DNA of 64,000 nt, taken from the NCBI RefSeq assembly GCF_000733475.1, contig NZ_JPFK01000003.1, positions 333,862 to 397,861 of the forward strand, given 5' to 3'. Shown piece after piece: positions 1 to 64,000 of this stretch. This DNA is from Mangrovimonas yunxiaonensis (GTDB lineage Bacteria; Bacteroidota; Bacteroidia; Flavobacteriales; Flavobacteriaceae). Within the stretch, counting starts at the first letter, position 1. Every line of letters begins with the position of its first letter. The position numbers and the translations under genes were made by a program. Under the pieces are notes generated by a model. The model had not been told where the DNA came from and searched no databases. It saw only the letters and a list, made by a program, of their open reading frames with translations.

Positions 1-2706
1 TCTAACCTTCGCAGCATTGAAGAAACAGGCGTTATTAGATGTCTTACAGACGAAAACGAACTTTTATTACAAGCTAAATACCCAAACCGCGCTAACAATC
101 AAGAATTCGAAGCGTGGTTGGCTCCAAAAGTCCAAGAAGTAAAAAACAACTTGGCAAACCGAAACAACAGCCAACAGGTCGTTAAAACCATTCCTGTAAT
201 CTTCCACATACTTACAGATGGTGCTGGCTCTGAAAACCTATCGCAAGCAGCTGTTCAGGCACAAGTTGACCAATTAAATATAGACTATGCCGACTTAGCC
301 GGTAGTACATACGCCGTGTCTGCAGATGCCGAAATTCAATTTTGTTTAGCACAACGCGATGAAAATGAAGGCCAATTAGCAGAAGCTGGTATTAATAGAA
401 TAACCACTTGGGGAGATGACTCGCTTACAAGAACCGACTTTGAGAACACCATAAAAGCAGCCACGCAATGGGACCCAACCAAATATTTAAACATTTGGGT
501 TGCACGACAAGTTACTAGCCCTAGTGGCGCTTTATTAGGGTATGCTCAATTCCCTAGTGGCTCCGGACTTTCAGGACTTAACGATAATGGCGGCCCTGCC
601 AACACAGACGGGGTTGTGGTTATTGCTAGCTCTGTAGGCTCTATCGCAAATCCAAACCCGTTTGGAGGGAGTACTGGAGCTGGTAGAACATTAACCCACG
701 AAGTTGGCCACTGGTTAGGCTTAAGACACATTTGGGGTGATGGCGGCTGTACTATTGATGATTTTTGCGCCGATACACCAGCAGCAGCTGGCTCTAATTT
801 TGGTTGCCCAACCGGTGCTGATTCTTGTGCTTTTGGCAACACTGACCCAGACATGATAGAGAACTATATGGATTATACCGATGATGGATGCATGCACACC
901 TTTACCGCTGATCAGGTAGCACGAATGACAGCCGTAATGAACAACTCGCCAAGACGTATGGAGTTGGCGTCTTCTACAGCCTGCCAACCAGCCGCACCAA
1001 CGGTAAGATTTGGTTCAACCAGCCCAGGAAATATTAACGAAGGGAGCAGCTGTAACTACCAAGATTACACCATCGATTTAACAATCACCCAAGCACCTTC
1101 TGCTAATGCCGTAGCATCTTTAGTTAATAACGGAACAGCTGTTTTAGGTTCAGATTTCGAATTGTTAAACAATTCCGTAACCTTTACCGCTGCAAACACG
1201 ACTCCTAGCAACAATATTACGTTACGCATTTACGAAGACGGTTTGTTTGAAAACGATGAAACCATAAGCTTAAGCATTAACATAAACACCACTGGCGATG
1301 CTGTTGGTAGTGCACTTTCTTACGATCTTAATCTTGAGAATGACGATATCCAAACCACCGAAAATGCTACCCAAGTAATTTTTGAAGACGGTTTTGAAAC
1401 GTATACCGATTTTACAACCAATCCTATTGGCGGCTGGACCATGCTAGATCTTGATGGAGATGGCACTTATGGGCACGAAACCAGCGATTGGACTAATGAG
1501 CATTACGACGGAACCTTTATGGTATTTAACCCAAGCCAAGCAGCACCTTCGTTAGCAGGATCTGAGTGGGACCCACACACAGGAGATAAAGGCTACTACT
1601 GCTTTAATTCTACTGGAAATGTTAGTGGAACACCTGCCAATAACGATTACATCTTTACACCACAAATCTCACTTTCGGGCACTGGATCTGAATTGAAATT
1701 TTGGGCCAAGTCTATTACAGACCAATGGGGCTTAGAGCGTTTCCAGGTAGGAGTTTCTAATACAGACACCAACCCTACAAGCTTTGAGTATTTAACGCCG
1801 TTCCCATATGCACAAGCACCAACTACATGGACCGAGTACACTTACGACTTATCAGATTACGATGGTCAAGACATCTATATTACCTTCCACGTGGTTTCTA
1901 CAGATGCTTTTGTATTTATGTTAGACGATGTATCGGTTACCACCCAAACGTCTATAACCGTACAAACAGCAATCAACAGCGCAACATCTTTTGAGGCTCT
2001 AATTCCAGGTTCTGGTACCGCCTATGCAAGAGATAACGCTTCTGCAAACATTATGCTAGACATTACATCTAACACCGACCACAACTACGGTTGTGTAGAA
2101 GCCTACGTTTCTAACGATGCGGCTACAGCAGGTGCCGATGCCATCTCGTACGGAGGTAGCACAGACCCTGTTGATTTTGTTATGGCTAAAATGTTTACAA
2201 TTACTGCTGCCAATACAAATACCTCTGCAAACAGCGCAATTGATTTTTACTTTACCGAAAGTGAAATTGCCGCTTGGGAAACTGCAACTGGAAACAGCAG
2301 AACGGCGCTTCATGTTAAAAAGGAAGGCACAAACGAAGTTTCTACCTTAACAAGCACCGCATTTGGCTCAGACCACAAGTTGTCTGGATCTTTTAGCACA
2401 GGTATTGATGGTACTTATGTTTTTGGAACCAACCAAGCCTTGCTATCTGTAAATCAAGTAACCCTTGAAAACAGCTTGTCGCTATATCCTAACCCAACAT
2501 CTGGCGTGTTAAACATTAAAACAAGCAACAACATGCAACCAGAGCAGTACACCATTTACAACATGTTAGGACAAGTAATTGCCAAAAGAGCGATTACAAA
2601 CCAAAACGACTTAACCATTAACACAAGTGCGTTAAGCAATGGTATGTACTTTATAAAACTTACTAAAGGAACTAACGAAGCGACCTTACGCTTTATGAAA
2701 CAATAA
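1..2706 (+). CDS. Secreted M43-type (cytophagalysin) metalloprotease with T9SS sorting domain, 5' end outside window
   Basis: The frame is open from base 1, so the start codon and signal peptide lie upstream. The zinc site HEVGHWLGLRH (HExxHxxGxxH, bases 697-729) and a Met-turn (NYMDY, about 865-879) identify a metzincin of the pappalysin/cytophagalysin family. A Calx-beta-like region (about 1000-1350), a choice-of-anchor/cleaved-adhesin-like domain (about 1375-1950) and a type IX secretion C-terminal sorting domain (YPNPTSG about 2485-2505, to the end) follow. It should be exported by T9SS and act extracellularly or on the cell surface on protein substrates. A strong hairpin terminator follows. 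The internal TTG at 118 is not the real start. Confidence 0.9.
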   Translation, partial: SNLRSIEETGVIRCLTDENELLLQAKYPNRANNQEFEAWLAPKVQEVKNNLANRNNSQQVVKTIPVIFHILTDGAGSENLSQAAVQAQVDQLNIDYADLAGSTYAVSADAEIQFCLAQRDENEGQLAEAGINRITTWGDDSLTRTDFENTIKAATQWDPTKYLNIWVARQVTSPSGALLGYAQFPSGSGLSGLNDNGGPANTDGVVVIASSVGSIANPNPFGGSTGAGRTLTHEVGHWLGLRHIWGDGGCTIDDFCADTPAAAGSNFGCPTGADSCAFGNTDPDMIENYMDYTDDGCMHTFTADQVARMTAVMNNSPRRMELASSTACQPAAPTVRFGSTSPGNINEGSSCNYQDYTIDLTITQAPSANAVASLVNNGTAVLGSDFELLNNSVTFTAANTTPSNNITLRIYEDGLFENDETISLSININTTGDAVGSALSYDLNLENDDIQTTENATQVIFEDGFETYTDFTTNPIGGWTMLDLDGDGTYGHETSDWTNEHYDGTFMVFNPSQAAPSLAGSEWDPHTGDKGYYCFNSTGNVSGTPANNDYIFTPQISLSGTGSELKFWAKSITDQWGLERFQVGVSNTDTNPTSFEYLTPFPYAQAPTTWTEYTYDLSDYDGQDIYITFHVVSTDAFVFMLDDVSVTTQTSITVQTAINSATSFEALIPGSGTAYARDNASANIMLDITSNTDHNYGCVEAYVSNDAATAGADAISYGGSTDPVDFVMAKMFTITAANTNTSANSAIDFYFTESEIAAWETATGNSRTALHVKKEGTNEVSTLTSTAFGSDHKLSGSFSTGIDGTYVFGTNQALLSVNQVTLENSLSLYPNPTSGVLNIKTSNNMQPEQYTIYNMLGQVIAKRAITNQNDLTINTSALSNGMYFIKLTKGTNEATLRFMKQ

Positions 2707-2730
2707 CCACAAACACCTTTAGGGGTTAAA

Positions 2731-2768
2731 AAGCGGGCTGTGAAAATTCACAGCCCGCTTTATTTTTT
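2731..2768 (+). terminator. Rho-independent terminator of the M43 protease gene
   Basis: A GC-rich hairpin (AAGCGGGCTGTGAA pairing with TTCACAGCCCGCTT) is followed by a T-rich run, 25 bp after the stop codon. Confidence 0.85.
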
Positions 2769-2770
2769 CA

Positions 2771-3090
2771 CAGAAACAAGCTAAACCCCACTACGCTATA
2801 GGGTCAGGCTAATTATATCGGTGTCGTAGTATTAAAGACTATTAACCCGTTTTATAATGGGCTTTTATCTCTGTATTACTTCCCTAATACACCATGAAAT
2901 ATACTAACTGAAATGCTTTAAACCTACCACCACTTTAGCTATTACAACATCACTCAACCGTTCGCAACAGAATGCACAACAACAATAAACGCTTAGCTTG
3001 TAAGGCTGAAAAATACACTGCCACTTATACTGTTAAAAACACCTTGCCTTAATTCCTCCTTACATTAGACTTCTAATAGTCTGGCACATA
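2771..3090. other. Intergenic stretch without a recognisable gene
   Basis: About 320 bp between the two terminators of convergent protease genes. I see no ORF with a credible start, no repeat shared with the rest of the window and no RNA gene. A weak inverted repeat (TTAGAC/GTCTGG) occurs near 3064-3083. Confidence 0.5.
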
Positions 3091-3092
3091 AT

Positions 3093-3123
3093 AAAAAAGG
3101 AATGGCTTTCGCCATTCCTTTTC
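3093..3123. terminator. Bidirectional terminator hairpin
   Basis: AAAAGGAATGGC, loop TTTC, GCCATTCCTTTT. A-tract and T-tract flank the stem, so it can end transcription from either side. It lies 27 bp beyond the stop of the minus-strand protease. Confidence 0.75.
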
Positions 3124-3149
3124 TACTTTAAACTTACTCATGCGTTAAA

Positions 3150-5879
3150 CTACTTAACGATCAGCTTTTTTGTTATGGTACTGTTTCCGCTAGACACTTT
3201 AAGCACATACATGCCAGATTGTGCATGCTCAAGATCTATTTCCTGGCTAAACTCTGATCCGCCGGAAAACACCTGATCATATATGCGTCGCCCTCTAATA
3301 TCAAACACCTGTACCGCGACATCGTTTTGTCTTGTGTTATTCAACCCTATAATAAACGAGCCATCATTTGGATTAGGCCATATTGAAAAGTTCGAAATTT
3401 CTACCTCTTCAACAGATAATTCTGGCGCCACACAAACCTCTAAAGACCACGAGCTTAATTGCCCGCCATCTTGATTAAAAGCATCTACTACTTTTAACGT
3501 CCAATCGCCCTGAGCATCTTCTCCATTAAATGCGGCAAGGGCACTTTCTGGTAAATACAAATTGCCATCTGTTGGCGGACAAGGCAAGGCCGAACTGCTT
3601 GCTGCATCATCAAACCCTACATTAAAATTATCTTCATTAAAACAAATGTCTGAAAAAAGCACAACCTCAGTTCCCAAAGGACTTATAAGACTAAAGGTTA
3701 AATCGCTAATCCACGTATGGGTTCCTGTAATGTTAACAATATTCACATCGGTTACTTCACCTGTTGTTGGTATGTTAATTATGGATGTGTATTCGTTTCC
3801 TGCTCCAACTGGCGAGATGGTGACAGGCGTTGTATTGGCCAAGGTCGTACAGCTAGGGCAATCGTCTCCTTGCAATACAGTTATATAATCTGTTATGGTC
3901 ATACTATCGCTACCATAGGAGTTAGACACCTGCAATGTTACATCGTAGGTTCCTGCTGCAGAATAGGTTACCGTAGGGTTTTGGTCGTTTGAAGTTGCTG
4001 GTGTTCCACCTTCAAATGTCCATGTCCAAGAGGTGGCATCTGGTATGGTTTCATCCATAAAGCTAACTGTATTGTCGGTATCTATACACAGTGTTGGCGT
4101 ATCTGCACTAAAAGCGGCAACCGGTGGCCCAGGTAATGCTGGCAGTGTATAACCACAAGCAGTTAACGATGTATGTATAATTGCGCGTTGTGCCTCTGTA
4201 TAGTTTAGGTTTATTGCTGCTTGGTAAACCGCATTGGCAGCATCGTTCTGGCTAGAGGAGTCATTGGTCATGCCTAAGCCTTCATAAAAAATGGTATCCA
4301 TTTCTTGTTGTCCTATTTGGTCCCAAATACCCATAAGGCAGGTGGCCCAAATTTGACCATCGGTATGTATTTGCCCAACCAAACCACCTGGGTAGGTTGC
4401 AGCATGCGCGGTTGTTCTTCCGCCCCAACACACATTATGACCATCCCAGTTAAACACCCAGTTATACTGCGGGTCTGAAGATTGCCAATTGTTTAAACTT
4501 CTGTTATAAGACTGTGCCACATAATCGCCGCTACCTTCACTTAAACCTTCTACCTGCGACAAACCGCCCACGGTTACCCAATCGTGTAGGCCATGCCCCA
4601 ACTCGTGATGTATCACATCTGAATCTTCGGCATCATCAACACAACCTTCTCCAAAGGCCAATTGTCCCGTTCCTGAGGTATAATAGGAATTATCTGCGCC
4701 TCCAGCGCCATGGGGATCGTACTTTACGCCTCCTGTATACTGATAGGGCATTAAAGTAATCCCTAAGGTGTTGTTAATGTAATTCATTAAAAAATCGATG
4801 TGATAATAGGCATTTACGGCTTCAAAAGCTTGGTCTTGGCGTGTATAGCTAAAATCTGATGATGCTTGTGTAAACAAACCTGTATTGGGCGTATCAAAAT
4901 CAACAATCTGTGCTCTTGGCCCTACCAACGAATATTGCCCTGCAGACAAAGTAATGTCGTTAAGGGTTACGGCAATTCTAGCATTGTTTAATTCGGTGGT
5001 ATTGGCATCGTTTCCATCTACATAGCCACCGCCATACGAAACTTGGTTAGACGACAATGGATCAGGATTGAAAACCATACCGTTACCCGTAGCATTCATT
5101 ACAGCCATAGTCTCCTGCTTAGCCGCTGGTTCATGGTCGCAGTGTTCGTCATGTTCACCACCATTATTTCTACAGTAATGCCTTCCGTCTACGACTTTAA
5201 AAATCTCTCCCGTTTGGGCATCTACAAACACATGCCACTCCCCAAAAGGATTGTTGGTCATAATTACGACTTCGTGAGCAAATCGCGACATTTTATTGTT
5301 GGCGTAAACAACTAAGTTATTCGCCTCGTAAAGAATAGACGATTGAACATTTAAATACGTCTTAGCCAAGGTAAACGCTTGGTCTGCTGTAATACTCTGC
5401 TGTAAATTTACATGCTTAATGCGCTTAAAGGTATTTAAAACCATTACCACCTTGTTTTCAGGAGACATACTAATGGTCACTTCGGCTTTGTTCACCGGAT
5501 ATCCATCAATAAATTGGCGATAACGCACCACCGATCCCGAAAGACTTGTTCTGGTTGCATGGTGTTGTAATTGCTGTAAATTTTCTTTAGAGAGCCCCAG
5601 TGTTTTATGTTGCTCTTGCAAGTAAAACATAGCGGCTTGCTCTGGCGTACCGTCAATAGCCTGATAATTCATGCCGTAAATTGCAACCGGATAACCAGAA
5701 TTTTGGTCTATACGCTTGTTGCCCTTCATTACAGAAACAATTTGCTCGTCTTTTTCTAAAGATATTTCAAAAGGCCTTTGGGCTTCTGGCTTTTGGGCTA
5801 AAACTGGTTTAATTCCAAAAAAAAGAAACACAACAAAAGAAACCTTAAAAATTCTTTGATTAAAGTATTTTTTTCTCAT
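3150..5879 (-). CDS. Secreted M36/M4-like metalloprotease with PKD, P-domain and T9SS sorting domain
   Basis: 909 residues. A signal peptide covers about 1-29 and an FTP-like propeptide about 50-230. The catalytic domain has HELGH at 425-429 and a downstream glutamate motif (EGLSEGSGD, 444-452), the gluzincin pattern seen in fungalysin (M36) and thermolysin-type enzymes. It is followed by a PKD domain (about 589-668), a proprotein convertase P-domain (about 685-820) and a T9SS type A sorting domain (WPNPNDGSF to the end). It is probably an exported, propeptide-activated endopeptidase. It converges on the neighbouring M43 protease; the pair suggests a protein-degrading lifestyle. M36 is preferred over M4 because of the FTP and P-domain arrangement. 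Confidence 0.88.
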   Translation of the reverse strand: MRKKYFNQRIFKVSFVVFLFFGIKPVLAQKPEAQRPFEISLEKDEQIVSVMKGNKRIDQNSGYPVAIYGMNYQAIDGTPEQAAMFYLQEQHKTLGLSKENLQQLQHHATRTSLSGSVVRYRQFIDGYPVNKAEVTISMSPENKVVMVLNTFKRIKHVNLQQSITADQAFTLAKTYLNVQSSILYEANNLVVYANNKMSRFAHEVVIMTNNPFGEWHVFVDAQTGEIFKVVDGRHYCRNNGGEHDEHCDHEPAAKQETMAVMNATGNGMVFNPDPLSSNQVSYGGGYVDGNDANTTELNNARIAVTLNDITLSAGQYSLVGPRAQIVDFDTPNTGLFTQASSDFSYTRQDQAFEAVNAYYHIDFLMNYINNTLGITLMPYQYTGGVKYDPHGAGGADNSYYTSGTGQLAFGEGCVDDAEDSDVIHHELGHGLHDWVTVGGLSQVEGLSEGSGDYVAQSYNRSLNNWQSSDPQYNWVFNWDGHNVCWGGRTTAHAATYPGGLVGQIHTDGQIWATCLMGIWDQIGQQEMDTIFYEGLGMTNDSSSQNDAANAVYQAAINLNYTEAQRAIIHTSLTACGYTLPALPGPPVAAFSADTPTLCIDTDNTVSFMDETIPDATSWTWTFEGGTPATSNDQNPTVTYSAAGTYDVTLQVSNSYGSDSMTITDYITVLQGDDCPSCTTLANTTPVTISPVGAGNEYTSIINIPTTGEVTDVNIVNITGTHTWISDLTFSLISPLGTEVVLFSDICFNEDNFNVGFDDAASSSALPCPPTDGNLYLPESALAAFNGEDAQGDWTLKVVDAFNQDGGQLSSWSLEVCVAPELSVEEVEISNFSIWPNPNDGSFIIGLNNTRQNDVAVQVFDIRGRRIYDQVFSGGSEFSQEIDLEHAQSGMYVLKVSSGNSTITKKLIVK

Positions 5880-6022
5880 TTTTTAAGTTAAAAAAATTTA
5901 TAATTACCAAAAATAAAACACCTTATTTAAATATCATTATAAAAAACACAAAAGTTATCATATAAAAACAGCCTATTTCGCAATAAAGCCGCAAACTCTT
6001 ACACATTTGCCCTCCGATTGTT

Positions 6023-6030
6023 TATTTTTG
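6023..6030 (+). promoter_or_regulatory. Candidate -7 promoter element of ribF
   Basis: TATTTTTG matches the Bacteroidota consensus TAnnTTTG, 26 bp before the start codon. No clear -33 TTG at ideal spacing is visible. Confidence 0.4.
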
Positions 6031-6055
6031 CCTTAGCCTTTTAAACACACCCAAC

Positions 6056-6988
6056 TTGAAACAAACCAATTTAAAAGATTGCTCGTTTAAAACACCTACC
6101 GTGCTAACTATTGGCACCTTTGACGGTGTTCATATTGGACATAAAAAAATTATTGAACGTTTAATTGCAACCGCAAACAAGCAAGCGCTTACCTCTATAG
6201 TCCTAACTTTTTTCCCCCACCCAAGAATGGTCTTGCAAAAAGATGCCAACATTAAACTGCTAAACACCATTGACGAAAAGTGCGGCATTCTTGATGCCCT
6301 TGGCCTAGACCACTTAATTATAAAAGAATTTACCCAAGAGTTTTCCCGATTAACAGCAGAAGCCTTTGTGCGCGACATTTTGGTAAACAAGCTAAACATT
6401 AAAAAAATTATTATTGGCTACGACCACCATTTTGGAAGAAATAGGACTGCAAACATTAACGATCTAAGGGCCTTTGGTAAAACCTACCATTTTGAGGTTG
6501 AAGAAATAAGCGCCCAGGATATTAACGAGGTTGCGGTAAGCTCGACAAAAATAAGGCAAGCACTAATAACTGGCGACATTAAAACAGCCAATGCCTATTT
6601 GGGCTACAACTACATGCTTAACGGCACAGTAATTAAAGGCAAATCGCTAGGCAGCAAACTAGGGTTCCCTACGGCAAACATTCAAATTAAGGAAACCTAT
6701 AAGCTAATTCCAAAAGATGGGGTTTATGTTGTAAAAGCACTTGTAAACGACAACTGGGCTTATGGTATGATGAACATAGGCAGCAACCCTACCGTAGAAA
6801 CCTCGAACAAACAATTTATCGAGGCACATTTTTTCAATTTTAAGGAAACCCTTTACAACCAACAACTAACCATCGAAATCTTACACAGGATAAGAGATGA
6901 AAAAAAATTCGACTCTGTACACGCGCTAAAAACACAATTACAGCAAGACCAAAAAACAGCAGAAGATTTCCTGAAAACCCATGAATAA
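6056..6988 (+). CDS. ribF: Bifunctional riboflavin kinase / FAD synthetase RibF
   Basis: 310 residues, the usual RibF length. The N-terminal nucleotidyltransferase has TIGTFDGVHIGH (about 19-30). The C-terminal flavokinase domain has GKSLGSKLGFPTANI (about 196-210). It converts riboflavin to FMN and FMN to FAD in the cytosol. The start is a TTG, chosen because it sits at the expected distance before the nucleotidyltransferase motif and no in-frame ATG lies upstream. The 3' end overlaps the next gene by 8 bp, which suggests translational coupling. Confidence 0.93.
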   Translation: MKQTNLKDCSFKTPTVLTIGTFDGVHIGHKKIIERLIATANKQALTSIVLTFFPHPRMVLQKDANIKLLNTIDEKCGILDALGLDHLIIKEFTQEFSRLTAEAFVRDILVNKLNIKKIIIGYDHHFGRNRTANINDLRAFGKTYHFEVEEISAQDINEVAVSSTKIRQALITGDIKTANAYLGYNYMLNGTVIKGKSLGSKLGFPTANIQIKETYKLIPKDGVYVVKALVNDNWAYGMMNIGSNPTVETSNKQFIEAHFFNFKETLYNQQLTIEILHRIRDEKKFDSVHALKTQLQQDQKTAEDFLKTHE

Positions 6989-8288
6989 CATCCTTTTTAA
7001 ACATATCGACAACAGCCCACTTATTGTCTTCAGGATAATTTTTGGGCTGTTGTGCTTTCTAGAATCGGTGGGGGCCATTTTTACCGGCTGGGTAAAACGC
7101 ACGCTTATCGCACCCGATTTTACCTTTTCGTTTATTGGACTGGAATGGCTCCAACCCTTGCCAGAGCACCTTATGTACGCGTATTATGTGCTTATGGGCG
7201 TTTTTGGGTTTTGTATTATGCTGGGTTACAAATACAGATTAAGCACCCTGATGTTTACCCTTATGTGGGCCGCTACATATTTTATGCAAAAAGCTTCCTA
7301 CAACAACCATTACTACTTATTAATTATTTTAAGTGCCATAATGGTTTTTCTACCAGCCAACAGATACCTTGCCTTAGACGCAAAACACAACCCAAACATA
7401 AAACAGCTCTCTATGCCGCAGTGGTGCAGCTGGGTGTTTATTATTCAAATGTTTATTGTTTACACTTACGGTGCTATTGCCAAAGTGTACCCAGATTGGC
7501 TAGACACCTCTGTTATAGAACTTATGATGGCATCCAAAAAACATTACTACCTCATAGGCGACCTCCTGCAACAAAAATGGGTGCATTACTTTCTGGCCTA
7601 TGGCGGTATTTTATTTGACGGGCTGGTTATCCCATTATTACTATTTAAACCAACACGAAAACTGGCGTTTTTCGCTTCGATTTTTTTCCATTTGTTTAAC
7701 TCCATCGTTTTTCAAGTAGGTATTTTCCCATATTTATCCTTAGCCTTTGCTTTGTTCTTCTTCTCGCCGGAAACCATTAGAAACATTTTCTTAAAAAAGA
7801 AACCGTTATATACAGCGGGTAGCGTTATTGTTCCTGCTTACAACAAACCACTAATAGCATTATTTGCCATTCACTTCTTAATTCAACTGGCCTTGCCTTT
7901 AAGGCATCATCTTATTAAAGACGATGTGCTTTGGACCGAAGAAGGCCACCGCATGTCTTGGCGCATGATGTTACGCTCCAAACACGGAGTAGCACAATAT
8001 GTTGTTATGGATAAGGCCACCCAAAAAAAAGAATCCATAACGCTCTCAGACTACCTAAGTCCTAAACAAATTAGACTGGTCTCATCAAAACCCGATGTTA
8101 TTTGGCAATTCGCACAGCACCTCAAAAAAAGCTATGCCCAAGCAGGCAAAGACATTGCCGTTTATGTAGAATGCCAAGTAAGTATTAATGGGAAACCCTA
8201 CAAACCACTTGTAGACCATAACGTTGATTTGGCCTCGGTAAAATGGGACCCTTTTAGGCACAGCCCTTGGTTACTTCCTTCAAAATAA
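6981..8288 (+). CDS. HTTM-domain (vitamin K-dependent gamma-carboxylase-like) membrane protein
   Basis: 435 residues with an N-terminal half made of several hydrophobic helices (about 10-35, 65-85, 90-105, 110-130, 148-170, 200-225, 235-255) and a soluble C-terminal half containing the HRMSWRMMLRSK-type motif seen in bacterial HTTM proteins. Eukaryotic members carboxylate glutamate; the bacterial proteins are largely uncharacterised, so no substrate is proposed. It overlaps ribF by 8 bp and probably shares its transcript. Confidence 0.8.
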   Translation: MNNILFKHIDNSPLIVFRIIFGLLCFLESVGAIFTGWVKRTLIAPDFTFSFIGLEWLQPLPEHLMYAYYVLMGVFGFCIMLGYKYRLSTLMFTLMWAATYFMQKASYNNHYYLLIILSAIMVFLPANRYLALDAKHNPNIKQLSMPQWCSWVFIIQMFIVYTYGAIAKVYPDWLDTSVIELMMASKKHYYLIGDLLQQKWVHYFLAYGGILFDGLVIPLLLFKPTRKLAFFASIFFHLFNSIVFQVGIFPYLSLAFALFFFSPETIRNIFLKKKPLYTAGSVIVPAYNKPLIALFAIHFLIQLALPLRHHLIKDDVLWTEEGHRMSWRMMLRSKHGVAQYVVMDKATQKKESITLSDYLSPKQIRLVSSKPDVIWQFAQHLKKSYAQAGKDIAVYVECQVSINGKPYKPLVDHNVDLASVKWDPFRHSPWLLPSK

Positions 8289-8313
8289 GTCCCCTTTTAT
8301 TTAAAAAACTTGT

Positions 8314-8321
8314 TACTTTTG
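8314..8321 (+). promoter_or_regulatory. Candidate -7 promoter element of serS
   Basis: TACTTTTG fits TAnnTTTG, 28 bp upstream of the serS ATG. Confidence 0.45.
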
Positions 8322-8349
8322 TTTTCAAAATTCCTTATAAAGCAAAAGC

Positions 8350-9621
8350 ATGTTACAAGTACCTTACATTAGAGAGCACAAGCAATACGTTATAGACGCA
8401 TTAAAAAAGCGCCATCTTGATGCTACCGAAATGATCGAGCAAGTCTTACAATTAGATGAAGACCGCCGAAAAACACAAACCAATCTAGACAACACCCTAG
8501 CCGAATCGAACACCTTATCGAAAGAAATTGGCCAGTTATTCAAGTCTGGTCAGGCAGACCAGGCCAACGAAATAAAAGAAAAAACCGCTGCTTTAAAGGA
8601 AGAATCCAAAACGCTATCAGAAACCTTAAACAACATATCACAGCAATTAAACACCTTGTTGTACACCATTCCCAATGTACCACACCCATCGGTACCAGAG
8701 GGCAATACAGATGAAGACAACGAAGAAGTGTTTAGAAAAGGCAACATTCCTACTTTAGGCGACCATGCACTGCCACACTGGGAGCTTGCAAAAAAGTACG
8801 ACATCATTAATTTCGAGCTAGGCACCAAGATTACAGGAGCTGGATTTCCTGTTTATAAAGGCAAAGGCGCCAAATTACAACGGGCTTTAATTGCCTATTT
8901 TATAGACAAAAACACGGCTGCTGGCTATACCGAATACCAACTCCCCCTTTTAATTAACGAAGCATCGGGATTTGGCACCGGGCAACTACCAGACAAGGAA
9001 GGCCAAATGTACCATGTTACAGAAGACGATTTGTACCTGATACCAACCTCTGAAGTTCCTGGAACCAACATTTTTAGAGATGTTATTTTAAACGAAAACG
9101 AACTTCCTATTGGCATTACGGGGTATACACCATGCTTTAGGCGCGAAGCGGGCAGCTATGGTGCCCATGTGCGCGGACTAAACCGCTTGCACCAATTTGA
9201 CAAAGTTGAAATCCTTCGTGTAGAGCACCCTAACAATTCCTATAAGGCCTTAGACGATATGGTAGATCATGTAAAAACCATACTGGACGACCTTAAATTG
9301 CCCTACAGGATTTTACGCCTTTGTGGTGGCGACCTTGGGTTTACCTCGGCCCTTACTTACGATTTCGAAGTGTTCTCTACAGCACAAGATCGCTGGTTGG
9401 AAATTTCTTCGGTATCTAATTTCGAAACCTTTCAGGCCAACCGCCTTAAACTAAGGTATAAAACACCTGAAGGCAAAAAGGAGCTTGCCCACACATTAAA
9501 TGGTAGCTCACTAGCCTTGCCGCGGGTTTTAGCTGGTATTTTAGAAAATTACCAAACAGCAGATGGCATAAAAATCCCAGAAGTACTAGTGCCCTACACT
9601 GGCTTTGACATGATCAATTAA
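8350..9621 (+). CDS. serS: Seryl-tRNA synthetase
   Basis: 423 residues, full length for bacterial SerRS. The N-terminal coiled-coil tRNA-binding arm (about 28-105) is rich in Lys/Glu/Gln. The class II catalytic core shows TSEVPGTN, motif 2 FRREAGSYG, and a C-terminal motif 3 around NGSSLALPRVLAGILENYQ. It charges tRNA-Ser with serine in the cytosol. It has its own promoter-like element and a strong terminator. Confidence 0.97.
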   Translation: MLQVPYIREHKQYVIDALKKRHLDATEMIEQVLQLDEDRRKTQTNLDNTLAESNTLSKEIGQLFKSGQADQANEIKEKTAALKEESKTLSETLNNISQQLNTLLYTIPNVPHPSVPEGNTDEDNEEVFRKGNIPTLGDHALPHWELAKKYDIINFELGTKITGAGFPVYKGKGAKLQRALIAYFIDKNTAAGYTEYQLPLLINEASGFGTGQLPDKEGQMYHVTEDDLYLIPTSEVPGTNIFRDVILNENELPIGITGYTPCFRREAGSYGAHVRGLNRLHQFDKVEILRVEHPNNSYKALDDMVDHVKTILDDLKLPYRILRLCGGDLGFTSALTYDFEVFSTAQDRWLEISSVSNFETFQANRLKLRYKTPEGKKELAHTLNGSSLALPRVLAGILENYQTADGIKIPEVLVPYTGFDMIN

Positions 9622-9650
9622 CTTGTAGGATTTTTCCCTTTTTTAAGATG

Positions 9651-9695
9651 AAACGCAAAAAAATCGGTTATTTTGTCGATTTTTTTGCGTTTTAT
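9651..9695 (+). terminator. Terminator downstream of serS
   Basis: A 16-bp stem (AAACGCAAAAAAATCG with CGATTTTTTTGCGTTT) is followed by a T-rich stretch; the flanking A-tract makes it usable in both directions. Confidence 0.8.
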
Positions 9696-9752
9696 TTGGT
9701 TGTTCCCTTTATTTTACAGAAGTTAGTTAACAAATTATAACCTACTTTGTTA

Positions 9753-9884
9753 ATGAAAAACCTGAAACGCCTTTTCCTTCTAGCCGCATTGGCTTTTTTG
9801 GCTGGGAAAGTTTTGTCTTCCGACTTTGACTTTGATTTCGATAAATCGGATAACAAAACCGCTGCCATTTCTGCCGAAAAGTAG
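9753..9884 (+). CDS. Small secreted or membrane peptide, 43 residues
   Basis: ATG at 9753, TAG at 9882. The translation starts MKNLKRLFLLAALAFLAGKV, a credible signal or anchor sequence, followed by an acidic DFDFDFD stretch and a short polar tail. I do not recognise a family. It stands alone between the serS terminator and the TPR gene. It may be real because it combines a clear start, a hydrophobic N-terminus and a short leader; it could also be a chance ORF. Confidence 0.5.
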   Translation: MKNLKRLFLLAALAFLAGKVLSSDFDFDFDKSDNKTAAISAEK

Positions 9885-10028
9885 CACGTAAAGCAAGCCC
9901 CAAATTACTTCGTCTTTACGTAACCTTTGCCCATCTGTTGGGCAACAGCTAGACTTTGGGTTAATTTTTATCAAAATTTTCACAAGATCCCGAGTCTCAT
10001 TGTTTATATTTATTCCATAAAACAATTC

Positions 10029-11813
10029 ATGAGACTTCTATTGCTTCTTTTATGCTGTTCCATCCAACTTGGGTTTGCCCAGGACGAGGATTTATTGGCT
10101 AAAGAATACTATAAAAATGGGGCCTTCGAGAAAGCCATCATCTCATACCAAAACCTCCTTAAAAAGGCGCCAACCAACAACAATTACTTGCTTGCCTTGG
10201 TTAAGTCGCACCAACAATTAGAACAGTTTACCGCCGCCCAAGAACTGCTAAGCAGTCAATTGGAAAAAATCACCTATCCGCCATTGTTTATTGAACTAGG
10301 TTTTAACTACCAACTTCAAAACAAACAAAACAAAGCCCTAGAAAATTACGATAAAGCCTTAAGCTTTATTGACGAAAACCCGCGTTACGCCTACATTATT
10401 GGCAGAACCTTTGAAGATAGGTCGCTTTTAGATTACGCCATTACCACCTACCAAAATGCCATGACCCTTAATCCCGATTTAAAATTCCACGTGCAACTGG
10501 CCAGGATTTATGGTGAAAAGGGTGCTATAGAAGACATGTTTAACAGTTATCTGGATTTTTTAAACAACAACCTTAACGCATCGTACTTAAGCAACATTAA
10601 ACGTGCTTTTAATGACTTTATCAGTGAAAACCCTGAACACGAAAACAATCAAATCCTAAGAAAAATCCTCCTAAAAAAACTACAGGAAAGCCCAAACTTA
10701 TTATGGAACGAAATGTTAAGCTGGCTTTTTATCCAACAAAAAGACTACAACAAAGCGTTTATGCAAGAAAAGGCCATTTTTGCCAGAAATCCCGAAAGTT
10801 TAGGACGCATTCTGGAGCTTGCCAACAACACCAAAGAGGATCAACAATACAATACGGCCATTAAGGTTTTTACCTACATAACCGAAACCGCCCAAGATGC
10901 CGAAACCATTCTAGAGGCCGAAAACAGCCTGATTACTCTTAAAACCCAACTAGCAGACAAACAAGAATACAGTCACATCGACAAAAAATACCAAGCCCTG
11001 TTTAACACCTACGGCAAATTTACATCAACCCTAGAACTGCAGCTGTCGTATGCCCATTTTCTGGCATTCAATCAAAACGAAACCCAACGCGCCATTAATC
11101 TGCTAAGGGAAAGCCTTAGCTTGCCATTAAATAAGTTTCAAGAAGCAAAAGTTAAATTAGCCTTAGGCGACATCTTGGTTTTTGAAGAAAAATTTAACGA
11201 AGCCTTGATTTATTTTTCCCAAATACAAAAAGCCCTAAAAAACAACCCCATTTCGCAGGAAGCCCGGTTTAAAGTAGCCCAAACCAGCTATTATAAAGGC
11301 GATTTTAAATGGGCAGAATCCCAATTAAAAATCCTTAAATCCTCAACCACACAACTTATTGCTAACGATGCCCTAAACCTCATGTTGCTCATTACAGATA
11401 ATAAGTATGAAGATTCCACCCAAACAGCACTAAAACTCTATGCCAAAGCCGATCTAATGGCCTACCAAAACAAAACCACCGAGGCCATTGCCTTACTGGA
11501 TAAAATCTTATTAGAACACCCAGGCAAAAGCATTCAAGATCAAGCCCTGTTTAAGCAAGCAACCCTGTTCGAAAAAACCAAACAATACGACAAAGCCGTA
11601 GCAAATTACCTGAACATTATCTCTCAGTATAGCGACGACATTCTCGCAGACGATGCCTATTATTTTTTAGCACAACTGTATTACCTCACTCTAGAAGCAC
11701 CCGAAAAGGCCAAACCTCTTTACGAAAAAATTATTTTTAATTACCAAGACAGCATTTACTTTGTCGAGGCCAGAAAAACCTATCGCCTGCTACGGGGCGA
11801 TGCCATTAACTAG
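10029..11813 (+). CDS. Periplasmic tetratricopeptide-repeat protein
   Basis: 594 residues from the chosen ATG at 10029. An upstream in-frame start at 9927 would add 34 residues that hide the signal peptide MRLLLLLLCCSIQLGFAQ. The rest is almost wholly TPR-like helical pairs, for example residues 25-200 and 350-590. No catalytic motif is visible. It is probably a protein-interaction scaffold in the periplasm or anchored to the outer membrane. Six bases separate it from the downstream acetyltransferase, so they are probably co-transcribed. Confidence 0.85.
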   Translation: MRLLLLLLCCSIQLGFAQDEDLLAKEYYKNGAFEKAIISYQNLLKKAPTNNNYLLALVKSHQQLEQFTAAQELLSSQLEKITYPPLFIELGFNYQLQNKQNKALENYDKALSFIDENPRYAYIIGRTFEDRSLLDYAITTYQNAMTLNPDLKFHVQLARIYGEKGAIEDMFNSYLDFLNNNLNASYLSNIKRAFNDFISENPEHENNQILRKILLKKLQESPNLLWNEMLSWLFIQQKDYNKAFMQEKAIFARNPESLGRILELANNTKEDQQYNTAIKVFTYITETAQDAETILEAENSLITLKTQLADKQEYSHIDKKYQALFNTYGKFTSTLELQLSYAHFLAFNQNETQRAINLLRESLSLPLNKFQEAKVKLALGDILVFEEKFNEALIYFSQIQKALKNNPISQEARFKVAQTSYYKGDFKWAESQLKILKSSTTQLIANDALNLMLLITDNKYEDSTQTALKLYAKADLMAYQNKTTEAIALLDKILLEHPGKSIQDQALFKQATLFEKTKQYDKAVANYLNIISQYSDDILADDAYYFLAQLYYLTLEAPEKAKPLYEKIIFNYQDSIYFVEARKTYRLLRGDAIN

Positions 11814-11819
11814 CACCCT

Positions 11820-12329
11820 ATGATTGTTGCCGAAACGCCACGCCTAATCATTTCGACTTTCACCACAGCCGATGCCCCTTTTTTAATATCCCTATTAAAC
11901 ACCCCCAGCTACTTAAAATATGTTGGCGACAAAAACATAAAAACATTAACGGCTGCTAAAAACCACATTAAAGAACGCCATCTTAAAAGTTATAAAGAAC
12001 ACGGTTTTGGGTTTTACAAGCTGCAACTTAAAACAACGCAGGAAACTATTGGCAGCTGCGGTCTTGCCAGAAGGGCAGAACTAGACCATGTAGATTTAGG
12101 CTTTGCGTTTTTACCAGAACACGAAGGCCATGGCTATGGCCACGAAGCTTCATTAAAAATCATGCAGCTGGCCAAAACACAATTCAACTTAAAAAAACTT
12201 GTGGCAATTACGCTACCAACCAACCAAAACTCCATAAAGCTTATTACAAAATTAGGGTTTGCACTTGAAAAAAAGGTAAAACCCTTTGAAGACGACGAAG
12301 AACTTCTGTTATTTGCAAAAACTTTGTAG
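11820..12329 (+). CDS. GNAT acetyltransferase, RimJ/RimL-like
   Basis: 169 residues. The N-terminal TPRLIISTFTTADA opening and the acetyl-CoA-binding segment around PEHEGHGYGHEASLKIM (about 100-116) are typical of the RimJ/RimL branch. The substrate could be a protein N-terminus or a small amine and cannot be decided here. It lies in a tight run TPR-GNAT-DUF4286. Confidence 0.85.
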   Translation: MIVAETPRLIISTFTTADAPFLISLLNTPSYLKYVGDKNIKTLTAAKNHIKERHLKSYKEHGFGFYKLQLKTTQETIGSCGLARRAELDHVDLGFAFLPEHEGHGYGHEASLKIMQLAKTQFNLKKLVAITLPTNQNSIKLITKLGFALEKKVKPFEDDEELLLFAKTL

Positions 12330-12331
12330 TT

Positions 12332-12655
12332 ATGATTATTTACAACGTTACCGTAAATGTAGATGCCAGCATTCATGAGCAATGGCTTAACTGGATAAAA
12401 GCCCACATCCCATTAGTTCTGGCAACAGGACATTTTACCGAGGCCAAACTAACCAAAGTACTGGTTGAAGAAGAACTGGGCGGTACCACCTACTCCATAC
12501 AATACCGCGCAAAATCCAGAGAAGCACTAGACCTTTACTACAAACATCACGCAGAAGCCCTTCGCCAAGATGGCCTAAAACAATTTGCAGATAAAATGCT
12601 AGCTTTTAGAACAGAACTAGAGGTTATTGACGAATTTTCTGTAACTTTCAACTAA
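12332..12655 (+). CDS. DUF4286 family protein
   Basis: 107 residues starting MIIYNVTVNVDASIHEQWL, the usual N-terminus of this short Bacteroidota family with a ferredoxin-like alpha-beta fold. Its function is unknown. It starts 2 bp after the acetyltransferase stop and precedes rsmA. Confidence 0.8.
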   Translation: MIIYNVTVNVDASIHEQWLNWIKAHIPLVLATGHFTEAKLTKVLVEEELGGTTYSIQYRAKSREALDLYYKHHAEALRQDGLKQFADKMLAFRTELEVIDEFSVTFN

Positions 12656-12724
12656 TTGTCTTTCTGTGGCACCCCACATCCCTTTTTTGACAATTAAAAT
12701 TCAAAACCAATCGCAAACTGGCTT

Positions 12725-13507
12725 ATGGCAAACAACAACCAAGTTCGTGCAAAAAAACACCTCGGGCAGCATTTCCTAAACGACGAAAATATTGCTAAAA
12801 AAATAGCCGACACCCTATCGCTAGAGGGTTATAAAAATGTTTTGGAAATAGGCCCCGGCATGGGCGTGCTCACAAAATATCTATTAAAAAAAGACATCAC
12901 AACCTACGTGATAGAAATCGATACCGAATCGGTAGCCTACTTAAAAAACAACTACCTTAACCTTGCCAATAGGGTTATCGAGCAAGATTTCCTAAAATAC
13001 GACATCACAGAGGTCTTTAACGACCAACCCTTTGCCATTATAGGAAATTTCCCCTACAACATCTCCTCGCAAATTGTGTTTAAAATGTTGGACATGCGAG
13101 ACCAAATACCAGAATTTTCGGGTATGTTTCAAAAAGAAGTCGCCCAACGTATTTGCGAGAAAGCAGGCAGCAAAACCTACGGCATCCTATCGGTTTTAGT
13201 ACAAGCCTTTTACAATGCCACCTACTTATTTACCGTTCCTCCAACGGTCTTTAACCCCCCACCAAAGGTCGACTCTGGCGTTTTAATCTTAAAAAGAAAG
13301 CCCGACTACACCCTCCCTTGCAACGAAAAATTGTTTTTTAGGGTGGTAAAACAAGCCTTTCAGCAACGCCGAAAAACATTGCGTAACAGTTTAAAAACAT
13401 TCAATTTAAACGATAATTTAAAAGCAAATGCTATATTTGGCAAGCGTCCAGAGCAATTAAGCGTTCAGGAATTTATCATGTTAACCCAAGCCATCGAAAA
13501 CCAATAA
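12725..13507 (+). CDS. rsmA: 16S rRNA (adenine1518/1519-N6,N6)-dimethyltransferase
   Basis: 260 residues. The N-terminus [14 protein letters not shown], the SAM motif [12 protein letters not shown] (about 40-51) and the catalytic NFPYNISS (about 109-116) define RsmA/KsgA. It dimethylates two adjacent adenosines near the 3' end of 16S rRNA during 30S maturation. Twelve bases separate it from mgtE. Confidence 0.96.
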
Positions 13508-13519
13508 ACCATTTTTCAT

Positions 13520-14890
13520 TTGTCTGAAGAGAGAGAGCACATACAATTCGAACTTACAACAGAACTTGTAACACAAGTAGAACAGCTTATTGAACAACAT
13601 AACGATAAAGCCTTAAAACAGCTGTTGCAGGACTTTCACTATGCCGATATTGCCGAAATCCTGGACGAATTGCACCTTAAGGAAGCCATGTACATCATTA
13701 AGCTTCTCGATTCTGAAACCACTTCAGAAGTGCTTATGGAACTCGATGAGGACAACCGCGAAAAAGTCCTCGAAAACCTCTCCATTAAAGAAATTGCCGA
13801 AGAGGTTGAAGAACTCGACACCGACGATGCCGCCGATATTATTGCCGAACTTCCCGAAGAACGCCGCCAAGCGGTTATCTCTAACATTGAAGACGCCGAG
13901 CACCAAGCCGAAATTAAAGAACTCCTCGCTTACGACCAAGACACCGCCGGTGGACTCATGGCCAAAGAGCTTGTAAAAGTATACGAAACCTGGACCGTAG
14001 CCGGTTGCCTACGTCGCATTCGCGGCCAAGCCAAAGAGGTTACCAGAGTGCACTCCATTTACGTAGTTACCAAAGACGAAAAACTTATTGGACGCTTATC
14101 GTTAAAAGACCTTATTACGGCCAAAAACGAACAAAAAATTGCCGACATCTACATCTCCAATGTCGACTTTGTGTACGTAGACGAAGATGTCGAAGAAGTT
14201 GCCAGAGTCATGCAAAAATACGACCTCGAAGCCATTCCGGTTATAGACCAGAACAAAACACTACTAGGCCGTATTACCATCGATGATATTGTTGATGTTA
14301 TTCGCGAAGAAGCCGATAAAGACTACCAATTGGCCGCAGGTATCTCGCAAGATGTCGAGGCCGACGACAGCATCTGGCAGCTTACCCGTGCCCGCTTACC
14401 TTGGCTGGTTTTAGGCCTTTTTGGCGGTTTGGGCAGTGTGTTTATCATGGAAGGCTACGAAGACGCCCTAAACCATTACAAAGAGCTCTTTTTCTTTACC
14501 CCGCTTATTGCCGCCATGGCAGGCAATGTTGGCGTGCAATCCAGCGCCATTATTGTACAAGGTCTGGCTAACGATGTGGTTAAAGGCAGCCTGCTTAGCC
14601 GTTTGCTTAAAGAAATTGGCCTAAGCCTTATAAACGGAGCCGTATTGGGCATTTTGGTCATCCTTTTTGGCCAACTCATGGGCATGCCGCTCAAGTTTAG
14701 CTTGACCATAGCCATTTCAATGATGTCGGTTATTATTATCGCCGCCCTAATTGGCACCTTTGTCCCCATTATTTTAGACAAACGCGGCATCGATCCCGCC
14801 ATTGCTACCGGGCCGTTTATAACCACTAGCAACGATATTTTTGGTATTTTTCTGTTTTTCTATATCGCCAAACTTATCCTGGGGTTTTAA
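13520..14890 (+). CDS. mgtE: Magnesium transporter MgtE
   Basis: 456 residues. The acidic N-terminal MgtE domain (about 25-130), two CBS domains (about 135-255) and five C-terminal membrane helices (about 290-455) follow the family order. It imports Mg2+ across the inner membrane with cytosolic Mg2+ sensing. The start is a TTG at 13520, the only in-frame start close to the expected N-terminus. Confidence 0.95.
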   Translation: MSEEREHIQFELTTELVTQVEQLIEQHNDKALKQLLQDFHYADIAEILDELHLKEAMYIIKLLDSETTSEVLMELDEDNREKVLENLSIKEIAEEVEELDTDDAADIIAELPEERRQAVISNIEDAEHQAEIKELLAYDQDTAGGLMAKELVKVYETWTVAGCLRRIRGQAKEVTRVHSIYVVTKDEKLIGRLSLKDLITAKNEQKIADIYISNVDFVYVDEDVEEVARVMQKYDLEAIPVIDQNKTLLGRITIDDIVDVIREEADKDYQLAAGISQDVEADDSIWQLTRARLPWLVLGLFGGLGSVFIMEGYEDALNHYKELFFFTPLIAAMAGNVGVQSSAIIVQGLANDVVKGSLLSRLLKEIGLSLINGAVLGILVILFGQLMGMPLKFSLTIAISMMSVIIIAALIGTFVPIILDKRGIDPAIATGPFITTSNDIFGIFLFFYIAKLILGF

Positions 14891-14930
14891 AAGGGCGTTC
14901 CCCTATGGGTCGCGCTTTCGCCAGTCGCTT
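14891..14930. repeat. GGGCGTTCCCC-type intergenic repeat
   Basis: GGGCGTTCCCCTATGGGTCG followed by CGCTTTCGCC. I recognise this motif as common in intergenic DNA of Flavobacteriia. Only one copy is visible here, directly after mgtE and before the restriction-modification island. Confidence 0.35.
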
Positions 14931-15073
14931 TTTTCCCTAAAAAAGAGCTCCAACAAAGGCGCAATCGCTAACGCAAAACTTCGTAAGTTTACAATTTCTA
15001 ACTTGGTTATTTAAAATTACACCAAAAAATCAATCTAATTTAAACAGAAAAATCAAAATTTTTATTAAATTTG

Positions 15074-15086
15074 GACAATATTTGTC
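15074..15086. promoter_or_regulatory. Operator-like palindrome (C-box candidate) of the restriction-modification locus
   Basis: GACAA-TAT-TTGTC is a perfect inverted repeat 17 bp before the controller start codon, with extra partial symmetry outside it (TTT/AAA). This is where a C-protein-type autoregulator would bind. Confidence 0.55.
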
Positions 15087-15103
15087 TAAAACTTTTTTGA
15101 CCA

Positions 15104-15412
15104 ATGAAAACATTAGGTGAAACTTTAAAATGTGCAAGAGAGGAAAAAGAAATGATTCTGCGAAAAGTTGCGGCTGAAGTAGATATTGACCAATCTCTGA
15201 TAAGTAAATTTGAAAAGAATGAGCGAAAACCAACAATGGAACAACTCGTTAGGCTTGCAAAATTTTATGCCCTTTCAGAAAGTGATCTGATTATAAATTG
15301 GTATTCAGAAAAAATTGCAGATAAATTAAAATACACAGAATCAACTTCTGAAATACTAAAAGTAGCGGAAGAAAAAATTAAATATTATAAAACTCAAGCA
15401 AATGAAAAATAA
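15104..15412 (+). CDS. XRE-family HTH protein, putative restriction-modification controller
   Basis: 102 residues. An HTH_3 domain covers about 4-60 (GETLKCAREEKEM, VDIDQSLISKFEKNERKP). The C-terminal part is charged and possibly dimerising. It is followed, with an 11-bp overlap, by the methyltransferase, and a palindrome precedes it. This arrangement matches C-protein regulated type II systems, where the controller delays endonuclease expression after entry into a new host. Confidence 0.8.
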   Translation: MKTLGETLKCAREEKEMILRKVAAEVDIDQSLISKFEKNERKPTMEQLVRLAKFYALSESDLIINWYSEKIADKLKYTESTSEILKVAEEKIKYYKTQANEK

Positions 15413-16640
15413 GACATTAAAAGTAGCAGAATTGTTTGCAGGAGTAGGTGGTTTCCGTCTTGGACTTGAAAAAAGTAATTACAAAATTGTCTGGAGTAAT
15501 CAATGGGAACCTTCAACTAAAATGCAACACGCTTCAATGGTTTATGAAGCAAGATTTGGTGAAGAGAATCATTCAAATCAAGATATTGCGACTGTTCCAA
15601 CAGACGAAATCCCAGATCACGATTTACTTTGTGGCGGATTCCCTTGTCAAGATTATTCAGTTGCAACAACATTACACAATTCAAAAGGCTTAAAAGGTAA
15701 AAAAGGAGTGCTTTGGTGGTCAATTCACCGAATATTAGAAGAGAAAACGAACAAACCAAAATATCTTTTTTTAGAAAACGTAGATAGACTTTTAAAATCA
15801 CCTGCCAAACAAAGAGGTCGAGATTTTGCCGTGATGTTACAAAGTTTAAACGAACTTGGATATGCAGTAGAATGGAGAGTAATAAATGCAGCTGAATACG
15901 GAATGCCTCAAAGAAGGAGAAGAGTTTTCTTTATTGGCTATCACAAATCAACAGAAATATATAAAAGACTTAAAAAAGCAGACAAAATTGATTGGTTAAT
16001 AAAAGAAGGAACAATTGCAAATGCTTTTCCTGTTAACAATACGAACTCAATTCAAGAAATTGAACTAAAAGGAGATTTAGTAGAAATTACCAACAACTTT
16101 AACAAAACAGGTAAATTATCGCCTTTTCAAAATACAGGACTACTTGTAAACGGCAAAGTTTATACTACTAAAACAGAAGCTAGTTACGAAGGTAACTTCA
16201 CAGTTTTAGGAGACATTTTGCAAAATGGAGAAGTTACGAAAGACTTTTTTATAGATGATAAAGATAAGGACAAATGGGAATATTTAAAAGGTTCAAAAAC
16301 CATTGAAAGAATTTCAAGCGAAGGACATAAATACAAATATTCAGAAGGTGGAATGATTTATCCAGACGCTTTAGATAATGCTTCAAGGACAATTATAACA
16401 GGAGAAGGTGGAAAATCACCTTCAAGATTCAAACACGTAGTCGCTTCCGACAGAGGGTTGCGAAGATTAACACCAGTTGAATTAGAAAGATTAAATATGT
16501 TCCCAGACAATCACACCAAACTTGAAGGAATTACAGATACAAAACGTGCATTTTTTATGGGCAATGCGTTAGTTGTTGGTGTAATCGAAAAAATAGGAGA
16601 AGAACTTTACAAACAAATAAACCAATTTGAATATGCTTGA
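15402..16640 (+). CDS. DNA (cytosine-5) methyltransferase of a type II system
   Basis: 412 residues. Motif I FAGVGGFRLGL (12-22), motif IV GGFPCQDYS with the catalytic Cys82 (78-86), motif VI ENV (125-127) and motif VIII QRRRR (170-174) are all present. The C-terminal motif X-like GNALVVGVIEKIG follows the target-recognition region (about 180-370). It protects host DNA from the adjacent endonuclease. Because the nuclease is Sau3AI/MutH-like, GATC is a plausible target, but the target is not visible in the sequence. Confidence 0.92.
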   Translation: MKNKTLKVAELFAGVGGFRLGLEKSNYKIVWSNQWEPSTKMQHASMVYEARFGEENHSNQDIATVPTDEIPDHDLLCGGFPCQDYSVATTLHNSKGLKGKKGVLWWSIHRILEEKTNKPKYLFLENVDRLLKSPAKQRGRDFAVMLQSLNELGYAVEWRVINAAEYGMPQRRRRVFFIGYHKSTEIYKRLKKADKIDWLIKEGTIANAFPVNNTNSIQEIELKGDLVEITNNFNKTGKLSPFQNTGLLVNGKVYTTKTEASYEGNFTVLGDILQNGEVTKDFFIDDKDKDKWEYLKGSKTIERISSEGHKYKYSEGGMIYPDALDNASRTIITGEGGKSPSRFKHVVASDRGLRRLTPVELERLNMFPDNHTKLEGITDTKRAFFMGNALVVGVIEKIGEELYKQINQFEYA

Positions 16641-18018
16641 TGTTACTTCGGCAGATTCAATAATCGAGTTTGCTAAAAAGTTGAAAGGACAGACTTTACG
16701 AGAAGCTTGTGGCGAGGAAATTGAAAAACACAATTATAAAGGAAAAGGAAATTTTGGTCAAATTTTAGAAAAATTCTATTTCGGATATGAACCAAATTCA
16801 GATGCAGAACCTGACTTTAAAGAAGCAGGGATTGAACTTAAATCAAGTCCATTAAAAACTTTGAAAAATGGAGAATTTAGGTCAAAAGAAAGACTTGTCT
16901 TAAATATTATCAATTATTTAGAAGTACATAAAGAGGACTTTGAGAATAGCTCGTTTTGGAAGAAAAATGCTCATTTACTTTTAGTGTTTTATCTGCACGA
17001 TAAAGATTTAGACTTGCTTGATTACCTTATTAAATTAGTTGACGGTTGGCAATATCCAAACGAAGATTTGAAAATAATCAAACACGATTGGGAAACAATA
17101 AACCAAAAAATAAAAGACGGAAAAGCACACGAATTATCAGAAGGAGACACATTCTATCTTGGAGCTTGTACTAAAGGTTCAACAGCTTTAAAGTCCTATC
17201 GTGACCAACCTTTTAATGATGAAAAAGCAAAACAAAGAGCATATTCGCTTAAACAAGGTTATGTAAATCATATAATTGCAAATATCGCTCAAGAAGAAAC
17301 TGCGGTTTACGGAAAAATTATTGAGCAACCTGAAATCCTTGATGTAGTTGAATCAATTGAAGATATTGTAATTTCAAAATTCCAACCGTTTTATGGAAAA
17401 TCAGCAGAACAAATTGAACAAGAACTAGGCTTGAAATTAAATCAAAAAGCTAAAAGTTATTTTGCCAATTTGACAAACGCAATCCTCGGACTTGAACTCG
17501 GACAAAAAATTGAAGAGTTTGAAAAAGCTGATATTCAAGTAAAAACTATTCGTTTAAAAGAAAACAATTTACCAAAAGAAGATATTTCGTTTCCAACTTT
17601 TGAGTACCAAGAATTAATCGAAACTGATTGGGAAGATTCGGATTTTAAAAACATTTTGGAAAGCAAATTTTTCTTTGTTTTCTACCAGTTTGAGGGAGAA
17701 AATTTAATCTTAAGAAAGGTTAAGTTTTGGAATATGTCGCATTCAGACATTTTAGAAGCTAAATCTGTTTGGGACAAAATGAAAACAACCGTTTCTAAAG
17801 GAGAAATTGTAAAAGAAGTAACTGACAAAGGTGTCCGAAAGACTTATTTCCCAAAGAAAACGGAAAATAGAATTAGTCACGTCAGACCACACGCAAGAAA
17901 TGCAGATGATACTTATGACTTACCAATTGCGGACGAACTAACGGGGTTGACTGAATTTACAAAACATTGTTTTTGGCTAAATGCTAGTTACGTGAAAGAT
18001 GAAATTTATTTAAGTTAA
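16633..18018 (+). CDS. Sau3AI/MutH-type restriction endonuclease
   Basis: 461 residues from the ATG at 16633, which overlaps the methyltransferase stop. An alternative TTG lies 6 bp upstream. The catalytic signature is D-x6-E-x-K (in PDFKEAGIELKSS, about residues 59-71), with an upstream conserved Glu in NFGQILEKF, as in the MutH/Sau3AI superfamily. The length suits Sau3AI, which carries two MutH-like lobes. It cleaves unmethylated DNA, probably at GATC by family analogy. Base composition is much richer in A/T than mgtE on one side or the dehydrogenase on the other. Confidence 0.87.
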   Translation: MLDVTSADSIIEFAKKLKGQTLREACGEEIEKHNYKGKGNFGQILEKFYFGYEPNSDAEPDFKEAGIELKSSPLKTLKNGEFRSKERLVLNIINYLEVHKEDFENSSFWKKNAHLLLVFYLHDKDLDLLDYLIKLVDGWQYPNEDLKIIKHDWETINQKIKDGKAHELSEGDTFYLGACTKGSTALKSYRDQPFNDEKAKQRAYSLKQGYVNHIIANIAQEETAVYGKIIEQPEILDVVESIEDIVISKFQPFYGKSAEQIEQELGLKLNQKAKSYFANLTNAILGLELGQKIEEFEKADIQVKTIRLKENNLPKEDISFPTFEYQELIETDWEDSDFKNILESKFFFVFYQFEGENLILRKVKFWNMSHSDILEAKSVWDKMKTTVSKGEIVKEVTDKGVRKTYFPKKTENRISHVRPHARNADDTYDLPIADELTGLTEFTKHCFWLNASYVKDEIYLS

Positions 18019-18028
18019 TCTAACTTAA
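18010..18028. terminator. Small perfect hairpin across the endonuclease stop codon
   Basis: TTAAGTTA-ATC-TAACTTAA overlaps the stop codon. It has no T-tract, so terminator function is uncertain. Confidence 0.3.
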
Positions 18029-18041
18029 CATTATATATTAA

Positions 18042-18983
18042 ATGAAAGTCCTACACCTCGACACCAACCACCCTTTGCTTATCGACCAACTAACAGCTTT
18101 GGGCTTTAAGAACGATGAGGATTACACCGCTACCAAACAACAAATAGAAGCCAAGCTACACCAATACGATGGCCTTGTAATTAGAAGTCGTTTTACTATA
18201 GACAAACCGTTTCTTGATGCTGCTACCAACCTTAAGTTTATTGGCCGTGTAGGTGCCGGTCTGGAAAACATCGATTGTGATTATGCTAAACGCAAGGGCA
18301 TTCATTTAATATCGGCCCCAGAAGGCAACCGCAATGCTGTTGGCGAGCACGCCTTGGGCATGTTGCTATCGCTCTTTAACAAACTTAACAAAGCCGATAA
18401 AGAAGTAAGAAACGGCAAATGGCTGCGGGAAGCCAACAGAGGCCTCGAGCTTGATGGCAAAACCGTAGGGCTAATAGGCTACGGCAATATGGGAAAAGCC
18501 TTTGCCAAAAAACTACGCGGTTTCGATGTAGAAGTGCTGTGCTACGATATAAAACCTCATGTTGGCGACGAAAACTGCAAACAAGTCCCTTTAGAAACCC
18601 TGCAACAACAGGCCAATGTATTAAGTTTACACACCCCACAAACCCCCTTAACGATTAACATGGTTAATGAGGCGTTTATAAATAAATTTGCAAACCCATT
18701 TTGGCTAATCAATACGGCAAGAGGGAAAAGTGTGGTGACCTCAGACTTGGTTTCAGCCCTAAAAACTAAAAAAATCCTAGGTGCAGGACTGGATGTCCTG
18801 GAATACGAAAAGGCCTCGTTCGAGTCGTTGTTTTCCAACAACATGCCAGAGGCATTTCAATATCTTATAACTGCCGAAAACGTATTGCTAACCCCCCATG
18901 TAGCCGGGTGGACCGTTGAGAGCAAGGAAAAATTAGCACAAACCATAGTCAACAAAATAAAAGCACATTTCGTGACCCCTTGA
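18042..18983 (+). CDS. D-2-hydroxyacid dehydrogenase
   Basis: 313 residues. It shows the NAD-binding GLIGYGNMGKAFAKKL (about 142-157), the catalytic Arg in NTARGKSV and the catalytic His in LTPHVAGWTVES near the C-terminus. It is related to phosphoglycerate dehydrogenase (SerA) without an ACT domain. The substrate is probably a 2-keto acid, and a role in serine synthesis is possible. Its GC-richer composition resembles mgtE and contrasts with the restriction island between them. Confidence 0.88.
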   Translation: MKVLHLDTNHPLLIDQLTALGFKNDEDYTATKQQIEAKLHQYDGLVIRSRFTIDKPFLDAATNLKFIGRVGAGLENIDCDYAKRKGIHLISAPEGNRNAVGEHALGMLLSLFNKLNKADKEVRNGKWLREANRGLELDGKTVGLIGYGNMGKAFAKKLRGFDVEVLCYDIKPHVGDENCKQVPLETLQQQANVLSLHTPQTPLTINMVNEAFINKFANPFWLINTARGKSVVTSDLVSALKTKKILGAGLDVLEYEKASFESLFSNNMPEAFQYLITAENVLLTPHVAGWTVESKEKLAQTIVNKIKAHFVTP

Positions 18984-19065
18984 CCATCAAATTATTACCT
19001 TAAAAAAAATCGCATTACTGTAAGTTAATCCTTATATTTACAAGTACACCAACCCACTGTATGCT

Positions 19066-20811
19066 TTGAGGTCTTGTATTGTACTTTTATGGTTATCGTT
19101 TTTAGGCCACGCGGTATTGGCCCAACAAAACACATTAAGCAGTCAGGAGGCATTAACGCAGTTTAACCACTTATGGGAAGACATGAACCGCACCTTCCCA
19201 GAGGACGACTTTAAAACCTACCGTAGAACCTCTTTTACAGAAGCGCAACTACAAACGTACTTATCTCAATATTACCAGCTTATGGACTTGCTAAACAGTG
19301 TTACTGGGCACCACAAGCTAAAGGTAGATACCTATTTACACTTTGGCTATTGGTTTCATCAAATTGAATTCCCGCAGCAAGCCATTACCGCCTACAACCA
19401 TTTTTTTGATTATTCTGCCACCTTTAGCTCCAGTCTTGAAATATTAGACCAAGAAAGCTATATAAAAAAGCAAAATTATGCCTATAGTGCCACAGCAGAA
19501 GACTATGCCAAGTTAAACCAGTTGGATAAAGCTTCGCAAATGCATTTGGCCAACATTGCTTTTTCTAAAGCATATCCCGGGATTTCCTTTCCCTCTGCCC
19601 TAAACAATTACGGGTTGTTTTTTTACTGGCACAAACACGATTTAGAGAACGCCCTTAAGTACTTTAAGGAAGCACAAAGGGCAACCTTAGACTACAACCC
19701 AAACCACACCCTTATAGGCAGTATTAGGGACAACATTGCCGATGTTTATGTAGACCAAGGGCAATATGCCTTGGCCTTGCCCCTTTACAAAACAAATTTT
19801 CATTTTTTCCAGCACACACCTATCGAAACCACCCAACAATTGGACAGCCGCCGCCTTATTAGCGCAGGTGCCCAATTGGTGTCTACCTACGTAAAACTTA
19901 ACCGCATAACAGAAGCCGAAGCCACATTTAAAACCCTACAGGAAATCAAGGCGCAGCAAGACCAACAGCTGCATCCATATTCAACCATCGAAATCCTACA
20001 AGCCAAAGAGGATCTCGCATTAGGCCAGGCCAACCCTATGACTGCCTACCACGCCTCAAAAGCTATTTTAACACTGTCTGACAGCATACATGAAGCTTCG
20101 AAAAAAATTGACGAAAGATGGGTGAATGAATTTAACAAAATCACGTTCGATCGGGTGGCTTTAAACCATAAAATCGACCAAATGAACAAGGAGAGCAAAA
20201 TTAAAAGCCAAAGGATTAACCTTTGGTTGTTTGCCCTGGTATTTTCCATCATCCTCATCCTTTTAGCCTCTCTCTTTGTACGAAGAAGGCAGCACCTTAT
20301 CAATGCAAAAAACAAACAGCTGCTAGCCGAAAAAACGTTGGAAAACTCAACCCTAAAAGTAAAGCAACTCAACTTTAAAATCGCATCCAAAGAACGGGAC
20401 TTGTCAGATTTCGCCATTAATCTGAGTCAAAACCAAGAATGGGTGGCCCTTCTGGCGCAAAAAATTGAGGCTTTAAAACAAGCTAATCAACAAGAAAAGA
20501 ACAAACTGCTGGAAGACCTTGAAAATGAAATCAACAACAAGGTAACCTTCGATAAGAATACTAAAGATTTCTTTGAACGCTTAGACAAACTTAGCGATGC
20601 CTTTTACAGCAAACTTACTAACGACTTTCCTTCTTTAAGCAAAAATGAAATAAGGCTATGCTCCCTTATCCGCCTTAAAATTGACAGCAGAAGCATTGCT
20701 ACACTTCAAAACATTACATTAGCATCCTTAAACACCAGCCGCTACCGCTTGCGAAAAAAATTACGATTAAAAAAGCATAAAAATCTGGACACCTTTATCC
20801 AAAATATTTAA
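19066..20811 (+). CDS. TPR sensor with membrane helix and C-terminal LuxR-like HTH
   Basis: 581 residues from a TTG start. It has a signal peptide (about 1-19), a TPR-containing periplasmic region (about 60-340), one transmembrane helix (about 387-407, INLWLFALVFSIILILLASLF), a coiled-coil (about 415-490) and a C-terminal HTH-like segment (about 520-580, with LSKNEIRLCSLIRLKID and NTSRYRLRKKL). This architecture is frequent in Bacteroidota one-protein signal transducers. It probably links a periplasmic cue to transcription. The gene downstream has phased direct repeats in its promoter region. Confidence 0.78.
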   Translation: MRSCIVLLWLSFLGHAVLAQQNTLSSQEALTQFNHLWEDMNRTFPEDDFKTYRRTSFTEAQLQTYLSQYYQLMDLLNSVTGHHKLKVDTYLHFGYWFHQIEFPQQAITAYNHFFDYSATFSSSLEILDQESYIKKQNYAYSATAEDYAKLNQLDKASQMHLANIAFSKAYPGISFPSALNNYGLFFYWHKHDLENALKYFKEAQRATLDYNPNHTLIGSIRDNIADVYVDQGQYALALPLYKTNFHFFQHTPIETTQQLDSRRLISAGAQLVSTYVKLNRITEAEATFKTLQEIKAQQDQQLHPYSTIEILQAKEDLALGQANPMTAYHASKAILTLSDSIHEASKKIDERWVNEFNKITFDRVALNHKIDQMNKESKIKSQRINLWLFALVFSIILILLASLFVRRRQHLINAKNKQLLAEKTLENSTLKVKQLNFKIASKERDLSDFAINLSQNQEWVALLAQKIEALKQANQQEKNKLLEDLENEINNKVTFDKNTKDFFERLDKLSDAFYSKLTNDFPSLSKNEIRLCSLIRLKIDSRSIATLQNITLASLNTSRYRLRKKLRLKKHKNLDTFIQNI

Positions 20812-20826
20812 CCAATTCTCCTGCTA

Positions 20827-20867
20827 TTGTCTATCAATTGTCTATATCCTGTTCATTATCTGTCTAT
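20827..20867. promoter_or_regulatory. Three phased direct repeats YTGTCTAT upstream of a secreted-protein gene
   Basis: Copies start at 20827, 20838 and 20860, so they are 11 and 22 bp apart, one and two helical turns. A -7-like TAATTTAG lies at 20900-20907. This placement fits an activator bound on one DNA face. The adjacent TPR-HTH protein is a candidate regulator, which is an inference. Confidence 0.45.
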
Positions 20868-20990
20868 ACCTTTTTTAACTGAATTAATGCCTTTGTTTGT
20901 AATTTAGCCTACAGTTATCACAAGCTATTTTAACTACTCCCCTAATATACGTTATAGCAGCAATTAATTTTTTAACTTAATTCAGTTATT

Positions 20991-21515
20991 ATGAAAACAT
21001 GTATCATTGGTTTATTACTATTAGGGCTAACCAACCTAACACAAGGTCAAAACAACTTAGCGTATACAAACACGCACATAGACCATGCGCCTCAACATTA
21101 CACCAGCAACGTATCCTCTCTAAAAAACAAGGCTTTTGTAACGGCCTTTAATAAAAAGGCACTTCCCATAGTGGTGCAAAAAATGCGGGATATTGCGGCG
21201 CGATTTAACATCGAGCATTTAGACTCTTACACTCAAAAGGAAAAAGCGGTTTACGATGTTGTCTTTAACGAAGGCTCTCATAAAATTGAAGCCGTATACA
21301 ACCACAAAGGCGAGTTAATGGCCAGCAAAGAACACTATAAAAGCATTAGCTTGCCATATAGCATAAGCGCAAAAATAAGTCAAGAAAACCCGGGCTGGGC
21401 ATTTAGCGACACCAGCTGCATGATTACTTACAAAAAATCGGAACCCAACCAAGTGGTTTACAAGGTTACCCTAAAAAAGGACCAAGAAAAAAAGACGGTT
21501 ACACTAAGCATGTAA
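20991..21515 (+). CDS. Secreted protein of unknown function
   Basis: 174 residues with a signal peptide (MKTCIIGLLLLGLTNLTQG). The rest is soluble. A repeated PepSY-like flavour is suggested by YDVVFNEGSHKIEAVYNHKGELM (split over about residues 85-107), but I do not assign it to the family firmly. It has its own long leader with phased repeats upstream and a terminator-like hairpin downstream. Confidence 0.7.
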   Translation: MKTCIIGLLLLGLTNLTQGQNNLAYTNTHIDHAPQHYTSNVSSLKNKAFVTAFNKKALPIVVQKMRDIAARFNIEHLDSYTQKEKAVYDVVFNEGSHKIEAVYNHKGELMASKEHYKSISLPYSISAKISQENPGWAFSDTSCMITYKKSEPNQVVYKVTLKKDQEKKTVTLSM

Positions 21516-21533
21516 CACCCATGGTTAAATAAA

Positions 21534-21566
21534 AAAACAGCGGTTGATTTTCAATCGCTGTTTTCA
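21534..21566 (+). terminator. Terminator-like hairpin
   Basis: AAACAGCGGTTGA and TCAATCGCTGTTT pair, with one G:T, around a short loop, followed by TTCATTT, 20 bp after the secreted-protein stop. Confidence 0.6.
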
Positions 21567-21644
21567 TTTGTAGTGGCATTCTCCCCGCTCCTTAGATTGG
21601 TTTACTGTTCAAAATTTAGTATTTTGCCTATAAAATCTTGCAAA

Positions 21645-22103
21645 ATGCAATACAAAGCTACCTCGCCAGAAGATTATATTAATCAGGTCCCAGAAGACAG
21701 GCAACAAGCCTTAGCAAAACTTCGGAAAACCATTGCAGACCACCTTCCTGAAGGTTTTGAGGAAGGCATACAATATGGCATGATTGGGTACTATGTGCCA
21801 CATCGCAAATATCCCAACGGTTACCATTGCGATCCCAAACAACCTTTACCGTTTATGAGTTTTGCCTCGCAAAAAAACTCCATCAACCTATACCACAGTG
21901 GCCTTTATGCCGTACCAGAAATTCACGCCTGGTTTATTAACGAATACCCCAAACACTGCAAGCGTAAACTGGATATGGGCAAGAGCTGCGTTCGGTTTAA
22001 AAAACCCGACGACATTCCTTACGACTTAATCGCCGAACTTTGCAAAAAACTTACCGTAGAAGAATGGATAAACATTTACGAAACCAACATAAAAAAGACA
22101 TAA
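21645..22103 (+). CDS. DUF1801 domain protein
   Basis: 152 residues from the ATG at 21645. A longer frame starting at 21573 adds an unlikely N-terminus that overlaps the terminator region. The YDHYL-like fold of DUF1801 is indicated by DYINQVPEDRQQALAKLRKT and GMIGYYVP. It is a small cytosolic protein of unknown biochemical role, related to iron-chaperone-like frataxin folds. Confidence 0.8.
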   Translation: MQYKATSPEDYINQVPEDRQQALAKLRKTIADHLPEGFEEGIQYGMIGYYVPHRKYPNGYHCDPKQPLPFMSFASQKNSINLYHSGLYAVPEIHAWFINEYPKHCKRKLDMGKSCVRFKKPDDIPYDLIAELCKKLTVEEWINIYETNIKKT

Positions 22104-22150
22104 TACGAGTTTAACCAAAATAAGACACCCGCTTTCTCGGGTAATGGATT

Positions 22151-22537
22151 ATGAAAAAACGCGTTACAGGCATAGGCGGTCTGTTTTTTAAAACCAACGA
22201 CCCCGAAGCCACAAAAGAGTGGTATAAAAAACATTTAGGCTTTAACACCGATGCTTATGGCTGCACTTTTTGGTGGAAGGATAAAGACGGAAACGACTGC
22301 TCGACCCAATGGAGCCCATTTCCTGAAGACACCGAATATTACAACCCTTCTAAAAAGGGATTCATGTTTAACTACCGTGTAGAAAACCTTGAAACACTTT
22401 TAAAAACCTTAAAAGACGAAGGCGTTACCATTGTTGGGGAAATGGAAGAATACGACTACGGCAAGTTTGGTTGGATTATGGACAACGACGGCAATAAAAT
22501 TGAACTTTGGGAACCTAAAGACAATGCTTTTTTATAA
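22151..22537 (+). CDS. VOC family (glyoxalase/dioxygenase fold) protein
   Basis: 128 residues. The beta-alpha-beta-beta-beta repeats are evident in FFKTNDPEATKEWYKKHLGF at the N-terminus and GKFGWIMDNDGNKIELWEP at the C-terminus. The final Glu is the usual metal ligand of this fold. The substrate is unknown. It probably shares a transcript with the DUF1801 gene 47 bp upstream. Confidence 0.85.
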   Translation: MKKRVTGIGGLFFKTNDPEATKEWYKKHLGFNTDAYGCTFWWKDKDGNDCSTQWSPFPEDTEYYNPSKKGFMFNYRVENLETLLKTLKDEGVTIVGEMEEYDYGKFGWIMDNDGNKIELWEPKDNAFL

Positions 22538-22592
22538 AACGACCTACTTTTTTTATTACATTTAAGGTTTGTAACCATTAAAAAAAAATAAA

Positions 22593-22973
22593 ATGTCTGA
22601 AGAAAACAAATCAAACGATATGTTTGACGATGCCAAGCAAACCGCCAAAGATTTTTCTAACGATGCTGAAAAAGTATTGAGCGACGGCAAGAACGTTGCC
22701 ATTATTGCCCACATTACATTAATTGGATGGATTATCGCCATTGTTATGAACAGCGGTGAAAAGAAAACCGAGTATGCCTCATTTTATATTAGACAAATGC
22801 TAGGCATTATTATTATTGGTTTTGTATTGAGTATGATTCCCATTATAAACATTATTGGTTGGATATTGGTACTTATCCTATGGATTATGAGCTTGGTTGG
22901 CTCGCTTAGCGGCGAGAAAAAGCCTATTTTCTTATTAGGCACTCAATTTCAAGACTGGTTTAAATCGATATAA
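22593..22973 (+). CDS. Small Tic20/DUF4870-like membrane protein
   Basis: 126 residues. A polar N-terminus (about 1-32) precedes three hydrophobic segments (about 35-50, 68-87, 88-108). The pattern resembles DUF4870/Tic20-like import component proteins common in Bacteroidota. Function unknown. Family assignment rests on topology, so it is moderate only. Confidence 0.6.
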   Translation: MSEENKSNDMFDDAKQTAKDFSNDAEKVLSDGKNVAIIAHITLIGWIIAIVMNSGEKKTEYASFYIRQMLGIIIIGFVLSMIPIINIIGWILVLILWIMSLVGSLSGEKKPIFLLGTQFQDWFKSI

Positions 22974-22992
22974 CCCACCTTTAAAAACGCAT

Positions 22993-23024
22993 AAAGCCGC
23001 AAACTAAGTTTGCGGCTTTTCTTT
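22993..23024. terminator. Bidirectional terminator between convergent genes
   Basis: AAAGCCGCAAAC-TAA-GTTTGCGGCTTT followed by TCTTTTTT. It serves the membrane-protein gene on plus and the arsenite transporter on minus. Confidence 0.8.
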
Positions 23025-23025
23025 T

Positions 23026-24063
23026 TTATTTAAAATACTTTCGTCTTAACCAAAAAGCAACCTTAACCAGCAATATTAACGCCGGCACCTCTACCAATGG
23101 CCCTATAACCCCAGCAAAGGCCTGCCCAGAGTTCAATCCGAAAACAGCAATGGCAACGGCTATTGCCAATTCAAAATTATTCCCTGCCGCAGTAAAAGCA
23201 ACTGCTGTTGTTTTATCGTAATCGGCGCCCATGGCTCTGGTAACAAAAAAGCCAATAACAAACATAAGCGTGAAATACAACAACAACGGAATGGCTATAA
23301 TAACAACATCCATTGGAATTTCAACTATCAATTCACCTTTTAGCGAGAACATCACGACTATGGTAAACAACAAAGCTATTAATGTTAGTGGTGAAATGGT
23401 GGGGATAAACGTGTTATTATACCACGTTTCCCCTTTTAGCTTCACTAAAATTAATCGGCTTAATATTCCTAGCAAGAAAGGCAAGCCCAAATAAATGGCC
23501 ACACTCTCGGCGATGGTTGCAATAGAAATGTCTACAATAGCACCTTCAAACCCAAAATAAGGCGGTAAAACCGTAATGAAAATCCAAGCATAAAAACTAT
23601 ACGCAAACACCTGAAAAATACTGTTTAAAGCAACCAGTCCGGCACCGTATTCACTACTACCCTCGGCCAGATCATTCCACACCAAAACCATGGCAATGCA
23701 ACGCGCCAGCCCTATTAAAATTAAGCCAAACATATACTCGGGATAATCTTGCAAGAACACCATGGCCAAAACAAACATTAAAATGGGGCCAACAACCCAA
23801 TTTAACAGCAATGAAATAGACAGAATTTTTACATTCTTAAACACTTTTGGCAATAATGCATAGTTTACTTTTGCTAGTGGTGGGTACATCATTACGATTA
23901 ACCCTATAGCAATAGGAATGTTGGTTGTACCTTGGCTTAAACTGTTAATTTTGTCTGGAATACTTGGCATAAAATAACCCAAGGCAACACCTATAGCCAT
24001 GGCTAAAAAAATCCATAAGGTTAAGTTCTTATCTAAAAAACTGAGTGATTTTTTTGCGCTCAT
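23026..24063 (-). CDS. ACR3-family arsenite efflux transporter
   Basis: 345 residues with about ten membrane helices. The family signature in the [15 protein letters not shown] segment contains the region expected for the conserved cysteine (Cys near 142) that binds arsenite, and [20 protein letters not shown] follows near 290-310. It exports As(III) across the inner membrane. It is the last gene of a four-gene minus-strand cluster arsR-DUF6428-arsC-ACR3, starting 2 bp after the reductase stop. Confidence 0.92.
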
Positions 24064-24065
24064 AT

Positions 24066-24677
24066 TTATCGTTTAATTTGTGAAAACACATGATACATTT
24101 CTGCAGCTATTTGCAAGCTGCGCTCTTGGTATTTTTCTTCTTGAAGCGGGGTGCCATCGAACGCTTTGGGGTCGTCGTAAGTCATTGGCAAGCGGCATTC
24201 GGCCCCTGGCACAAACGGGCAACCGGCATCGGCCTGCGAACAGGTCATAACAGCTGCAAAATTACTTGCGGGGTTAAAAGCATGGTCCATTATTTTTGAA
24301 AATCCCATAATAGGCGGTTTGTTTTGGGCGTATTTTATAGCGTAAACCGGATTGCTTCCTTCTGATAATTGCTGAATATCAAACCCTGAATTTTTAAGCG
24401 TCTTTATAACCATAGGGTAAATGGCCGTTACTTGTGTACCGCCAGAATAACAAGCCACATTAGGCACCTTAAAATACGACGCTAGGGCTTGTGCCCAAAT
24501 TTGCGACAGGTGGCTACGCCTAGAATTATGCGTGCAAATAAAGTTAATGTTTACATCTTGGTTATGGGTGATTTTGTCTTGAATAAAAGCTGTAAGTGGC
24601 TGTAAGGTTTGTTGTCTTTCCTTTGAAACAGGAACATCCTTCAAACCTTCAATAGCAGAGGCTAGTGCTGAAAACAT
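24066..24677 (-). CDS. Arsenate reductase-like low-molecular-weight phosphatase-fold protein
   Basis: 203 residues. The phosphatase-type loop is [13 protein letters not shown] (about 47-59), with the catalytic Cys48. Two more cysteines in [12 protein letters not shown] (about 143-154) could relay disulfides as in thioredoxin-coupled ArsC. It would reduce arsenate to arsenite for export by the adjacent ACR3 protein. It is longer than classical ArsC (about 130-140), a variant common in Bacteroidota. Confidence 0.85.
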
Positions 24678-24692
24678 ATACTCTTTTTTTAA

Positions 24693-25160
24693 TTAACAAC
24701 ACCCACTCTCTGGCGTACAACAACTGCTTGTTGTTTGTATTTCTGAAAGTTTCACCTTAGGCTTTTCTGGAATACCACAGGCCTCTTTCGCCAAGCAATC
24801 GGTATGTTTTGTCGTTAATAAGAGAGTCCCAGCTTCAAAATCCAATCCAAATTTTTGAATGGTGGTGCCTTGGTACTCCACTTCAACCTCAAGATCTTCC
24901 AAACCAAGCTTATCTTCAGAAAGAGTTATAATATGTACTAACTTTTCGGGGTGTAGTCTATGGTCGTAATCATTTGCACTCCACAGCTGTAAGCTAATAA
25001 CACGTTCGTTGCGTATGGTTCCACCACAGTCAATAAAGTTTTTATCGATCTGCCCAACTTCGGTAACATGAAAGTGTCTTGGTACCAGCTCGCCGTTTGG
25101 CAATTTAAATGCCACTTCTTTTAAGGGCTCTAGTACGGTTTTTAATTCTGAAAGTTTCAT
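24693..25160 (-). CDS. DUF6428-like protein with Cys-rich tail, arsenic cluster member
   Basis: 155 residues. The body has a mixed alpha/beta look with no known catalytic motif. The C-terminus ends SSCCTPESGCC with paired cysteines, and further Cys occur in HTDCLAKEACG. Its position between arsR and the reductase suggests arsenic binding or chaperoning, which is an inference. The DUF6428 name is from memory of the ars-linked family. Confidence 0.65.
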   Translation of the reverse strand: MKLSELKTVLEPLKEVAFKLPNGELVPRHFHVTEVGQIDKNFIDCGGTIRNERVISLQLWSANDYDHRLHPEKLVHIITLSEDKLGLEDLEVEVEYQGTTIQKFGLDFEAGTLLLTTKHTDCLAKEACGIPEKPKVKLSEIQTTSSCCTPESGCC

Positions 25161-25176
25161 AATCCTTATCTTTTTA

Positions 25177-25194
25177 TTGTAATATTACGATTAA
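25177..25194. promoter_or_regulatory. ArsR operator-like palindrome 2
   Basis: TTGTAATATTACGATTAA contains the perfect palindrome GTAATATTAC. It lies between arsR and the DUF6428 gene and shares TGYAATATTACGATWAA with the copy upstream of arsR. Confidence 0.55.
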
Positions 25195-25210
25195 ATGGTT
25201 CAAAATTTTT

Positions 25211-25543
25211 TTAGCAACAATCGGTTGCACAGCTCACGTCTTGATCTAAAAACGTCAATAACAACTGTTTCATTTGTGCCCAATTGGTTTTGTCTATACA
25301 ATAACAAACACTGGTTCCTTCGATCGTGCCTTTAATTAATCCTAGCTGTTTCAATTCTTTTAGGTGCTGCGAGATGGTGGCCTGTGCTAAGCCTATTTCG
25401 TTCACCAAATCGCCACACACACAGCTATCTATCTTAAACAAATGCTCTAAAATAGCAACACGAGCGGGATGGCCAAACACTTTTGCCAGCTGGGCAATTT
25501 GATTCTGCTTATCGGTAAATAACTCTGACTTGGCTAAGCCCAT
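25211..25543 (-). CDS. arsR: ArsR-family arsenic-responsive repressor
   Basis: 110 residues from the ATG at 25543. The longer frame to 25594 would run through the operator-like palindrome, so I chose the internal MGLAKSELF start. The winged-helix DNA-recognition segment is LAQATISQHLKELKQLGLI. The metal-site cysteines are in DSCVCGDL, and a C-terminal SCATDCC tail adds three more. It should repress the ars cluster until As(III) binds. Confidence 0.9.
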   Translation of the reverse strand: MGLAKSELFTDKQNQIAQLAKVFGHPARVAILEHLFKIDSCVCGDLVNEIGLAQATISQHLKELKQLGLIKGTIEGTSVCYCIDKTNWAQMKQLLLTFLDQDVSCATDCC

Positions 25544-25561
25544 AATTGCTTTATCGTTTAA

Positions 25562-25579
25562 TTGCAATATTACGATAAA
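25562..25579. promoter_or_regulatory. ArsR operator-like palindrome 1
   Basis: TTGCAATATTACGATAAA lies 18-36 bp upstream of the chosen arsR start and matches the second copy downstream of arsR at 25177. A pair of near-identical sites flanking arsR supports autoregulation plus control of the following genes. Confidence 0.55.
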
Positions 25580-25617
25580 TGATGTTTTAGGCAAAACATT
25601 TTAACGTTTTTATGCGT

Positions 25618-27456
25618 TTACTCTGATTTGCTGTCGTTTTGTTCGGAAAGTTTGCGCTCTAATTCTGCCTGAAACTCTTCCATAACGGGCTTTACGGTGC
25701 TTTCGGGCAAATCGGCGATTTTAATATACATCAAACCATCTACCGAGTTGTTAAACAAGGGATCCACATTAAACGCGACCAATTTGGCATTTTGCTTAAT
25801 GTACTTTTTAAGCAAGACCGGCAAACGCAATGCTCCGGGTTCTACCTCATCGATAATTTTATCGAATTTGTTTAAATCTGCTTCGGTCTCATCAAACACA
25901 AATTCTTTATCGGCATCTTTAAGCTGTACTTTAAACTCTTTTTTAGGCCGAACAAATTGCGCCAAATAGGGATCGTAATAATGCGACTTCATGAACTCGA
26001 TCATTAACGATTTTGAGAAATTGGTAAACTGGTTGCTTATGCTTACACCGCCAATTAAAAATTTATGCTCCGGATAACGCAAAGTGGTGTGCACTATGCC
26101 TTTCCACAGTAAAAAAAGCGGCATGGGCTTTTGTTGGTACTCCTTTATTATAAAGGCGCGACCCATTTCTATAGATTGGCTCATCATGGGGTACAATTCC
26201 TGCTCGAAACGAAACAAATCCTGCAGGTAAAACCCATTTATCCCATACGCCTCGAAAATTTGTTTGCCCAACCCCATGCGGTAAGCGCCAGCAATAACCT
26301 TGGCGGTATTGTCCCATAAAAACATGTGGTGGTAATAAGTATCGAAACGGTCTAAATCGATGGCTTCGTTTGTCCCTTCGCCAACTTCGCGGAAGGTAAT
26401 TTCGCGCAAGCGACCTATTTCCTGTAAAATGTTAGGCACCTCATCGGCAGCTGCTAAAAACACCTCGAAATTCTTGCTCTCCAACAGGCGTAAGTCCTTT
26501 TCACGAAGGTTTTCAACCTCTTTTTCCATAAGCGCTACGTCTACTGGTGTGACTATACGCTTAGGCGGCTTAGGGATTTTTAATGTAGATGGTATGCTGC
26601 TTAAAAATTTTCCTTTTTCATCGAACGAATTGGAAAGCATGTAGGTTTTTCGGCGTATAAATTCTGAAAACTCTTTTAAATCCTTATACTCGGTTTGATC
26701 TTTAACCGAAATAGGGCGCCCTATTCTAACCTTAATGGTTCGGCGTTTTTGTGTTAGCAATTCCGAAGGCAGTTTGGCCGTTCTAAAGGTATCGTTAATT
26801 TTAGAGAGCTTATAAAACAGCTTGCTGTTTTTGGCGTGGAAATAAATAGGCACGATGGGCACTTCGGCCTTTTGGGCCAACTTCATAGCAGCTTCTTCCC
26901 ATGGGCGATCGACCACCAGTTTACCATCGCGGTAGGTAGACACCTCGCCGGCGGGGAAAATGCCTAATGGGTGACCGTCTTGCAAGTGTTTTATGGCGTT
27001 TTTAAAACCTAAAATACTGGATTTGGCATCTTTTCTGGTTTCAAACGGATTTACTGGCAGGATGTAAGGCTTTAAAGGAGCGATACGGTGCAATAAAAAA
27101 TTGGCAATTATTTTAAAATCTGTACGCTGTTCCAACATTAATTTCAACAGTAAAATCCCATCTATACCACCAAGTGGGTGGTTAGATACCGTAATATACG
27201 CCCCGTCTTTTGGCAAACGCTTAAGGTCTTCCTCTGGGATTTCAAAATTAATTTGAAACTCACTAAGGATGCTATTTAAAAAATCCAGTTCCTTTAGGTG
27301 CTTGTTGCGATTATAGATTTTATTTAATGTCGATATTTTAAGCACCTTCATTAACAGCCAACCTACAAATGTGCCCAAAAACCCATACCGATCCATTTGT
27401 ATGGCTTTGGCAACTTCTTTGGCGGATACCAAACCCGAATTGGTTGATTTACTCAT
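25618..27456 (-). CDS. OlsF-like bifunctional acyltransferase (PlsC-type plus GNAT-type domain)
   Basis: 612 residues. The N-terminal half has the glycerolipid acyltransferase motif NHPLGGIDG (NHxxxxD, about 92-100) and FPAGEVS. The C-terminal half (about 325-520) resembles the hemolysin/OlsB-type N-acyltransferase (IEMGRAFIIKEYQ). The fusion corresponds to OlsF, which makes ornithine or related amino-acid lipids in Flavobacterium. It would act at the inner membrane and make N,O-acylated aminolipids. Substrate choice (ornithine versus glycine) is not visible. Confidence 0.78.
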   Translation of the reverse strand: MSKSTNSGLVSAKEVAKAIQMDRYGFLGTFVGWLLMKVLKISTLNKIYNRNKHLKELDFLNSILSEFQINFEIPEEDLKRLPKDGAYITVSNHPLGGIDGILLLKLMLEQRTDFKIIANFLLHRIAPLKPYILPVNPFETRKDAKSSILGFKNAIKHLQDGHPLGIFPAGEVSTYRDGKLVVDRPWEEAAMKLAQKAEVPIVPIYFHAKNSKLFYKLSKINDTFRTAKLPSELLTQKRRTIKVRIGRPISVKDQTEYKDLKEFSEFIRRKTYMLSNSFDEKGKFLSSIPSTLKIPKPPKRIVTPVDVALMEKEVENLREKDLRLLESKNFEVFLAAADEVPNILQEIGRLREITFREVGEGTNEAIDLDRFDTYYHHMFLWDNTAKVIAGAYRMGLGKQIFEAYGINGFYLQDLFRFEQELYPMMSQSIEMGRAFIIKEYQQKPMPLFLLWKGIVHTTLRYPEHKFLIGGVSISNQFTNFSKSLMIEFMKSHYYDPYLAQFVRPKKEFKVQLKDADKEFVFDETEADLNKFDKIIDEVEPGALRLPVLLKKYIKQNAKLVAFNVDPLFNNSVDGLMYIKIADLPESTVKPVMEEFQAELERKLSEQNDSKSE

Positions 27457-27477
27457 GCCTCAAAAATAGTAAAAACT

Positions 27478-28728
27478 TTATTTAGTTACGATTTGCATTG
27501 TTGTGGGGGTTAACTGTTTTAATAAAACGTGTTTCCCTTGCTCTATTTGCTTAACAGCCGCATCGTTATAGTGCCTAATGGTGTACAGCGATACATTTTC
27601 CCGACACTCTACCTTAAACTTGGCTCTTAAATGCTGAAGCAACTTCTCTAAATTATTATATATATTATCGACACATACCGAAAAACTAATGGCCGAATTT
27701 TGAATAACATCAACCTTCATTTTATACAAATGCAACAAGTTAAAAATGTCGCTAATGTTCTCTTCTACAATGTAAGAAAAGTCTAAGGATGATAGCGAAA
27801 TAAGTACTTGCTGCTTTTTAACGATAAAACACGGTATGGTTGGCAAAATGCCCTTGGTTTTACAAACGGTTGTTCCCGGCTGATTTGGGTTTAAAAACGA
27901 TTTTACATTTAGCGGAATTTCCTTTCGCTGCAATGGCTGCAAGGTTTTAGGGTGAATAACCGAAGCCCCGTAAAAGGCAAGTTCTATTGCCTCGCGATAC
28001 GAAATGGTGTTTAACAATTGGGCGTTTTCAAAATAGCGTGGGTCGGCATTAAGCACCCCATCTACATCTTTCCAAATGGTTACCTTTTCGGCATTTAAGC
28101 AATAGGCAAAAATGGCCGCTGTATAATCACTCCCTTCACGCCCCAATGTTGTTGTAAAGTTATTTGAATCGCTTCCTAAAAAACCTTGGGTAATGTTTAG
28201 AGCCTGGGGGTTGTACTCAGCTTGTATTTGTGCTTGGGTTGTATGCCAGTTTACATGGGCATTTCTGTAATAGCTGTCGGTTTTAATACAATCGCGCACG
28301 TCTAGCCAATGGTTTTCTATACCAACCTCCTTTAAATAAGCACTAATAATTGTGGTCGATACCAGCTCGCCATAGCCCACAGCTTGGTCGTATACAAAAT
28401 TATAATCGGGTGATTTGTTTCGGTCGAAAAACAAGGCCAAATCATCAAACAAAGCCGCCACATTTTTAAATACGGCATGTTGTTCGTTATCGAACAAATC
28501 CAACAAAATGGCATTGTGAAACTTTTTAACGTCCTGCATGGCACTTTGCAACGCGCTTTTGTTATTAAAGTAGTTTGACACCACCCGCTCTAGGGCGTTA
28601 GTGGTTTTTCCCATGGCAGAAACAACCATCATGGTATGGTTATACCCTGTAGCATTTAGTACTTTTACCAAATTTCTAACCCCATTGGCGTCTTTTACCG
28701 AAGCTCCTCCAAATTTAAATACCTGCAT
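27478..28728 (-). CDS. lysC: Aspartate kinase
   Basis: 416 residues. The N-terminal VFKFGGASVKD motif is the nucleotide/aspartate-binding start of aspartokinases, and GREGSDYTAA (about 196-205) lies in the kinase core. The C-terminal third (about 310-390) is ACT-like. It phosphorylates L-aspartate, the first step toward lysine, threonine and methionine. It is monofunctional, with no homoserine dehydrogenase domain. It is one base away from the acetyltransferase gene upstream, so the two form a transcript. Confidence 0.9.
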   Translation of the reverse strand: MQVFKFGGASVKDANGVRNLVKVLNATGYNHTMMVVSAMGKTTNALERVVSNYFNNKSALQSAMQDVKKFHNAILLDLFDNEQHAVFKNVAALFDDLALFFDRNKSPDYNFVYDQAVGYGELVSTTIISAYLKEVGIENHWLDVRDCIKTDSYYRNAHVNWHTTQAQIQAEYNPQALNITQGFLGSDSNNFTTTLGREGSDYTAAIFAYCLNAEKVTIWKDVDGVLNADPRYFENAQLLNTISYREAIELAFYGASVIHPKTLQPLQRKEIPLNVKSFLNPNQPGTTVCKTKGILPTIPCFIVKKQQVLISLSSLDFSYIVEENISDIFNLLHLYKMKVDVIQNSAISFSVCVDNIYNNLEKLLQHLRAKFKVECRENVSLYTIRHYNDAAVKQIEQGKHVLLKQLTPTTMQIVTK

Positions 28729-28729
28729 G

Positions 28730-29209
28730 CTATAATGTGGATAAATATTGTTCTATACCGTTTTCGTCCAGCTGTACCACATCCCAATCGCGCATAACCT
28801 TAGCCCCATTTTTTTCGTAAAAGGCAATGGCTGGGGCATTCCAATCTAAAACCTCCCAACAAATACGTTTTACGCCCAACGTTTTTCCGTATTTTACCAC
28901 CTCATCCAACAAGGCTTTCCCTAGACCATAACCGCGCATGTCTTGGTTTACAATTAAATCTTCTAAATGCAGCACGGGTCCTTTCCATGTAGAAAAACGC
29001 ATATACACTAAAGCAATACCAACAATTTCTTGTTCAACTTCGGCAACAAAACAATGAAACGCGGGCTTAGGGTTAAACCCGTAATGTTCTAAATCTGATA
29101 CAGTAACCTCGACCGCGTCGGGTTCTTTTTCGTAAACTGCAAGCGCTTGGATAAGCTCCAAAACCTGCGGCATATCGCCTTTATTGGCCGAACGAATGGT
29201 AAATGTCAT
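28730..29209 (-). CDS. GNAT acetyltransferase (diamine acetyltransferase-like)
   Basis: 159 residues. The acetyl-CoA motif is QDMRGYGLGKALLDEVVKYG (about 88-107), and the LEDLIVNQ and WNAPAIAFYEKNGA segments match the spermidine/diamine N-acetyltransferase-like branch. The substrate is unproven. It is co-directional with and adjacent to lysC. Confidence 0.83.
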   Translation of the reverse strand: MTFTIRSANKGDMPQVLELIQALAVYEKEPDAVEVTVSDLEHYGFNPKPAFHCFVAEVEQEIVGIALVYMRFSTWKGPVLHLEDLIVNQDMRGYGLGKALLDEVVKYGKTLGVKRICWEVLDWNAPAIAFYEKNGAKVMRDWDVVQLDENGIEQYLSTL

Positions 29210-29333
29210 AATCGTGTTTAGTTATCTCAAAGATAATTCAAACTTAGTCATTAAACCGTACAATTTTAATGAAAACGTTGTAGTTGACTAAAAAACTGCG
29301 ATATTTGTACCATAAACAGCTCAAACCCATAAT

Positions 29334-30341
29334 ATGTTATTAAAAAAGCAAACGCTTGGCGAGTTTATTATTGAAAACCAAGCGTCCTTTAAATATACTT
29401 CTGGAGAATTATCGCGATTAATTAATTCTATTAGGCTGGCCGCCAAAGTTGTTAACCACGAGGTAAATAAAGCCGGATTGGTCGATATTATTGGCACTGC
29501 CGGCGATACAAACATTCAGGGTGAAGACCAACAAAAACTAGATGTTTACGCCAACGATAAGTTTATACAAACCCTAACCAATAGAAATATTGTTTGTGGG
29601 ATTGCCAGTGAAGAAGAAGACGATTTTGTTGCCATTAACAGCCAAGACGAAAACAACCAGAACAAATATGTTGTTTTAATCGATCCGTTGGATGGCTCGT
29701 CTAATATTGACGTGAACGTTTCTGTAGGGACTATTTTTTCCATTTACAGACGGGTTACCCCATTGGGCACACCGGTAACCATTGAGGATTTCCTTCAAAA
29801 AGGCAATCAGCAAGTAGCTGCCGGTTATGTGGTTTACGGCACCTCTACCATGTTGGTGTACACTACTGGTCACGGGGTAAACGGTTTTACATTAAACCCG
29901 GCCATTGGCACCTTTTACCTATCGCACCCCAACATGCAATTTCCTGAAGACGGGAAAATTTACTCGGTAAACGAAGGAAATTACATTCATTTCCCTCAAG
30001 GTGTAAAAGATTACATTAAATACTGCCAAATGGAAGAAGGCGACAGACCTTATACCTCAAGGTATATTGGCTCGTTGGTATCCGATTTCCATAGAAACAT
30101 GATTAAGGGTGGCATTTACATGTACCCCAAACACTCTAAAAACTCGAACGGTAAACTGCGATTGCTTTACGAATGCAACCCCATGGCCTTTTTGGCCGAA
30201 CAAGCCAACGGAAAAGCCAGCAATGGCCACACCAGAATAATGGATATTGAACCAACCGAGCTACACCAACGCGTGCCCTTTTTCTGCGGAAGCAAAAACA
30301 TGGTTGAAAAAGTTGAAGAATTCATTCAAAAACACGAATAA
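29334..30341 (+). CDS. fbp: Fructose-1,6-bisphosphatase class I
   Basis: 335 residues, the usual length. The metal- and phosphate-binding [20 protein letters not shown] (about 118-137) and [18 protein letters not shown] near the C-terminus are class I signatures. It hydrolyses fructose 1,6-bisphosphate in gluconeogenesis. It is divergent from the GNAT-lysC pair and ends in a strong terminator. Confidence 0.96.
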
Positions 30342-30342
30342 C

Positions 30343-30374
30343 AAAAAAGCGAACCAAATGGTTCGCTTTTTTTA
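30343..30374. terminator. Terminator after fbp
   Basis: AAAAAAGCGAACCA-AA-TGGTTCGCTTTTTT, a 14-bp stem with both A- and T-tracts. It can also serve the convergent TerB gene. Confidence 0.85.
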
Positions 30375-30406
30375 TCTGTTTAAAGTCCCTTTTTACAAGT
30401 AACCTC

Positions 30407-30838
30407 TTATTTGTTCATGGTTTTAATCTCTTCTGTAAACACATCTAAGTCCACACCTTGATGCACTAAGCTTAACGCTTTATCGGTGATGTACTTGGCA
30501 TTGTCTGCTCTAAACCCTAACCCGATACACAGTTTTTCCAACAATTTAATTTGGGCTTCAGTTTCCATTTGGTCTACCCAAACCATACGCGCCAAATCGT
30601 ATAAACGCTCTAAACGGCTATCGTAAGAAGTTGGTGGGTTTATGGGATGTGTGTTATAGTCTTTTAAAATCTTTTTGTAGTCAAGCTGGCTAATATCTAG
30701 GTTGTTTGCCAACCTATCCAAAAACTTACGTTCTTCTACAGAAATTACACCATCGCTCATTGCAACCCTTACAATGGCTGCAAAGTGGTCTTCGTTACGT
30801 TTTCTAAACCCGCTATCAAATAAATCTGAAATTGACAT
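30407..30838 (-). CDS. TerB-like (tellurite resistance/co-chaperone fold) protein
   Basis: 143 residues, all helical. Acidic patches DGVISVEERKFLDRLA (about 30-45) match TerB-type metal-binding helices. Function unknown; the fold is widespread and often unrelated to tellurite resistance. It is divergent from mfd. Confidence 0.75.
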   Translation of the reverse strand: MSISDLFDSGFRKRNEDHFAAIVRVAMSDGVISVEERKFLDRLANNLDISQLDYKKILKDYNTHPINPPTSYDSRLERLYDLARMVWVDQMETEAQIKLLEKLCIGLGFRADNAKYITDKALSLVHQGVDLDVFTEEIKTMNK

Positions 30839-30915
30839 ATCTTCTTGTTTTTAAAAGTCGTGCAAATATACTATTTATTACTAGCAAATAAACACAAAGT
30901 AGCTAACAAAAATTC

Positions 30916-30923
30916 TATCTTTG
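30916..30923 (+). promoter_or_regulatory. Candidate -7 element of mfd
   Basis: TATCTTTG is a perfect TAnnTTTG match, 16 bp before the TTG start of mfd. Confidence 0.5.
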
Positions 30924-30939
30924 CACAAAATATTTTGCT

Positions 30940-33900
30940 TTGAGTAAATCTTCCCTCTCGCAAACCTTTGCACAGACTTTGCAAACGCAAAATCTGCAAA
31001 CTGCTATTGCCCAACCGCAAACCAAGACACATTTAAAAGGCCTCGCGGGCTCGTCTTTATCCTTTGTCCTATCGGCCGCCTTTAAAACGGCAGACAAGCC
31101 TTTTCTATTGGTTTTTAACGACAAAGAAGAAGCTGCCTTCTATTTAAACGACCTTGAAGTGCTCTTAAACGACAAGGACGTGCTGTTTTACCCCGGCAGT
31201 TACCGCAGGCCCTACCAAATTGAAGAAACCGACAACGCCAATGTATTGCTGCGTGCCGAGGTGTTAAACCGCATTAATTCCAGAAAAAAACCTGCCGTAA
31301 TTGTAACCTACCCCGATGCCCTGTTCGAACAGGTTGTTACCCGGCGCGAATTGGAACGCAACACCTTAAAAGTAACCGTAAACGACAAACTGTCTATCGA
31401 TTTTGTTAACGAGGTGCTCTTCGATTACAAATTTAAGCGGGTGGATTTTGTAACAGAACCCGGAGAGTTTTCGGTACGGGGTGGTATTGTAGATGTGTTT
31501 TCGTTTTCGCACGACGAACCCTACCGCATTGAATTTTTTGGCGATGAGGTAGACAGCATTCGCACCTTTGATGTAGAAACCCAACTGTCTTTAGAGCAGG
31601 TAAAAAAAATAAGCATCATACCCAATGTGGCCAACAAACTTTTAGAGGAAAGCCGCCAGAGTTTTCTTAAGTACATCGCACAAAAAACGGTGGTGTTCTT
31701 AAACCATTCCGAATTGCTATTTTCTAGAATTGACACCCTGTTTAAAAAAGCCGAAGAAGCTTTCAGCACCCTTTCTAAAGACATTAAGCACGCACAACCC
31801 GAAGAGCTGTTTTGCAACGCCCAACTGTTAAAAAAGCAATTACTGGACTTTACCTTGGTTGAGTTTGGACAACAAGCCCTGTTTTCACCAGAACACAGTA
31901 TCGCTTTTAATACCTCGCCACAACCAGCCTTTAACAAGCAGTTTAATTTGCTTATTGATGACCTAAACCAGCACCACCACAAAGGGTACACCAACTACAT
32001 TGCTTGTGTAAGCGAGCAACAGGCCAAACGGTTTCACGATATTTTTGACGATGTTGAAACAGAGGTCCATTACCACACGGTTGTGCTGTCGTTATACCAA
32101 GGTTTTATAGACCACGACAACAACATTACCTGCTATACCGATCATCAAATTTTTGAACGCTACCATAAATTTCACCTTAAAAACGGCTATGCCAAAAAAC
32201 AGGCCATAACGCTTAAGGAACTTACCAATTTAGACATTGGAGACTATGTTACACACATAGACCATGGGATTGGGCGCTTTGGCGGACTTCAAAAAATAGA
32301 TGTTGAAGGCAAAAAGCAAGAAGCCATAAAATTAATTTATGGCGAACGCGACATCCTGTACCTAAGCATTCATTCCTTACATAAAATCACCAAATTTAAT
32401 GGCAAGGACGGCAAGCCACCTAAGGTGTACAAACTTGGCAGCAAGGCCTGGAAAACCTTAAAGCAAAAAACCAAAAAACGCGTTAAGGAAATTGCGTTCA
32501 ACCTAATAAATCTCTATGCCAAGCGCAAACTTGAAAAAGGACACCAATACAACCCAGACAGCTACATGCAACACGAGCTAGAAGCGTCTTTTTTGTATGA
32601 AGACACCCCAGACCAAAGCACAGCTACCGCCGATATTAAAGCCGATATGGAAAGTGAACGCCCTATGGACCGCCTAGTGTGTGGCGATGTTGGTTTTGGT
32701 AAAACAGAAGTCGCCATTCGGGCAGCTTTTAAAGCTGTAGATAACGGCAAACAAGTCGCCATACTCGTGCCTACAACCATCTTGGCCTACCAACATTATC
32801 GCACCTTTAAAGAACGTTTAAAGGATTTTCCGGTAACCATAGATTATATCAACCGCTTTAGAACGGCCAAAGAAAAACGCATCACCCTAGAAAATTTAGA
32901 AAAAGGCCATGTCGATATTATCATTGGCACCCATCAATTGGCCAACAAAACGGTTAAATTTAAGGACTTGGGTCTCCTCGTTGTTGATGAAGAGCAAAAA
33001 TTTGGCGTTTCAGTAAAAGAAAAACTACGTACCCTAAAAGAAAATATAGACGTATTAACATTAACGGCAACGCCTATTCCGCGTACGCTGCAATTTAGCT
33101 TAATGGCTGCGCGGGATTTATCGGTTATTTCTACGCCACCACCCAACCGCTACCCCATTGAAAGTCATGTGGTGCGCTTTAACGAAACGACCATTCGCGA
33201 CGCCGTAAGCTATGAAATACAACGAGGCGGACAGGTGTTTTTCATCCACAACCGCATAGAAAACATTAAAGAGGTTGCAGGTTTGCTACAACGCTTGGTC
33301 CCCGATGCCAAAATAGCCATTGGTCACGGCCAGATGGAAGGCAAAAAACTAGAACAGTTAATGCTAGCGTTTATGAATGGTGAGTTTGATGTGCTTGTAA
33401 GTACCACCATTATTGAAAGCGGCCTAGACGTGCCCAATGCCAATACCATTTTTATTAACAACGCCAATAATTTTGGGCTAAGCGATTTACACCAAATGCG
33501 GGGGCGTGTGGGACGAAGCAACAAAAAGGCCTTCTGTTATTTTATTACGCCAGACTATTCGGCTATGACCGAAGACGCCAGAAAACGCATTACCGCTCTA
33601 GCACAGTTTACCGAGCTAGGCAGTGGGTTTAACATTGCCATGAAAGATTTAGAAATTCGCGGTGCAGGCGATTTGCTTGGGGGCGAACAAAGTGGTTTTA
33701 TTAATGATATAGGATTCGATACCTATCAAAAAATCCTTAACGAAGCTATTGAAGAACTGAAGGAAAACGAGTTTAAAGAACTTTATAAAGACGACAAAAA
33801 ACCAAAACAGTACGTTAAGGATGTTACCATTGACAGCGATTTTGAACTCCTCTTCCCAGACGATTACGTTAATAACATTGCCGAACGCTTAAACCTGTAC

Positions 33901-34281
33901 ACCAAACTAAACGAGCTTAAAACCGAAACCGAGCTGCAAACCTTCGAAAAAGAGATTATCGACCGCTTTGGAGAACAGCCCACTCAGGTGGCAGACCTGT
34001 TTAACAGTGTGCGTATAAAATGGCTGGCAGAGCACATTGGGTTAGAAAAAGTGGTCATGAAAAAGGGCAAGCTCATTGGGTATTTCATTACCGACCAACA
34101 AAGCGGGTTTTACCAAAGCAATGCCTTTACCAAAGTGCTAAAATTTGTTCAAACCCACCCAAAAAGCTGTAAAATGAAAGAAAAGCAAACCCGAAACGGA
34201 TTGCGTCTTTTGCTTACCTTTGATAATATTACTACTGTAGACAAAGCCTTAACGGCCTTAAAGCCTATTTTAGAAGATTAA
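30940..34281 (+). CDS. mfd: Transcription-repair coupling factor Mfd
   Basis: 1113 residues. The order is UvrB-like N-terminal modules, the RNA polymerase interaction domain (around IGDYVTHIDHGIGRFGG, about 430-446), the RecG-like motor with Walker A GDVGFGKTE (about 581-589), DEEQ in VVDEEQKFG, and a C-terminal TRCF domain. It removes stalled RNA polymerase from lesions and recruits UvrA. The start is TTG at 30940, directly downstream of the promoter-like TATCTTTG. Confidence 0.96.
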   Translation: MSKSSLSQTFAQTLQTQNLQTAIAQPQTKTHLKGLAGSSLSFVLSAAFKTADKPFLLVFNDKEEAAFYLNDLEVLLNDKDVLFYPGSYRRPYQIEETDNANVLLRAEVLNRINSRKKPAVIVTYPDALFEQVVTRRELERNTLKVTVNDKLSIDFVNEVLFDYKFKRVDFVTEPGEFSVRGGIVDVFSFSHDEPYRIEFFGDEVDSIRTFDVETQLSLEQVKKISIIPNVANKLLEESRQSFLKYIAQKTVVFLNHSELLFSRIDTLFKKAEEAFSTLSKDIKHAQPEELFCNAQLLKKQLLDFTLVEFGQQALFSPEHSIAFNTSPQPAFNKQFNLLIDDLNQHHHKGYTNYIACVSEQQAKRFHDIFDDVETEVHYHTVVLSLYQGFIDHDNNITCYTDHQIFERYHKFHLKNGYAKKQAITLKELTNLDIGDYVTHIDHGIGRFGGLQKIDVEGKKQEAIKLIYGERDILYLSIHSLHKITKFNGKDGKPPKVYKLGSKAWKTLKQKTKKRVKEIAFNLINLYAKRKLEKGHQYNPDSYMQHELEASFLYEDTPDQSTATADIKADMESERPMDRLVCGDVGFGKTEVAIRAAFKAVDNGKQVAILVPTTILAYQHYRTFKERLKDFPVTIDYINRFRTAKEKRITLENLEKGHVDIIIGTHQLANKTVKFKDLGLLVVDEEQKFGVSVKEKLRTLKENIDVLTLTATPIPRTLQFSLMAARDLSVISTPPPNRYPIESHVVRFNETTIRDAVSYEIQRGGQVFFIHNRIENIKEVAGLLQRLVPDAKIAIGHGQMEGKKLEQLMLAFMNGEFDVLVSTTIIESGLDVPNANTIFINNANNFGLSDLHQMRGRVGRSNKKAFCYFITPDYSAMTEDARKRITALAQFTELGSGFNIAMKDLEIRGAGDLLGGEQSGFINDIGFDTYQKILNEAIEELKENEFKELYKDDKKPKQYVKDVTIDSDFELLFPDDYVNNIAERLNLYTKLNELKTETELQTFEKEIIDRFGEQPTQVADLFNSVRIKWLAEHIGLEKVVMKKGKLIGYFITDQQSGFYQSNAFTKVLKFVQTHPKSCKMKEKQTRNGLRLLLTFDNITTVDKALTALKPILED

Positions 34282-34304
34282 ACAATCACAAAAACCGCCG
34301 TATT

Positions 34305-35606
34305 ATGCATAAAAAGCTGTGCCTTCTATTTATTTTCATCCACGCCTTGTCTTGGGGGCAACATACCATAAACGGTACCTTTATGCCGCCTGAGCAATTC
34401 TCCTATGTGTTCTTGTACAAATCAACTCCCGAAGGTGCAGATTACGTTGATAGAAGTGAAATCTCTCCCGAAGGGAAATTTAGCATTCCTGTTGACTCTA
34501 CTAACACTCCCGGTATTTATAAACTGGTTTATGCACTGCCTCCTGAGGATTATAATTTTGACATTTTTTACAACGGAAAGGAAGATATTACCGTACATTT
34601 CGATTTTGAAAAAGGGCTTGATTTTTCGCAATCAAAAGCCAATAAGCTATGGGTGTCCTACCAAAAAAGCATGGAAATGGCCAACACCACCATCACCAAT
34701 TTTTATACTGAAAATGGAACAGACCAGACCACCTTTACAACCATATTCAACATTTTAAAAGAAGCTCAAAATGCTTTTGAGAACGCTGCTGAAAACGCCC
34801 CCATGGCCTTAGCGTTTATAAAAGCCAACAGGCCGTATATTCCAACACAATACGAAGATTACAAAACCTATACCGCCAATGTTAAAGCAGATTTTTTAAC
34901 ACATTTAAACTTTGATAGCCCCCTGCTGCTCAGCTCCGATTTTTTAACCAATAAGGTTTTAGCCTATGTGTTTGGCATGTCTAACAGTAACAGCGACTAC
35001 CAAACACAAATAGACCTTTTGGCTCAAAACATTAAAAACCCCAAGGCCAAAACCACTTATTTAGGACTGCTCTGGCAAGAATTTGTTAACCGGGAGCACG
35101 ATGCCATGGCCAACTACATTACAGATACCTATTTGCTAGATCTTGCCACAGCACAGAACAACACAGAACTAGCTGCTGTAATTACAGCTTACAAAAGAAC
35201 CTCTAAAGGCCAATTAGCTCCTAATTTTAACGTGACCGTTAACTCCAAAAACACAACGCTTCACGACTTAAACCAAGCAAACAAATACCTTGTTGTTTTT
35301 TGGAGCAGTACATGCACCCACTGTTTAAAGGAATTACCTCAATTAGAAACCGTTATTGCAACTATAGATAAGAAAGCCCTTAGGGTTATTGCCATAGCGC
35401 TGGAAGATAGTCGCACACATTGGCAGGAAACCATAACAATGCTCCCAAGCTTTACCCATGTTCTAGGACTGCAAAAATGGGACAACCCTATTGCTAGAAG
35501 TTACAACGTTCACGCTACCCCATCTTATTTTTTGCTAGACGCAAACAAAACTATCATTGCCAAGCCTAACGACATTGAAACTTTAAAACCCCTTTTAAAT
35601 AACTAG
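34305..35606 (+). CDS. TlpA-like periplasmic thiol-disulfide oxidoreductase
   Basis: 433 residues. A signal peptide (about 1-19) is followed by a beta-rich DUF4369-like region (about 20-110), a helical middle, and a C-terminal thioredoxin fold (about 300-430) with active site WSSTCTHCLKELP (CxxC about 337-340). It probably reduces or isomerises disulfides in the periplasm. It lies 24 bp after mfd. Confidence 0.85.
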   Translation: MHKKLCLLFIFIHALSWGQHTINGTFMPPEQFSYVFLYKSTPEGADYVDRSEISPEGKFSIPVDSTNTPGIYKLVYALPPEDYNFDIFYNGKEDITVHFDFEKGLDFSQSKANKLWVSYQKSMEMANTTITNFYTENGTDQTTFTTIFNILKEAQNAFENAAENAPMALAFIKANRPYIPTQYEDYKTYTANVKADFLTHLNFDSPLLLSSDFLTNKVLAYVFGMSNSNSDYQTQIDLLAQNIKNPKAKTTYLGLLWQEFVNREHDAMANYITDTYLLDLATAQNNTELAAVITAYKRTSKGQLAPNFNVTVNSKNTTLHDLNQANKYLVVFWSSTCTHCLKELPQLETVIATIDKKALRVIAIALEDSRTHWQETITMLPSFTHVLGLQKWDNPIARSYNVHATPSYFLLDANKTIIAKPNDIETLKPLLNN

Positions 35607-35610
35607 TGTT

Positions 35611-35970
35611 TTAAAAATGAAAAAACGCATCTTCAAGATGTTCAATCTCGAAGGTATTGTTCTGCTTTATAATGGCAATAATATCGAAACGCACCTCAAC
35701 ATCCAACGCGTTTTTGGTAACGTATTCGTCAACAGCCATGACTAGGTTTTTAATTTGTTTGGGTTTTACAAAATCTTGCGGATTGCCAAAATCGGCAGTC
35801 GATCGGGTTTTAACCTCTACTACGGCCAATGTATCGCCATGTTGCGCCATAATGTCTACTTCGGCCTTATTAAACCGGTAATTACGCGCCACAATGCGGT
35901 ATCCTTTTTTCAAAAGAAAATCCACAGCTAGCTGCTCTCCTTTTTTTCCTAAGGCATTGTGTTGCGCCAT
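35611..35970 (-). CDS. YraN family (UPF0102) putative endonuclease-fold protein
   Basis: 119 residues. The N-terminus GKKGEQLAVDFLLKKGYRIV and the core VDIMAQHGDTLAVVEVKTRS (D-ExK arrangement of the PD-(D/E)xK fold) are diagnostic. Role unknown; a nuclease or resolvase-like activity is assumed from the fold. It is convergent with the thioredoxin-like gene, leaving only a 4-bp gap. Confidence 0.92.
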   Translation of the reverse strand: MAQHNALGKKGEQLAVDFLLKKGYRIVARNYRFNKAEVDIMAQHGDTLAVVEVKTRSTADFGNPQDFVKPKQIKNLVMAVDEYVTKNALDVEVRFDIIAIIKQNNTFEIEHLEDAFFHF

Positions 35971-36070
35971 ATTGTTTTTTTAAGATTTAAAAAGTATCAT
36001 CTACTTAAAAGTACAAAACAAATCTTTACCACTTTATAAAAATTTTAATACTTGCCCTAAAAGCAATTAG

Positions 36071-36078
36071 TATCTTTG
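36071..36078 (+). promoter_or_regulatory. Candidate -7 element of the S9 peptidase gene
   Basis: TATCTTTG matches TAnnTTTG exactly, 23 bp before the ATG, with a TTG at 36052-36054 upstream (16-bp spacing, slightly short). Confidence 0.5.
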
Positions 36079-36101
36079 AAAGATTAAAAAAGGGAACCCT
36101 C

Positions 36102-38009
36102 ATGAAAAAAATTATCGTATTCCTATGTTTCGTTATAGGAACCCAAATTAGCAACGCACAACAACACATGACCCCCGAAACGCTTTGGAGCTTAAACAGG
36201 CTAAGTGTTTTAGGGCTTTCTAACGACCAAAACCACATTTTTTACAAAACAAGCACCCCAAACATTACCGAAAACGGTTTTGACACGGCTTATTACAAAA
36301 TGCCTATCGATGGTGGAACGCCTATTAAGATTGATGAAGCCCAAGTACAGGTTACCGACAAAAACCTTTCGCCAGATGGCACGCACAAGTTATTTCATAA
36401 AACAGTGCATCTTACCCCCATTAAAAGCACCGATATTTATAAAGACCTCAACAAGTCAGACGCCTATGTGTATACCGATTTAGACATCCGCCACTGGGAT
36501 ACTTGGCAAGATGGCGCTTACGAACATGTGTTCTACAAAAAAGCCACTGCCAATAACGACACCGCAACAGATATTATGCCCAACGAGCCTTACTATACAC
36601 CCCAGCGCCCGTTTGGTGGCAACGAAGACTACATTTGGGGACCAAACGGCAAGAGCATTTACTATGTGAGCAAAAAGCTAAAAGGAAAAGCCTATGTGCT
36701 AAGCACCAATACAGACATCTACAAATACGATATCGATACCAAAACCACAACAAACATTACCCAAGACAACAAAGGGTACGACACCCAACCTGCTTTTAGC
36801 TCCGATGGTGCCTTGGCTTGGTTGCAAATGGCTACCGATGGCTATGAAAGCGATAAGAACGACATCGTTATTTTAGAACGCGGCATTAAGCAAAACCTTA
36901 CCCAACAATGGGACGGCACCGTTAACAGCTTTAAATGGGCAAACAATGGTAGGCAGTTGTATTTTACAGCCCCGGTAGACGGCACTGTACAACTGTTTAA
37001 AGTAAACTACCCCGGAAAAAAGCGTATTGCCCCAATAGTAACACAGCTTTCTGAAGGCCCTTTTGATGTAAGAAGCATTGTTGCCGAACGCGACAACACC
37101 CTTATTGTTACCAGAACAGACATGAATCAGGCGAGCGAAATATTCAGCTTCGATTTAAAAACCAAGGCGTTCACCCAACTGTCCCATGTTAACACCAAAT
37201 TGTACAACAATTTAGCATTGCCTAAAATTGAAAAGCGCTATGTTACCACAACAGATAACAAGCAAATGTTGGTTTGGGTTATTTTACCTCCAAACTTCGA
37301 TGCCTCTAAAAAATACCCAACGCTACTTTACTGCCAAGGAGGCCCGCAATCGCCCTTAACACAGTTTTATTCTTACCGATGGAATTTTCAACTAATGGCC
37401 TCGCAAGGTTATATTGTTGTAGCACCCAACCGTCGTGGCATGCCCGGGCATGGTGTAAAATGGAACACCGACATTAGTAAAGACTGGGGCGGCCAAGTTA
37501 TGGACGATTACCTATCGGCTATTGACGCGTTGGCCAAAGAACCTTATGTTGACAATGATCGCCTTGGAGCTATTGGAGCAAGCTTTGGCGGGTATTCGGT
37601 GTTTTATCTGGCCGGCATACACCAAGGCCGCTTTAAAACCTTTATCTCACACGATGGGGTATTTGACAACAGAACCATGTACGGCACAACCGAAGAACTG
37701 TTTTTTGTGAATCACGATTTTGGTGGCAATTACTGGGACAAAAGCAATGTTGCTGCTCAGAAAGCCTATAACGAGTTTAACCCCATAACCCATGTTGGCA
37801 AATGGGACACTCCAATTTATATTATTCAAGGTGGTAAAGATTATCGCGTACCAATTGAACAAGGGCTTAGCGCTTACCAAGCCGCACAAATGAGAGGTTT
37901 AAAGAGTAAATTGTTGTATTTACCAGACGAGAACCATTGGGTTTTAACCCCACAAAATGGTTTGGTATGGCAACACGAATTTTTTAAATGGCTAAAAGAA
38001 ACCCTGTAA
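36102..38009 (+). CDS. S9-family prolyl oligopeptidase/dipeptidyl peptidase, secreted
   Basis: 635 residues. It has a signal peptide (about 1-20), a beta-propeller (about 35-370) and an alpha/beta-hydrolase domain (about 385-635). The nucleophile is Ser in GASFGGYSVF (about 494-503), with the Asp in QGGKDYRVP and the His in DENHWVL. It cleaves oligopeptides in the periplasm. It has its own promoter and a weak terminator hairpin. Confidence 0.92.
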   Translation: MKKIIVFLCFVIGTQISNAQQHMTPETLWSLNRLSVLGLSNDQNHIFYKTSTPNITENGFDTAYYKMPIDGGTPIKIDEAQVQVTDKNLSPDGTHKLFHKTVHLTPIKSTDIYKDLNKSDAYVYTDLDIRHWDTWQDGAYEHVFYKKATANNDTATDIMPNEPYYTPQRPFGGNEDYIWGPNGKSIYYVSKKLKGKAYVLSTNTDIYKYDIDTKTTTNITQDNKGYDTQPAFSSDGALAWLQMATDGYESDKNDIVILERGIKQNLTQQWDGTVNSFKWANNGRQLYFTAPVDGTVQLFKVNYPGKKRIAPIVTQLSEGPFDVRSIVAERDNTLIVTRTDMNQASEIFSFDLKTKAFTQLSHVNTKLYNNLALPKIEKRYVTTTDNKQMLVWVILPPNFDASKKYPTLLYCQGGPQSPLTQFYSYRWNFQLMASQGYIVVAPNRRGMPGHGVKWNTDISKDWGGQVMDDYLSAIDALAKEPYVDNDRLGAIGASFGGYSVFYLAGIHQGRFKTFISHDGVFDNRTMYGTTEELFFVNHDFGGNYWDKSNVAAQKAYNEFNPITHVGKWDTPIYIIQGGKDYRVPIEQGLSAYQAAQMRGLKSKLLYLPDENHWVLTPQNGLVWQHEFFKWLKETL

Positions 38010-38017
38010 AAAACTAT

Positions 38018-38050
38018 AAGCGGTCACTTAACAGTTTAAGTGGCCGTTTA
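38018..38050 (+). terminator. Terminator-like hairpin after the S9 peptidase
   Basis: AGCGGTCACTTAA-CAG-TTTAAGTGGCCGTTT with one G:T pair and a short downstream T run. Confidence 0.5.
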
Positions 38051-38082
38051 CTGCTAGTTTAAATTAATTTCAGTGCTTTAAA

Positions 38083-38379
38083 ATGACCATTATTAAGTGT
38101 CCTAATTGTGGTATTTACAATACAGACAGCGATTATTGTAAAGAATGTAACACCATTCTTTCCTATAAATTAAGGCGGGAACACGCTTTTAAAAAAGCCC
38201 AGGAAGAGCGCCAAAAACAAAATGCTGCTAAAGAAGAAAAGCCCGCTTTTTTCGAAAAATACCTCAACCACCGGTATTTTTTAATCCGACTTATCGCCAA
38301 AACCATTCGTTCCATCTGGTTGGTTTTTATGGCTATTGGTATGTTTATCGCTTGGGTGGTTTCAGCCATTGCCGCATGA
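38083..38379 (+). CDS. Small zinc-ribbon membrane protein
   Basis: 98 residues. The N-terminal CPNC-x9-CKEC (about 5-22) forms a zinc ribbon. A coiled, charged middle follows, and a C-terminal hydrophobic segment (about 75-97) is probably a membrane anchor. Function unknown. The stop overlaps the next start (ATGA). Confidence 0.75.
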   Translation: MTIIKCPNCGIYNTDSDYCKECNTILSYKLRREHAFKKAQEERQKQNAAKEEKPAFFEKYLNHRYFLIRLIAKTIRSIWLVFMAIGMFIAWVVSAIAA

Positions 38380-38729
38380 AAATTCTTAAAAACCCCTTTT
38401 TTATTATTTTTGGCTTCATGGCATGCTGCATTTACTTGGCGCCAAAAATGGCTTTGCCCCTACCAAAATGGATTGCTTTTTATGCCAACGATTTTTTATG
38501 CATGCCCCTTGTTTTAAGCATTAGCTTGGCGGCCATTCGTTATATTAAAAAAAGCGCTGCAATCTATGTTCCTTTAAGAGTTGTGTTAGCTATAACCACT
38601 TACTATGCCGTTTATTTCGAATGGATCATGCCAAAGTTTAGTTCGCGTTATACCAGCGACCCCATAGACATCCTCTTGTATTTTCTTGGCGCTATTTTAT
38701 TTGTAGTGGTTCAAAAGCGGCTGTATTAA
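38376..38729 (+). CDS. exoV-like/hypothetical membrane protein
   Basis: 117 residues from the ATG at 38376, which overlaps the upstream stop codon by ATGA; a longer frame from 38352 is therefore unlikely. Four hydrophobic segments (about 7-20, 32-45, 58-75, 95-112) indicate an integral membrane protein. No family is recognised with certainty. It is translationally coupled with the zinc-ribbon gene. Confidence 0.65.
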   Translation: MKILKNPFFIIFGFMACCIYLAPKMALPLPKWIAFYANDFLCMPLVLSISLAAIRYIKKSAAIYVPLRVVLAITTYYAVYFEWIMPKFSSRYTSDPIDILLYFLGAILFVVVQKRLY

Positions 38730-38743
38730 TGTGCAAGATGCCA

Positions 38744-39757
38744 CTATTCGAAAACAACCGTTGTTTGGGCTTTGCCTACCGTTAGTTTAACGTTTCGTCC
38801 TAAAATTAGGGCTCGGTTATCATCTTCATGCCCGGTTGGCATGTTAAATGCGACGGGGAAATTGTACTCGGCCAGCACATCTAAAATTAACTGTTCAACA
38901 GAGGTGCCCCAGGGCGTCGTGTTTTTTCTAAGTTTGGTCATATCGCCTACAATCACTCCGGCACAGTCCTCAAAATACCCTGCGCGTTTTAGGCTTTGCA
39001 GCATGCGATCAATATGGTATTTGTACTCGCCTATTTCTTCAAAAAAGAGGATTTTACCCTTCGTATCCAAGCTTGTACTAGACCCCAACATGGTATGCAA
39101 AATGGTTAAATTCCCGCCTACTACAGGTGCAGAAACCACACCTTCTTTATTGTATTTAGAGCCTTTTAAAGTATAGCTTAACGCTTCGCCAAAAAGGGCT
39201 TTTTTAAACGTGGCAATAGTCTGTTCTAAATTGGCCTGATCCTTAGTCATACTCGTGCACATCATGGCGTGAATGCTTTCAACACCCAACACATTTAGTT
39301 GGTTGTGCAAGGCCGTAATGTCGCTATAACCAATAAGCCATTTGGGGTGTTGCTTAAATTTGGTGTAATCTAGTTTATCTAAAATCCTAACGGTGCCATA
39401 CCCGCCGCGTGCTGCCCAAATGGCACTAATACTCGGGTCGTCCAGAGCTTTCTGCAGGTCTTCACAACGCTCATCATCGGTTCCCGCAAAATGGTTGTCT
39501 TGCTTAAAAACGTGTTCTCCAACAATAGCGTGTAGCCCCCAACCTTTTAATAAGGCTACAGAGCGATTAACCTCATCTTGCCTGTGTTTTAAAATTCCGG
39601 AAGGCGCTACAATAGCAACGGTATCACCTGCTTTTAAGTATGGCGGTTGTATCAATGTTTTGGAGTGTTTTTGCGCAGCATCTTGTGCTTTTACCATGGT
39701 ATTTCCAAAGAAAGCAAACAACACAAAAATGCCAATAGTTAGTATGTTTTTAGTCAT
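38744..39757 (-). CDS. LD-carboxypeptidase (S66), LdcA-like
   Basis: 337 residues from the ATG at 39757, just before the signal peptide MTKNILTIGIFVLFAFFG. A longer frame to 39883 runs into a palindromic intergenic repeat and is rejected. The S66 motifs ARGGYGTVRILD and GYSDITALH (nucleophile Ser) and a C-terminal GHEDDNRALILG segment are present. It removes the terminal D-alanine from murein tetrapeptides. An exported form is unusual compared with cytosolic LdcA but common in Bacteroidota. Confidence 0.87.
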   Translation of the reverse strand: MTKNILTIGIFVLFAFFGNTMVKAQDAAQKHSKTLIQPPYLKAGDTVAIVAPSGILKHRQDEVNRSVALLKGWGLHAIVGEHVFKQDNHFAGTDDERCEDLQKALDDPSISAIWAARGGYGTVRILDKLDYTKFKQHPKWLIGYSDITALHNQLNVLGVESIHAMMCTSMTKDQANLEQTIATFKKALFGEALSYTLKGSKYNKEGVVSAPVVGGNLTILHTMLGSSTSLDTKGKILFFEEIGEYKYHIDRMLQSLKRAGYFEDCAGVIVGDMTKLRKNTTPWGTSVEQLILDVLAEYNFPVAFNMPTGHEDDNRALILGRNVKLTVGKAQTTVVFE

Positions 39758-39826
39758 ATGGGTAAATGTACATTTTTTTTCAGAAACGCTCTTAATTTGC
39801 GTACTTTTGTAGCTTGTAAAACAACT

Positions 39827-39908
39827 CGTCGTTACGAGTGAAACGAAGTAATCTATTAACTTAATCCTAAAACAGATTGCCACGTCACGTTGTGCCTCGC
39901 AATGACAG
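39827..39908. repeat. Palindromic CGTCRTTRCGAG-type intergenic repeat
   Basis: The ends are CGTCGTTACGAG and the near-complement CTCGCAATGACAG. Inner AGTAATCT and AGATTGCCACGTC segments also pair. It resembles the dispersed CGTCATTGCGAG palindromes found in many bacterial genomes. A single copy is seen here, between ldcA and metG. Confidence 0.6.
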
Positions 39909-39927
39909 GAAATATTTCAATTAAAAA

Positions 39928-41997
39928 ATGAGTCAACCAAAACGTTATACCATTACAGCAGCATTACCTTACACCAATGGCCCCATTCACATTGGGCACT
40001 TGGCCGGTGTTTATGTGCCTGCCGATATTTATGCCCGCTACCAACGCTTAATTGGCAACGATGTGGCCTTTATTTGCGGTAGCGACGAACACGGTGTACC
40101 CATTACCTTAAAAGCCAAAAAAGAAGGTGTTACCCCACAAGATGTTGTCGATAAATATCACGCGATTATTAAAACGTCGTTTGAAGATTTTGGTATTTCA
40201 TTTGACAATTACTCGCGTACTTCTGCGCCAATTCATCACGAAACTGCCCAAGCATTTTTTAAAACCCTTTACGACAAAGGTGAATTTATAGAAGAGGTAA
40301 CCGAACAACTTTACGATGCCCAAGCCAATCAGTTTTTAGCCGACCGCTTTGTTGTGGGCACCTGCCCGAAATGCGGATATGAAGAAGCCTATGGCGATCA
40401 GTGCGAAAAATGTGGTACCAGCCATAACGCCACCGATTTAATTAACCCTAAATCGGCCATTACCGGAAACACGCCCACCCTAAAAGAAACCAAACACTGG
40501 TTTTTACCTTTAGACAAACACGAAGCCTTTTTAAAAGAATGGATTTTGGAAGGCCATAAAAAAGACTGGAAACCCAATGTTTATGGGCAAGTAAAATCGT
40601 GGATCGATGACGGCCTGCGCCCACGTGCGGTAACGCGCGATTTAAACTGGGGCATTCCTGTACCTGTTGAAGGCGGCGAAGGCAAAGTGCTTTACGTATG
40701 GTTCGATGCGCCTATTGGCTACATTTCTGCCACTAAAGAATGGGCCGCACGCGAAGGCAAAGATTGGGAGCCCTATTGGAAAAACAACGACACCAAATTG
40801 GTGCATTTTATAGGAAAAGACAACATTGTATTCCACTGCATTATTTTCCCAAGCATGTTAAAGGCCGAAGGCAGTTACATCCTGCCCGACAATGTTCCAG
40901 CCAACGAATTTTTAAATCTGGAAGGCAACAAGCTGTCCACCTCTAAAAACTGGGCCGTTTGGCTGCCAGAATACCTAAAGGATTTTCCAGACAAACAAGA
41001 TGTGTTGCGTTATGCCTTAACGGCCAACGCTCCTGAAACCAAGGATAACGATTTTACTTGGAAAGATTTTCAAGCCAGAAACAACAACGAATTGGTAGCT
41101 ATTTTAGGGAATTTTATCAACAGAGTGGTGGTATTAACCCATAAATACTATAGTGCGGTGGTGCCCGAAGCATCAGAATTTACTGCTGTAGATGAAGAAA
41201 CTTTAGCGACTTTAAAAGCCTATCCAGCCGTTATTTCTAGCGCTATAGAAAGGTATCGCTTTCGCGAGGCCAGTCAAGAGCTAATGAATTTAGCTCGTTT
41301 GGGCAACAAATATCTCGCCGACGAAGAACCTTGGAAAGTCATTAAGGAAGACGAAGCACGCACCAAAACCATTATGTTTGTGGCCCTTCAAATCGCTTCG
41401 GCTTTGGCAACTTTAAGCGAACCGTTTTTACCGTTTACATCTGCGAAGCTAAAAACAATACTTCGTCATGCTGAACTCGATTCGGAACCTACTTGGAACA
41501 CCATTTCAGAAAAAGAAACACTGCTTCCGGCAGGGCATCATATAGGAGAAGCTGAATTATTATTCAGCAAGATTGAAGATGAAGACATTCAAGTGCAACT
41601 CGACAAACTAGAGGCTAGCAAAAAGGCCAATGAGGCCGCCAATAAAACCGCAGAGCCTCAAAAAGATGAAATCACCTTCGAGGACTTCACCAAACTAGAC
41701 ATGCGTGTCGGCACCATTATCGAAGCCGAAAAAATGCCAAAAACCAAAAAGCTGCTCGTATTAAAAGTAGACACTGGAATAGACATTCGCACTGTTGTTT
41801 CCGGCATAGCCGAAAGCTACAATCCGGAAGATGTTGTTGGCAAAAAAGTAACCATATTGGTAAACCTAGCTCCAAGAAAGCTTCGCGGGGTAGAAAGCCA
41901 AGGCATGATTTTAATGACCGAAACAACCGATGGTAAATTAGTATTTGTTAATCCAGATAATGCCCTTGAAACCACCAACGGCTTACAAATAAGCTAA
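39928..41997 (+). CDS. metG: Methionyl-tRNA synthetase
   Basis: 689 residues. It shows a HIGH-type motif (PIHIGHLAG, about 17-25), a zinc finger ([18 protein letters not shown], about 146-163), and a KMSKS-type KLSTSKN (about 335-341). A linker (about 560-585) precedes a C-terminal OB-fold tRNA-binding domain (about 587-689), which mediates dimerisation. It charges tRNA-Met. Its stop codon overlaps the next start by one base. Confidence 0.97.
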
Positions 41998-42626
41998 TGC
42001 CCTCGTTAAAAGCACACTGGAATACGGTTTACAAAACCAAAACCGACAACCAATTGGGGTGGTACGAGGCACACCCCAATAAAACCATGCAATTGGTCAA
42101 CTATTGCCAGTTGCCAAAATCGGCCAGTATTTTAAATGTTGGTGCTGGCACCACCACACTTATCGATGCTTTACTAGAGGACGGCTACCACAACCTTATA
42201 GCCAACGACATTAGCGATGTTGCCCTAGCCCAGCTTCAAGAACGTGTTAAGCATACATTTAACTACGACTTAAGCGTTTTGGCAGCAGACATTACCCAAC
42301 CCAAACAGCTCGACACCCTTAAAAATGTCGATTTATGGATAGATCGTGCTGTTCTGCATTTTTTTCTTTCAGAAGAAAGCATCACGGCCTATTTTAATTT
42401 AATACAATCCCTCGTGACCAAAAATGGCTATGTCTTGCTGGCCGTTTTTGCAACCAATGGCGCCAAGATGTGTGCTGGCCTAACCTTGCAGCGCTACAAC
42501 GCACCCATGCTACAACAACGTTTAGGCAACAATTTTAAGCTTGTTAAAAGTTTTAATCACACCTATATTAACCCGTTTGGGGGCGAGCGTCCGTATATTT
42601 ACACTCTTTTTAAACGCGTTTCCTAA
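41997..42626 (+). CDS. Class I SAM-dependent methyltransferase
   Basis: 209 residues. The SAM motif is ILNVGAGTTTLIDALLEDGY (about 44-63), followed by an acidic NDISDVAL loop. The N-terminus HWNTVYKTKTDNQLGWYEAHP resembles thiopurine/methyl-halide-type methyltransferases. The substrate is unknown. It is coupled to metG by a 1-bp overlap. Confidence 0.83.
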   Translation: MPSLKAHWNTVYKTKTDNQLGWYEAHPNKTMQLVNYCQLPKSASILNVGAGTTTLIDALLEDGYHNLIANDISDVALAQLQERVKHTFNYDLSVLAADITQPKQLDTLKNVDLWIDRAVLHFFLSEESITAYFNLIQSLVTKNGYVLLAVFATNGAKMCAGLTLQRYNAPMLQQRLGNNFKLVKSFNHTYINPFGGERPYIYTLFKRVS

Positions 42627-42688
42627 CACGGGTTTTACTTTTTCTTCATTTTATGATTAAAGTCATGTTTTGAAAGCCTCCCATCTGT

Positions 42689-42696
42689 TACTTTTG
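42689..42696 (+). promoter_or_regulatory. Candidate -7 element of the nor operon
   Basis: TACTTTTG fits TAnnTTTG. A TTTG at 42669-42672 lies 16 bp upstream. The next palindrome would overlap the transcription start. Confidence 0.5.
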
Positions 42697-42703
42697 AAAT
42701 CAA

Positions 42704-42715
42704 GACAAATTTGTC
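42704..42715. promoter_or_regulatory. Perfect palindrome at the nor promoter, operator candidate
   Basis: GACAAATTTGTC is a perfect 12-bp palindrome 8 bp after the -7 element and 25 bp before norC. A repressor bound here, perhaps a nitric oxide sensor, would block transcription. The regulator is not in this window. Confidence 0.5.
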
Positions 42716-42740
42716 CTTTTTTAACTAATCCTGAAAACAT

Positions 42741-43175
42741 ATGTTATCAAAAAAACAAGCAAGGGCTTTCTTTCTGGGAGGTACTCTGGTAACGTTTCTA
42801 ATCTTTATTGGCCTTACCATTTACTCATTTAGCAAGCCCCAAGACCAAACCAATGCCGAAAACATCACAGAAGCTGTGGTTCGCGGCAAAGACCTCTGGG
42901 AGGCTAACAACTGTATGGGTTGCCATACCATTTTGGGCGAAGGCGCCTATTATGCTCCCGAACTTACTAAAGTTATGGAACGCCGCGGGGAAGGCTACAT
43001 TAAAGCCGTATTAATGACCCCAAATGCATGGAACCCCAACGGCCGTAAAATGGTTGCCTACGGGTTTTCTGAACAGGAAGCCAAAGACTTAATCGCCTTT
43101 TTTGAATGGATTGGCGAAATAGACCTCAACGGCTTTGATCGGGTTGTTTCTCCTCTAGCAAAAGACAAAGACTAA
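42741..43175 (+). CDS. norC: Nitric oxide reductase cytochrome c subunit NorC
   Basis: 144 residues. One N-terminal membrane helix (about 8-28) and a haem c site CMGCH (about 58-62) followed by a GEGAYYAPEL segment match NorC. It passes electrons to NorB for reduction of two NO to N2O at the periplasmic side. It is the first gene of the nor cluster. Confidence 0.95.
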   Translation: MLSKKQARAFFLGGTLVTFLIFIGLTIYSFSKPQDQTNAENITEAVVRGKDLWEANNCMGCHTILGEGAYYAPELTKVMERRGEGYIKAVLMTPNAWNPNGRKMVAYGFSEQEAKDLIAFFEWIGEIDLNGFDRVVSPLAKDKD

Positions 43176-43198
43176 CACCACCTTAAAAATTATACCTT

Positions 43199-44539
43199 AT
43201 GAAATATAAATCTCAAAAAGTAGCGTATTGGTTCTTTGCCTTGTCTATGCTACTCTTAGTACTACAAATCACCTATGGGTTTATCATGGGCTTTGCGCGT
43301 TTAGGCTACGACGGCTTACATGATTTTATCCCCTTTAACACGGCACGTGCCGTACACACCAATTTATTGGTTGTTTGGCTGTTATCGGGCTTTATGGGTG
43401 CCGCCTACTACATTATTCCAGAAGAAGCACAGCGCGAACTGGTAAGTGTAAAACTCGCCTATGTGCAGTTAATCTCCTTAGCAGTTGTTGGTGTTACAGC
43501 AATAGTAGGCTACCATTTTAACTGGTGGGAAGGCCGTAAATTTTTAGAAATCCCAAGACAATTAGACTATCTGGTTGTTGTTAATGTCCTCTTATTCTTG
43601 GCCCTCATTTTAGCCACCTTGTTTAAAGGCAAACGAAAAACCACGACAGCTTTAGTGCTCACCATGGGGCTGCTGTTTGCGGCCTTACTATACATTCCTG
43701 GTATGCTCCCTTTTGACAGCCAAGTAACCGATTCGTTTTTCCGTTGGTGGGTTGTTCACCTTTGGGTTGAAGGTGTTTGGGAGCTTATCATGGGTGGTAT
43801 TCTGGCCTTCTTACTTATAAAATTAACAGGGGTTGACCGTGAGGTTATCGAAAAATGGCTGTATGTTATTGTCGGTCTAACCTTTCTCTCTGGAATTTTA
43901 GGTACAGGGCACCATTATTATTACATTGGTGTAAACAAAATTTGGTTAATTGTTGGGGGAATCTTCTCTGCCCTAGAGCCACTGGCATTTTTAGCTATGG
44001 CCTTATTTGCCGTTAACATGTACCGCAAGGGCGAGAAAAAACACCCTAATAAAATGGCGTTATTCTGGACCTTAGGTTCTGCCATCGTTTCTTTTGTGGG
44101 TGCTGGCTTACTTGGGTTTGCCCATACCTTACCGCAAACCAACATCTATACCCATGGTACTTTGGTAACCGCCATGCATGGCCACCTGGCCTTCTGGGGC
44201 GCCTACGCCATGATTGTATTGGCCATTATAAGCTATGCCTTGCCAAACCTTACAGGACGTAAATTTTACGATAAGCCCCTTGGACGCTTTTCCTTTTGGG
44301 CCTCTAACATTGGTATGGTAGGCATGACGGTAGCCTTTGGTGTTGCCGGTGTGGCTCAAGTGTATTTAGAACGTAAGTTTAAAATGGACTTTATGGAAGT
44401 ACAAGATGAAATTAGCATCCACTTCCTGGTTTTAGTCCTTTGTGCGTCCTTGTTCGCTTCGGGTATTATAAGCTACATTATCGAGTTCTGGAAACACGGT
44501 AAGCCTACAGACGAAGCCTTAGAGGTACAATTAAAGTAA
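43199..44539 (+). CDS. norB: Nitric oxide reductase catalytic subunit NorB (cNor)
   Basis: 446 residues, about twelve membrane helices, no N-terminal quinol-oxidase extension, hence the cytochrome c-dependent form. The conserved histidines include HTNLLVVWLLSGF near 53, WVVHLWVEGVWELI near 190 with the catalytic glutamates, and GTGHHYYYIG near 240. It contains the haem b/haem b3-FeB centre that reduces NO to N2O. It is 23 bp after norC. Confidence 0.96.
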   Translation: MKYKSQKVAYWFFALSMLLLVLQITYGFIMGFARLGYDGLHDFIPFNTARAVHTNLLVVWLLSGFMGAAYYIIPEEAQRELVSVKLAYVQLISLAVVGVTAIVGYHFNWWEGRKFLEIPRQLDYLVVVNVLLFLALILATLFKGKRKTTTALVLTMGLLFAALLYIPGMLPFDSQVTDSFFRWWVVHLWVEGVWELIMGGILAFLLIKLTGVDREVIEKWLYVIVGLTFLSGILGTGHHYYYIGVNKIWLIVGGIFSALEPLAFLAMALFAVNMYRKGEKKHPNKMALFWTLGSAIVSFVGAGLLGFAHTLPQTNIYTHGTLVTAMHGHLAFWGAYAMIVLAIISYALPNLTGRKFYDKPLGRFSFWASNIGMVGMTVAFGVAGVAQVYLERKFKMDFMEVQDEISIHFLVLVLCASLFASGIISYIIEFWKHGKPTDEALEVQLK

Positions 44540-44550
44540 TCCATTTATAT

Positions 44551-44643
44551 AGAAGATCTTTTTAGGGCTTTGGATGTTTAACGATTTGCTCATACCTAAC
44601 CCCTGTTAAGCCATTCTCTCCCTAGAGATCTTCTTCTTTTTTT
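44551..44643 (+). terminator. Attenuator-like inverted repeat between norB and norQ
   Basis: AGAAGATCT at 44551-44559 pairs with AGATCTTCT at 44626-44634, followed by a run of T. A 66-base loop is long for a simple terminator. It may lower expression of the accessory genes relative to norCB. Confidence 0.4.
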
Positions 44644-44659
44644 AAAAAAACACGTGCTT

Positions 44660-45475
44660 ATGAAAGCGACAACAACAAATACCCATGCTGCCCCGACCAT
44701 GACTAAAACACCTTACTACAAAAGTATTGGCAAAGAAGAAGACGTGTTTACACACGCTTACAACAACAAACTGCCTTTACTCTTAAAAGGCCCTACAGGT
44801 ACCGGGAAAACACGCTTTGTAGATTACATGGCCCACCAGCTTAACAGCACCTTAATTACCGTGTCTTGTAACGAAGAAACCTCTTCGACCGATTTAATTG
44901 GGCGCTACCTCATTAAAGGCGCAGAAACCCTTTGGATTGACGGCCCTTTAACCACCGCTGTAAAAACGGGTGCCATACTTTATTTAGATGAAATAGCCGA
45001 AGCTCGACCCGATGTTATTGTTGCCATACATGCTCTTACAGATCATCGTAAAGAGCTATACATCGATAAATTGGGGCAAACCATTAAAGCCCACCCCGAC
45101 TTTATGCTTGTTGCCTCGTTTAACCCAGGCTACCAAAAAGGGTTTAAAGAACTAAAACCTTCTACCAGACAACGGTTTGTTGCCTTAAGCTTTGTATATC
45201 CAAATCTTAAGGACGAAGTCGATATTTTAGTGAACGAAACCCAAATAGACACTGCCACGGCCAAAAAACTGGTGACCATTGCGCACAAAATTCGAAACCT
45301 CACCGAGTTGGGCCTTACCGAAACGGTATCGACACGTTTGCTGGTCGATGCAGCCAAACTTATTGGCACAGGCCTACCCAAACGATTGGCGGTAAAAGTA
45401 GGTATTGTAGAGCCTTTAACCGATGACGAAGACATTATTACAGCCCTTACCGATTTGTGTGATTTAATGATATAG
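44660..45475 (+). CDS. norQ: NorQ/CbbQ-type MoxR AAA+ ATPase
   Basis: 271 residues from the ATG at 44660; a GTG two codons upstream is an alternative. Walker A is GPTGTGKT (about 44-51), Walker B LYLDEIAEARPD (about 108-119), sensor 1 VASFNPGYQ. It works with the VWA partner NorD to assemble or activate NorCB. It is 4 bp from norD. Confidence 0.93.
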   Translation: MKATTTNTHAAPTMTKTPYYKSIGKEEDVFTHAYNNKLPLLLKGPTGTGKTRFVDYMAHQLNSTLITVSCNEETSSTDLIGRYLIKGAETLWIDGPLTTAVKTGAILYLDEIAEARPDVIVAIHALTDHRKELYIDKLGQTIKAHPDFMLVASFNPGYQKGFKELKPSTRQRFVALSFVYPNLKDEVDILVNETQIDTATAKKLVTIAHKIRNLTELGLTETVSTRLLVDAAKLIGTGLPKRLAVKVGIVEPLTDDEDIITALTDLCDLMI

Positions 45476-45479
45476 TCCC

Positions 45480-47246
45480 ATGTTTGAACCCGATGAGTTT
45501 CTATACAAAAAAGTGGTCACCTTCCTTAAACGGAGGCGAAAAACAGCCGAAGCTGCCCTATCTCATGCCGTAGGCTTAGACGAGCTTAAACCTCGACTAA
45601 CCATTATTGCAAGAGCCATTACTGGTGCGCCAATCGATATTTTCGAGGCCGAACGCGAAGGCGGCTACAAAAACAACAGCTTTTTTCTTCCCAAACGGTT
45701 CTTACAATTTCCTACTTTAGAGGACAACACGGCTTATTACCTGTTTCGCACCTTATTTTTGTGCATTCAAAAAGAGCTCGGGTTAAACTTTACCAATGCG
45801 GTCAACCCTGCTATAGAAGTGGCTCGCGAGGAGGCTGCTACCCACGCCCCAAAGGTGCTTAACACACTTTTTAAAACGTTTCCAACCACACAAGGGTTTT
45901 ACGATAAGCTAATAATCCACTACCAAAACACAAGCAAGGCTAATCAACCACCCGATTACAGTTTTATTTATGGCAAGTGGATGTACAACAACCCTAATGC
46001 CACAAAAAAGGACGTTTTACAAAACATTTCGACCAAAGCCCAACAAGCCATAGCCGATGAGATAAAAACCATTAAAAAAGCACAAGCCGTAGAAGAAATT
46101 CAATCGGTGACTATCGACAAAAAGCAACAGGAAGACTATGTTTTGCTTCATAACTTTGAAAAGATTGAAACTGCTGAAGAATGGGAAGGCGGCTGGCGCG
46201 ATTTTGATGGCGAAGACGATTTGGACGACCATGCCAATGCCCTAGACGAAATTACCATGAAGCATACGGTTAGGGTAGACGACCCCGTACACTCGGTATA
46301 CCAAACCGATTTTATTGAGAACACCTCCATTTCGGAAAGCACCGAAATCGCCACAGAAGCCCCTTGCCTTACGTATGATGAATGGGACTACAAAAAACGG
46401 CGCTACAAACCGGACTTCTGTAAGGTATTCCCCAAAACCCAAACAGAGACCGATGGCGCCTATTACAAAAACACCATTAAGGAAAATGCCGCAACCCTTA
46501 TGGGCTTGCGTAAAATGCTCACCTCTGTTAACAACAAGTACAAACAACAACGCAGGCAAATACAAGGCGATCTGTTCGATTTGGATGCCTTGACCGATTT
46601 GTATGTCGATTTGCACATTGGCAACACGCCTTCAGAAAACATCTACCTGTCTAAACGCAAAAAAGAGAAAGACCTGTCCATTCTTATCCTTTTGGATGTT
46701 AGCCTATCTAGCGATGGATATGCCGGAGGCAACCGTGTTATTGATGTTGAAAAGCAGGCCGCTTTAATATTTGGTGAAATTCTAGAGGAATTTAACGTTG
46801 ATTTTGAAATTGACGGCTTTTATTCCAAAACCAGAAACCACACCACCTATTTGGCCGTAAAGCATTTTGACGACCCTTGGAACACGGCCAAACACCGCAT
46901 TGGCTCTGTACAACCACAGGGATACACCCGAATTGGCACTGCCTTAAGGCATGCTGGAGCGCGGCTGCATACACGTCCTTCAAAAAACAAATGGGTCATT
47001 TTAATTTCCGATGGCAAACCTAACGATTACGACAGGTACGAGGGAGCTTATGGCATTAACGATGTTAAGCAGGCCCTGCGCGAACTAAACCAACAACAAA
47101 TAAACTCTTACGCCTTGGCCATAGAAGCCGAAGCCAAGTATTATTTACCCCAAATGTTTGGGCAAAACCACTATCAAATATTAACCACTCCCGTAGAGTT
47201 GTTAACCTCATTAGTAAAACTTTACGACAAAATAAAACACCAATAA
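45480..47246 (+). CDS. norD: NorD-type VWA-domain protein
   Basis: 588 residues. The N-terminal part is helical, followed by a low-complexity acidic region (about 190-270), and a C-terminal von Willebrand A domain with the metal-binding ILLDVSLSSDGY (DxSxS, about 406-417) and a later ISDGKPNDY. With NorQ it forms the chaperone pair for iron insertion into NorCB. The next gene starts at the base after its stop codon. Confidence 0.92.
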   Translation: MFEPDEFLYKKVVTFLKRRRKTAEAALSHAVGLDELKPRLTIIARAITGAPIDIFEAEREGGYKNNSFFLPKRFLQFPTLEDNTAYYLFRTLFLCIQKELGLNFTNAVNPAIEVAREEAATHAPKVLNTLFKTFPTTQGFYDKLIIHYQNTSKANQPPDYSFIYGKWMYNNPNATKKDVLQNISTKAQQAIADEIKTIKKAQAVEEIQSVTIDKKQQEDYVLLHNFEKIETAEEWEGGWRDFDGEDDLDDHANALDEITMKHTVRVDDPVHSVYQTDFIENTSISESTEIATEAPCLTYDEWDYKKRRYKPDFCKVFPKTQTETDGAYYKNTIKENAATLMGLRKMLTSVNNKYKQQRRQIQGDLFDLDALTDLYVDLHIGNTPSENIYLSKRKKEKDLSILILLDVSLSSDGYAGGNRVIDVEKQAALIFGEILEEFNVDFEIDGFYSKTRNHTTYLAVKHFDDPWNTAKHRIGSVQPQGYTRIGTALRHAGARLHTRPSKNKWVILISDGKPNDYDRYEGAYGINDVKQALRELNQQQINSYALAIEAEAKYYLPQMFGQNHYQILTTPVELLTSLVKLYDKIKHQ

Positions 47247-47822
47247 ATGAACACACTTACAAAACCTACCATTTCATATCCTCCAGGCGGTCTCCTTATC
47301 TGGATTGTTATTTATTTAGAACTGTTTACTTTTGGAGCAGCCTTGCTAGCCTTAGTATACCAAGCGCATGAAGCCCCGGATCTGTTCCATGAGTCGCGGC
47401 TTCTCCTGCACCCCATTTACGGTACTGTAAACACCATTTTTCTGCTGTGCAGCGGTTATTTTATGGCCAAGACCATTAGCCGCATAAAAGACAAACAATT
47501 TATAAAAGCCCGTCTAAACTTGGTATTTACCATTATAGGAGGCGTGCTGTTCCTTGGGTTAAAATCTTTGGAGTATTTCGAGAAAATTCAGGAAGGCCTT
47601 ACCCTTGGGTACAACACCTTCTTCTCTTTTTACTGGATGCTTACCCTGTTTCATGTTATACATGTTGTTGTGGGGCTTGTTATCCTGCTTTGGCTTTTAG
47701 CCACTTTAAAAAAGGCTCCCGAACGCTTAGAAATCATCGATGCCGAAGCCAGCGCCGCATTTTGGCACATGTGCGATTTAATTTGGCTGCTACTATTTCC
47801 TTTACTCTATTTAATTTTTTAA
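47247..47822 (+). CDS. NorE-like cytochrome c oxidase subunit III family protein
   Basis: 191 residues with five membrane helices (about 15-37, 56-73, 89-108, 128-150, 168-190). The HVIHVVVGL and HMCDLIWLLLFPLLYL segments match the subunit III fold of NorE. It probably assists NO reductase activity or stability. It starts at the base after the norD stop. Confidence 0.83.
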   Translation: MNTLTKPTISYPPGGLLIWIVIYLELFTFGAALLALVYQAHEAPDLFHESRLLLHPIYGTVNTIFLLCSGYFMAKTISRIKDKQFIKARLNLVFTIIGGVLFLGLKSLEYFEKIQEGLTLGYNTFFSFYWMLTLFHVIHVVVGLVILLWLLATLKKAPERLEIIDAEASAAFWHMCDLIWLLLFPLLYLIF

Positions 47823-47825
47823 CAC

Positions 47826-48065
47826 ATGACATCCCGAAACTCACTATACATCCTAATAGCTTTAATTGTATTAACCTTAATCGCAGCCCTTGCTTTTAAC
47901 GGCGCGTCGGCCTTAAGTGCGTACCTTATTCTACTTATTGCAACAATAAAATTTAACTTAGTAGGGTTTTACTTCATGGAATTAAAGCACGCTCATACGT
48001 TTTGGAAACTGCTCTTAGGAAGCTTTTCCATCGTTATTTTAATGGTCTCTGTGGTTTTATTGTAA
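47826..48065 (+). CDS. NorF-like small membrane protein (cytochrome oxidase subunit IV family)
   Basis: 79 residues, two to three membrane helices. The segment FNLVGFYFMELKHAHTFWK matches the subunit IV family and the NorF position. It closes the nor cluster. Confidence 0.78.
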   Translation: MTSRNSLYILIALIVLTLIAALAFNGASALSAYLILLIATIKFNLVGFYFMELKHAHTFWKLLLGSFSIVILMVSVVLL

Positions 48066-48073
48066 CCGTTTTT

Positions 48074-48110
48074 TGGCATGCCGCATTGGGGCATGCCGTT
48101 AATTTTAAGG
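48074..48110 (+). terminator. Weak hairpin closing the nor cluster
   Basis: GGCATGCC occurs twice (48076-48083 and 48091-48098) and is self-complementary, so it can pair around a short loop, followed by GTTAATTTT. This is a plausible but weak terminator. Confidence 0.4.
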
Positions 48111-48234
48111 ACTAAAACAGAAAGCTGCAATGTTGTGTTTTACGCGCTAAAAACGTTAATACTACGTTAAAAGCACTATTGGCGTCATCTTTGGGTTCTT
48201 TTTTGTTCGTACAACAATAAAAATTACAACCCAT

Positions 48235-48708
48235 ATGAAAATTTTAACGCTAAACTTGACCATTGCCACTTTACTTTTATGTACTAGTTGCAACAACACG
48301 CCCAAAAATACAACTCAAGAAATTTCTGCCGAAACAGCACAAACAACCGCCCTAACAGAAACACCCCATGAAGGCATCACTTTTACCGATACCAAATGGA
48401 CCTTAGTGCGTATTATGGATAAAGACGTTGCCGACAGCAATGCGTTTATCTCGTTTGCCACGGATGAAAACCGTGTGTTTGGCAACGCTGGCTGCAACAA
48501 CTTTTCTGGCACTTACGAGTTGCGTGACGGCAATCAGTTTAGCTTATCGCCTTTAGCTGCCACTAAAAAGATGTGTGTAGACATGAGTATTGAAGATCAG
48601 TTTTTAACCCTATTGGGCAAGGTAGACAATTATACTATTAAGGGCAACCAATTAACCTTACAAAAAGCTAAAACAGCACCTTTAGCTGTTTTTAACGCGG
48701 TTGAATAG
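48235..48708 (+). CDS. META-domain lipoprotein
   Basis: 157 residues. A lipoprotein signal precedes Cys19 (LLLCTSCNN). The META domain (about 52-150) has GNAGCNNFSGTY and the cysteine pair Cys84/Cys117 region of the HslJ type. Function is stress-linked in other bacteria but unproven here. It is the only gene between its own promoter region and a terminator. Confidence 0.87.
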   Translation: MKILTLNLTIATLLLCTSCNNTPKNTTQEISAETAQTTALTETPHEGITFTDTKWTLVRIMDKDVADSNAFISFATDENRVFGNAGCNNFSGTYELRDGNQFSLSPLAATKKMCVDMSIEDQFLTLLGKVDNYTIKGNQLTLQKAKTAPLAVFNAVE

Positions 48709-48729
48709 ACCATTTCATATCCATTTAGA

Positions 48730-48764
48730 AAGCCTCGCAATCGTTGTATTGCGGGGTTTTTTAT
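48730..48764 (+). terminator. Terminator after the META lipoprotein gene
   Basis: CCTCGCAAT-CGTTGT-ATTGCGGGG with one wobble, followed by TTTTTTATT. Confidence 0.75.
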
Positions 48765-48790
48765 TATTTTTACCCCGCTAAAATAAGTTT

Positions 48791-50908
48791 ATGGTTTCTT
48801 ACATTGTTAAACATACCCAACTCCCCGAGGCGGCGATACAAAACACCCTTACGTTATTAAACGAAGCCTGCACCATTCCGTTTATTTCGCGTTACCGCAA
48901 GGAGCGCACCGGCAATTTAGACGAGGTTCAAATAGCCGATATCGTAAAATTTAAAGCCCTATTTGAAACCCTTGAAAAGCGCAAGGAAACCATTTTAAAA
49001 GCCCTGGCCGACCAAGAGGTTTTAACCCCCGAGCTAGAGCGCAACATACAACAAGCCCAAGACCTCACCACATTAGAAGACCTTTACCTGCCGTATAAAA
49101 AAAGCCGAAAGACCAAAGCCGAGAAAGCCCGACAACAAGGGTTAGAGCCTTTAGCAAAAATTATCATGGCCCAAAATGCTTCAGACATAGAAGCGATTGC
49201 CTTTAAATATGTAAAAGGTGAGCTTACTTCTGTTGACGCTGCTCTGGAAGGTGCCCGACACATTATTGCCGAATGGCTTAACGAACGTTCCGATTTTAGG
49301 AACCACATGCGCTACCAGTTAGAACGGTTTGCGACCATAGCAACCAAAGTTGTAAAAAGTAAAACCGATGAGGCTGGCGCACAGAAATTCCGCGATTATT
49401 TTAATTGGAGTGAAGCCTTAAACCGCATCCCTTCGCACCGACTGCTAGCCATTTTACGTGCCGAAAATGAAGGCTTTATCCGGGTAAACATTGCCATTGA
49501 CGACCAGCGTGTTTTAGATTATATGGCACAGCGCAGCATACGCTCTAACAATGCGTGCTCTAAACACATTGAATTAGCCATTAAAGATGCCTACAAACGG
49601 TTGCTTTTTCCGTCGCTCTCTAACGAAGCCTTACAAAATGCCAAAGCAAAAGCCGACGATGCCGCCATTACCGTTTTTGCCAAAAACCTAAAACAACTCC
49701 TTTTGGGCGCTCCTTTGGGCGAGCAGCGTGTATTGGCCATCGATCCTGGGTTTAGAACAGGCTGCAAGGTGGTTTGTTTAGACGAGCAGGGCCAGTTAAA
49801 GCACAACGAAACCATATACCCCCATGCGCCAAAACACGACAGCAAAGGCGCCATGAAAAAGCTTAGCACCCTAGCCGAGGCCTATGGTATTACGGCTATT
49901 GCTATTGGTAACGGCACAGCCTCGCGGGAAACCGAAGCCTTAATTAAGCGCATTCGGTTTAAAAACGACCTGCAGGTTTTTGTTGTTAGCGAGGCTGGTG
50001 CCAGTATTTATTCGGCTTCTAAAATTGCCCGGGAAGAGTTTCCTAATTACGATGTTACCGTTCGTGGGGCAGTATCTATCGGGCGACGCTTACAGGATCC
50101 TTTAGCCGAATTGGTGAAAATTGACCCCAAGAGCATTGGCGTTGGACAATACCAGTACGATGTTGACCAAACCAAGCTTAAAAACGAACTGGATCGGGTG
50201 GTAGAAAGTTGCGTTAATGCCGTAGGCGTTAACCTAAATACCGCCAGTAAAAGCCTGTTAAGCTATGTTTCTGGAATTGGCGACAAGCTTGCCCAAAACA
50301 TTGTGGATTACCGCGCCAAACATGGTGCTTTTGCTTCTAGGAAAACCCTTTTAAACGTCCCCCGATTGGGGCAAAAAGCTTTTGAGCAAGGTGCGGCCTT
50401 TTTACGGATTAAAGGCGCGACCAACCCCTTAGACGATTCGGCGGTACACCCTGAAAGCTATGCCCTTGTTAAGCAAATGGCCTCTGACCTAAAAAAAACC
50501 GTACACGACCTTATAGGGCAACCCGAAACCATAAAACACATCCCGTTAAGTGCTTATTGCACCGCGGCTATTGGTTTGCCTACCTTAGAAGATATTGTAA
50601 CCGAATTGGAGAAACCCGGCTTAGACATACGAGAAAAAGCCAAGGTTTTTACGTTTAACCAAAACATAAGAACCATAGACGACCTTCGGGAAGGGCAACT
50701 CCTCCCCGGAATTGTAAACAACGTCACCAATTTTGGGGCTTTTGTAGATGTGGGCATTAAAGAAAGTGGCTTAATTCATATTTCCAATTTATCGGACGGT
50801 TATGTTAGCGATGTTAGTGCCCATGTTAGCCTGCACCAACAGGTTATTGTAAAAGTATTGGAAGTAGACGTTTCTAGAAAACGCATTCAATTAAAACTTC
50901 ACAACTAA
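48791..50908 (+). CDS. tex: Tex-family RNA-binding transcription accessory protein
   Basis: 705 residues. It has the Tex N-terminal domain (FISRYRKERTGNLDE near 37), the YqgF-like RNase H fold (LAIDPGFRTGCKVV near 317), helix-hairpin-helix motifs (about 495-560) and a C-terminal S1 domain (about 635-705). It binds nucleic acid and influences transcription; its precise role is unsettled. Its stop codon overlaps the SMR gene start by one base. Confidence 0.95.
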   Translation: MVSYIVKHTQLPEAAIQNTLTLLNEACTIPFISRYRKERTGNLDEVQIADIVKFKALFETLEKRKETILKALADQEVLTPELERNIQQAQDLTTLEDLYLPYKKSRKTKAEKARQQGLEPLAKIIMAQNASDIEAIAFKYVKGELTSVDAALEGARHIIAEWLNERSDFRNHMRYQLERFATIATKVVKSKTDEAGAQKFRDYFNWSEALNRIPSHRLLAILRAENEGFIRVNIAIDDQRVLDYMAQRSIRSNNACSKHIELAIKDAYKRLLFPSLSNEALQNAKAKADDAAITVFAKNLKQLLLGAPLGEQRVLAIDPGFRTGCKVVCLDEQGQLKHNETIYPHAPKHDSKGAMKKLSTLAEAYGITAIAIGNGTASRETEALIKRIRFKNDLQVFVVSEAGASIYSASKIAREEFPNYDVTVRGAVSIGRRLQDPLAELVKIDPKSIGVGQYQYDVDQTKLKNELDRVVESCVNAVGVNLNTASKSLLSYVSGIGDKLAQNIVDYRAKHGAFASRKTLLNVPRLGQKAFEQGAAFLRIKGATNPLDDSAVHPESYALVKQMASDLKKTVHDLIGQPETIKHIPLSAYCTAAIGLPTLEDIVTELEKPGLDIREKAKVFTFNQNIRTIDDLREGQLLPGIVNNVTNFGAFVDVGIKESGLIHISNLSDGYVSDVSAHVSLHQQVIVKVLEVDVSRKRIQLKLHN

Positions 50909-51234
50909 TGGCTTGGATTATATTAGTTATCGCCGGTCTTTTTGAAGTGGCTTTTGCCTTTTGCCTAGGCAAGTTTAAAGCCACTTCGGGTTCTGTATCG
51001 TTGTATTGGTTTGGGGGCTTCTTACTGTGTTTGGCGGTAAGCATGTGGTTGTTGGTAAAGGCTACACAAACCTTACCCATAGGCACGGCTTATGCTGTTT
51101 GGACTGGCATTGGTGCCGTGGGCACTGTTTTGGTGGGTATTTTTTTCTTTAACGAACCAGCTACATTTTGGCGAATATTCTTTATTACCACCCTTATTTT
51201 TTCCATCGTGGGGCTAAAGGTAGTCGCTTCTTAA
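50908..51234 (+). CDS. Small multidrug resistance (SugE/Gdx-like) transporter
   Basis: 108 residues, four membrane helices. The conserved Glu14 in IAGLFEVAFAF and the central GTAYAVWTGIGAVGT match SMR proteins; the GKFKATSG segment fits the guanidinium exporter (SugE/Gdx) branch. Substrate not proven. Coupled to tex by a 1-bp overlap. Confidence 0.9.
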   Translation: MAWIILVIAGLFEVAFAFCLGKFKATSGSVSLYWFGGFLLCLAVSMWLLVKATQTLPIGTAYAVWTGIGAVGTVLVGIFFFNEPATFWRIFFITTLIFSIVGLKVVAS

Positions 51235-51335
51235 GGGCTGAAAAAAAATTAACACCATTTTAGACTTTAGGGTACTGGTTCGCATGGTTTTATAATGTAA
51301 TTTTGCCGTTTGATTTTTTTGATAAATGGTAGCTT

Positions 51336-52238
51336 ATGAAAAAAGCAAGATTAGCTTTGGTTATAGGAATTGTTTGCATTTCTATATTCCCTGTTTTGGT
51401 TAAGTTGAACTTAACCCCTGGGGTTATTTCGGCCTTTTACAGGATGGGCTTTTCGTTGTTGCTTTTATTGCCTTATGTTTTGGTAAAAAAGGCCTTTAAA
51501 AAGCCCAGCACCAAGGGAGCACTTTTGGCTATTTTGTGCGGCATTATTTTTGGCACCGATGTAGCCGTTTGGAACATTGCCATACAAGGCTCTACAGCCA
51601 CACAGGCCTCTTTGCTTACCAACCTTTCTCCGGTATGGGTAGGTATTTTGGCGTTTTTGTTTTTAAAGGACAAGCCCAAATCTAATTTTTGGATAGGCAC
51701 GCCTGTTGCGGTATTTGGGATGATTTTGCTGGTAGGTTTTAAGGTGTTTAAACATCTGGATTTTGATCTGGCCTTTACTTTTGGCATCCTCTCTGGGGTG
51801 CTGTACGCCTTTTATATGCTCATTAGCAAACACGTTTTAAAAAGCATGGACGTTTTAACGTTTATGACCCTTAGCCTAATCGCATCGACCATACATTTAG
51901 GCCTTGTAAGCTATGCGTTAAACGAGCCTTTTTATGGGTTTAGCAATACGGGGTGGTTGGTCTTGGTTGTACAGGCCTTGGTTTGCCAGTTATTGGCCTG
52001 GCTACTTATTAGTTATGCTACCAAGCACATGCGCGCTACTAGGGTTTCGGTAAGTTTGCTTGGTCAGGGCATGTTGGCGGCTTTATTGGCTTGGATGTTT
52101 ATTGGCGAGCAGATTACCATACAAATGGTTTTTGGCGGACTTATTTTGTTATTGGGCATACGCATTACATTTATAGAGCAACCTTTAACCCGTTTTAAAG
52201 CAAAACCCCATAAGAACAAACGTTTTAAGCTGGGCTAG
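51336..52238 (+). CDS. EamA/DMT-family permease
   Basis: 300 residues with ten predicted helices and two EamA repeats (about 5-135 and 145-280). The substrate, perhaps an amino acid or other small metabolite, cannot be read from the sequence. Confidence 0.9.
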   Translation: MKKARLALVIGIVCISIFPVLVKLNLTPGVISAFYRMGFSLLLLLPYVLVKKAFKKPSTKGALLAILCGIIFGTDVAVWNIAIQGSTATQASLLTNLSPVWVGILAFLFLKDKPKSNFWIGTPVAVFGMILLVGFKVFKHLDFDLAFTFGILSGVLYAFYMLISKHVLKSMDVLTFMTLSLIASTIHLGLVSYALNEPFYGFSNTGWLVLVVQALVCQLLAWLLISYATKHMRATRVSVSLLGQGMLAALLAWMFIGEQITIQMVFGGLILLLGIRITFIEQPLTRFKAKPHKNKRFKLG

Positions 52239-52254
52239 CACGGGATTAATTTAA

Positions 52255-52275
52255 ATTAATTCTATGGGAATTAAT
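52255..52275. promoter_or_regulatory. Inverted repeat at the ferritin promoter
   Basis: ATTAATTC-TATGG-GAATTAAT, an 8-bp inverted repeat 31 bp before the ferritin start, next to the -7-like TAACTTTA (52279-52286). It may be a metal- or redox-responsive operator. Confidence 0.4.
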
Positions 52276-52305
52276 GTGTAACTTTACATAAAACAACCCA
52301 TTATT

Positions 52306-52824
52306 ATGTTATCAAAAAGAATAGAAAAAGCTTTAAACGATCAAATACGTATTGAGGCCGAGTCCTCGCAAATATATTTAGCCATGGCCTGCTGGGCCGA
52401 AGTAAAAGGTTTGGAAGGTGTTGCCGGTTTTATGTACTCGCAATCTGACGAAGAGCGTGAACACATGCTTAAGTTAATTAAGTTTGTTAACGAGCGTGGT
52501 GGTCATGCCCATATTTCGGCATTAAAGGCGCCCAATGTTACGTTTAAGTCGTTTAAGGAAATGTTTGAAAAACTGTTTGAGCACGAAGTATTTGTTTCGG
52601 AAAGCATTAACAATCTGGTTCATATTTCGCTAGAAGAAAAAGACTATGCGACCCACAACTTCTTACAGTGGTATGTTTCTGAACAAATTGAAGAAGAAGC
52701 TGTAGCCCGTACCATTCTGGATAAAATTAATATGATTGGCAACGACAAGGGCGGCTTGTATTTGTTTGATCGGGATATTGAACAAATTACGGTAAATACG
52801 GCAGCCTCTAACAACTTGCCTTAG
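52306..52824 (+). CDS. ftnA: Non-haem ferritin
   Basis: 172 residues, a four-helix bundle. Ferroxidase ligands lie in EAESSQIYLAMACW (Glu near 17), SDEEREHMLK (Glu/His near 50) and EQIEEEAVART. It stores iron as a 24-mer. It is followed by a strong hairpin terminator. Confidence 0.95.
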   Translation: MLSKRIEKALNDQIRIEAESSQIYLAMACWAEVKGLEGVAGFMYSQSDEEREHMLKLIKFVNERGGHAHISALKAPNVTFKSFKEMFEKLFEHEVFVSESINNLVHISLEEKDYATHNFLQWYVSEQIEEEAVARTILDKINMIGNDKGGLYLFDRDIEQITVNTAASNNLP

Positions 52825-52861
52825 GCTTCCGGATTTTTATTCGTTTGCAAAACAAAACCTA

Positions 52862-52893
52862 TTACCCCCCTTTTTATCAGGGGGTTATTTTTA
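52862..52893 (+). terminator. Terminator after ferritin
   Basis: TTACCCCCC-TTTTTATCA-GGGGGTTATTTTT: a stem of seven pairs and a T-tract. Confidence 0.75.
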
Positions 52894-52928
52894 ACACTTA
52901 ATTTTATTTAGAATTAATTAAAATAACT

Positions 52929-52936
52929 TACTTTTG
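52929..52936 (+). promoter_or_regulatory. Candidate -7 element of the Lys/Cys-rich small protein gene
   Basis: TACTTTTG fits TAnnTTTG and lies 25 bp before the TTG start. An AT-rich near-palindrome with TTATTT/AAATAA ends (52904-52926) overlaps the upstream promoter region. Confidence 0.45.
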
Positions 52937-52960
52937 CCTGAATTTCTTTAACTACTGGAT

Positions 52961-53137
52961 TTGGGCAAAAAAAAGAAAGCGAAAAAGGCGCAAAAAAAGG
53001 CTTTAAAAACCTTACACGAAGCAGGGGTTGTTAATGCCGCTAAGGTAAAGAGCAAGTGCTGTAAAAAATATAAAAAGGGCGAACATAAACGCTGTGGCAA
53101 GTGCCCTTGTTTTGATTTGCTTAAAAAGGTGGCCTAA
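52961..53137 (+). CDS. 58-residue Lys/Cys-rich protein
   Basis: TTG start at 52961, stop at 53135-53137. The protein begins with a lysine-rich run, then has KSKCCKKY and KRCGKCPCFDLLKK, giving five cysteines in the second half that could bind a metal. I believe similar tiny proteins occur in flavobacteria, but no function is known to me. It has its own promoter-like element and follows ferritin, so a role in iron handling is conceivable but only inferred. Confidence 0.65.
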   Translation: MGKKKKAKKAQKKALKTLHEAGVVNAAKVKSKCCKKYKKGEHKRCGKCPCFDLLKKVA

Positions 53138-53486
53138 AGAACCATGCTGCTGTTTTTTAGAACCACACGTGGTTTTAACTTGGGCACCATAAACAAAATG
53201 CCTTTCCCTATAACATCTATTTTACCACAAATAAGATATTAAAAGCGCTATTAGGGTGTAAAGCACCACTAAAAACCCTTCTAGCTTATACTTTTCAAGT
53301 AATTTAAGGACATTCCATGTTAATCGCATTATTGTGCTACTTCAATATATTCTATGCGTAATAGTATGGGTTCTTCGGTTTCAACTTGGGGAACCTATGT
53401 GAGCGAATTGGATAAAATTCAGTTTTAAAAATAATTGCAACCTATTTTAACACCATACGCTATAAGCACATGCCCTACTCTGGTAA
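53138..53486. other. Intergenic stretch without a convincing gene
   Basis: About 350 bp. The longest plus-strand ATG frame I see encodes 32 residues (53144-53242) and shows no features of a real gene. No repeat or RNA gene is apparent. Confidence 0.45.
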
Positions 53487-53524
53487 AAAAAAATGCGTTA
53501 GTGATGTTCTAACGCATTTTTTTA
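53487..53524. terminator. Bidirectional terminator next to ssb
   Basis: AAAAAATGCGTTAG-loop-CTAACGCATTTTTTT, a 14-bp stem with an A-tract and a T-tract. It ends the minus-strand ssb transcript. Confidence 0.85.
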
Positions 53525-53536
53525 ACAAGCTACTGC

Positions 53537-53869
53537 TTATTTCCCCAGCATTAACAACTCGTTGCAAACAATTTCGGTAATGTAACGTTTATTACCATCT
53601 TTGTCTTCCCAAGATCTATTGGTTAATTTACCTTCTAGGGCAATCTCTTGTCCTTTGGTTACATAGTTTTCCACTACGTTTACCAGCCCATTGCGAACCA
53701 CGATATTATGCCAATATGCGCGCTCTACCTTGTTGCCCTCTTTGTCTTTGTAGCTGTCATCTGTAGCCAAGGAAAACTTGGCCATTTTATTACCATCTTT
53801 AAAGTTTACGATTTCTGGGTCTTGCCCCAATCTACCAATCAACTGTACTTTGTTTCTAAGTGTGTTCAT
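53537..53869 (-). CDS. ssb: Single-stranded DNA-binding protein
   Basis: 110 residues from the ATG at 53869; a longer frame to 53923 adds a non-conserved N-terminus. The OB fold is clear: LRNKVQLIGRLGQDPEI, FSLATDDSY, YWHNIVV, YVTKGQEIALEGKLTNRSW. It is shorter than typical SSB and lacks the acidic C-terminal tail that recruits partners, so it may be a paralogue rather than the replicative SSB. It is divergent from the recombinase gene of the cassette array. Confidence 0.92.
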   Translation of the reverse strand: MNTLRNKVQLIGRLGQDPEIVNFKDGNKMAKFSLATDDSYKDKEGNKVERAYWHNIVVRNGLVNVVENYVTKGQEIALEGKLTNRSWEDKDGNKRYITEIVCNELLMLGK

Positions 53870-53975
53870 GTTACTAATTTTTAAGGTTAAACAGTTAATA
53901 CTATTGAACCACAAGCGATTCAACGGTACAAATATGATTGGTTTTCAAGAGTTTATTCGGTGTTTACCCAATTAA

Positions 53976-53993
53976 ATTCGTTTGTAAACGAAT
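53976..53993. promoter_or_regulatory. Palindrome between ssb and the recombinase gene
   Basis: ATTCGTTT-GT-AAACGAAT, an 8-bp perfect inverted repeat in the divergent intergenic region. A related TCGTTT half-site recurs at 53998-54003. It is an operator candidate for either gene. The rest of 53870-54236 holds no ORF. Confidence 0.4.
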
Positions 53994-54223
53994 ACTATCG
54001 TTTGTTGTCGTTTAATATCTTTTATAGGTCGCTCTGCCCAATGGGGCACTTCTTTCAGAAAAGCGTCTTCTGCCTTTCTGGGCTATTACTGGCTTTACAG
54101 GGGTTTTGACTGTTAAAAAATAGACCTACACTTGCTTAAGAATCGCTAAACAACTTCAGCTTAACTCATTAAAAACACTCATTTTCAAAAATTTACTTCT
54201 TGTTTTTGTACGGCTTTTATTTG

Positions 54224-54231
54224 TATCTTTC
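54224..54231 (+). promoter_or_regulatory. Candidate -7 element of the recombinase gene
   Basis: TATCTTTC lies 5 bp before the ATG with a TTG 21 bp upstream (54200-54202). If used, the message would be nearly leaderless. The same TATCTTTC occurs inside the array repeats. Confidence 0.4.
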
Positions 54232-54236
54232 CTTAT

Positions 54237-55442
54237 ATGAAACCTGTTATTACCTTATCGCCATTAACCCATAAAAATGCGTCGCAGATTGCTATTGGCT
54301 TTGATTTTGATGTTGCTGTAAAGGCCGATGTTAAGTTGTTTCCGGAGGTCTATTGGTCGTCTACCCACAAAACGTTTTATGTGGCCAGAACGGGCGGTAC
54401 CATGCATCGTTTGTTTAAGCATTTTAGGGCGAAGGGGTACTATGTAGACTACCAGGCCATGTTGCCCGACAGGCCCAACATTAAGCCTACCTCTAGCCGT
54501 AAAGCCAAGGCGCCCATGACCAAAAAGGCCTTTTATGAGGCCTTGCCACAAGCGCATAAAACGATGTTGCAGGGGTATGTTTCTTATTTGCGCGGCAAAC
54601 GGTTAAGCGAACAAACGGTAAGTACTTATGGGTATTTTGTTTTGCGTTTTATTTATTTTAACCGCGATTGTACGCCTGGGCAGTGGCGTAATACCCATAT
54701 AGATTTGTTTATGAGTGCGGTGATGTACCAGGAGCACTATAGCATAAGCAGCCATAGGCAATGTGTTAGTGCGTTAAAGTATTTGACAGCATTTTGCGAG
54801 ATGGCCGATTTTGATGCTACGGAATACAAGCGTCCTAAGAAGGATAAGAAATTGCCCCGAGTGGTATCGAAAGATGCTGTTTTACGTTTAATACAGGTAT
54901 GTAAAAACCTTAAACACCGGGTTATTATTGGGCTGTTATATTCTGCTGGGTTACGGGTTGGTGAATTGCTAAGCTTAACTCCTTCCGATTTGGATTTTGA
55001 GCGGATGCTTATTTTTGTAAAGTGTGGCAAGGGTCGCAAGGATAGGATGGTGCCCATGGCCGAGGTTATGGTGCCTATGCTTAACAATTACTTGCATACG
55101 TACCAGCCTAAGGCGTTTTTAATTGAAGGGCGTTTGGGGGCGGATTACAATGCCAGTTCGGTACGCCACATGCTAAAGCGGTGCTGCAAGCTTGCCCAAA
55201 TTAGCCCTAGTATTTCGCCACATGCCCTACGCCACAGTTATGCTACCCATATGTTGGAAAACGGGGTGGGTTTGCGCCACATTCAAACGTTATTGGGGCA
55301 TAGCAAACCCGAAACCACCATGATTTACACCCATGTTGCGCAGGAAGATTTAATGCGGATTAGCAATCCGTTGGACGTTGTGGTTAAGGACATTATGGAC
55401 GGTGTTGGGCGTGACAAAAAAGTCACGATATCCCGCCTATAA
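54237..55442 (+). CDS. Tyrosine recombinase adjacent to the cassette array (candidate cassette integrase)
   Basis: 401 residues. About 90 N-terminal residues form an extra module (possible arm-type DNA-binding or family-specific domain). A SAM-like core-binding domain spans about 100-195 and the catalytic domain about 205-380. Catalytic residues: Arg240 (SAGLRVGEL), Lys in CGKGRKDR (263-270), His329-x-x-Arg332 (HALRHSYATHML), His355 (LGHSKPETT), Tyr364 (MIYTH). The spacing between GKGRKDR and HALRH has no room for the extra segment that marks integron IntI, so it is XerC/D-like, although TTMIYTHV and a late NPLD recall IntI C-termini (TTMIYTHV...SPLD). Its stop lies 36 bp before the first cassette boundary. 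Confidence 0.9.
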   Translation: MKPVITLSPLTHKNASQIAIGFDFDVAVKADVKLFPEVYWSSTHKTFYVARTGGTMHRLFKHFRAKGYYVDYQAMLPDRPNIKPTSSRKAKAPMTKKAFYEALPQAHKTMLQGYVSYLRGKRLSEQTVSTYGYFVLRFIYFNRDCTPGQWRNTHIDLFMSAVMYQEHYSISSHRQCVSALKYLTAFCEMADFDATEYKRPKKDKKLPRVVSKDAVLRLIQVCKNLKHRVIIGLLYSAGLRVGELLSLTPSDLDFERMLIFVKCGKGRKDRMVPMAEVMVPMLNNYLHTYQPKAFLIEGRLGADYNASSVRHMLKRCCKLAQISPSISPHALRHSYATHMLENGVGLRHIQTLLGHSKPETTMIYTHVAQEDLMRISNPLDVVVKDIMDGVGRDKKVTISRL

Positions 55443-55484
55443 TATAAATTAATGTGTATATTAGTACGCATATAACGAGTTGCC
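55443..55484 (+). other. attI-like primary recombination site candidate
   Basis: The 36 bp after the recombinase stop codon end in GTTGCC (55479-55484), where the first cassette starts. TATAACGAGTTGCC resembles the right ends of array repeats (TTATACGAGACCGTTGCC). There is no repeat arm on its left, as expected for attI rather than attC. Assignment is by position and analogy to integrons. Confidence 0.5.
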
Positions 55485-55686
55485 AGCAATGGCGTCTAAA
55501 AAATCGCGGAAGCGATTTTGAGCATCCTTACGCGGACAAAAAAAAGCGGATTAAAAACAAAACTAAAAGAACTTCATAACTATTCGCAAGCAGTACGCAA
55601 GCAGTACGCTGAAAAAGAATAAAAGGACTTCCAAGCTTTGCGCTGACATCACTCAGACTAAAAACTTACGGATATAAACCACAGCA
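55480..55686 (+). other. Cassette 1 body: gene-less recurrent cassette D, copy 1
   Basis: No ORF of useful length. It carries the hairpin AAATCGC-GGAA-GCGATTT at 55501-55518 near its start and the string CAGTACGCTGAAAAAGAATA near the middle. It recurs as cassettes 7, 10 and 12. Opening arm GTTGCC pairs with GGCAAC at 55687. The frame that is open in copy 2 is broken here. Confidence 0.65.
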
Positions 55687-55817
55687 GGCAACAACGGCTA
55701 TAGTTCATTGCTGCGTCTTTTTTTGCCTGATATTCCAGGATATTTGTTATCTTTCGTCCACGGCGGAAAAACCTTAACCCTTTTCCCCCGCAACAAACCA
55801 TAGCCACACCCGTTGGC
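55687..55817 (+). repeat. attC-like site 1 (family A)
   Basis: GGCAAC-AAC-GGCTATAGTTCATTGC on the left and GCAACAAACCATAGCC-ACACCC-GTTGGC on the right. Arms of 16 bp pair imperfectly. The loop holds TATCTTTC (55748-55755), 88 bp before the next ORF, with a TTTG 22 bp upstream. Confidence 0.8.
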
Positions 55818-55842
55818 AACAAGCTAAAAAAAAACTAACTAA

Positions 55843-57495
55843 ATGAAAATATCCAGAATTAAAATAGAAAATTTTAGGTCCATCAAATCGACCGAATTCA
55901 CAACGGATAACTTCAATATCGTTGTCGGACAAAATAACTGTGGAAAAACAAATTTCTTCGAAGCAATTCAATTTTTCTTCAACGGAGCTGGTCGTGGTGG
56001 ATTATCAAACGATTTGAAATTTAAACGACAATCTGATTTAGAAATTTTAGTTGAATTGGAATTTTCGGGTGCACAAGATGGTGCAGAAAGAATGCGTAAT
56101 GAAGCTAATAAAACAAAAATACTAAACATATTGGGAGAATCTGATACAGTAACAGTTTCCCGTTCAAGTGTAAATGTAAAAAAACGTAAAGTATTTGTTA
56201 ACGGAGAAGAAGTAAATCCAGGAACAGGATTTGACCCAGCCTTAAATGATTTCTTACCAAAATTTGAATACATAAATACTAAACAATATTATGATTCTGT
56301 TGCAAAGTATTCTAAAATAACGCCAATCGGTATTATGCTTTCAGGTGTTTTATCTGCTATTTTAGAATCAAATGAACAATATCAAGATTTTCAGCAAAGA
56401 TTTACAGATTTATTTGAGGGAGAAGAATCAGAAATTAAAACTCAATTCGATTTAGTTGGTGGTAAAGTAAAAGTTAATCTTCAAAAGCAGTTTCCAGATA
56501 CTTCGAAAGTCAACTTTGAAGTTACAGCGCCTGTATTTGACGATTTACTTAAAAACTTTGAAACTACAATTGATGATGGAATAGAAACAACCGCAGAAGA
56601 AAAAGGAGATGGAATGCAAAGAGCTCTAATGCTTGCGATTATTCAAACTTATGCGGAATTTCGAAAAGAAAATGAAGACCAAGGTAAGTCATTCTTATTC
56701 TTTATTGACGAGGCAGAATTACATCTTCATCCAACAGCTCAAAGAAACTTAAAGAATGTATTATATGAACTTTCAGAATCTACCGACCAAGTTTTTATAA
56801 ATACACATTCATCTGTATTTGTTGCAGATAATTATCCAAATCAAAAAATATTTAAAGCCGAAAAAAACGAGGGAGAAACGGAATTGGAATCGGCAGATGA
56901 TTTTACAAAACCGTACATAGTATTTGAACTTTTAGGCGGAAGTCCGTCAGATTTATTGTTGCCAAGAAACTTTCTTATCGTAGAAGGGTTAAGTGAATTT
57001 GAGTTTTTAACACGAGTAATAAGACGATTTTATTCGGACAGACCAATAATTCAGATAATTAAAGCAAACGGAGATATTGACCAAGCAGAAAGAACAATTA
57101 ATGCAATTGAAAAAGCGTTCACGCCTTTAAATTCAAGTATTTACAGAGATAAACAAATTATCTTAATTGACTTGCCAAGTGAACAAACTCAAGGTGGTGT
57201 AACTGACTTTCTTCAAAGAAATCCGAGTTTAAATGCGAACAACCAATTTTTTCAAATACCAAATCGAGATTTAGAGCAATATTATCCAAATCAACCAGAT
57301 GAAACTTACGGAAATTGGAGAAAAACGCAAGCTGAATTGGATGCAGTAAATGCAGCAGGTAATAAGTCATTTACGGGAAAAAAGAAAAGACAATTAGCAA
57401 AATTTGTAGGAGAAAATATTACTCAATTACAATTCGAACAGGAAATGCCAATAATATTTCAGGCATTAGAACGGAGTTGGGAATTAGCATTTTGA
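55843..57495 (+). CDS. Cassette 2: OLD-family AAA ATPase/TOPRIM nuclease
   Basis: 550 residues. The ABC-type ATPase has Walker A GQNNCGKT (29-36), Walker B FLFFIDE (284-290) and an H-loop-like THSS (321-324). A C-terminal TOPRIM-like domain starts at LIVEGLSEFEF (378-388, Glu381); the later acidic motif reads LIDLPSEQ (441-448), with only one clear Asp where OLD enzymes usually have DxD. Such nucleases (OLD, GajA-like) nick or cut DNA and several protect against phage. No UvrD-like partner is adjacent. Opening arm GTTGGCAAC (55812) matches GTTGCCAAC at the repeat. Confidence 0.85.
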   Translation: MKISRIKIENFRSIKSTEFTTDNFNIVVGQNNCGKTNFFEAIQFFFNGAGRGGLSNDLKFKRQSDLEILVELEFSGAQDGAERMRNEANKTKILNILGESDTVTVSRSSVNVKKRKVFVNGEEVNPGTGFDPALNDFLPKFEYINTKQYYDSVAKYSKITPIGIMLSGVLSAILESNEQYQDFQQRFTDLFEGEESEIKTQFDLVGGKVKVNLQKQFPDTSKVNFEVTAPVFDDLLKNFETTIDDGIETTAEEKGDGMQRALMLAIIQTYAEFRKENEDQGKSFLFFIDEAELHLHPTAQRNLKNVLYELSESTDQVFINTHSSVFVADNYPNQKIFKAEKNEGETELESADDFTKPYIVFELLGGSPSDLLLPRNFLIVEGLSEFEFLTRVIRRFYSDRPIIQIIKANGDIDQAERTINAIEKAFTPLNSSIYRDKQIILIDLPSEQTQGGVTDFLQRNPSLNANNQFFQIPNRDLEQYYPNQPDETYGNWRKTQAELDAVNAAGNKSFTGKKKRQLAKFVGENITQLQFEQEMPIIFQALERSWELAF

Positions 57496-57504
57496 AAAAA
57501 GCCA

Positions 57505-57641
57505 GTTGCCAACAACGTATAACAACAATTGCGGCTCTGTTTCCTGCGGACACAACCGCGCAAGCACAAAAGTCGGGAATTTTAGCTATCTTAGTTTTTA
57601 ATCAATCCGCAACTGATTGTTATACAAGAACGTTACCTTGC
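57505..57641 (+). repeat. attC-like site 2 (family B, divergent)
   Basis: GTTGCCAAC-AAC-GTATAACAACAATTGCGG on the left; CCGCAACTGATTGTTATAC-AAGAAC-GTTACCTTGC on the right. GTATAACA and TGTTATAC pair. TATCTTAG (57587-57594) sits in the loop 69 bp before the next ORF. Confidence 0.75.
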
Positions 57642-57663
57642 ATTTGACCAAATCACAAACTAA

Positions 57664-58155
57664 ATGAATTCTGAAATCAAAATACCCTTGAATAAATTTA
57701 AAATATCCTTGCTAACTTTTGGTTCAATTCTGTTTGTTATTGCTGGCTATTTTATGTTGTGGAATTTTATCGGAATTATTGCAATCATTTTTTTTGGAGC
57801 CACTGGAATTTACGGATTAACAAAATTATTTGACTCAAAAACTGGATTGAAAATTGACTCAAGCGGAATTACGGACAATACAAACGCAACTAGCATCGGA
57901 CTGATTAAATGGAAAGATATTTATCAAATTAGAAGTGAGCAAGTAGCTTCCGAGAAATTCATAATGATTGACTTAATTGACCCAGAAAAATATTTGGACA
58001 AAGTAAAAAACGGACTTAAAAAAAGGTTAATGAAAACAAATATGAGAATGTACGGAACACCAATTTCAATAACCTCTCGAACTTTGAAATACAATTTTTC
58101 GGAACTTGAAAAAATATTACGAACTGAATTTGAAAAAAATAAAAACGCAAGGTAA
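57664..58155 (+). CDS. Cassette 3: STM3941-like membrane protein
   Basis: 163 residues. Two membrane helices (about 14-32 and 34-53) precede a beta-rich, PH-like domain (GLKIDSSGITDNT, IGLIKWKDIYQI), as in STM3941-family proteins. Function unknown. The stop codon TAA lies inside the attC left arm GCAAGGTAAC, so the last codons belong to the recombination site. Opening arm GTTACCTTGC is perfectly complementary over 10 bp. Confidence 0.75.
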   Translation: MNSEIKIPLNKFKISLLTFGSILFVIAGYFMLWNFIGIIAIIFFGATGIYGLTKLFDSKTGLKIDSSGITDNTNATSIGLIKWKDIYQIRSEQVASEKFIMIDLIDPEKYLDKVKNGLKKRLMKTNMRMYGTPISITSRTLKYNFSELEKILRTEFEKNKNAR

Positions 58156-58282
58156 CAACGGCTATAGTTCATTGCTACGGATTTTCTGCCGAAAATCCTC
58201 GCACTTTTGCTATCTTTGGTTCACGGCGGAAAATCCTCGCGGATTTTCACGCAACGAAACCATAGCCAAAACCGTTGGCAAA
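58147..58282 (+). repeat. attC-like site 3 (family A)
   Basis: GCAAGGTAAC-AAC-GGCTATAGTTCATTGC and GCAACGAAACCATAGCC-AAAACC-GTTGGCAAA. The loop contains two pairs of AAAATCC/GGATTTT inverted repeats and TATCTTTG (58211-58218), an exact TAnnTTTG match 75 bp before the next ORF. Confidence 0.8.
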
Positions 58283-58292
58283 CAGTTGAAAA

Positions 58293-58826
58293 ATGACTTA
58301 TAAGGAATCTAAAAGAATTGATTTAATACTTTCCGAATTTCTTAAAGAAGATAGAATTGAAATATCATCTTCTATAAACGAGGTTAATTTTGTGAAAAAA
58401 GGTCGTGTACATAAATTAACCGAAACGGAATTAAAGAAACTTTTACACCTAATAAAAAAAGAACAAACTGCAATCGGAATTGAATTAATAACTGGACATG
58501 ATATTATTCATGTAGAGTTCAAAACAATTTCTGACTTTTTAGCCGATGGTGGATTTGAAAAAATAATACGTAAAAGACTAACTAATAAAACTATTAAAAT
58601 TACAACATTCGTATTATCAGTTTTTACCTTTTTAATATTATTTATCAAAAACATTATCATTGACCCAATATGGGCAACCAAAACCGAGAAAATAATTCAA
58701 GAACCTTACCAACAACATAAGCGAATGGAAAAGCAAGAAATAAAATCAACGGAGCAAATGAAACCCAACATTTCCAAGAAAAAGGATTCATCCACCCATT
58801 TTCAAGTAAATACTCCAAAGAAATGA
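58293..58826 (+). CDS. Cassette 4: hypothetical single-pass membrane protein
   Basis: 177 residues. The N-terminal 100 are soluble and charged, one hydrophobic helix follows (about 101-120, TTFVLSVFTFLILFIKNIII), then a Lys/Gln-rich tail. No family recognised. Opening arm GTTGGCAAA is complementary to TTTGCCAAC at 58866. Confidence 0.7.
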   Translation: MTYKESKRIDLILSEFLKEDRIEISSSINEVNFVKKGRVHKLTETELKKLLHLIKKEQTAIGIELITGHDIIHVEFKTISDFLADGGFEKIIRKRLTNKTIKITTFVLSVFTFLILFIKNIIIDPIWATKTEKIIQEPYQQHKRMEKQEIKSTEQMKPNISKKKDSSTHFQVNTPKK

Positions 58827-58865
58827 AAAAAGCGTCTTTAATTTTTTCCTTCAAAACAAAACCGA

Positions 58866-59000
58866 TTTGCCAACAATGGCTATAATTAATTGCTACTCTT
58901 TGCAACACCTTAATTACTGTTTCTATACATCAGCTATTACTAATACGAAAAAACAATCCTTGTTTAATCGCAACTAATCATAGCCTAAGCCGTTAGCTTT
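58866..59000 (+). repeat. attC-like site 4 (family C-related)
   Basis: TTTGCCAAC-AAT-GGCTATAATTAATTGC and GCAACTAATCATAGCC-TAAGCC-GTTAGCTTT. Arms pair over 16 bp with A/C mismatches at two positions. The loop sequence differs from the other members. Confidence 0.78.
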
Positions 59001-59014
59001 CATTTGACCAAAAA

Positions 59015-59683
59015 ATGGATATTGATTTATTAAATAGACTAAGAAAAGAAACTGAAAGCGGAATTCAGAAAGTTTTTGATGAATTAGAAAAACAATCTGT
59101 TGAATTTGGCACAGACGAATTTAATGGAAACAACAGAGAGGAATTCATAATTAAATTTGACGGTTTCGGAATTGATTTGAACGAAAATGGAGAGAAAGAA
59201 ATTATTCGTGTCAAATTGGGAATTTATCTTGAGGATAAAGAAAATATATGGGTTAACTCTCTTGAGCCGATTGGAGACTATTTAACACTTTATGATTTAA
59301 AAGGGGAATTTATCGATGAATTCATAACGATAAACAAAAGAGGAATTGAATTTGAGATTGACTTTTGGATTGAAACCCTTAATAAGACTGTGCCAAAACG
59401 TTATTTCAGAAGAAATATTCCTGAATACACTTTAGTCTCTTATATAAATCATTCTATTTTTCTTTTTCAAGGCAAAGATTTTGACGGAGTTTTTGTTTTC
59501 ATAAAAAGGTGTCTCGATTATTTGGAGACTTCAGAAAACAATGAACGAATTGAAACCGAATATCTTGACAAAGTGAATTCATATCTTGAAACAATCTTTT
59601 ACCATTTGAAAAATAATGATTTAGTAAATAAAGAAAAGATTAAAAAATACGATATTGTAAAACGAATAAAAACGAAAAGCTAA
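59015..59683 (+). CDS. Cassette 5: hypothetical protein
   Basis: 222 residues, soluble, acidic, mixed alpha/beta. No motif or family is recognised. The stop codon is inside the attC left arm AAAGCTAAC (59676-59684). Opening arm GTTAGCTTT is its exact complement over 9 bp. Confidence 0.7.
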   Translation: MDIDLLNRLRKETESGIQKVFDELEKQSVEFGTDEFNGNNREEFIIKFDGFGIDLNENGEKEIIRVKLGIYLEDKENIWVNSLEPIGDYLTLYDLKGEFIDEFITINKRGIEFEIDFWIETLNKTVPKRYFRRNIPEYTLVSYINHSIFLFQGKDFDGVFVFIKRCLDYLETSENNERIETEYLDKVNSYLETIFYHLKNNDLVNKEKIKKYDIVKRIKTKS

Positions 59684-59809
59684 CAATGGCTATAAGTAAT
59701 TGCTTGTTCTCGCCTACTTCTGAAAATCCTCGCGGATTTTCAGTTTGGTATGTACTTGCAAAGTTAACCGCTAAACCACGCAACTACTCATAGCCGAGAC
59801 CGTTGGCAG
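59676..59809 (+). repeat. attC-like site 5 (family C)
   Basis: AAAGCTAAC-AAT-GGCTATAAGTAATTGC and GCAACTACTCATAGCC-GAGACC-GTTGGCAG. The loop has the hairpin CTGAAAATCC-TCGC-GGATTTTCAG. Nearly identical to site 9. Confidence 0.8.
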
Positions 59810-59844
59810 TCATTTAAAACCACTCTAAAGAACAAAAAACAGAT

Positions 59845-60531
59845 ATGAACGATTTATTTATTTCAATCGAATACAACAATCGAGAATTTGATGGAATTGA
59901 GGAGTTCAAATCAAGTTTAGACGAAAACTACCATCATCAAATTAGACCTAAATGGATTCCTGCTTGTTCAGAAGGTGCAGAATTTTGGATGACCGTTTTT
60001 GTGAATACAGGAATTGCGGACTTTATTAAAGGCGCAATTGCTGGTGGTTTAGTCTGGGATTTAATAAAATTTGGAGGAAAAGAATATGTTTTTTCACCAC
60101 TTTATAAAGCTTTAGAAAAACTGAATAAAGACAATTCAAAAAATTGGGGCGGACTGAAAGTGTTGAAATATAAACTTCAATTTGATGATTGTGAAATACA
60201 CGTTGGAGGAGTTAATAAAAACTTCACATCTATTTTCTCTACTGTATTCAATGAAATAGCAAAGAGAAAACCTGAATTTGAAAAAGAAATCGGACAGGAA
60301 GTAATTAAAATCGAATTACCAATAGAATTTATGGAACATTTTGAAAATGTGAACGAACAATTTTCGCTTGATATTTATAACGAAGATTATTCTATTAAAG
60401 CTTTCAAAAATTTATGGAGAGTAACTTTTTCAACTGAATTTCCGATTATGATTTACAGCTTTCCCGAAAAGAAATTATTTGAACCAAAAGAAATGTCAGA
60501 CAAATTAAAAACGCCTGCCAACAATGTATAA
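59845..60531 (+). CDS. Cassette 6: hypothetical protein
   Basis: 228 residues. A short amphipathic or weakly hydrophobic segment (about 51-72, NTGIADFIKGAIAGGLVW) may associate with a membrane. No family recognised. The last residues (PANNV) and the stop TAA are encoded by the attC repeat. Opening arm GTTGGCAG pairs with CTGCCAAC at 60515. Confidence 0.7.
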   Translation: MNDLFISIEYNNREFDGIEEFKSSLDENYHHQIRPKWIPACSEGAEFWMTVFVNTGIADFIKGAIAGGLVWDLIKFGGKEYVFSPLYKALEKLNKDNSKNWGGLKVLKYKLQFDDCEIHVGGVNKNFTSIFSTVFNEIAKRKPEFEKEIGQEVIKIELPIEFMEHFENVNEQFSLDIYNEDYSIKAFKNLWRVTFSTEFPIMIYSFPEKKLFEPKEMSDKLKTPANNV

Positions 60532-60647
60532 CCGCAATTACGGCGGATTCGACTACGTCCGAATCCACTCGGAATTGCTAACGTCTGTGCTAAACCGAAA
60601 ATTATTAACTTTAAATCCGTAACTGACGGTTATACGAGATCGTTGGC
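60515..60647 (+). repeat. attC-like site 6 (family B)
   Basis: CTGCCAAC-AAT-GTATAACCGCAATTACGG and CCGTAACTGACGGTTATAC-GAGATC-GTTGGC. GTATAACCG and CGGTTATAC pair fully, with an inner GGATTCG/CGAATCC hairpin. Confidence 0.8.
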
Positions 60648-60890
60648 AACAATGGTGCTAAAAAATCGCGGAAGCGATTTTGAGCCTCTTTACGCGGACA
60701 AAAAAACGGATATAAAAACGCAAAACTGCTCGGATTTTAAGCAGGGTGGATTCAAAACAAAATTAAAAGAACTTTATAGCTGCTCGCAAGCAAAGCGCAA
60801 ACAGTACGCTGAAAAAGAATAAAAGAACTTCCAAACTTTACGCTGACAACACTCAGGCTCAAAAAAAACTTACGGATTAAAACCACAGTA
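60643..60890 (+). other. Cassette 7 body: gene-less cassette D, copy 2
   Basis: Contains the conserved AAATCGC-GGAA-GCGATTT hairpin and about 40 bp more than copies 1 and 4. Opening arm GTTGGC pairs with GCCAAC (60891). Relative to copies 1 and 4 (GTTGCC/GGCAAC) both arms changed together. A small ORF is possible in this copy only. Confidence 0.65.
60652..60822 (+). CDS. Possible 56-residue ORF in cassette D copy 2
   Basis: ATG at 60652, TAA at 60820-60822; the product starts MVLKNRGSDFEPLYADKKTD and is lysine-rich. The other three copies of this cassette carry indels that break the frame, which argues against coding function. It is listed because it is the only intact version. Confidence 0.2.
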   Translation: MVLKNRGSDFEPLYADKKTDIKTQNCSDFKQGGFKTKLKELYSCSQAKRKQYAEKE

Positions 60891-61025
60891 GCCAACAACG
60901 GCTATGGTTCATTGCTGCGTCATTTTTTGCCCGATATTCCGGGATATTTGTTATCTTTCGTCCACGGCGGAAAAACCTTAACCCTTTTCCATCGCAACAA
61001 ACCATAGCCAAACACGTTGTAACAC
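60891..61025 (+). repeat. attC-like site 7 (family A)
   Basis: GCCAAC-AAC-GGCTATGGTTCATTGC and GCAACAAACCATAGCC-AAACAC-GTTGTAACAC. TATCTTTC (60952-60959) lies 83 bp before the next ORF. Confidence 0.8.
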
Positions 61026-61041
61026 ATTAGAAGCAAAAACT

Positions 61042-61515
61042 GTGGAAGAATTTCAAATAAGATACAATAAGACATCTGAATTAATTGAAAAAGTAGTAGA
61101 TATGTATTATAACGGAAATTCTTGCGCTTGTGAATATCCGAGATTTATACAAATTGTTGGAATTAATTGTGTTGACTACGGAGAATCCTTTAAGACGTGG
61201 GAAACAACATTATTAATTGATAAAGCAAAAAAACATTTTGAAACTGAAACTCTGGAAAACGGACCTGAATGTTCAAATGAAAAGTGGACTTGCAAAAAGT
61301 GTAAATCTGAATATAATTATGGTTGGTCGGATTTTAGCATCGCAGTGGAAAGAGAAGTATTATTACCAATAAATATAAAGGCAACAGAAAAAGGAAAAAA
61401 AACTATTAAACCGATTCCTCTTTACGCAGGACTTTATGGACATAGTTATCCTTCAAAAAAGGAAATTGAAAGCGTTACATTTGACAGTTTTGAAAAATAT
61501 ATAATGGAAAAATAA
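61042..61515 (+). CDS. Cassette 8: hypothetical protein with CxxC motif
   Basis: 157 residues from a GTG start. Cysteines at NSCACEYP (about 28-31) and WTCKKCKSEY (about 86-89) could form a zinc site. No family recognised. Opening arm GTTGTAACAC and closing arm GTGTTACAAC match over 10 bp. Confidence 0.65.
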   Translation: MEEFQIRYNKTSELIEKVVDMYYNGNSCACEYPRFIQIVGINCVDYGESFKTWETTLLIDKAKKHFETETLENGPECSNEKWTCKKCKSEYNYGWSDFSIAVEREVLLPINIKATEKGKKTIKPIPLYAGLYGHSYPSKKEIESVTFDSFEKYIMEK

Positions 61516-61516
61516 C

Positions 61517-61655
61517 GTGTTACAACAATGTATAACCGCAATTACGGCGGATTCGACTACGTCCGAATCCACTCGGAATTGCTAACGTCAGTGCTTAACC
61601 GAAAATTAGTAACTTTAATCCCGTAACTGACGGTTATACGAAACCGTTGCCAATA
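61517..61655 (+). repeat. attC-like site 8 (family B)
   Basis: GTGTTACAAC-AAT-GTATAACCGCAATTACGG and CCGTAACTGACGGTTATAC-GAAACC-GTTGCCAATA. Loop element TAACTTTA (61610-61617), 54 bp before the next ORF. Confidence 0.8.
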
Positions 61656-61671
61656 ATTAAAACCAACCCAT

Positions 61672-62406
61672 ATGAAAACAACAATCAAATCAATCCTAAC
61701 CGCTATTTTATTTATTGCAACATTTAATTCTTACGCACAAAAAACAGGAGAATTAATCAAACTTAAAACTTATAATAAAGTAATTAAAGCTGAATTTTTG
61801 ACTGAATCAAATGATAGTTTAATTAAGTTTCTTGCACCAAATATTATATACAGAATTAACAAGATTAATGGTGATTCAATACAATTAAAGGCATTAAATT
61901 TCAAAAAAGGTTCTGAAAAAGGAAATTACTATAATGATAAAATTTATTATGTAAGTAAAAGTGACTTTGACCAAAGTTATGAAGAGTACATTCCTGATGA
62001 TAAACTATCTGTAGGACTTTTAACATTACCATTTAAAGCGAGACCACAAGATGATTTTTCATTTGACACCGAATTTAATTTAAGTACAACTCTAAATTGG
62101 AATTTCGCTAAAATCTATAACTCAAAAGTAAATCTGCAAGCAGGTGCAGGAATTGGTAGTGTTAATTTGAATTCAAGTAATGCTAGTGGAATTGAAGATG
62201 GAAAAGCCCAAGATGTTGCTACTCTAAATTTCTTTGGAGGACTAATGTTAGAATACAAAAAAGTTCAAGCAGGTTTTTATGTAGGTGTTGACCAAATTAA
62301 TAATCAAAGTGAATATAATTGGATGCATAATGGTAATTTATGGTTTGGCTTTGGTATTGGATTTAACGTATTTAAAATTTCCTTGGGAGAAAAAGATAAT
62401 CAATAA
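61672..62406 (+). CDS. Cassette 9: secreted beta-rich (possible outer-membrane) protein
   Basis: 244 residues with a signal peptide (about 1-22, ends SYAQ). The C-terminal half shows alternating strands rich in aromatic and glycine residues (NLQAGAGIGSVNLN, LWFGFGIGFNVFKISLG) like a small barrel. No family is assigned firmly. Opening arm GTTGCCAATA and closing TATTGGCAAC match over 10 bp. Confidence 0.68.
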   Translation: MKTTIKSILTAILFIATFNSYAQKTGELIKLKTYNKVIKAEFLTESNDSLIKFLAPNIIYRINKINGDSIQLKALNFKKGSEKGNYYNDKIYYVSKSDFDQSYEEYIPDDKLSVGLLTLPFKARPQDDFSFDTEFNLSTTLNWNFAKIYNSKVNLQAGAGIGSVNLNSSNASGIEDGKAQDVATLNFFGGLMLEYKKVQAGFYVGVDQINNQSEYNWMHNGNLWFGFGIGFNVFKISLGEKDNQ

Positions 62407-62407
62407 C

Positions 62408-62540
62408 TATTGGCAACAATGGCTATAAGTAATTGCTTGTTCTCGCCTACTTCTGAAAATCCTCGCGGATTTTCAGCTTCGGGTATACTTGCAAAGTTAA
62501 GTGCTAAACCACGCAACTACTCATAGCCGAGACCGTTGGC
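62408..62540 (+). repeat. attC-like site 9 (family C)
   Basis: TATTGGCAAC-AAT-GGCTATAAGTAATTGC and GCAACTACTCATAGCC-GAGACC-GTTGGC. Same loop hairpin as site 5, with TATACTTG at 62484-62491. Confidence 0.8.
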
Positions 62541-62781
62541 AACAATGGTGCTAAAAAATCGCGGAAGCGATTTAAGCCTCTTTACGCGGACAAAAAAACG
62601 GATATAAAAACGCAAAACTGCTCGGATTTTAAGCAGGGTGGATTCAAAACAAAATTAAAAGAACTTTATAGCTGCTCGCAAGCAAAGCGCAAACAGTACG
62701 CTGAAAAAGAATAAAAGAACTTCCAAACTTTACGCTGACAACACTCAGGCTCAAAAAAACTTACGGATTAAAACCACAGTA
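62536..62781 (+). other. Cassette 10 body: gene-less cassette D, copy 3
   Basis: Nearly identical to copy 2, with a one-base deletion after the conserved hairpin that closes the frame seen there. Opening GTTGGC pairs with GCCAAC (62782). Confidence 0.65.
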
Positions 62782-62914
62782 GCCAACAACGGCTATGGTT
62801 CATTGCTTCGTCATTTTTTGCCCGATATTCCGGGATATTTGTTATCTTTCGTCCACGGCGGAAAAAACTTAACCTTTTTCCCCCGCAACAAACCATAGCC
62901 AAACCGTTGTACGC
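62782..62914 (+). repeat. attC-like site 10 (family A)
   Basis: GCCAAC-AAC-GGCTATGGTTCATTGC and GCAACAAACCATAGCC-AAACC-GTTGTACGC (5-nt right spacer). TATCTTTC (62843-62850), 87 bp before the next ORF. Confidence 0.8.
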
Positions 62915-62936
62915 AAGCTTGAAAAAACAGAACTAA

Positions 62937-63428
62937 TTGAGAATTTTAGATTGGATAAAGAACAGAGAAGTTAAATCGGAATTTGAAAAAGCATTTTCTG
63001 ACTTAAAGAGAATGGGAGAAATTGAACCTAGTGCAAAAAGAACTTATGAATTACTTCGCGAATTGGACTTTGACACTTCTGACTCGCAATCTGAATTGTT
63101 AATTTCGGAATTTAACAAGATTCAATATCAATCGAACACAAATAGTTTCTTTTACTTCTATTTTCCGATTGTAACGCACATATTACATTACAAACCAAAA
63201 TACGAGAAAGATATTTTAGGATATTTAATCGGACCAAATTTTGCGAATGGCGACACAGAAACGAAAGACTTGATTCCATTAATCAAAAACGCAATGGAAT
63301 TCAAACTAACTGAAAATAAAAATTATCTGACCAAAGAAAGTAAAAGCTGGATTCTGAATGAATTACCAAAAATGGAAAAAGAAGTTGAACGAGAAGTACA
63401 AAAATGTTGGAAAGAACTGAACGAATAA
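62937..63428 (+). CDS. Cassette 11: hypothetical helical protein
   Basis: 163 residues from a TTG start, predicted mostly helical, no family recognised. Opening arm GTTGTACGC and closing GCGTACAAC match over 9 bp. Confidence 0.65.
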   Translation: MRILDWIKNREVKSEFEKAFSDLKRMGEIEPSAKRTYELLRELDFDTSDSQSELLISEFNKIQYQSNTNSFFYFYFPIVTHILHYKPKYEKDILGYLIGPNFANGDTETKDLIPLIKNAMEFKLTENKNYLTKESKSWILNELPKMEKEVEREVQKCWKELNE

Positions 63429-63435
63429 AAAGCCA

Positions 63436-63569
63436 GCGTACAACAATGTATAACCGCAATTACGGCGGATTCGACTGCGTCCGAATCCACTCGGAATTGC
63501 TAACGCCAGTTCTTAACCGAAAAACATTATCTTTAAATCCGTAACTGACGGTTATACGAGACCGTTGCC
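63436..63569 (+). repeat. attC-like site 11 (family B)
   Basis: GCGTACAAC-AAT-GTATAACCGCAATTACGG and CCGTAACTGACGGTTATAC-GAGACC-GTTGCC. TATCTTTA at 63528-63535 in the loop. Confidence 0.8.
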
Positions 63570-63771
63570 AGCAATGGTGGTAAAAAAATCGCGGAAGCGA
63601 TTTTGAGCTACTTTACGCGGACAAAAAAAAGCGGATTAAAAACAAAACTAAAAGAACTTCTTAGCTATTCGCAATCAGAACGCAAGCAGTACGCTGAAAA
63701 AGAATAAAAGGACTTCCAAACGTTGCGCTGACATCACTCAGACTCAAAACTTACGGATATAAACCACAGCA
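63565..63771 (+). other. Cassette 12 body: gene-less cassette D, copy 4
   Basis: Closely matches copy 1 (both lack the extra segment of copies 2 and 3). Opening GTTGCC pairs with GGCAAC (63772). The AAATCGC-GGAA-GCGATTT hairpin is conserved. Confidence 0.65.
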
Positions 63772-63906
63772 GGCAACAACGGCTATAGTTCATTGCTACG
63801 TCATTTTTTGCCTGATATTCCGGGATATTTGTTATCTTTCGTCCACGGCGGAAAAACCTTAACCCTTTTCCCCCGCAACGAAACCATAGCCAAAGCCGTT
63901 GTAGCC
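63772..63906 (+). repeat. attC-like site 12 (family A)
   Basis: GGCAAC-AAC-GGCTATAGTTCATTGC and GCAACGAAACCATAGCC-AAAGCC-GTTGTAGCC. TATCTTTC at 63833-63840. Confidence 0.8.
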
Positions 63907-63928
63907 AATTTGAAAAATGGCATCGTCC

Positions 63929-64000
63929 TGAAATAGGTTGACTAAAAAATCATTTAAAATTAGTCAACATATGGAACAACAATCAAAATCATCCTGCCAA
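63929..64000 (+). mobile_element. Probable left end of an IS3-like insertion in cassette 13 (partial)
   Basis: After only 30 bp of cassette 13, including a likely start ATGGCATCGTCC, the sequence changes to TGAAATAGGTTGACTA, which resembles IS-terminal repeats I know from flavobacteria. An ATG at 63971 starts MEQQSKSSCQ, plausible as an IS transposase or helper N-terminus. The element runs off the window. Assignment is from memory and short. Confidence 0.4.

Follow-up and report, generated by a model that had tools for sequence, protein, structure and literature searches.

An integron-like gene-cassette array beside a tyrosine recombinase that lacks the IntI-specific domain in Mangrovimonas yunxiaonensis

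The question raised by this locus is whether a run of one-gene and gene-less units, separated by hairpin sites and lying beside a tyrosine recombinase, is an integron or a different system. The window (the whole stretch of 64,000 nucleotides that was analysed) contains 12 hairpin sites between 55690 and 63900, all on the + strand and all beginning with AAC and ending in GTT, as a first-pass annotation had described them, with a length of 123-126 bp rather than the approximately 130 bp given there. They bound 12 complete units and the start of a 13th, cut where the window and the contig both end, in agreement with the claim of at least 13 same-direction units. Eight of the 12 complete units hold one forward ORF of more than 150 aa, and the other four have no ORF of at least 60 aa in the array direction (Table 1). 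The recombinase ORF does end 36 bp before the first GTT. That annotation understated the array, for further matching stretches are found on two other contigs (C4 and C5), and counting these the array stretches have 59 sites over ~58 kb; the joining and order of the three contig pieces (window contig, C4 and C5) is one that we infer.

Table 1. Recombinase gene, attI-like site, units and hairpin sites, in window positions.
Feature	Positions	Strand	Description
Recombinase gene	54237..55442	+	Tyrosine recombinase, 401 aa; N-terminal domain of ~75 residues, SAM-like domain, catalytic domain; no IntI-specific insert
attI-like site	55457..55481	+	TATATT-N7-ATATAAC-NN-GTT; unit 1 starts at GTT 55479
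Unit 1 with its hairpin	55479..55811	+	Gene-less; belongs to a family of units without a gene (330-374 bp) that recur in the array
Hairpin site 1	55690..55814	+	AAC to GTT
Unit 2 gene	55843..57495	+	AAA ATPase (AAA_15; weak RecF-like and retron-Eco8-effector-like matches)
Hairpin site 2	57511..57634	+	
Unit 3 gene	57664..58155	+	STM3941 family protein
Hairpin site 3	58154..58276	+	
Unit 4 gene	58293..58826	+	Hypothetical
Hairpin site 4	58872..58994	+	
Unit 5 gene	59015..59683	+	Hypothetical
Hairpin site 5	59682..59804	+	
Unit 6 gene	59845..60531	+	Hypothetical; stop codon within site 6
Hairpin site 6	60520..60644	+	
Unit 7 body	60642..60893	+	Gene-less (unit-1 family)
Hairpin site 7	60894..61018	+	
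Unit 8 gene	61042..61515	+	Hypothetical, GTG start
Hairpin site 8	61524..61648	+	
Unit 9 gene	61672..62406	+	Hypothetical; signal-peptide-like N-terminus (by eye)
Hairpin site 9	62415..62537	+	
Unit 10 body	62535..62784	+	Gene-less (unit-1 family)
Hairpin site 10	62785..62908	+	
Unit 11 gene	62937..63428	+	Hypothetical, TTG start (ORF list)
Hairpin site 11	63442..63566	+	
Unit 12 body	63564..63774	+	Gene-less (unit-1 family)
Hairpin site 12	63775..63900	+	
Unit 13 start	63898..64000	+	Cut by contig end

Evidence that the recombinase is not a canonical IntI, as had also been claimed, comes from the insert that marks integron integrases. A passage of PMC9668308 defines the integron sensu stricto by an integrase with the IntI-specific additional domain, and the family to which this recombinase belongs lacks that domain (the I2/patch III region): the 42-residue insert is absent in 42/42 family members and present in 18/18 Bacteroidota IntI (20 loci sampled, two without a usable ORF). 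The spacing from Arg-I to HxxR is 89-90 residues in all 42 members, 131 in all 18 IntI and 94-99 in 14 Xer proteins. The catalytic domain of the window recombinase has the residues R240, K265, H329, R332, H355 and Y364. Against the integron integrase model TIGR02249, with a cut-off of 265 bits, it scores 180 bits, and the seven family members tested score 180-216 bits, all below the cut-off. Some members bear the NCBI name “site-specific tyrosine recombinase/integron integrase”, which is carried by model NF040815, a model also passed by the XerD-like protein of the same genome.

The closest solved relatives of the recombinase are XerA enzymes, which are best both by sequence and by fold. It scores 181 bits with the XerC model (cut-off 335) and 175 bits with the XerD model (cut-off 330), and the genome has separate Xer proteins, one passing the XerD cut-off and another matching XerC best. 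In a tree of 74 rows the family forms one clade (90/92). In a broad tree built quickly, IntI fell together with family members into a group that was not resolved. A careful analysis of 68 rows again has the family as one clade (98/95), placed beside IntI and two viral recombinases without the insert (96/89), and sets these three together apart from Xer and others (100/100), i.e., the recombinase lies outside the XerC/XerD clade. Since the roots are midpoint roots and the outgroups few, “sister”, in the sense of a neighbour of IntI, holds for the rows of these trees only.

The sites also depart from those of integrons in their core, for which the attC consensus is RYYYAAC/GTTRRRY. GTTRRRY fits 27/300 distinct unit starts, which is chance level (about 29 being expected from composition), and RYYYAAC fits 35/300 unit ends, with GTT/AAC alone kept, as the first-pass annotation had read it. 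An Rfam search over positions 54000-64000 at E <= 1 gave no match. We built a covariance model from 55 sites of this genome, which match it by construction, while matches in other genomes do not. Run on 904 kb, made up of recombinase loci and the array contigs of this genome, it returned 236 matches, two of which (44-bp fragments in locus L065) were dropped ahead of counting; all 236 lie on the + strand and thus are not due to chance. The inner stems of 150 matches are 97.9% paired, with a covariation of 0.595 against 0.120 when shuffled, in an alignment that was fitted to the structure.

A further, outer stem joins the start of a unit to its own end. After the GTT, 6.26 of seven positions pair with the unit's own end, against 2.81 for other units and 2.73 for linear junctions, and 0/2000 permutations gave a value as high. 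The same holds in two one-contig chromosomes with long arrays of 89 and 96 sites (6.50 and 6.12 vs 2.44 and 2.86). Pairing of the linear junction itself was ruled out, as it equals the control. The own-end stem can form only in a circular unit, and the pairing shows that a circle or a hairpin matters but does not point to the enzyme behind it. Across 283 distinct outer stems there are 2512 Watson-Crick cells, 299 A.C, 23 of the opposite kind and 279 other mismatches. An A.C here is a G.T on the bottom strand, and with position 11 excluded the count is 62 against 23 opposite, so that the mismatches favour the bottom strand. The predicted fold energy of the bottom strand is -28.4 kcal/mol in the circle and -22.8 in the linear form, being lower in the circle in 113/120 cases, and that of the top strand in the circle is -24.0. 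Among copies of one cassette, 385 stem cells changed on both sides and remained paired, 30 changed on both sides without both being paired, and 115 changed on one side; the 385 come from two genomes only, 369 from one (G113, 13 distinct cases) and 16 from the other (G000, four distinct cases).

Identity between cassette copies starts at the GTT, where it breaks in 216 left and 233 right comparisons, and the first three bases after the GTT vary more than the following ones. An attI-like pattern precedes the first unit in 41/46 loci, and in 13 close locus pairs identity at attI is 0.87 before the GTT and 0.34 after it. Judging from these breaks, cassettes appear to be inserted at an attI-like site beside the recombinase gene. 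The array is made up of cassettes of a single gene, every one of which bears a site of its own, an imperfect palindrome: the longest ORF runs in the array direction in 304 of the 317 units having an ORF of at least 60 aa, and 84/401 units have no such ORF. Matches of the cassette ORFs include restriction, abortive-infection-like, toxin and immunity families.

The link between sites and recombinase is local. Around 45 recombinase relatives, mostly from Flavobacteriaceae by title, 175 sites lie downstream (in 239 kb) and none upstream (in 431 kb); sites occur in 39/45 loci, and five of the remaining six have less than 200 bp downstream. Both co-directional and divergent layouts relative to the array occur in the family, and in either layout the sites of the loci examined are confined to one flank of the recombinase and are directed away from it. 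Genome-wide the link is weak, and the local one carries the argument: by our count sites are present in 93/97 genomes with a close recombinase (four showing no site) and in 122/152 Flavobacteriaceae genomes without one. The first-pass annotation held that repeats scattered far from any such recombinase would speak against its reading. Such repeats do exist in part, in those 122 genomes and as at least eight matches beyond the array stretches of this genome (150 of 1265 candidates scored). In 28 site-bearing genomes that we chose (24 negative for a close recombinase, four outside that search), a more distant member of the family is present in 22 at E <= 1e-60, and six have Xer-level matches only.

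Single cassettes also recur between genomes. Eleven cross-genome pairs (nine distinct cassettes) have bodies 87-98% identical and different neighbours, compared with 67-71% identity for a conserved gene, as calibrated on three genome pairs. They were taken from 31 cross-genome rows as full-length bodies of at least 86.9% identity; excluded were rows of one genome under two names (L037/L090, L032/L089) and reciprocal, partial or 75-85% identical rows. One of them is the body of unit 2, which shares 86.9% identity over 1699 nt with a cassette located at attI in Salegentibacter holothuriorum. This recurrence in other genera makes it likely that the recombinase captures and shuffles genes in the manner of an integron. 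Within one genome the copies of a cassette mostly retain their hairpin. Between genomes the hairpins are nearly the same in two pairs, intermediate in three and at background (as for random sites) in six, and thus, unlike in the textbook model, the hairpin may not always accompany its cassette.

Taken together, the locus is very probably a gene-cassette array beside a recombinase without the IntI domain, which would insert circular cassettes at an attI-like site in an integron-like way. The system likely works like an integron yet lacks two of the defining features, the IntI domain and the GTTRRRY core. The order and polarity of recombinase, attI-like site and array, the own-complementary unit ends, the breaks of identity at GTT and the cross-genus cassettes all support the integron-like reading first proposed. 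The recombinase would cut at G/TT and insert one-gene cassettes at the site adjoining its own gene, with the array growing outward from there, as in an integron. Each unit would circularise, and the strand-biased mismatches and predicted folding energies indirectly suggest the folded bottom strand as the substrate; this strand alone may be exchanged at the GTT, as in classical integrons, with replication resolving the junction. Cassettes could be read from a promoter at attI, where TATATTNG resembles the Bacteroidetes -7 box. Because shared cassettes often carry a different hairpin, we further propose that exchange takes place at AAC as well, or that one hairpin is converted by another.

Three other explanations have to be weighed against this one. 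The recombinase might act like Xer on a double-stranded core, with the hairpin being incidental or, e.g., a transcription terminator. We consider this unlikely, even with XerA enzymes as the closest solved relatives, with the I2 helix missing (by which IntI docks extrahelical bases, per a passage of PMC7790495), and with the three variable bases after the GTT in cassette copies, as a six-base exchanged overlap might give. What counts against it is that both stems, inner and outer, show covariation without constraint on their sequence, that the stem mismatches are strand-biased, and that a terminator has no need of an outer stem matching the far end of its unit.

It is less likely still, and disfavoured, that the array is a strict-sense integron whose IntI has merely diverged, of the same family and with the same attC. 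The overall logic is that of an integron, the family neighbours IntI in the tree, and some members bear the integron integrase name. Nevertheless, the absent insert, the TIGR02249 scores and the chance-level GTTRRRY count argue otherwise, and no such hairpin site was found near true IntI in 20 loci of ~3.7 kb or in seven loci of 14-20 kb. Least probable, and very much so, is a spread of units by ordinary homologous recombination and duplication between repeats with the recombinase as a bystander. The repeated gene-less units, the near-identical hairpins within one array and the many genomes with sites and no close recombinase would fit this. Against it stand the one-sided sites directed away from the recombinase in both layouts, the boundaries at GTT, the self-complementary unit ends and the single cassettes that occupy the first position in other genomes.

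Compared with integrons built of IntI, attI and attC, including chromosomal super-integrons, the integron-like array described here shares an attI-like site beside the recombinase, one-gene cassettes mostly pointing the same way, GTT/AAC at the exchange point of the hairpin sites, a favoured bottom strand, long arrays, and unit ends complementary within the cassette; for the classical attC, a passage of PMC2727003 gives 9-11 consecutive complementary nucleotides within the cassette. Unlike integrons, it has a stem of ~14 positions, one of them a conserved A.C (G.T on the bottom strand), a hairpin of mostly 120-128 bp, a recombinase often bearing an extra N-terminal domain, and shared cassettes that often have a different hairpin in another host, in addition to the missing domain and core. 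The likeness to XerA, XerC and XerD, XerA being best, is one of catalytic fold and sequence. In contrast to Xer/dif, the recombinase clade is separate (100/100), the genome keeps its own Xer proteins, and the sites are hairpins in cassettes rather than a single dif. In a “reverse” integron the array lies 3' of the integrase and is co-directional with it. The window array is likewise co-directional at the 3' side of its recombinase. From the reverse-orientation integrons of Spirochaetota, which a passage of PMC9668308 mentions, the family differs in lacking the IntI-specific domain and in having divergent layouts as well. CALIN (the IntegronFinder term for attC clusters without an integrase) have a parallel in the genomes and stretches that bear sites and no recognised recombinase, whereas the sites here belong to a different site family.

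Integron work (abstract and passages of PMC7790495) regards the gain of the I2 helix as what enabled a recombinase of double-stranded DNA to act on folded single strands, and a neighbouring family without I2 beside hairpin arrays of up to 96 sites makes this idea directly testable. We give about even chances to the broader reading of a second phylum-wide capture lineage, sister to integrons, whose recombinases would mobilise hairpin cassettes with no need of an I2 helix; capture from folded DNA would then predate I2 or have arisen twice, and gene body and hairpin would be independently shuffled modules. Our literature search found no paper describing such a system.

Searching other Flavobacteriaceae for the repeats, as the first-pass annotation had suggested, gave sites in 215/249 genomes of this family and in 65/247 Bacteroidota genomes. 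In contrast, a passage of the IntegronFinder 2.0 paper gives one complete integron, that of Salinibacter, for Bacteroidetes proper, and the system would provide the Bacteroidota with a further large pool of cassettes. Such sites also occur, away from the integrase, in 11 of the 46 Bacteroidota genomes that carry a true IntI. Two window hairpins compared with plasmids by BLASTN, and one compared with phages, gave no match. Separately, we would like to note a plasmid typed as mobilizable, which carries a short recombinase of the family as well as a dihydrofolate-reductase-family gene flanked by two hairpin matches (E 3e-18 and 2e-4).

Units in the window array start at GTT and end in AAC and a hairpin, and the 36-bp gap that the first-pass annotation had placed between the tyrosine recombinase gene and the first unit was found. 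The 12 hairpins in the window all lie on the + strand, in line with the single direction given in that annotation, but at 123-126 bp they fall somewhat short of the roughly 130 bp proposed. The window is the terminal part of contig C3 (genome size 2.67 Mb), and further array stretches matching it make up all of contig C4 (16.4 kb) and the initial 33 kb of contig C5, giving a total of 59 sites (12 + 19 + 15 + 13) in about 58 kb on a single strand. We infer that the pieces on C3, C4 and C5 join into one array. At the contig end the window carries a stretch with AATAGGTTGACTAAAA, found again directly after the recombinase in locus L056; judged by eye, it looks like an insertion-sequence end, and it may be the cause of the assembly breaks.

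Coordinates of the features discussed, by sequence
Feature	Sequence	Coordinates	Strand	Basis
Tyrosine recombinase, 401 aa	window	54237-55442	+	ORF
attI-like site	window	55457-55481		
Conserved gene	window	48791-50908		
Stretch with AATAGGTTGACTAAAA	window	63925-64000		
Same stretch, after recombinase	L056	11083 onward		
Two cassettes behind second attI-like sequence	C5 (L109)	95162-96801 (5163-6802)		
Lone single cassette	L111, own genome	5820-6710		
Lone single cassette	L113, own genome	4783-5462		
Recombinase, then row of small genes	Rufibacter tibetensis plasmid NZ_CP012644.1 (L183)	7250-10080		
Region with short family recombinase	Flagellimonas marinaquae plasmid NZ_CP092416.1 (L182)	3905-6813		

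The suspicion that the recombinase is not a canonical IntI was borne out by the spacing between the first catalytic arginine and the HxxR motif, which is 89-90 in the family (42/42) versus 131 in IntI (18/18, two further IntI loci having no usable ORF). The same spacing is 94-99 in Xer (n=14, with rows chosen by score level; of the two checked against NCBIfam, XerD lay over the cut-off and XerC was the best match but under it). A 52-row alignment shows no variation at the catalytic residues, and in a second alignment 41 of 42 rows retain them. Among solved structures, XerA enzymes are nearest both in sequence and in fold; IntI4 was also matched, with an alignment that splits in two around the IntI-only part. 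The predicted structure (mean pLDDT 85.9, pTM 0.57) includes a confidently modelled N-terminal domain of about 75 residues, ordered beta-beta-alpha-beta-beta-alpha-beta, for which no Pfam family match was obtained. In a careful 68-row tree the family forms one clade (98/95) whose neighbour comprises IntI and two viral recombinases without the insert (96/89), and these two groups together are separated from Xer and the other rows (100/100). On the 68 rows of this tree, the predicted origin of I2, the IntI-specific insert helix, is inside the IntI branch. The two viral recombinases (L187 and L188, from IMG/VR contigs) sit at the base of that branch, and a search of their loci with the R1 site model gave no match.

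Directly after the recombinase, 41 of 46 loci carry the pattern A[TA]ATAA[CT]NNGTT, with ATATAAC invariant in all 39 comparable loci. Across 13 close locus pairs, mean identity is 0.87 upstream of this attI pattern and 0.34 from 3 bases into the first unit. Inspected loci of other branches have a different sequence at the attI place, and most allow a GTT-starting unit to be read there. The TATATTNG inside the pattern is a putative match to the Bacteroidetes -7 promoter element.

The two ends of a unit match each other. Among 191 units (164 distinct), comparing the 7 bases after GTT with the reverse complement of the 7 that precede the AAC of that unit gives 6.26 matching positions on average, versus 2.81 when the ends come from different units of one genome and 2.73 across linear junctions; a sum as high as the one observed arose in none of 2000 permutations. 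Pairing of own ends runs to position 14, is weaker at position 10 (69%), and shows at position 11 an A at the unit start (162/164) and a C at the unit end (143/164), i.e., a mismatch on the top strand and a G.T pair on the bottom strand. Over 283 distinct stems there are 299 A.C cells (G.T on the bottom strand), 23 of the opposite kind and 279 other mismatches; with position 11 set aside, the counts are 62, 23 and 245. Of the forms compared, the bottom strand as a circle is predicted to fold most strongly. Such a pattern would be required if the substrate were a circle with a folded bottom strand, though this falls short of proof.

In repeated cassettes, identity goes up at the left-hand GTT (216 pairs, 167 from genome G113) and drops past the following GTT on the right-hand side (233 pairs); the first 3 bases after GTT are 0.69-0.78 alike, below the bases that come next. 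Between cassette copies, 385 outer-stem cells changed on both sides and are paired, 30 changed on both sides but are not both paired, and 115 changed on one side, the compensatory changes amounting to just 17 distinct cases, of which G113 accounts for 13 and G000 for 4. Within the G113 array (L105-L108), a single unit occurs in copies that start with GTTGGG, GTTGCC or GTTCTC; these bases change in concert and are matched at the other end. Across genomes, the 11 pairs (9 distinct cassettes) examined out of 31 rows have full-length bodies 87-98% identical and differing neighbours. Over 1699 nt, the ATPase cassette of the window shares 86.9% identity with a Salegentibacter holothuriorum cassette sitting at attI; for calibration, limited to three genome pairs, the conserved window gene is 71% identical in G159, 68% in G113 and 67% (part of the gene) in the Salegentibacter genome. 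Over their first 40 bases, the hairpins of 6 of the 11 pairs are alike at the random level (0.36-0.52; random 0.42, sd 0.15), 3 are intermediate (0.73-0.82) and 2 nearly identical. Differing hairpins on shared cassettes could reflect a second exchange point at AAC; alternatively, hairpins may have been homogenised within each host.

Relatives of the recombinase, sought in one genome per species, numbered 54, and 45 of their loci (L026-L070) belong, by titles, to Flavobacteriaceae or near. A covariance model trained on 55 own-genome sites gave 236 matches across 58 loci, every one on the recombinase strand; the 45 loci hold 175 sites downstream of the recombinase and none upstream. The repeats, which the first-pass annotation had proposed to look for in other Flavobacteriaceae, are present in 215 of 249 genomes (E <= 1e-6; up to 14 candidates scored in each genome), and among Bacteroidota whole genomes in 65 of 247 at the same threshold, 48 of them outside Flavobacteriaceae. 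The recombinase itself was found (E <= 1e-60) in 97 of the 249, sites being present in 93 of these 97 versus 122 of the remaining 152. A profile search of 28 hand-picked site-bearing genomes (24 negative for the recombinase in that survey, 4 outside it) found a family member at E <= 1e-60 in 22, and Xer-level matches alone in the other 6. In each of two one-contig chromosomes, a single row of sites (89 and 96, respectively, within the 80 kb examined) begins beside the recombinase. L066, L067, L030 and other loci also hold, in the same arrays, matching sites of another size class (about 180-204 bp). True IntI is common in other parts of the phylum: it exceeded the curated cut-off in 46 of 148 Bacteroidota genomes, none of the 46 from Flavobacteriaceae, and 11 of the 46 have R1 sites elsewhere in the genome.

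In L026-L070 and both long-array chromosomes, the array runs from the recombinase 3' end, co-directionally. The same holds for 7 loci of a second set of 16 (L153, L157, L161, L165-L168); in 8 (L154, L155, L156, L158, L160, L162, L163, L164) the array lies on the opposite strand and starts next to the recombinase 5' end, and L159 has no site within its short stretch. Both layouts direct the array away from the recombinase, and recombinase length does not strictly follow layout (divergent 272-376 aa, co-directional 305 to about 405 aa).

The array and recombinase most likely work like an integron. By the published definition the system is not an integron, because it was tested for two defining features and lacks them; it has a fair chance of being a lineage of its own, I2-free and doing the same job. 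The published work drawn on for comparison was PMC9024848, PMC8618304, PMC3478194, PMC4792948, PMC9668308, PMC7790495, PMC2727003 and PMC8352920, and in the accessible portion of the open-licence literature we found no description of such arrays in Flavobacteriaceae or of a cassette system without the IntI domain.

Cargo was surveyed in 116 cassette ORFs from two arrays (41 own genome, 75 G068), taking one ORF of at least 70 aa per unit, in the array direction, and leaving out two that cross slice edges. These matched 55 Pfam families at E <= 1e-5; among the 25 listed, 22 match one ORF, and they include ParE toxin (two), MmeI type IIG enzyme, MutH, KAP NTPase, Imm7, GNAT and AAA. PADLOC matches, among 25 of 150 families listed, include type IIG and type II restriction enzymes, PifA, OLD, GajA and AriA. 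All these functions are predicted from the family names.

Elsewhere in the M. yunxiaonensis genome, two cassettes on C5 lie behind a second attI-like sequence, GTGTATACTAGTACTCATACAACTA followed by GTT; the ORFs listed around them include no family recombinase, and a different tyrosine recombinase lies 1.7 kb off. The lone cassettes in L111 and L113 have matching ends of their own and no attI pattern in front, and are possible insertions at secondary sites. The Rufibacter tibetensis plasmid carries a 31%-identical recombinase and, behind it, small genes in a co-directional row. The repeats between these genes are about 60 bp long with GTT/AAC ends, and several have a GGCCGACGGCC core. The Flagellimonas marinaquae plasmid, typed as mobilizable, bears a short family recombinase; there, two opposite-strand hairpin matches flank a dihydrofolate-reductase-family gene, and erm(F) lies between the hairpins and the recombinase gene.
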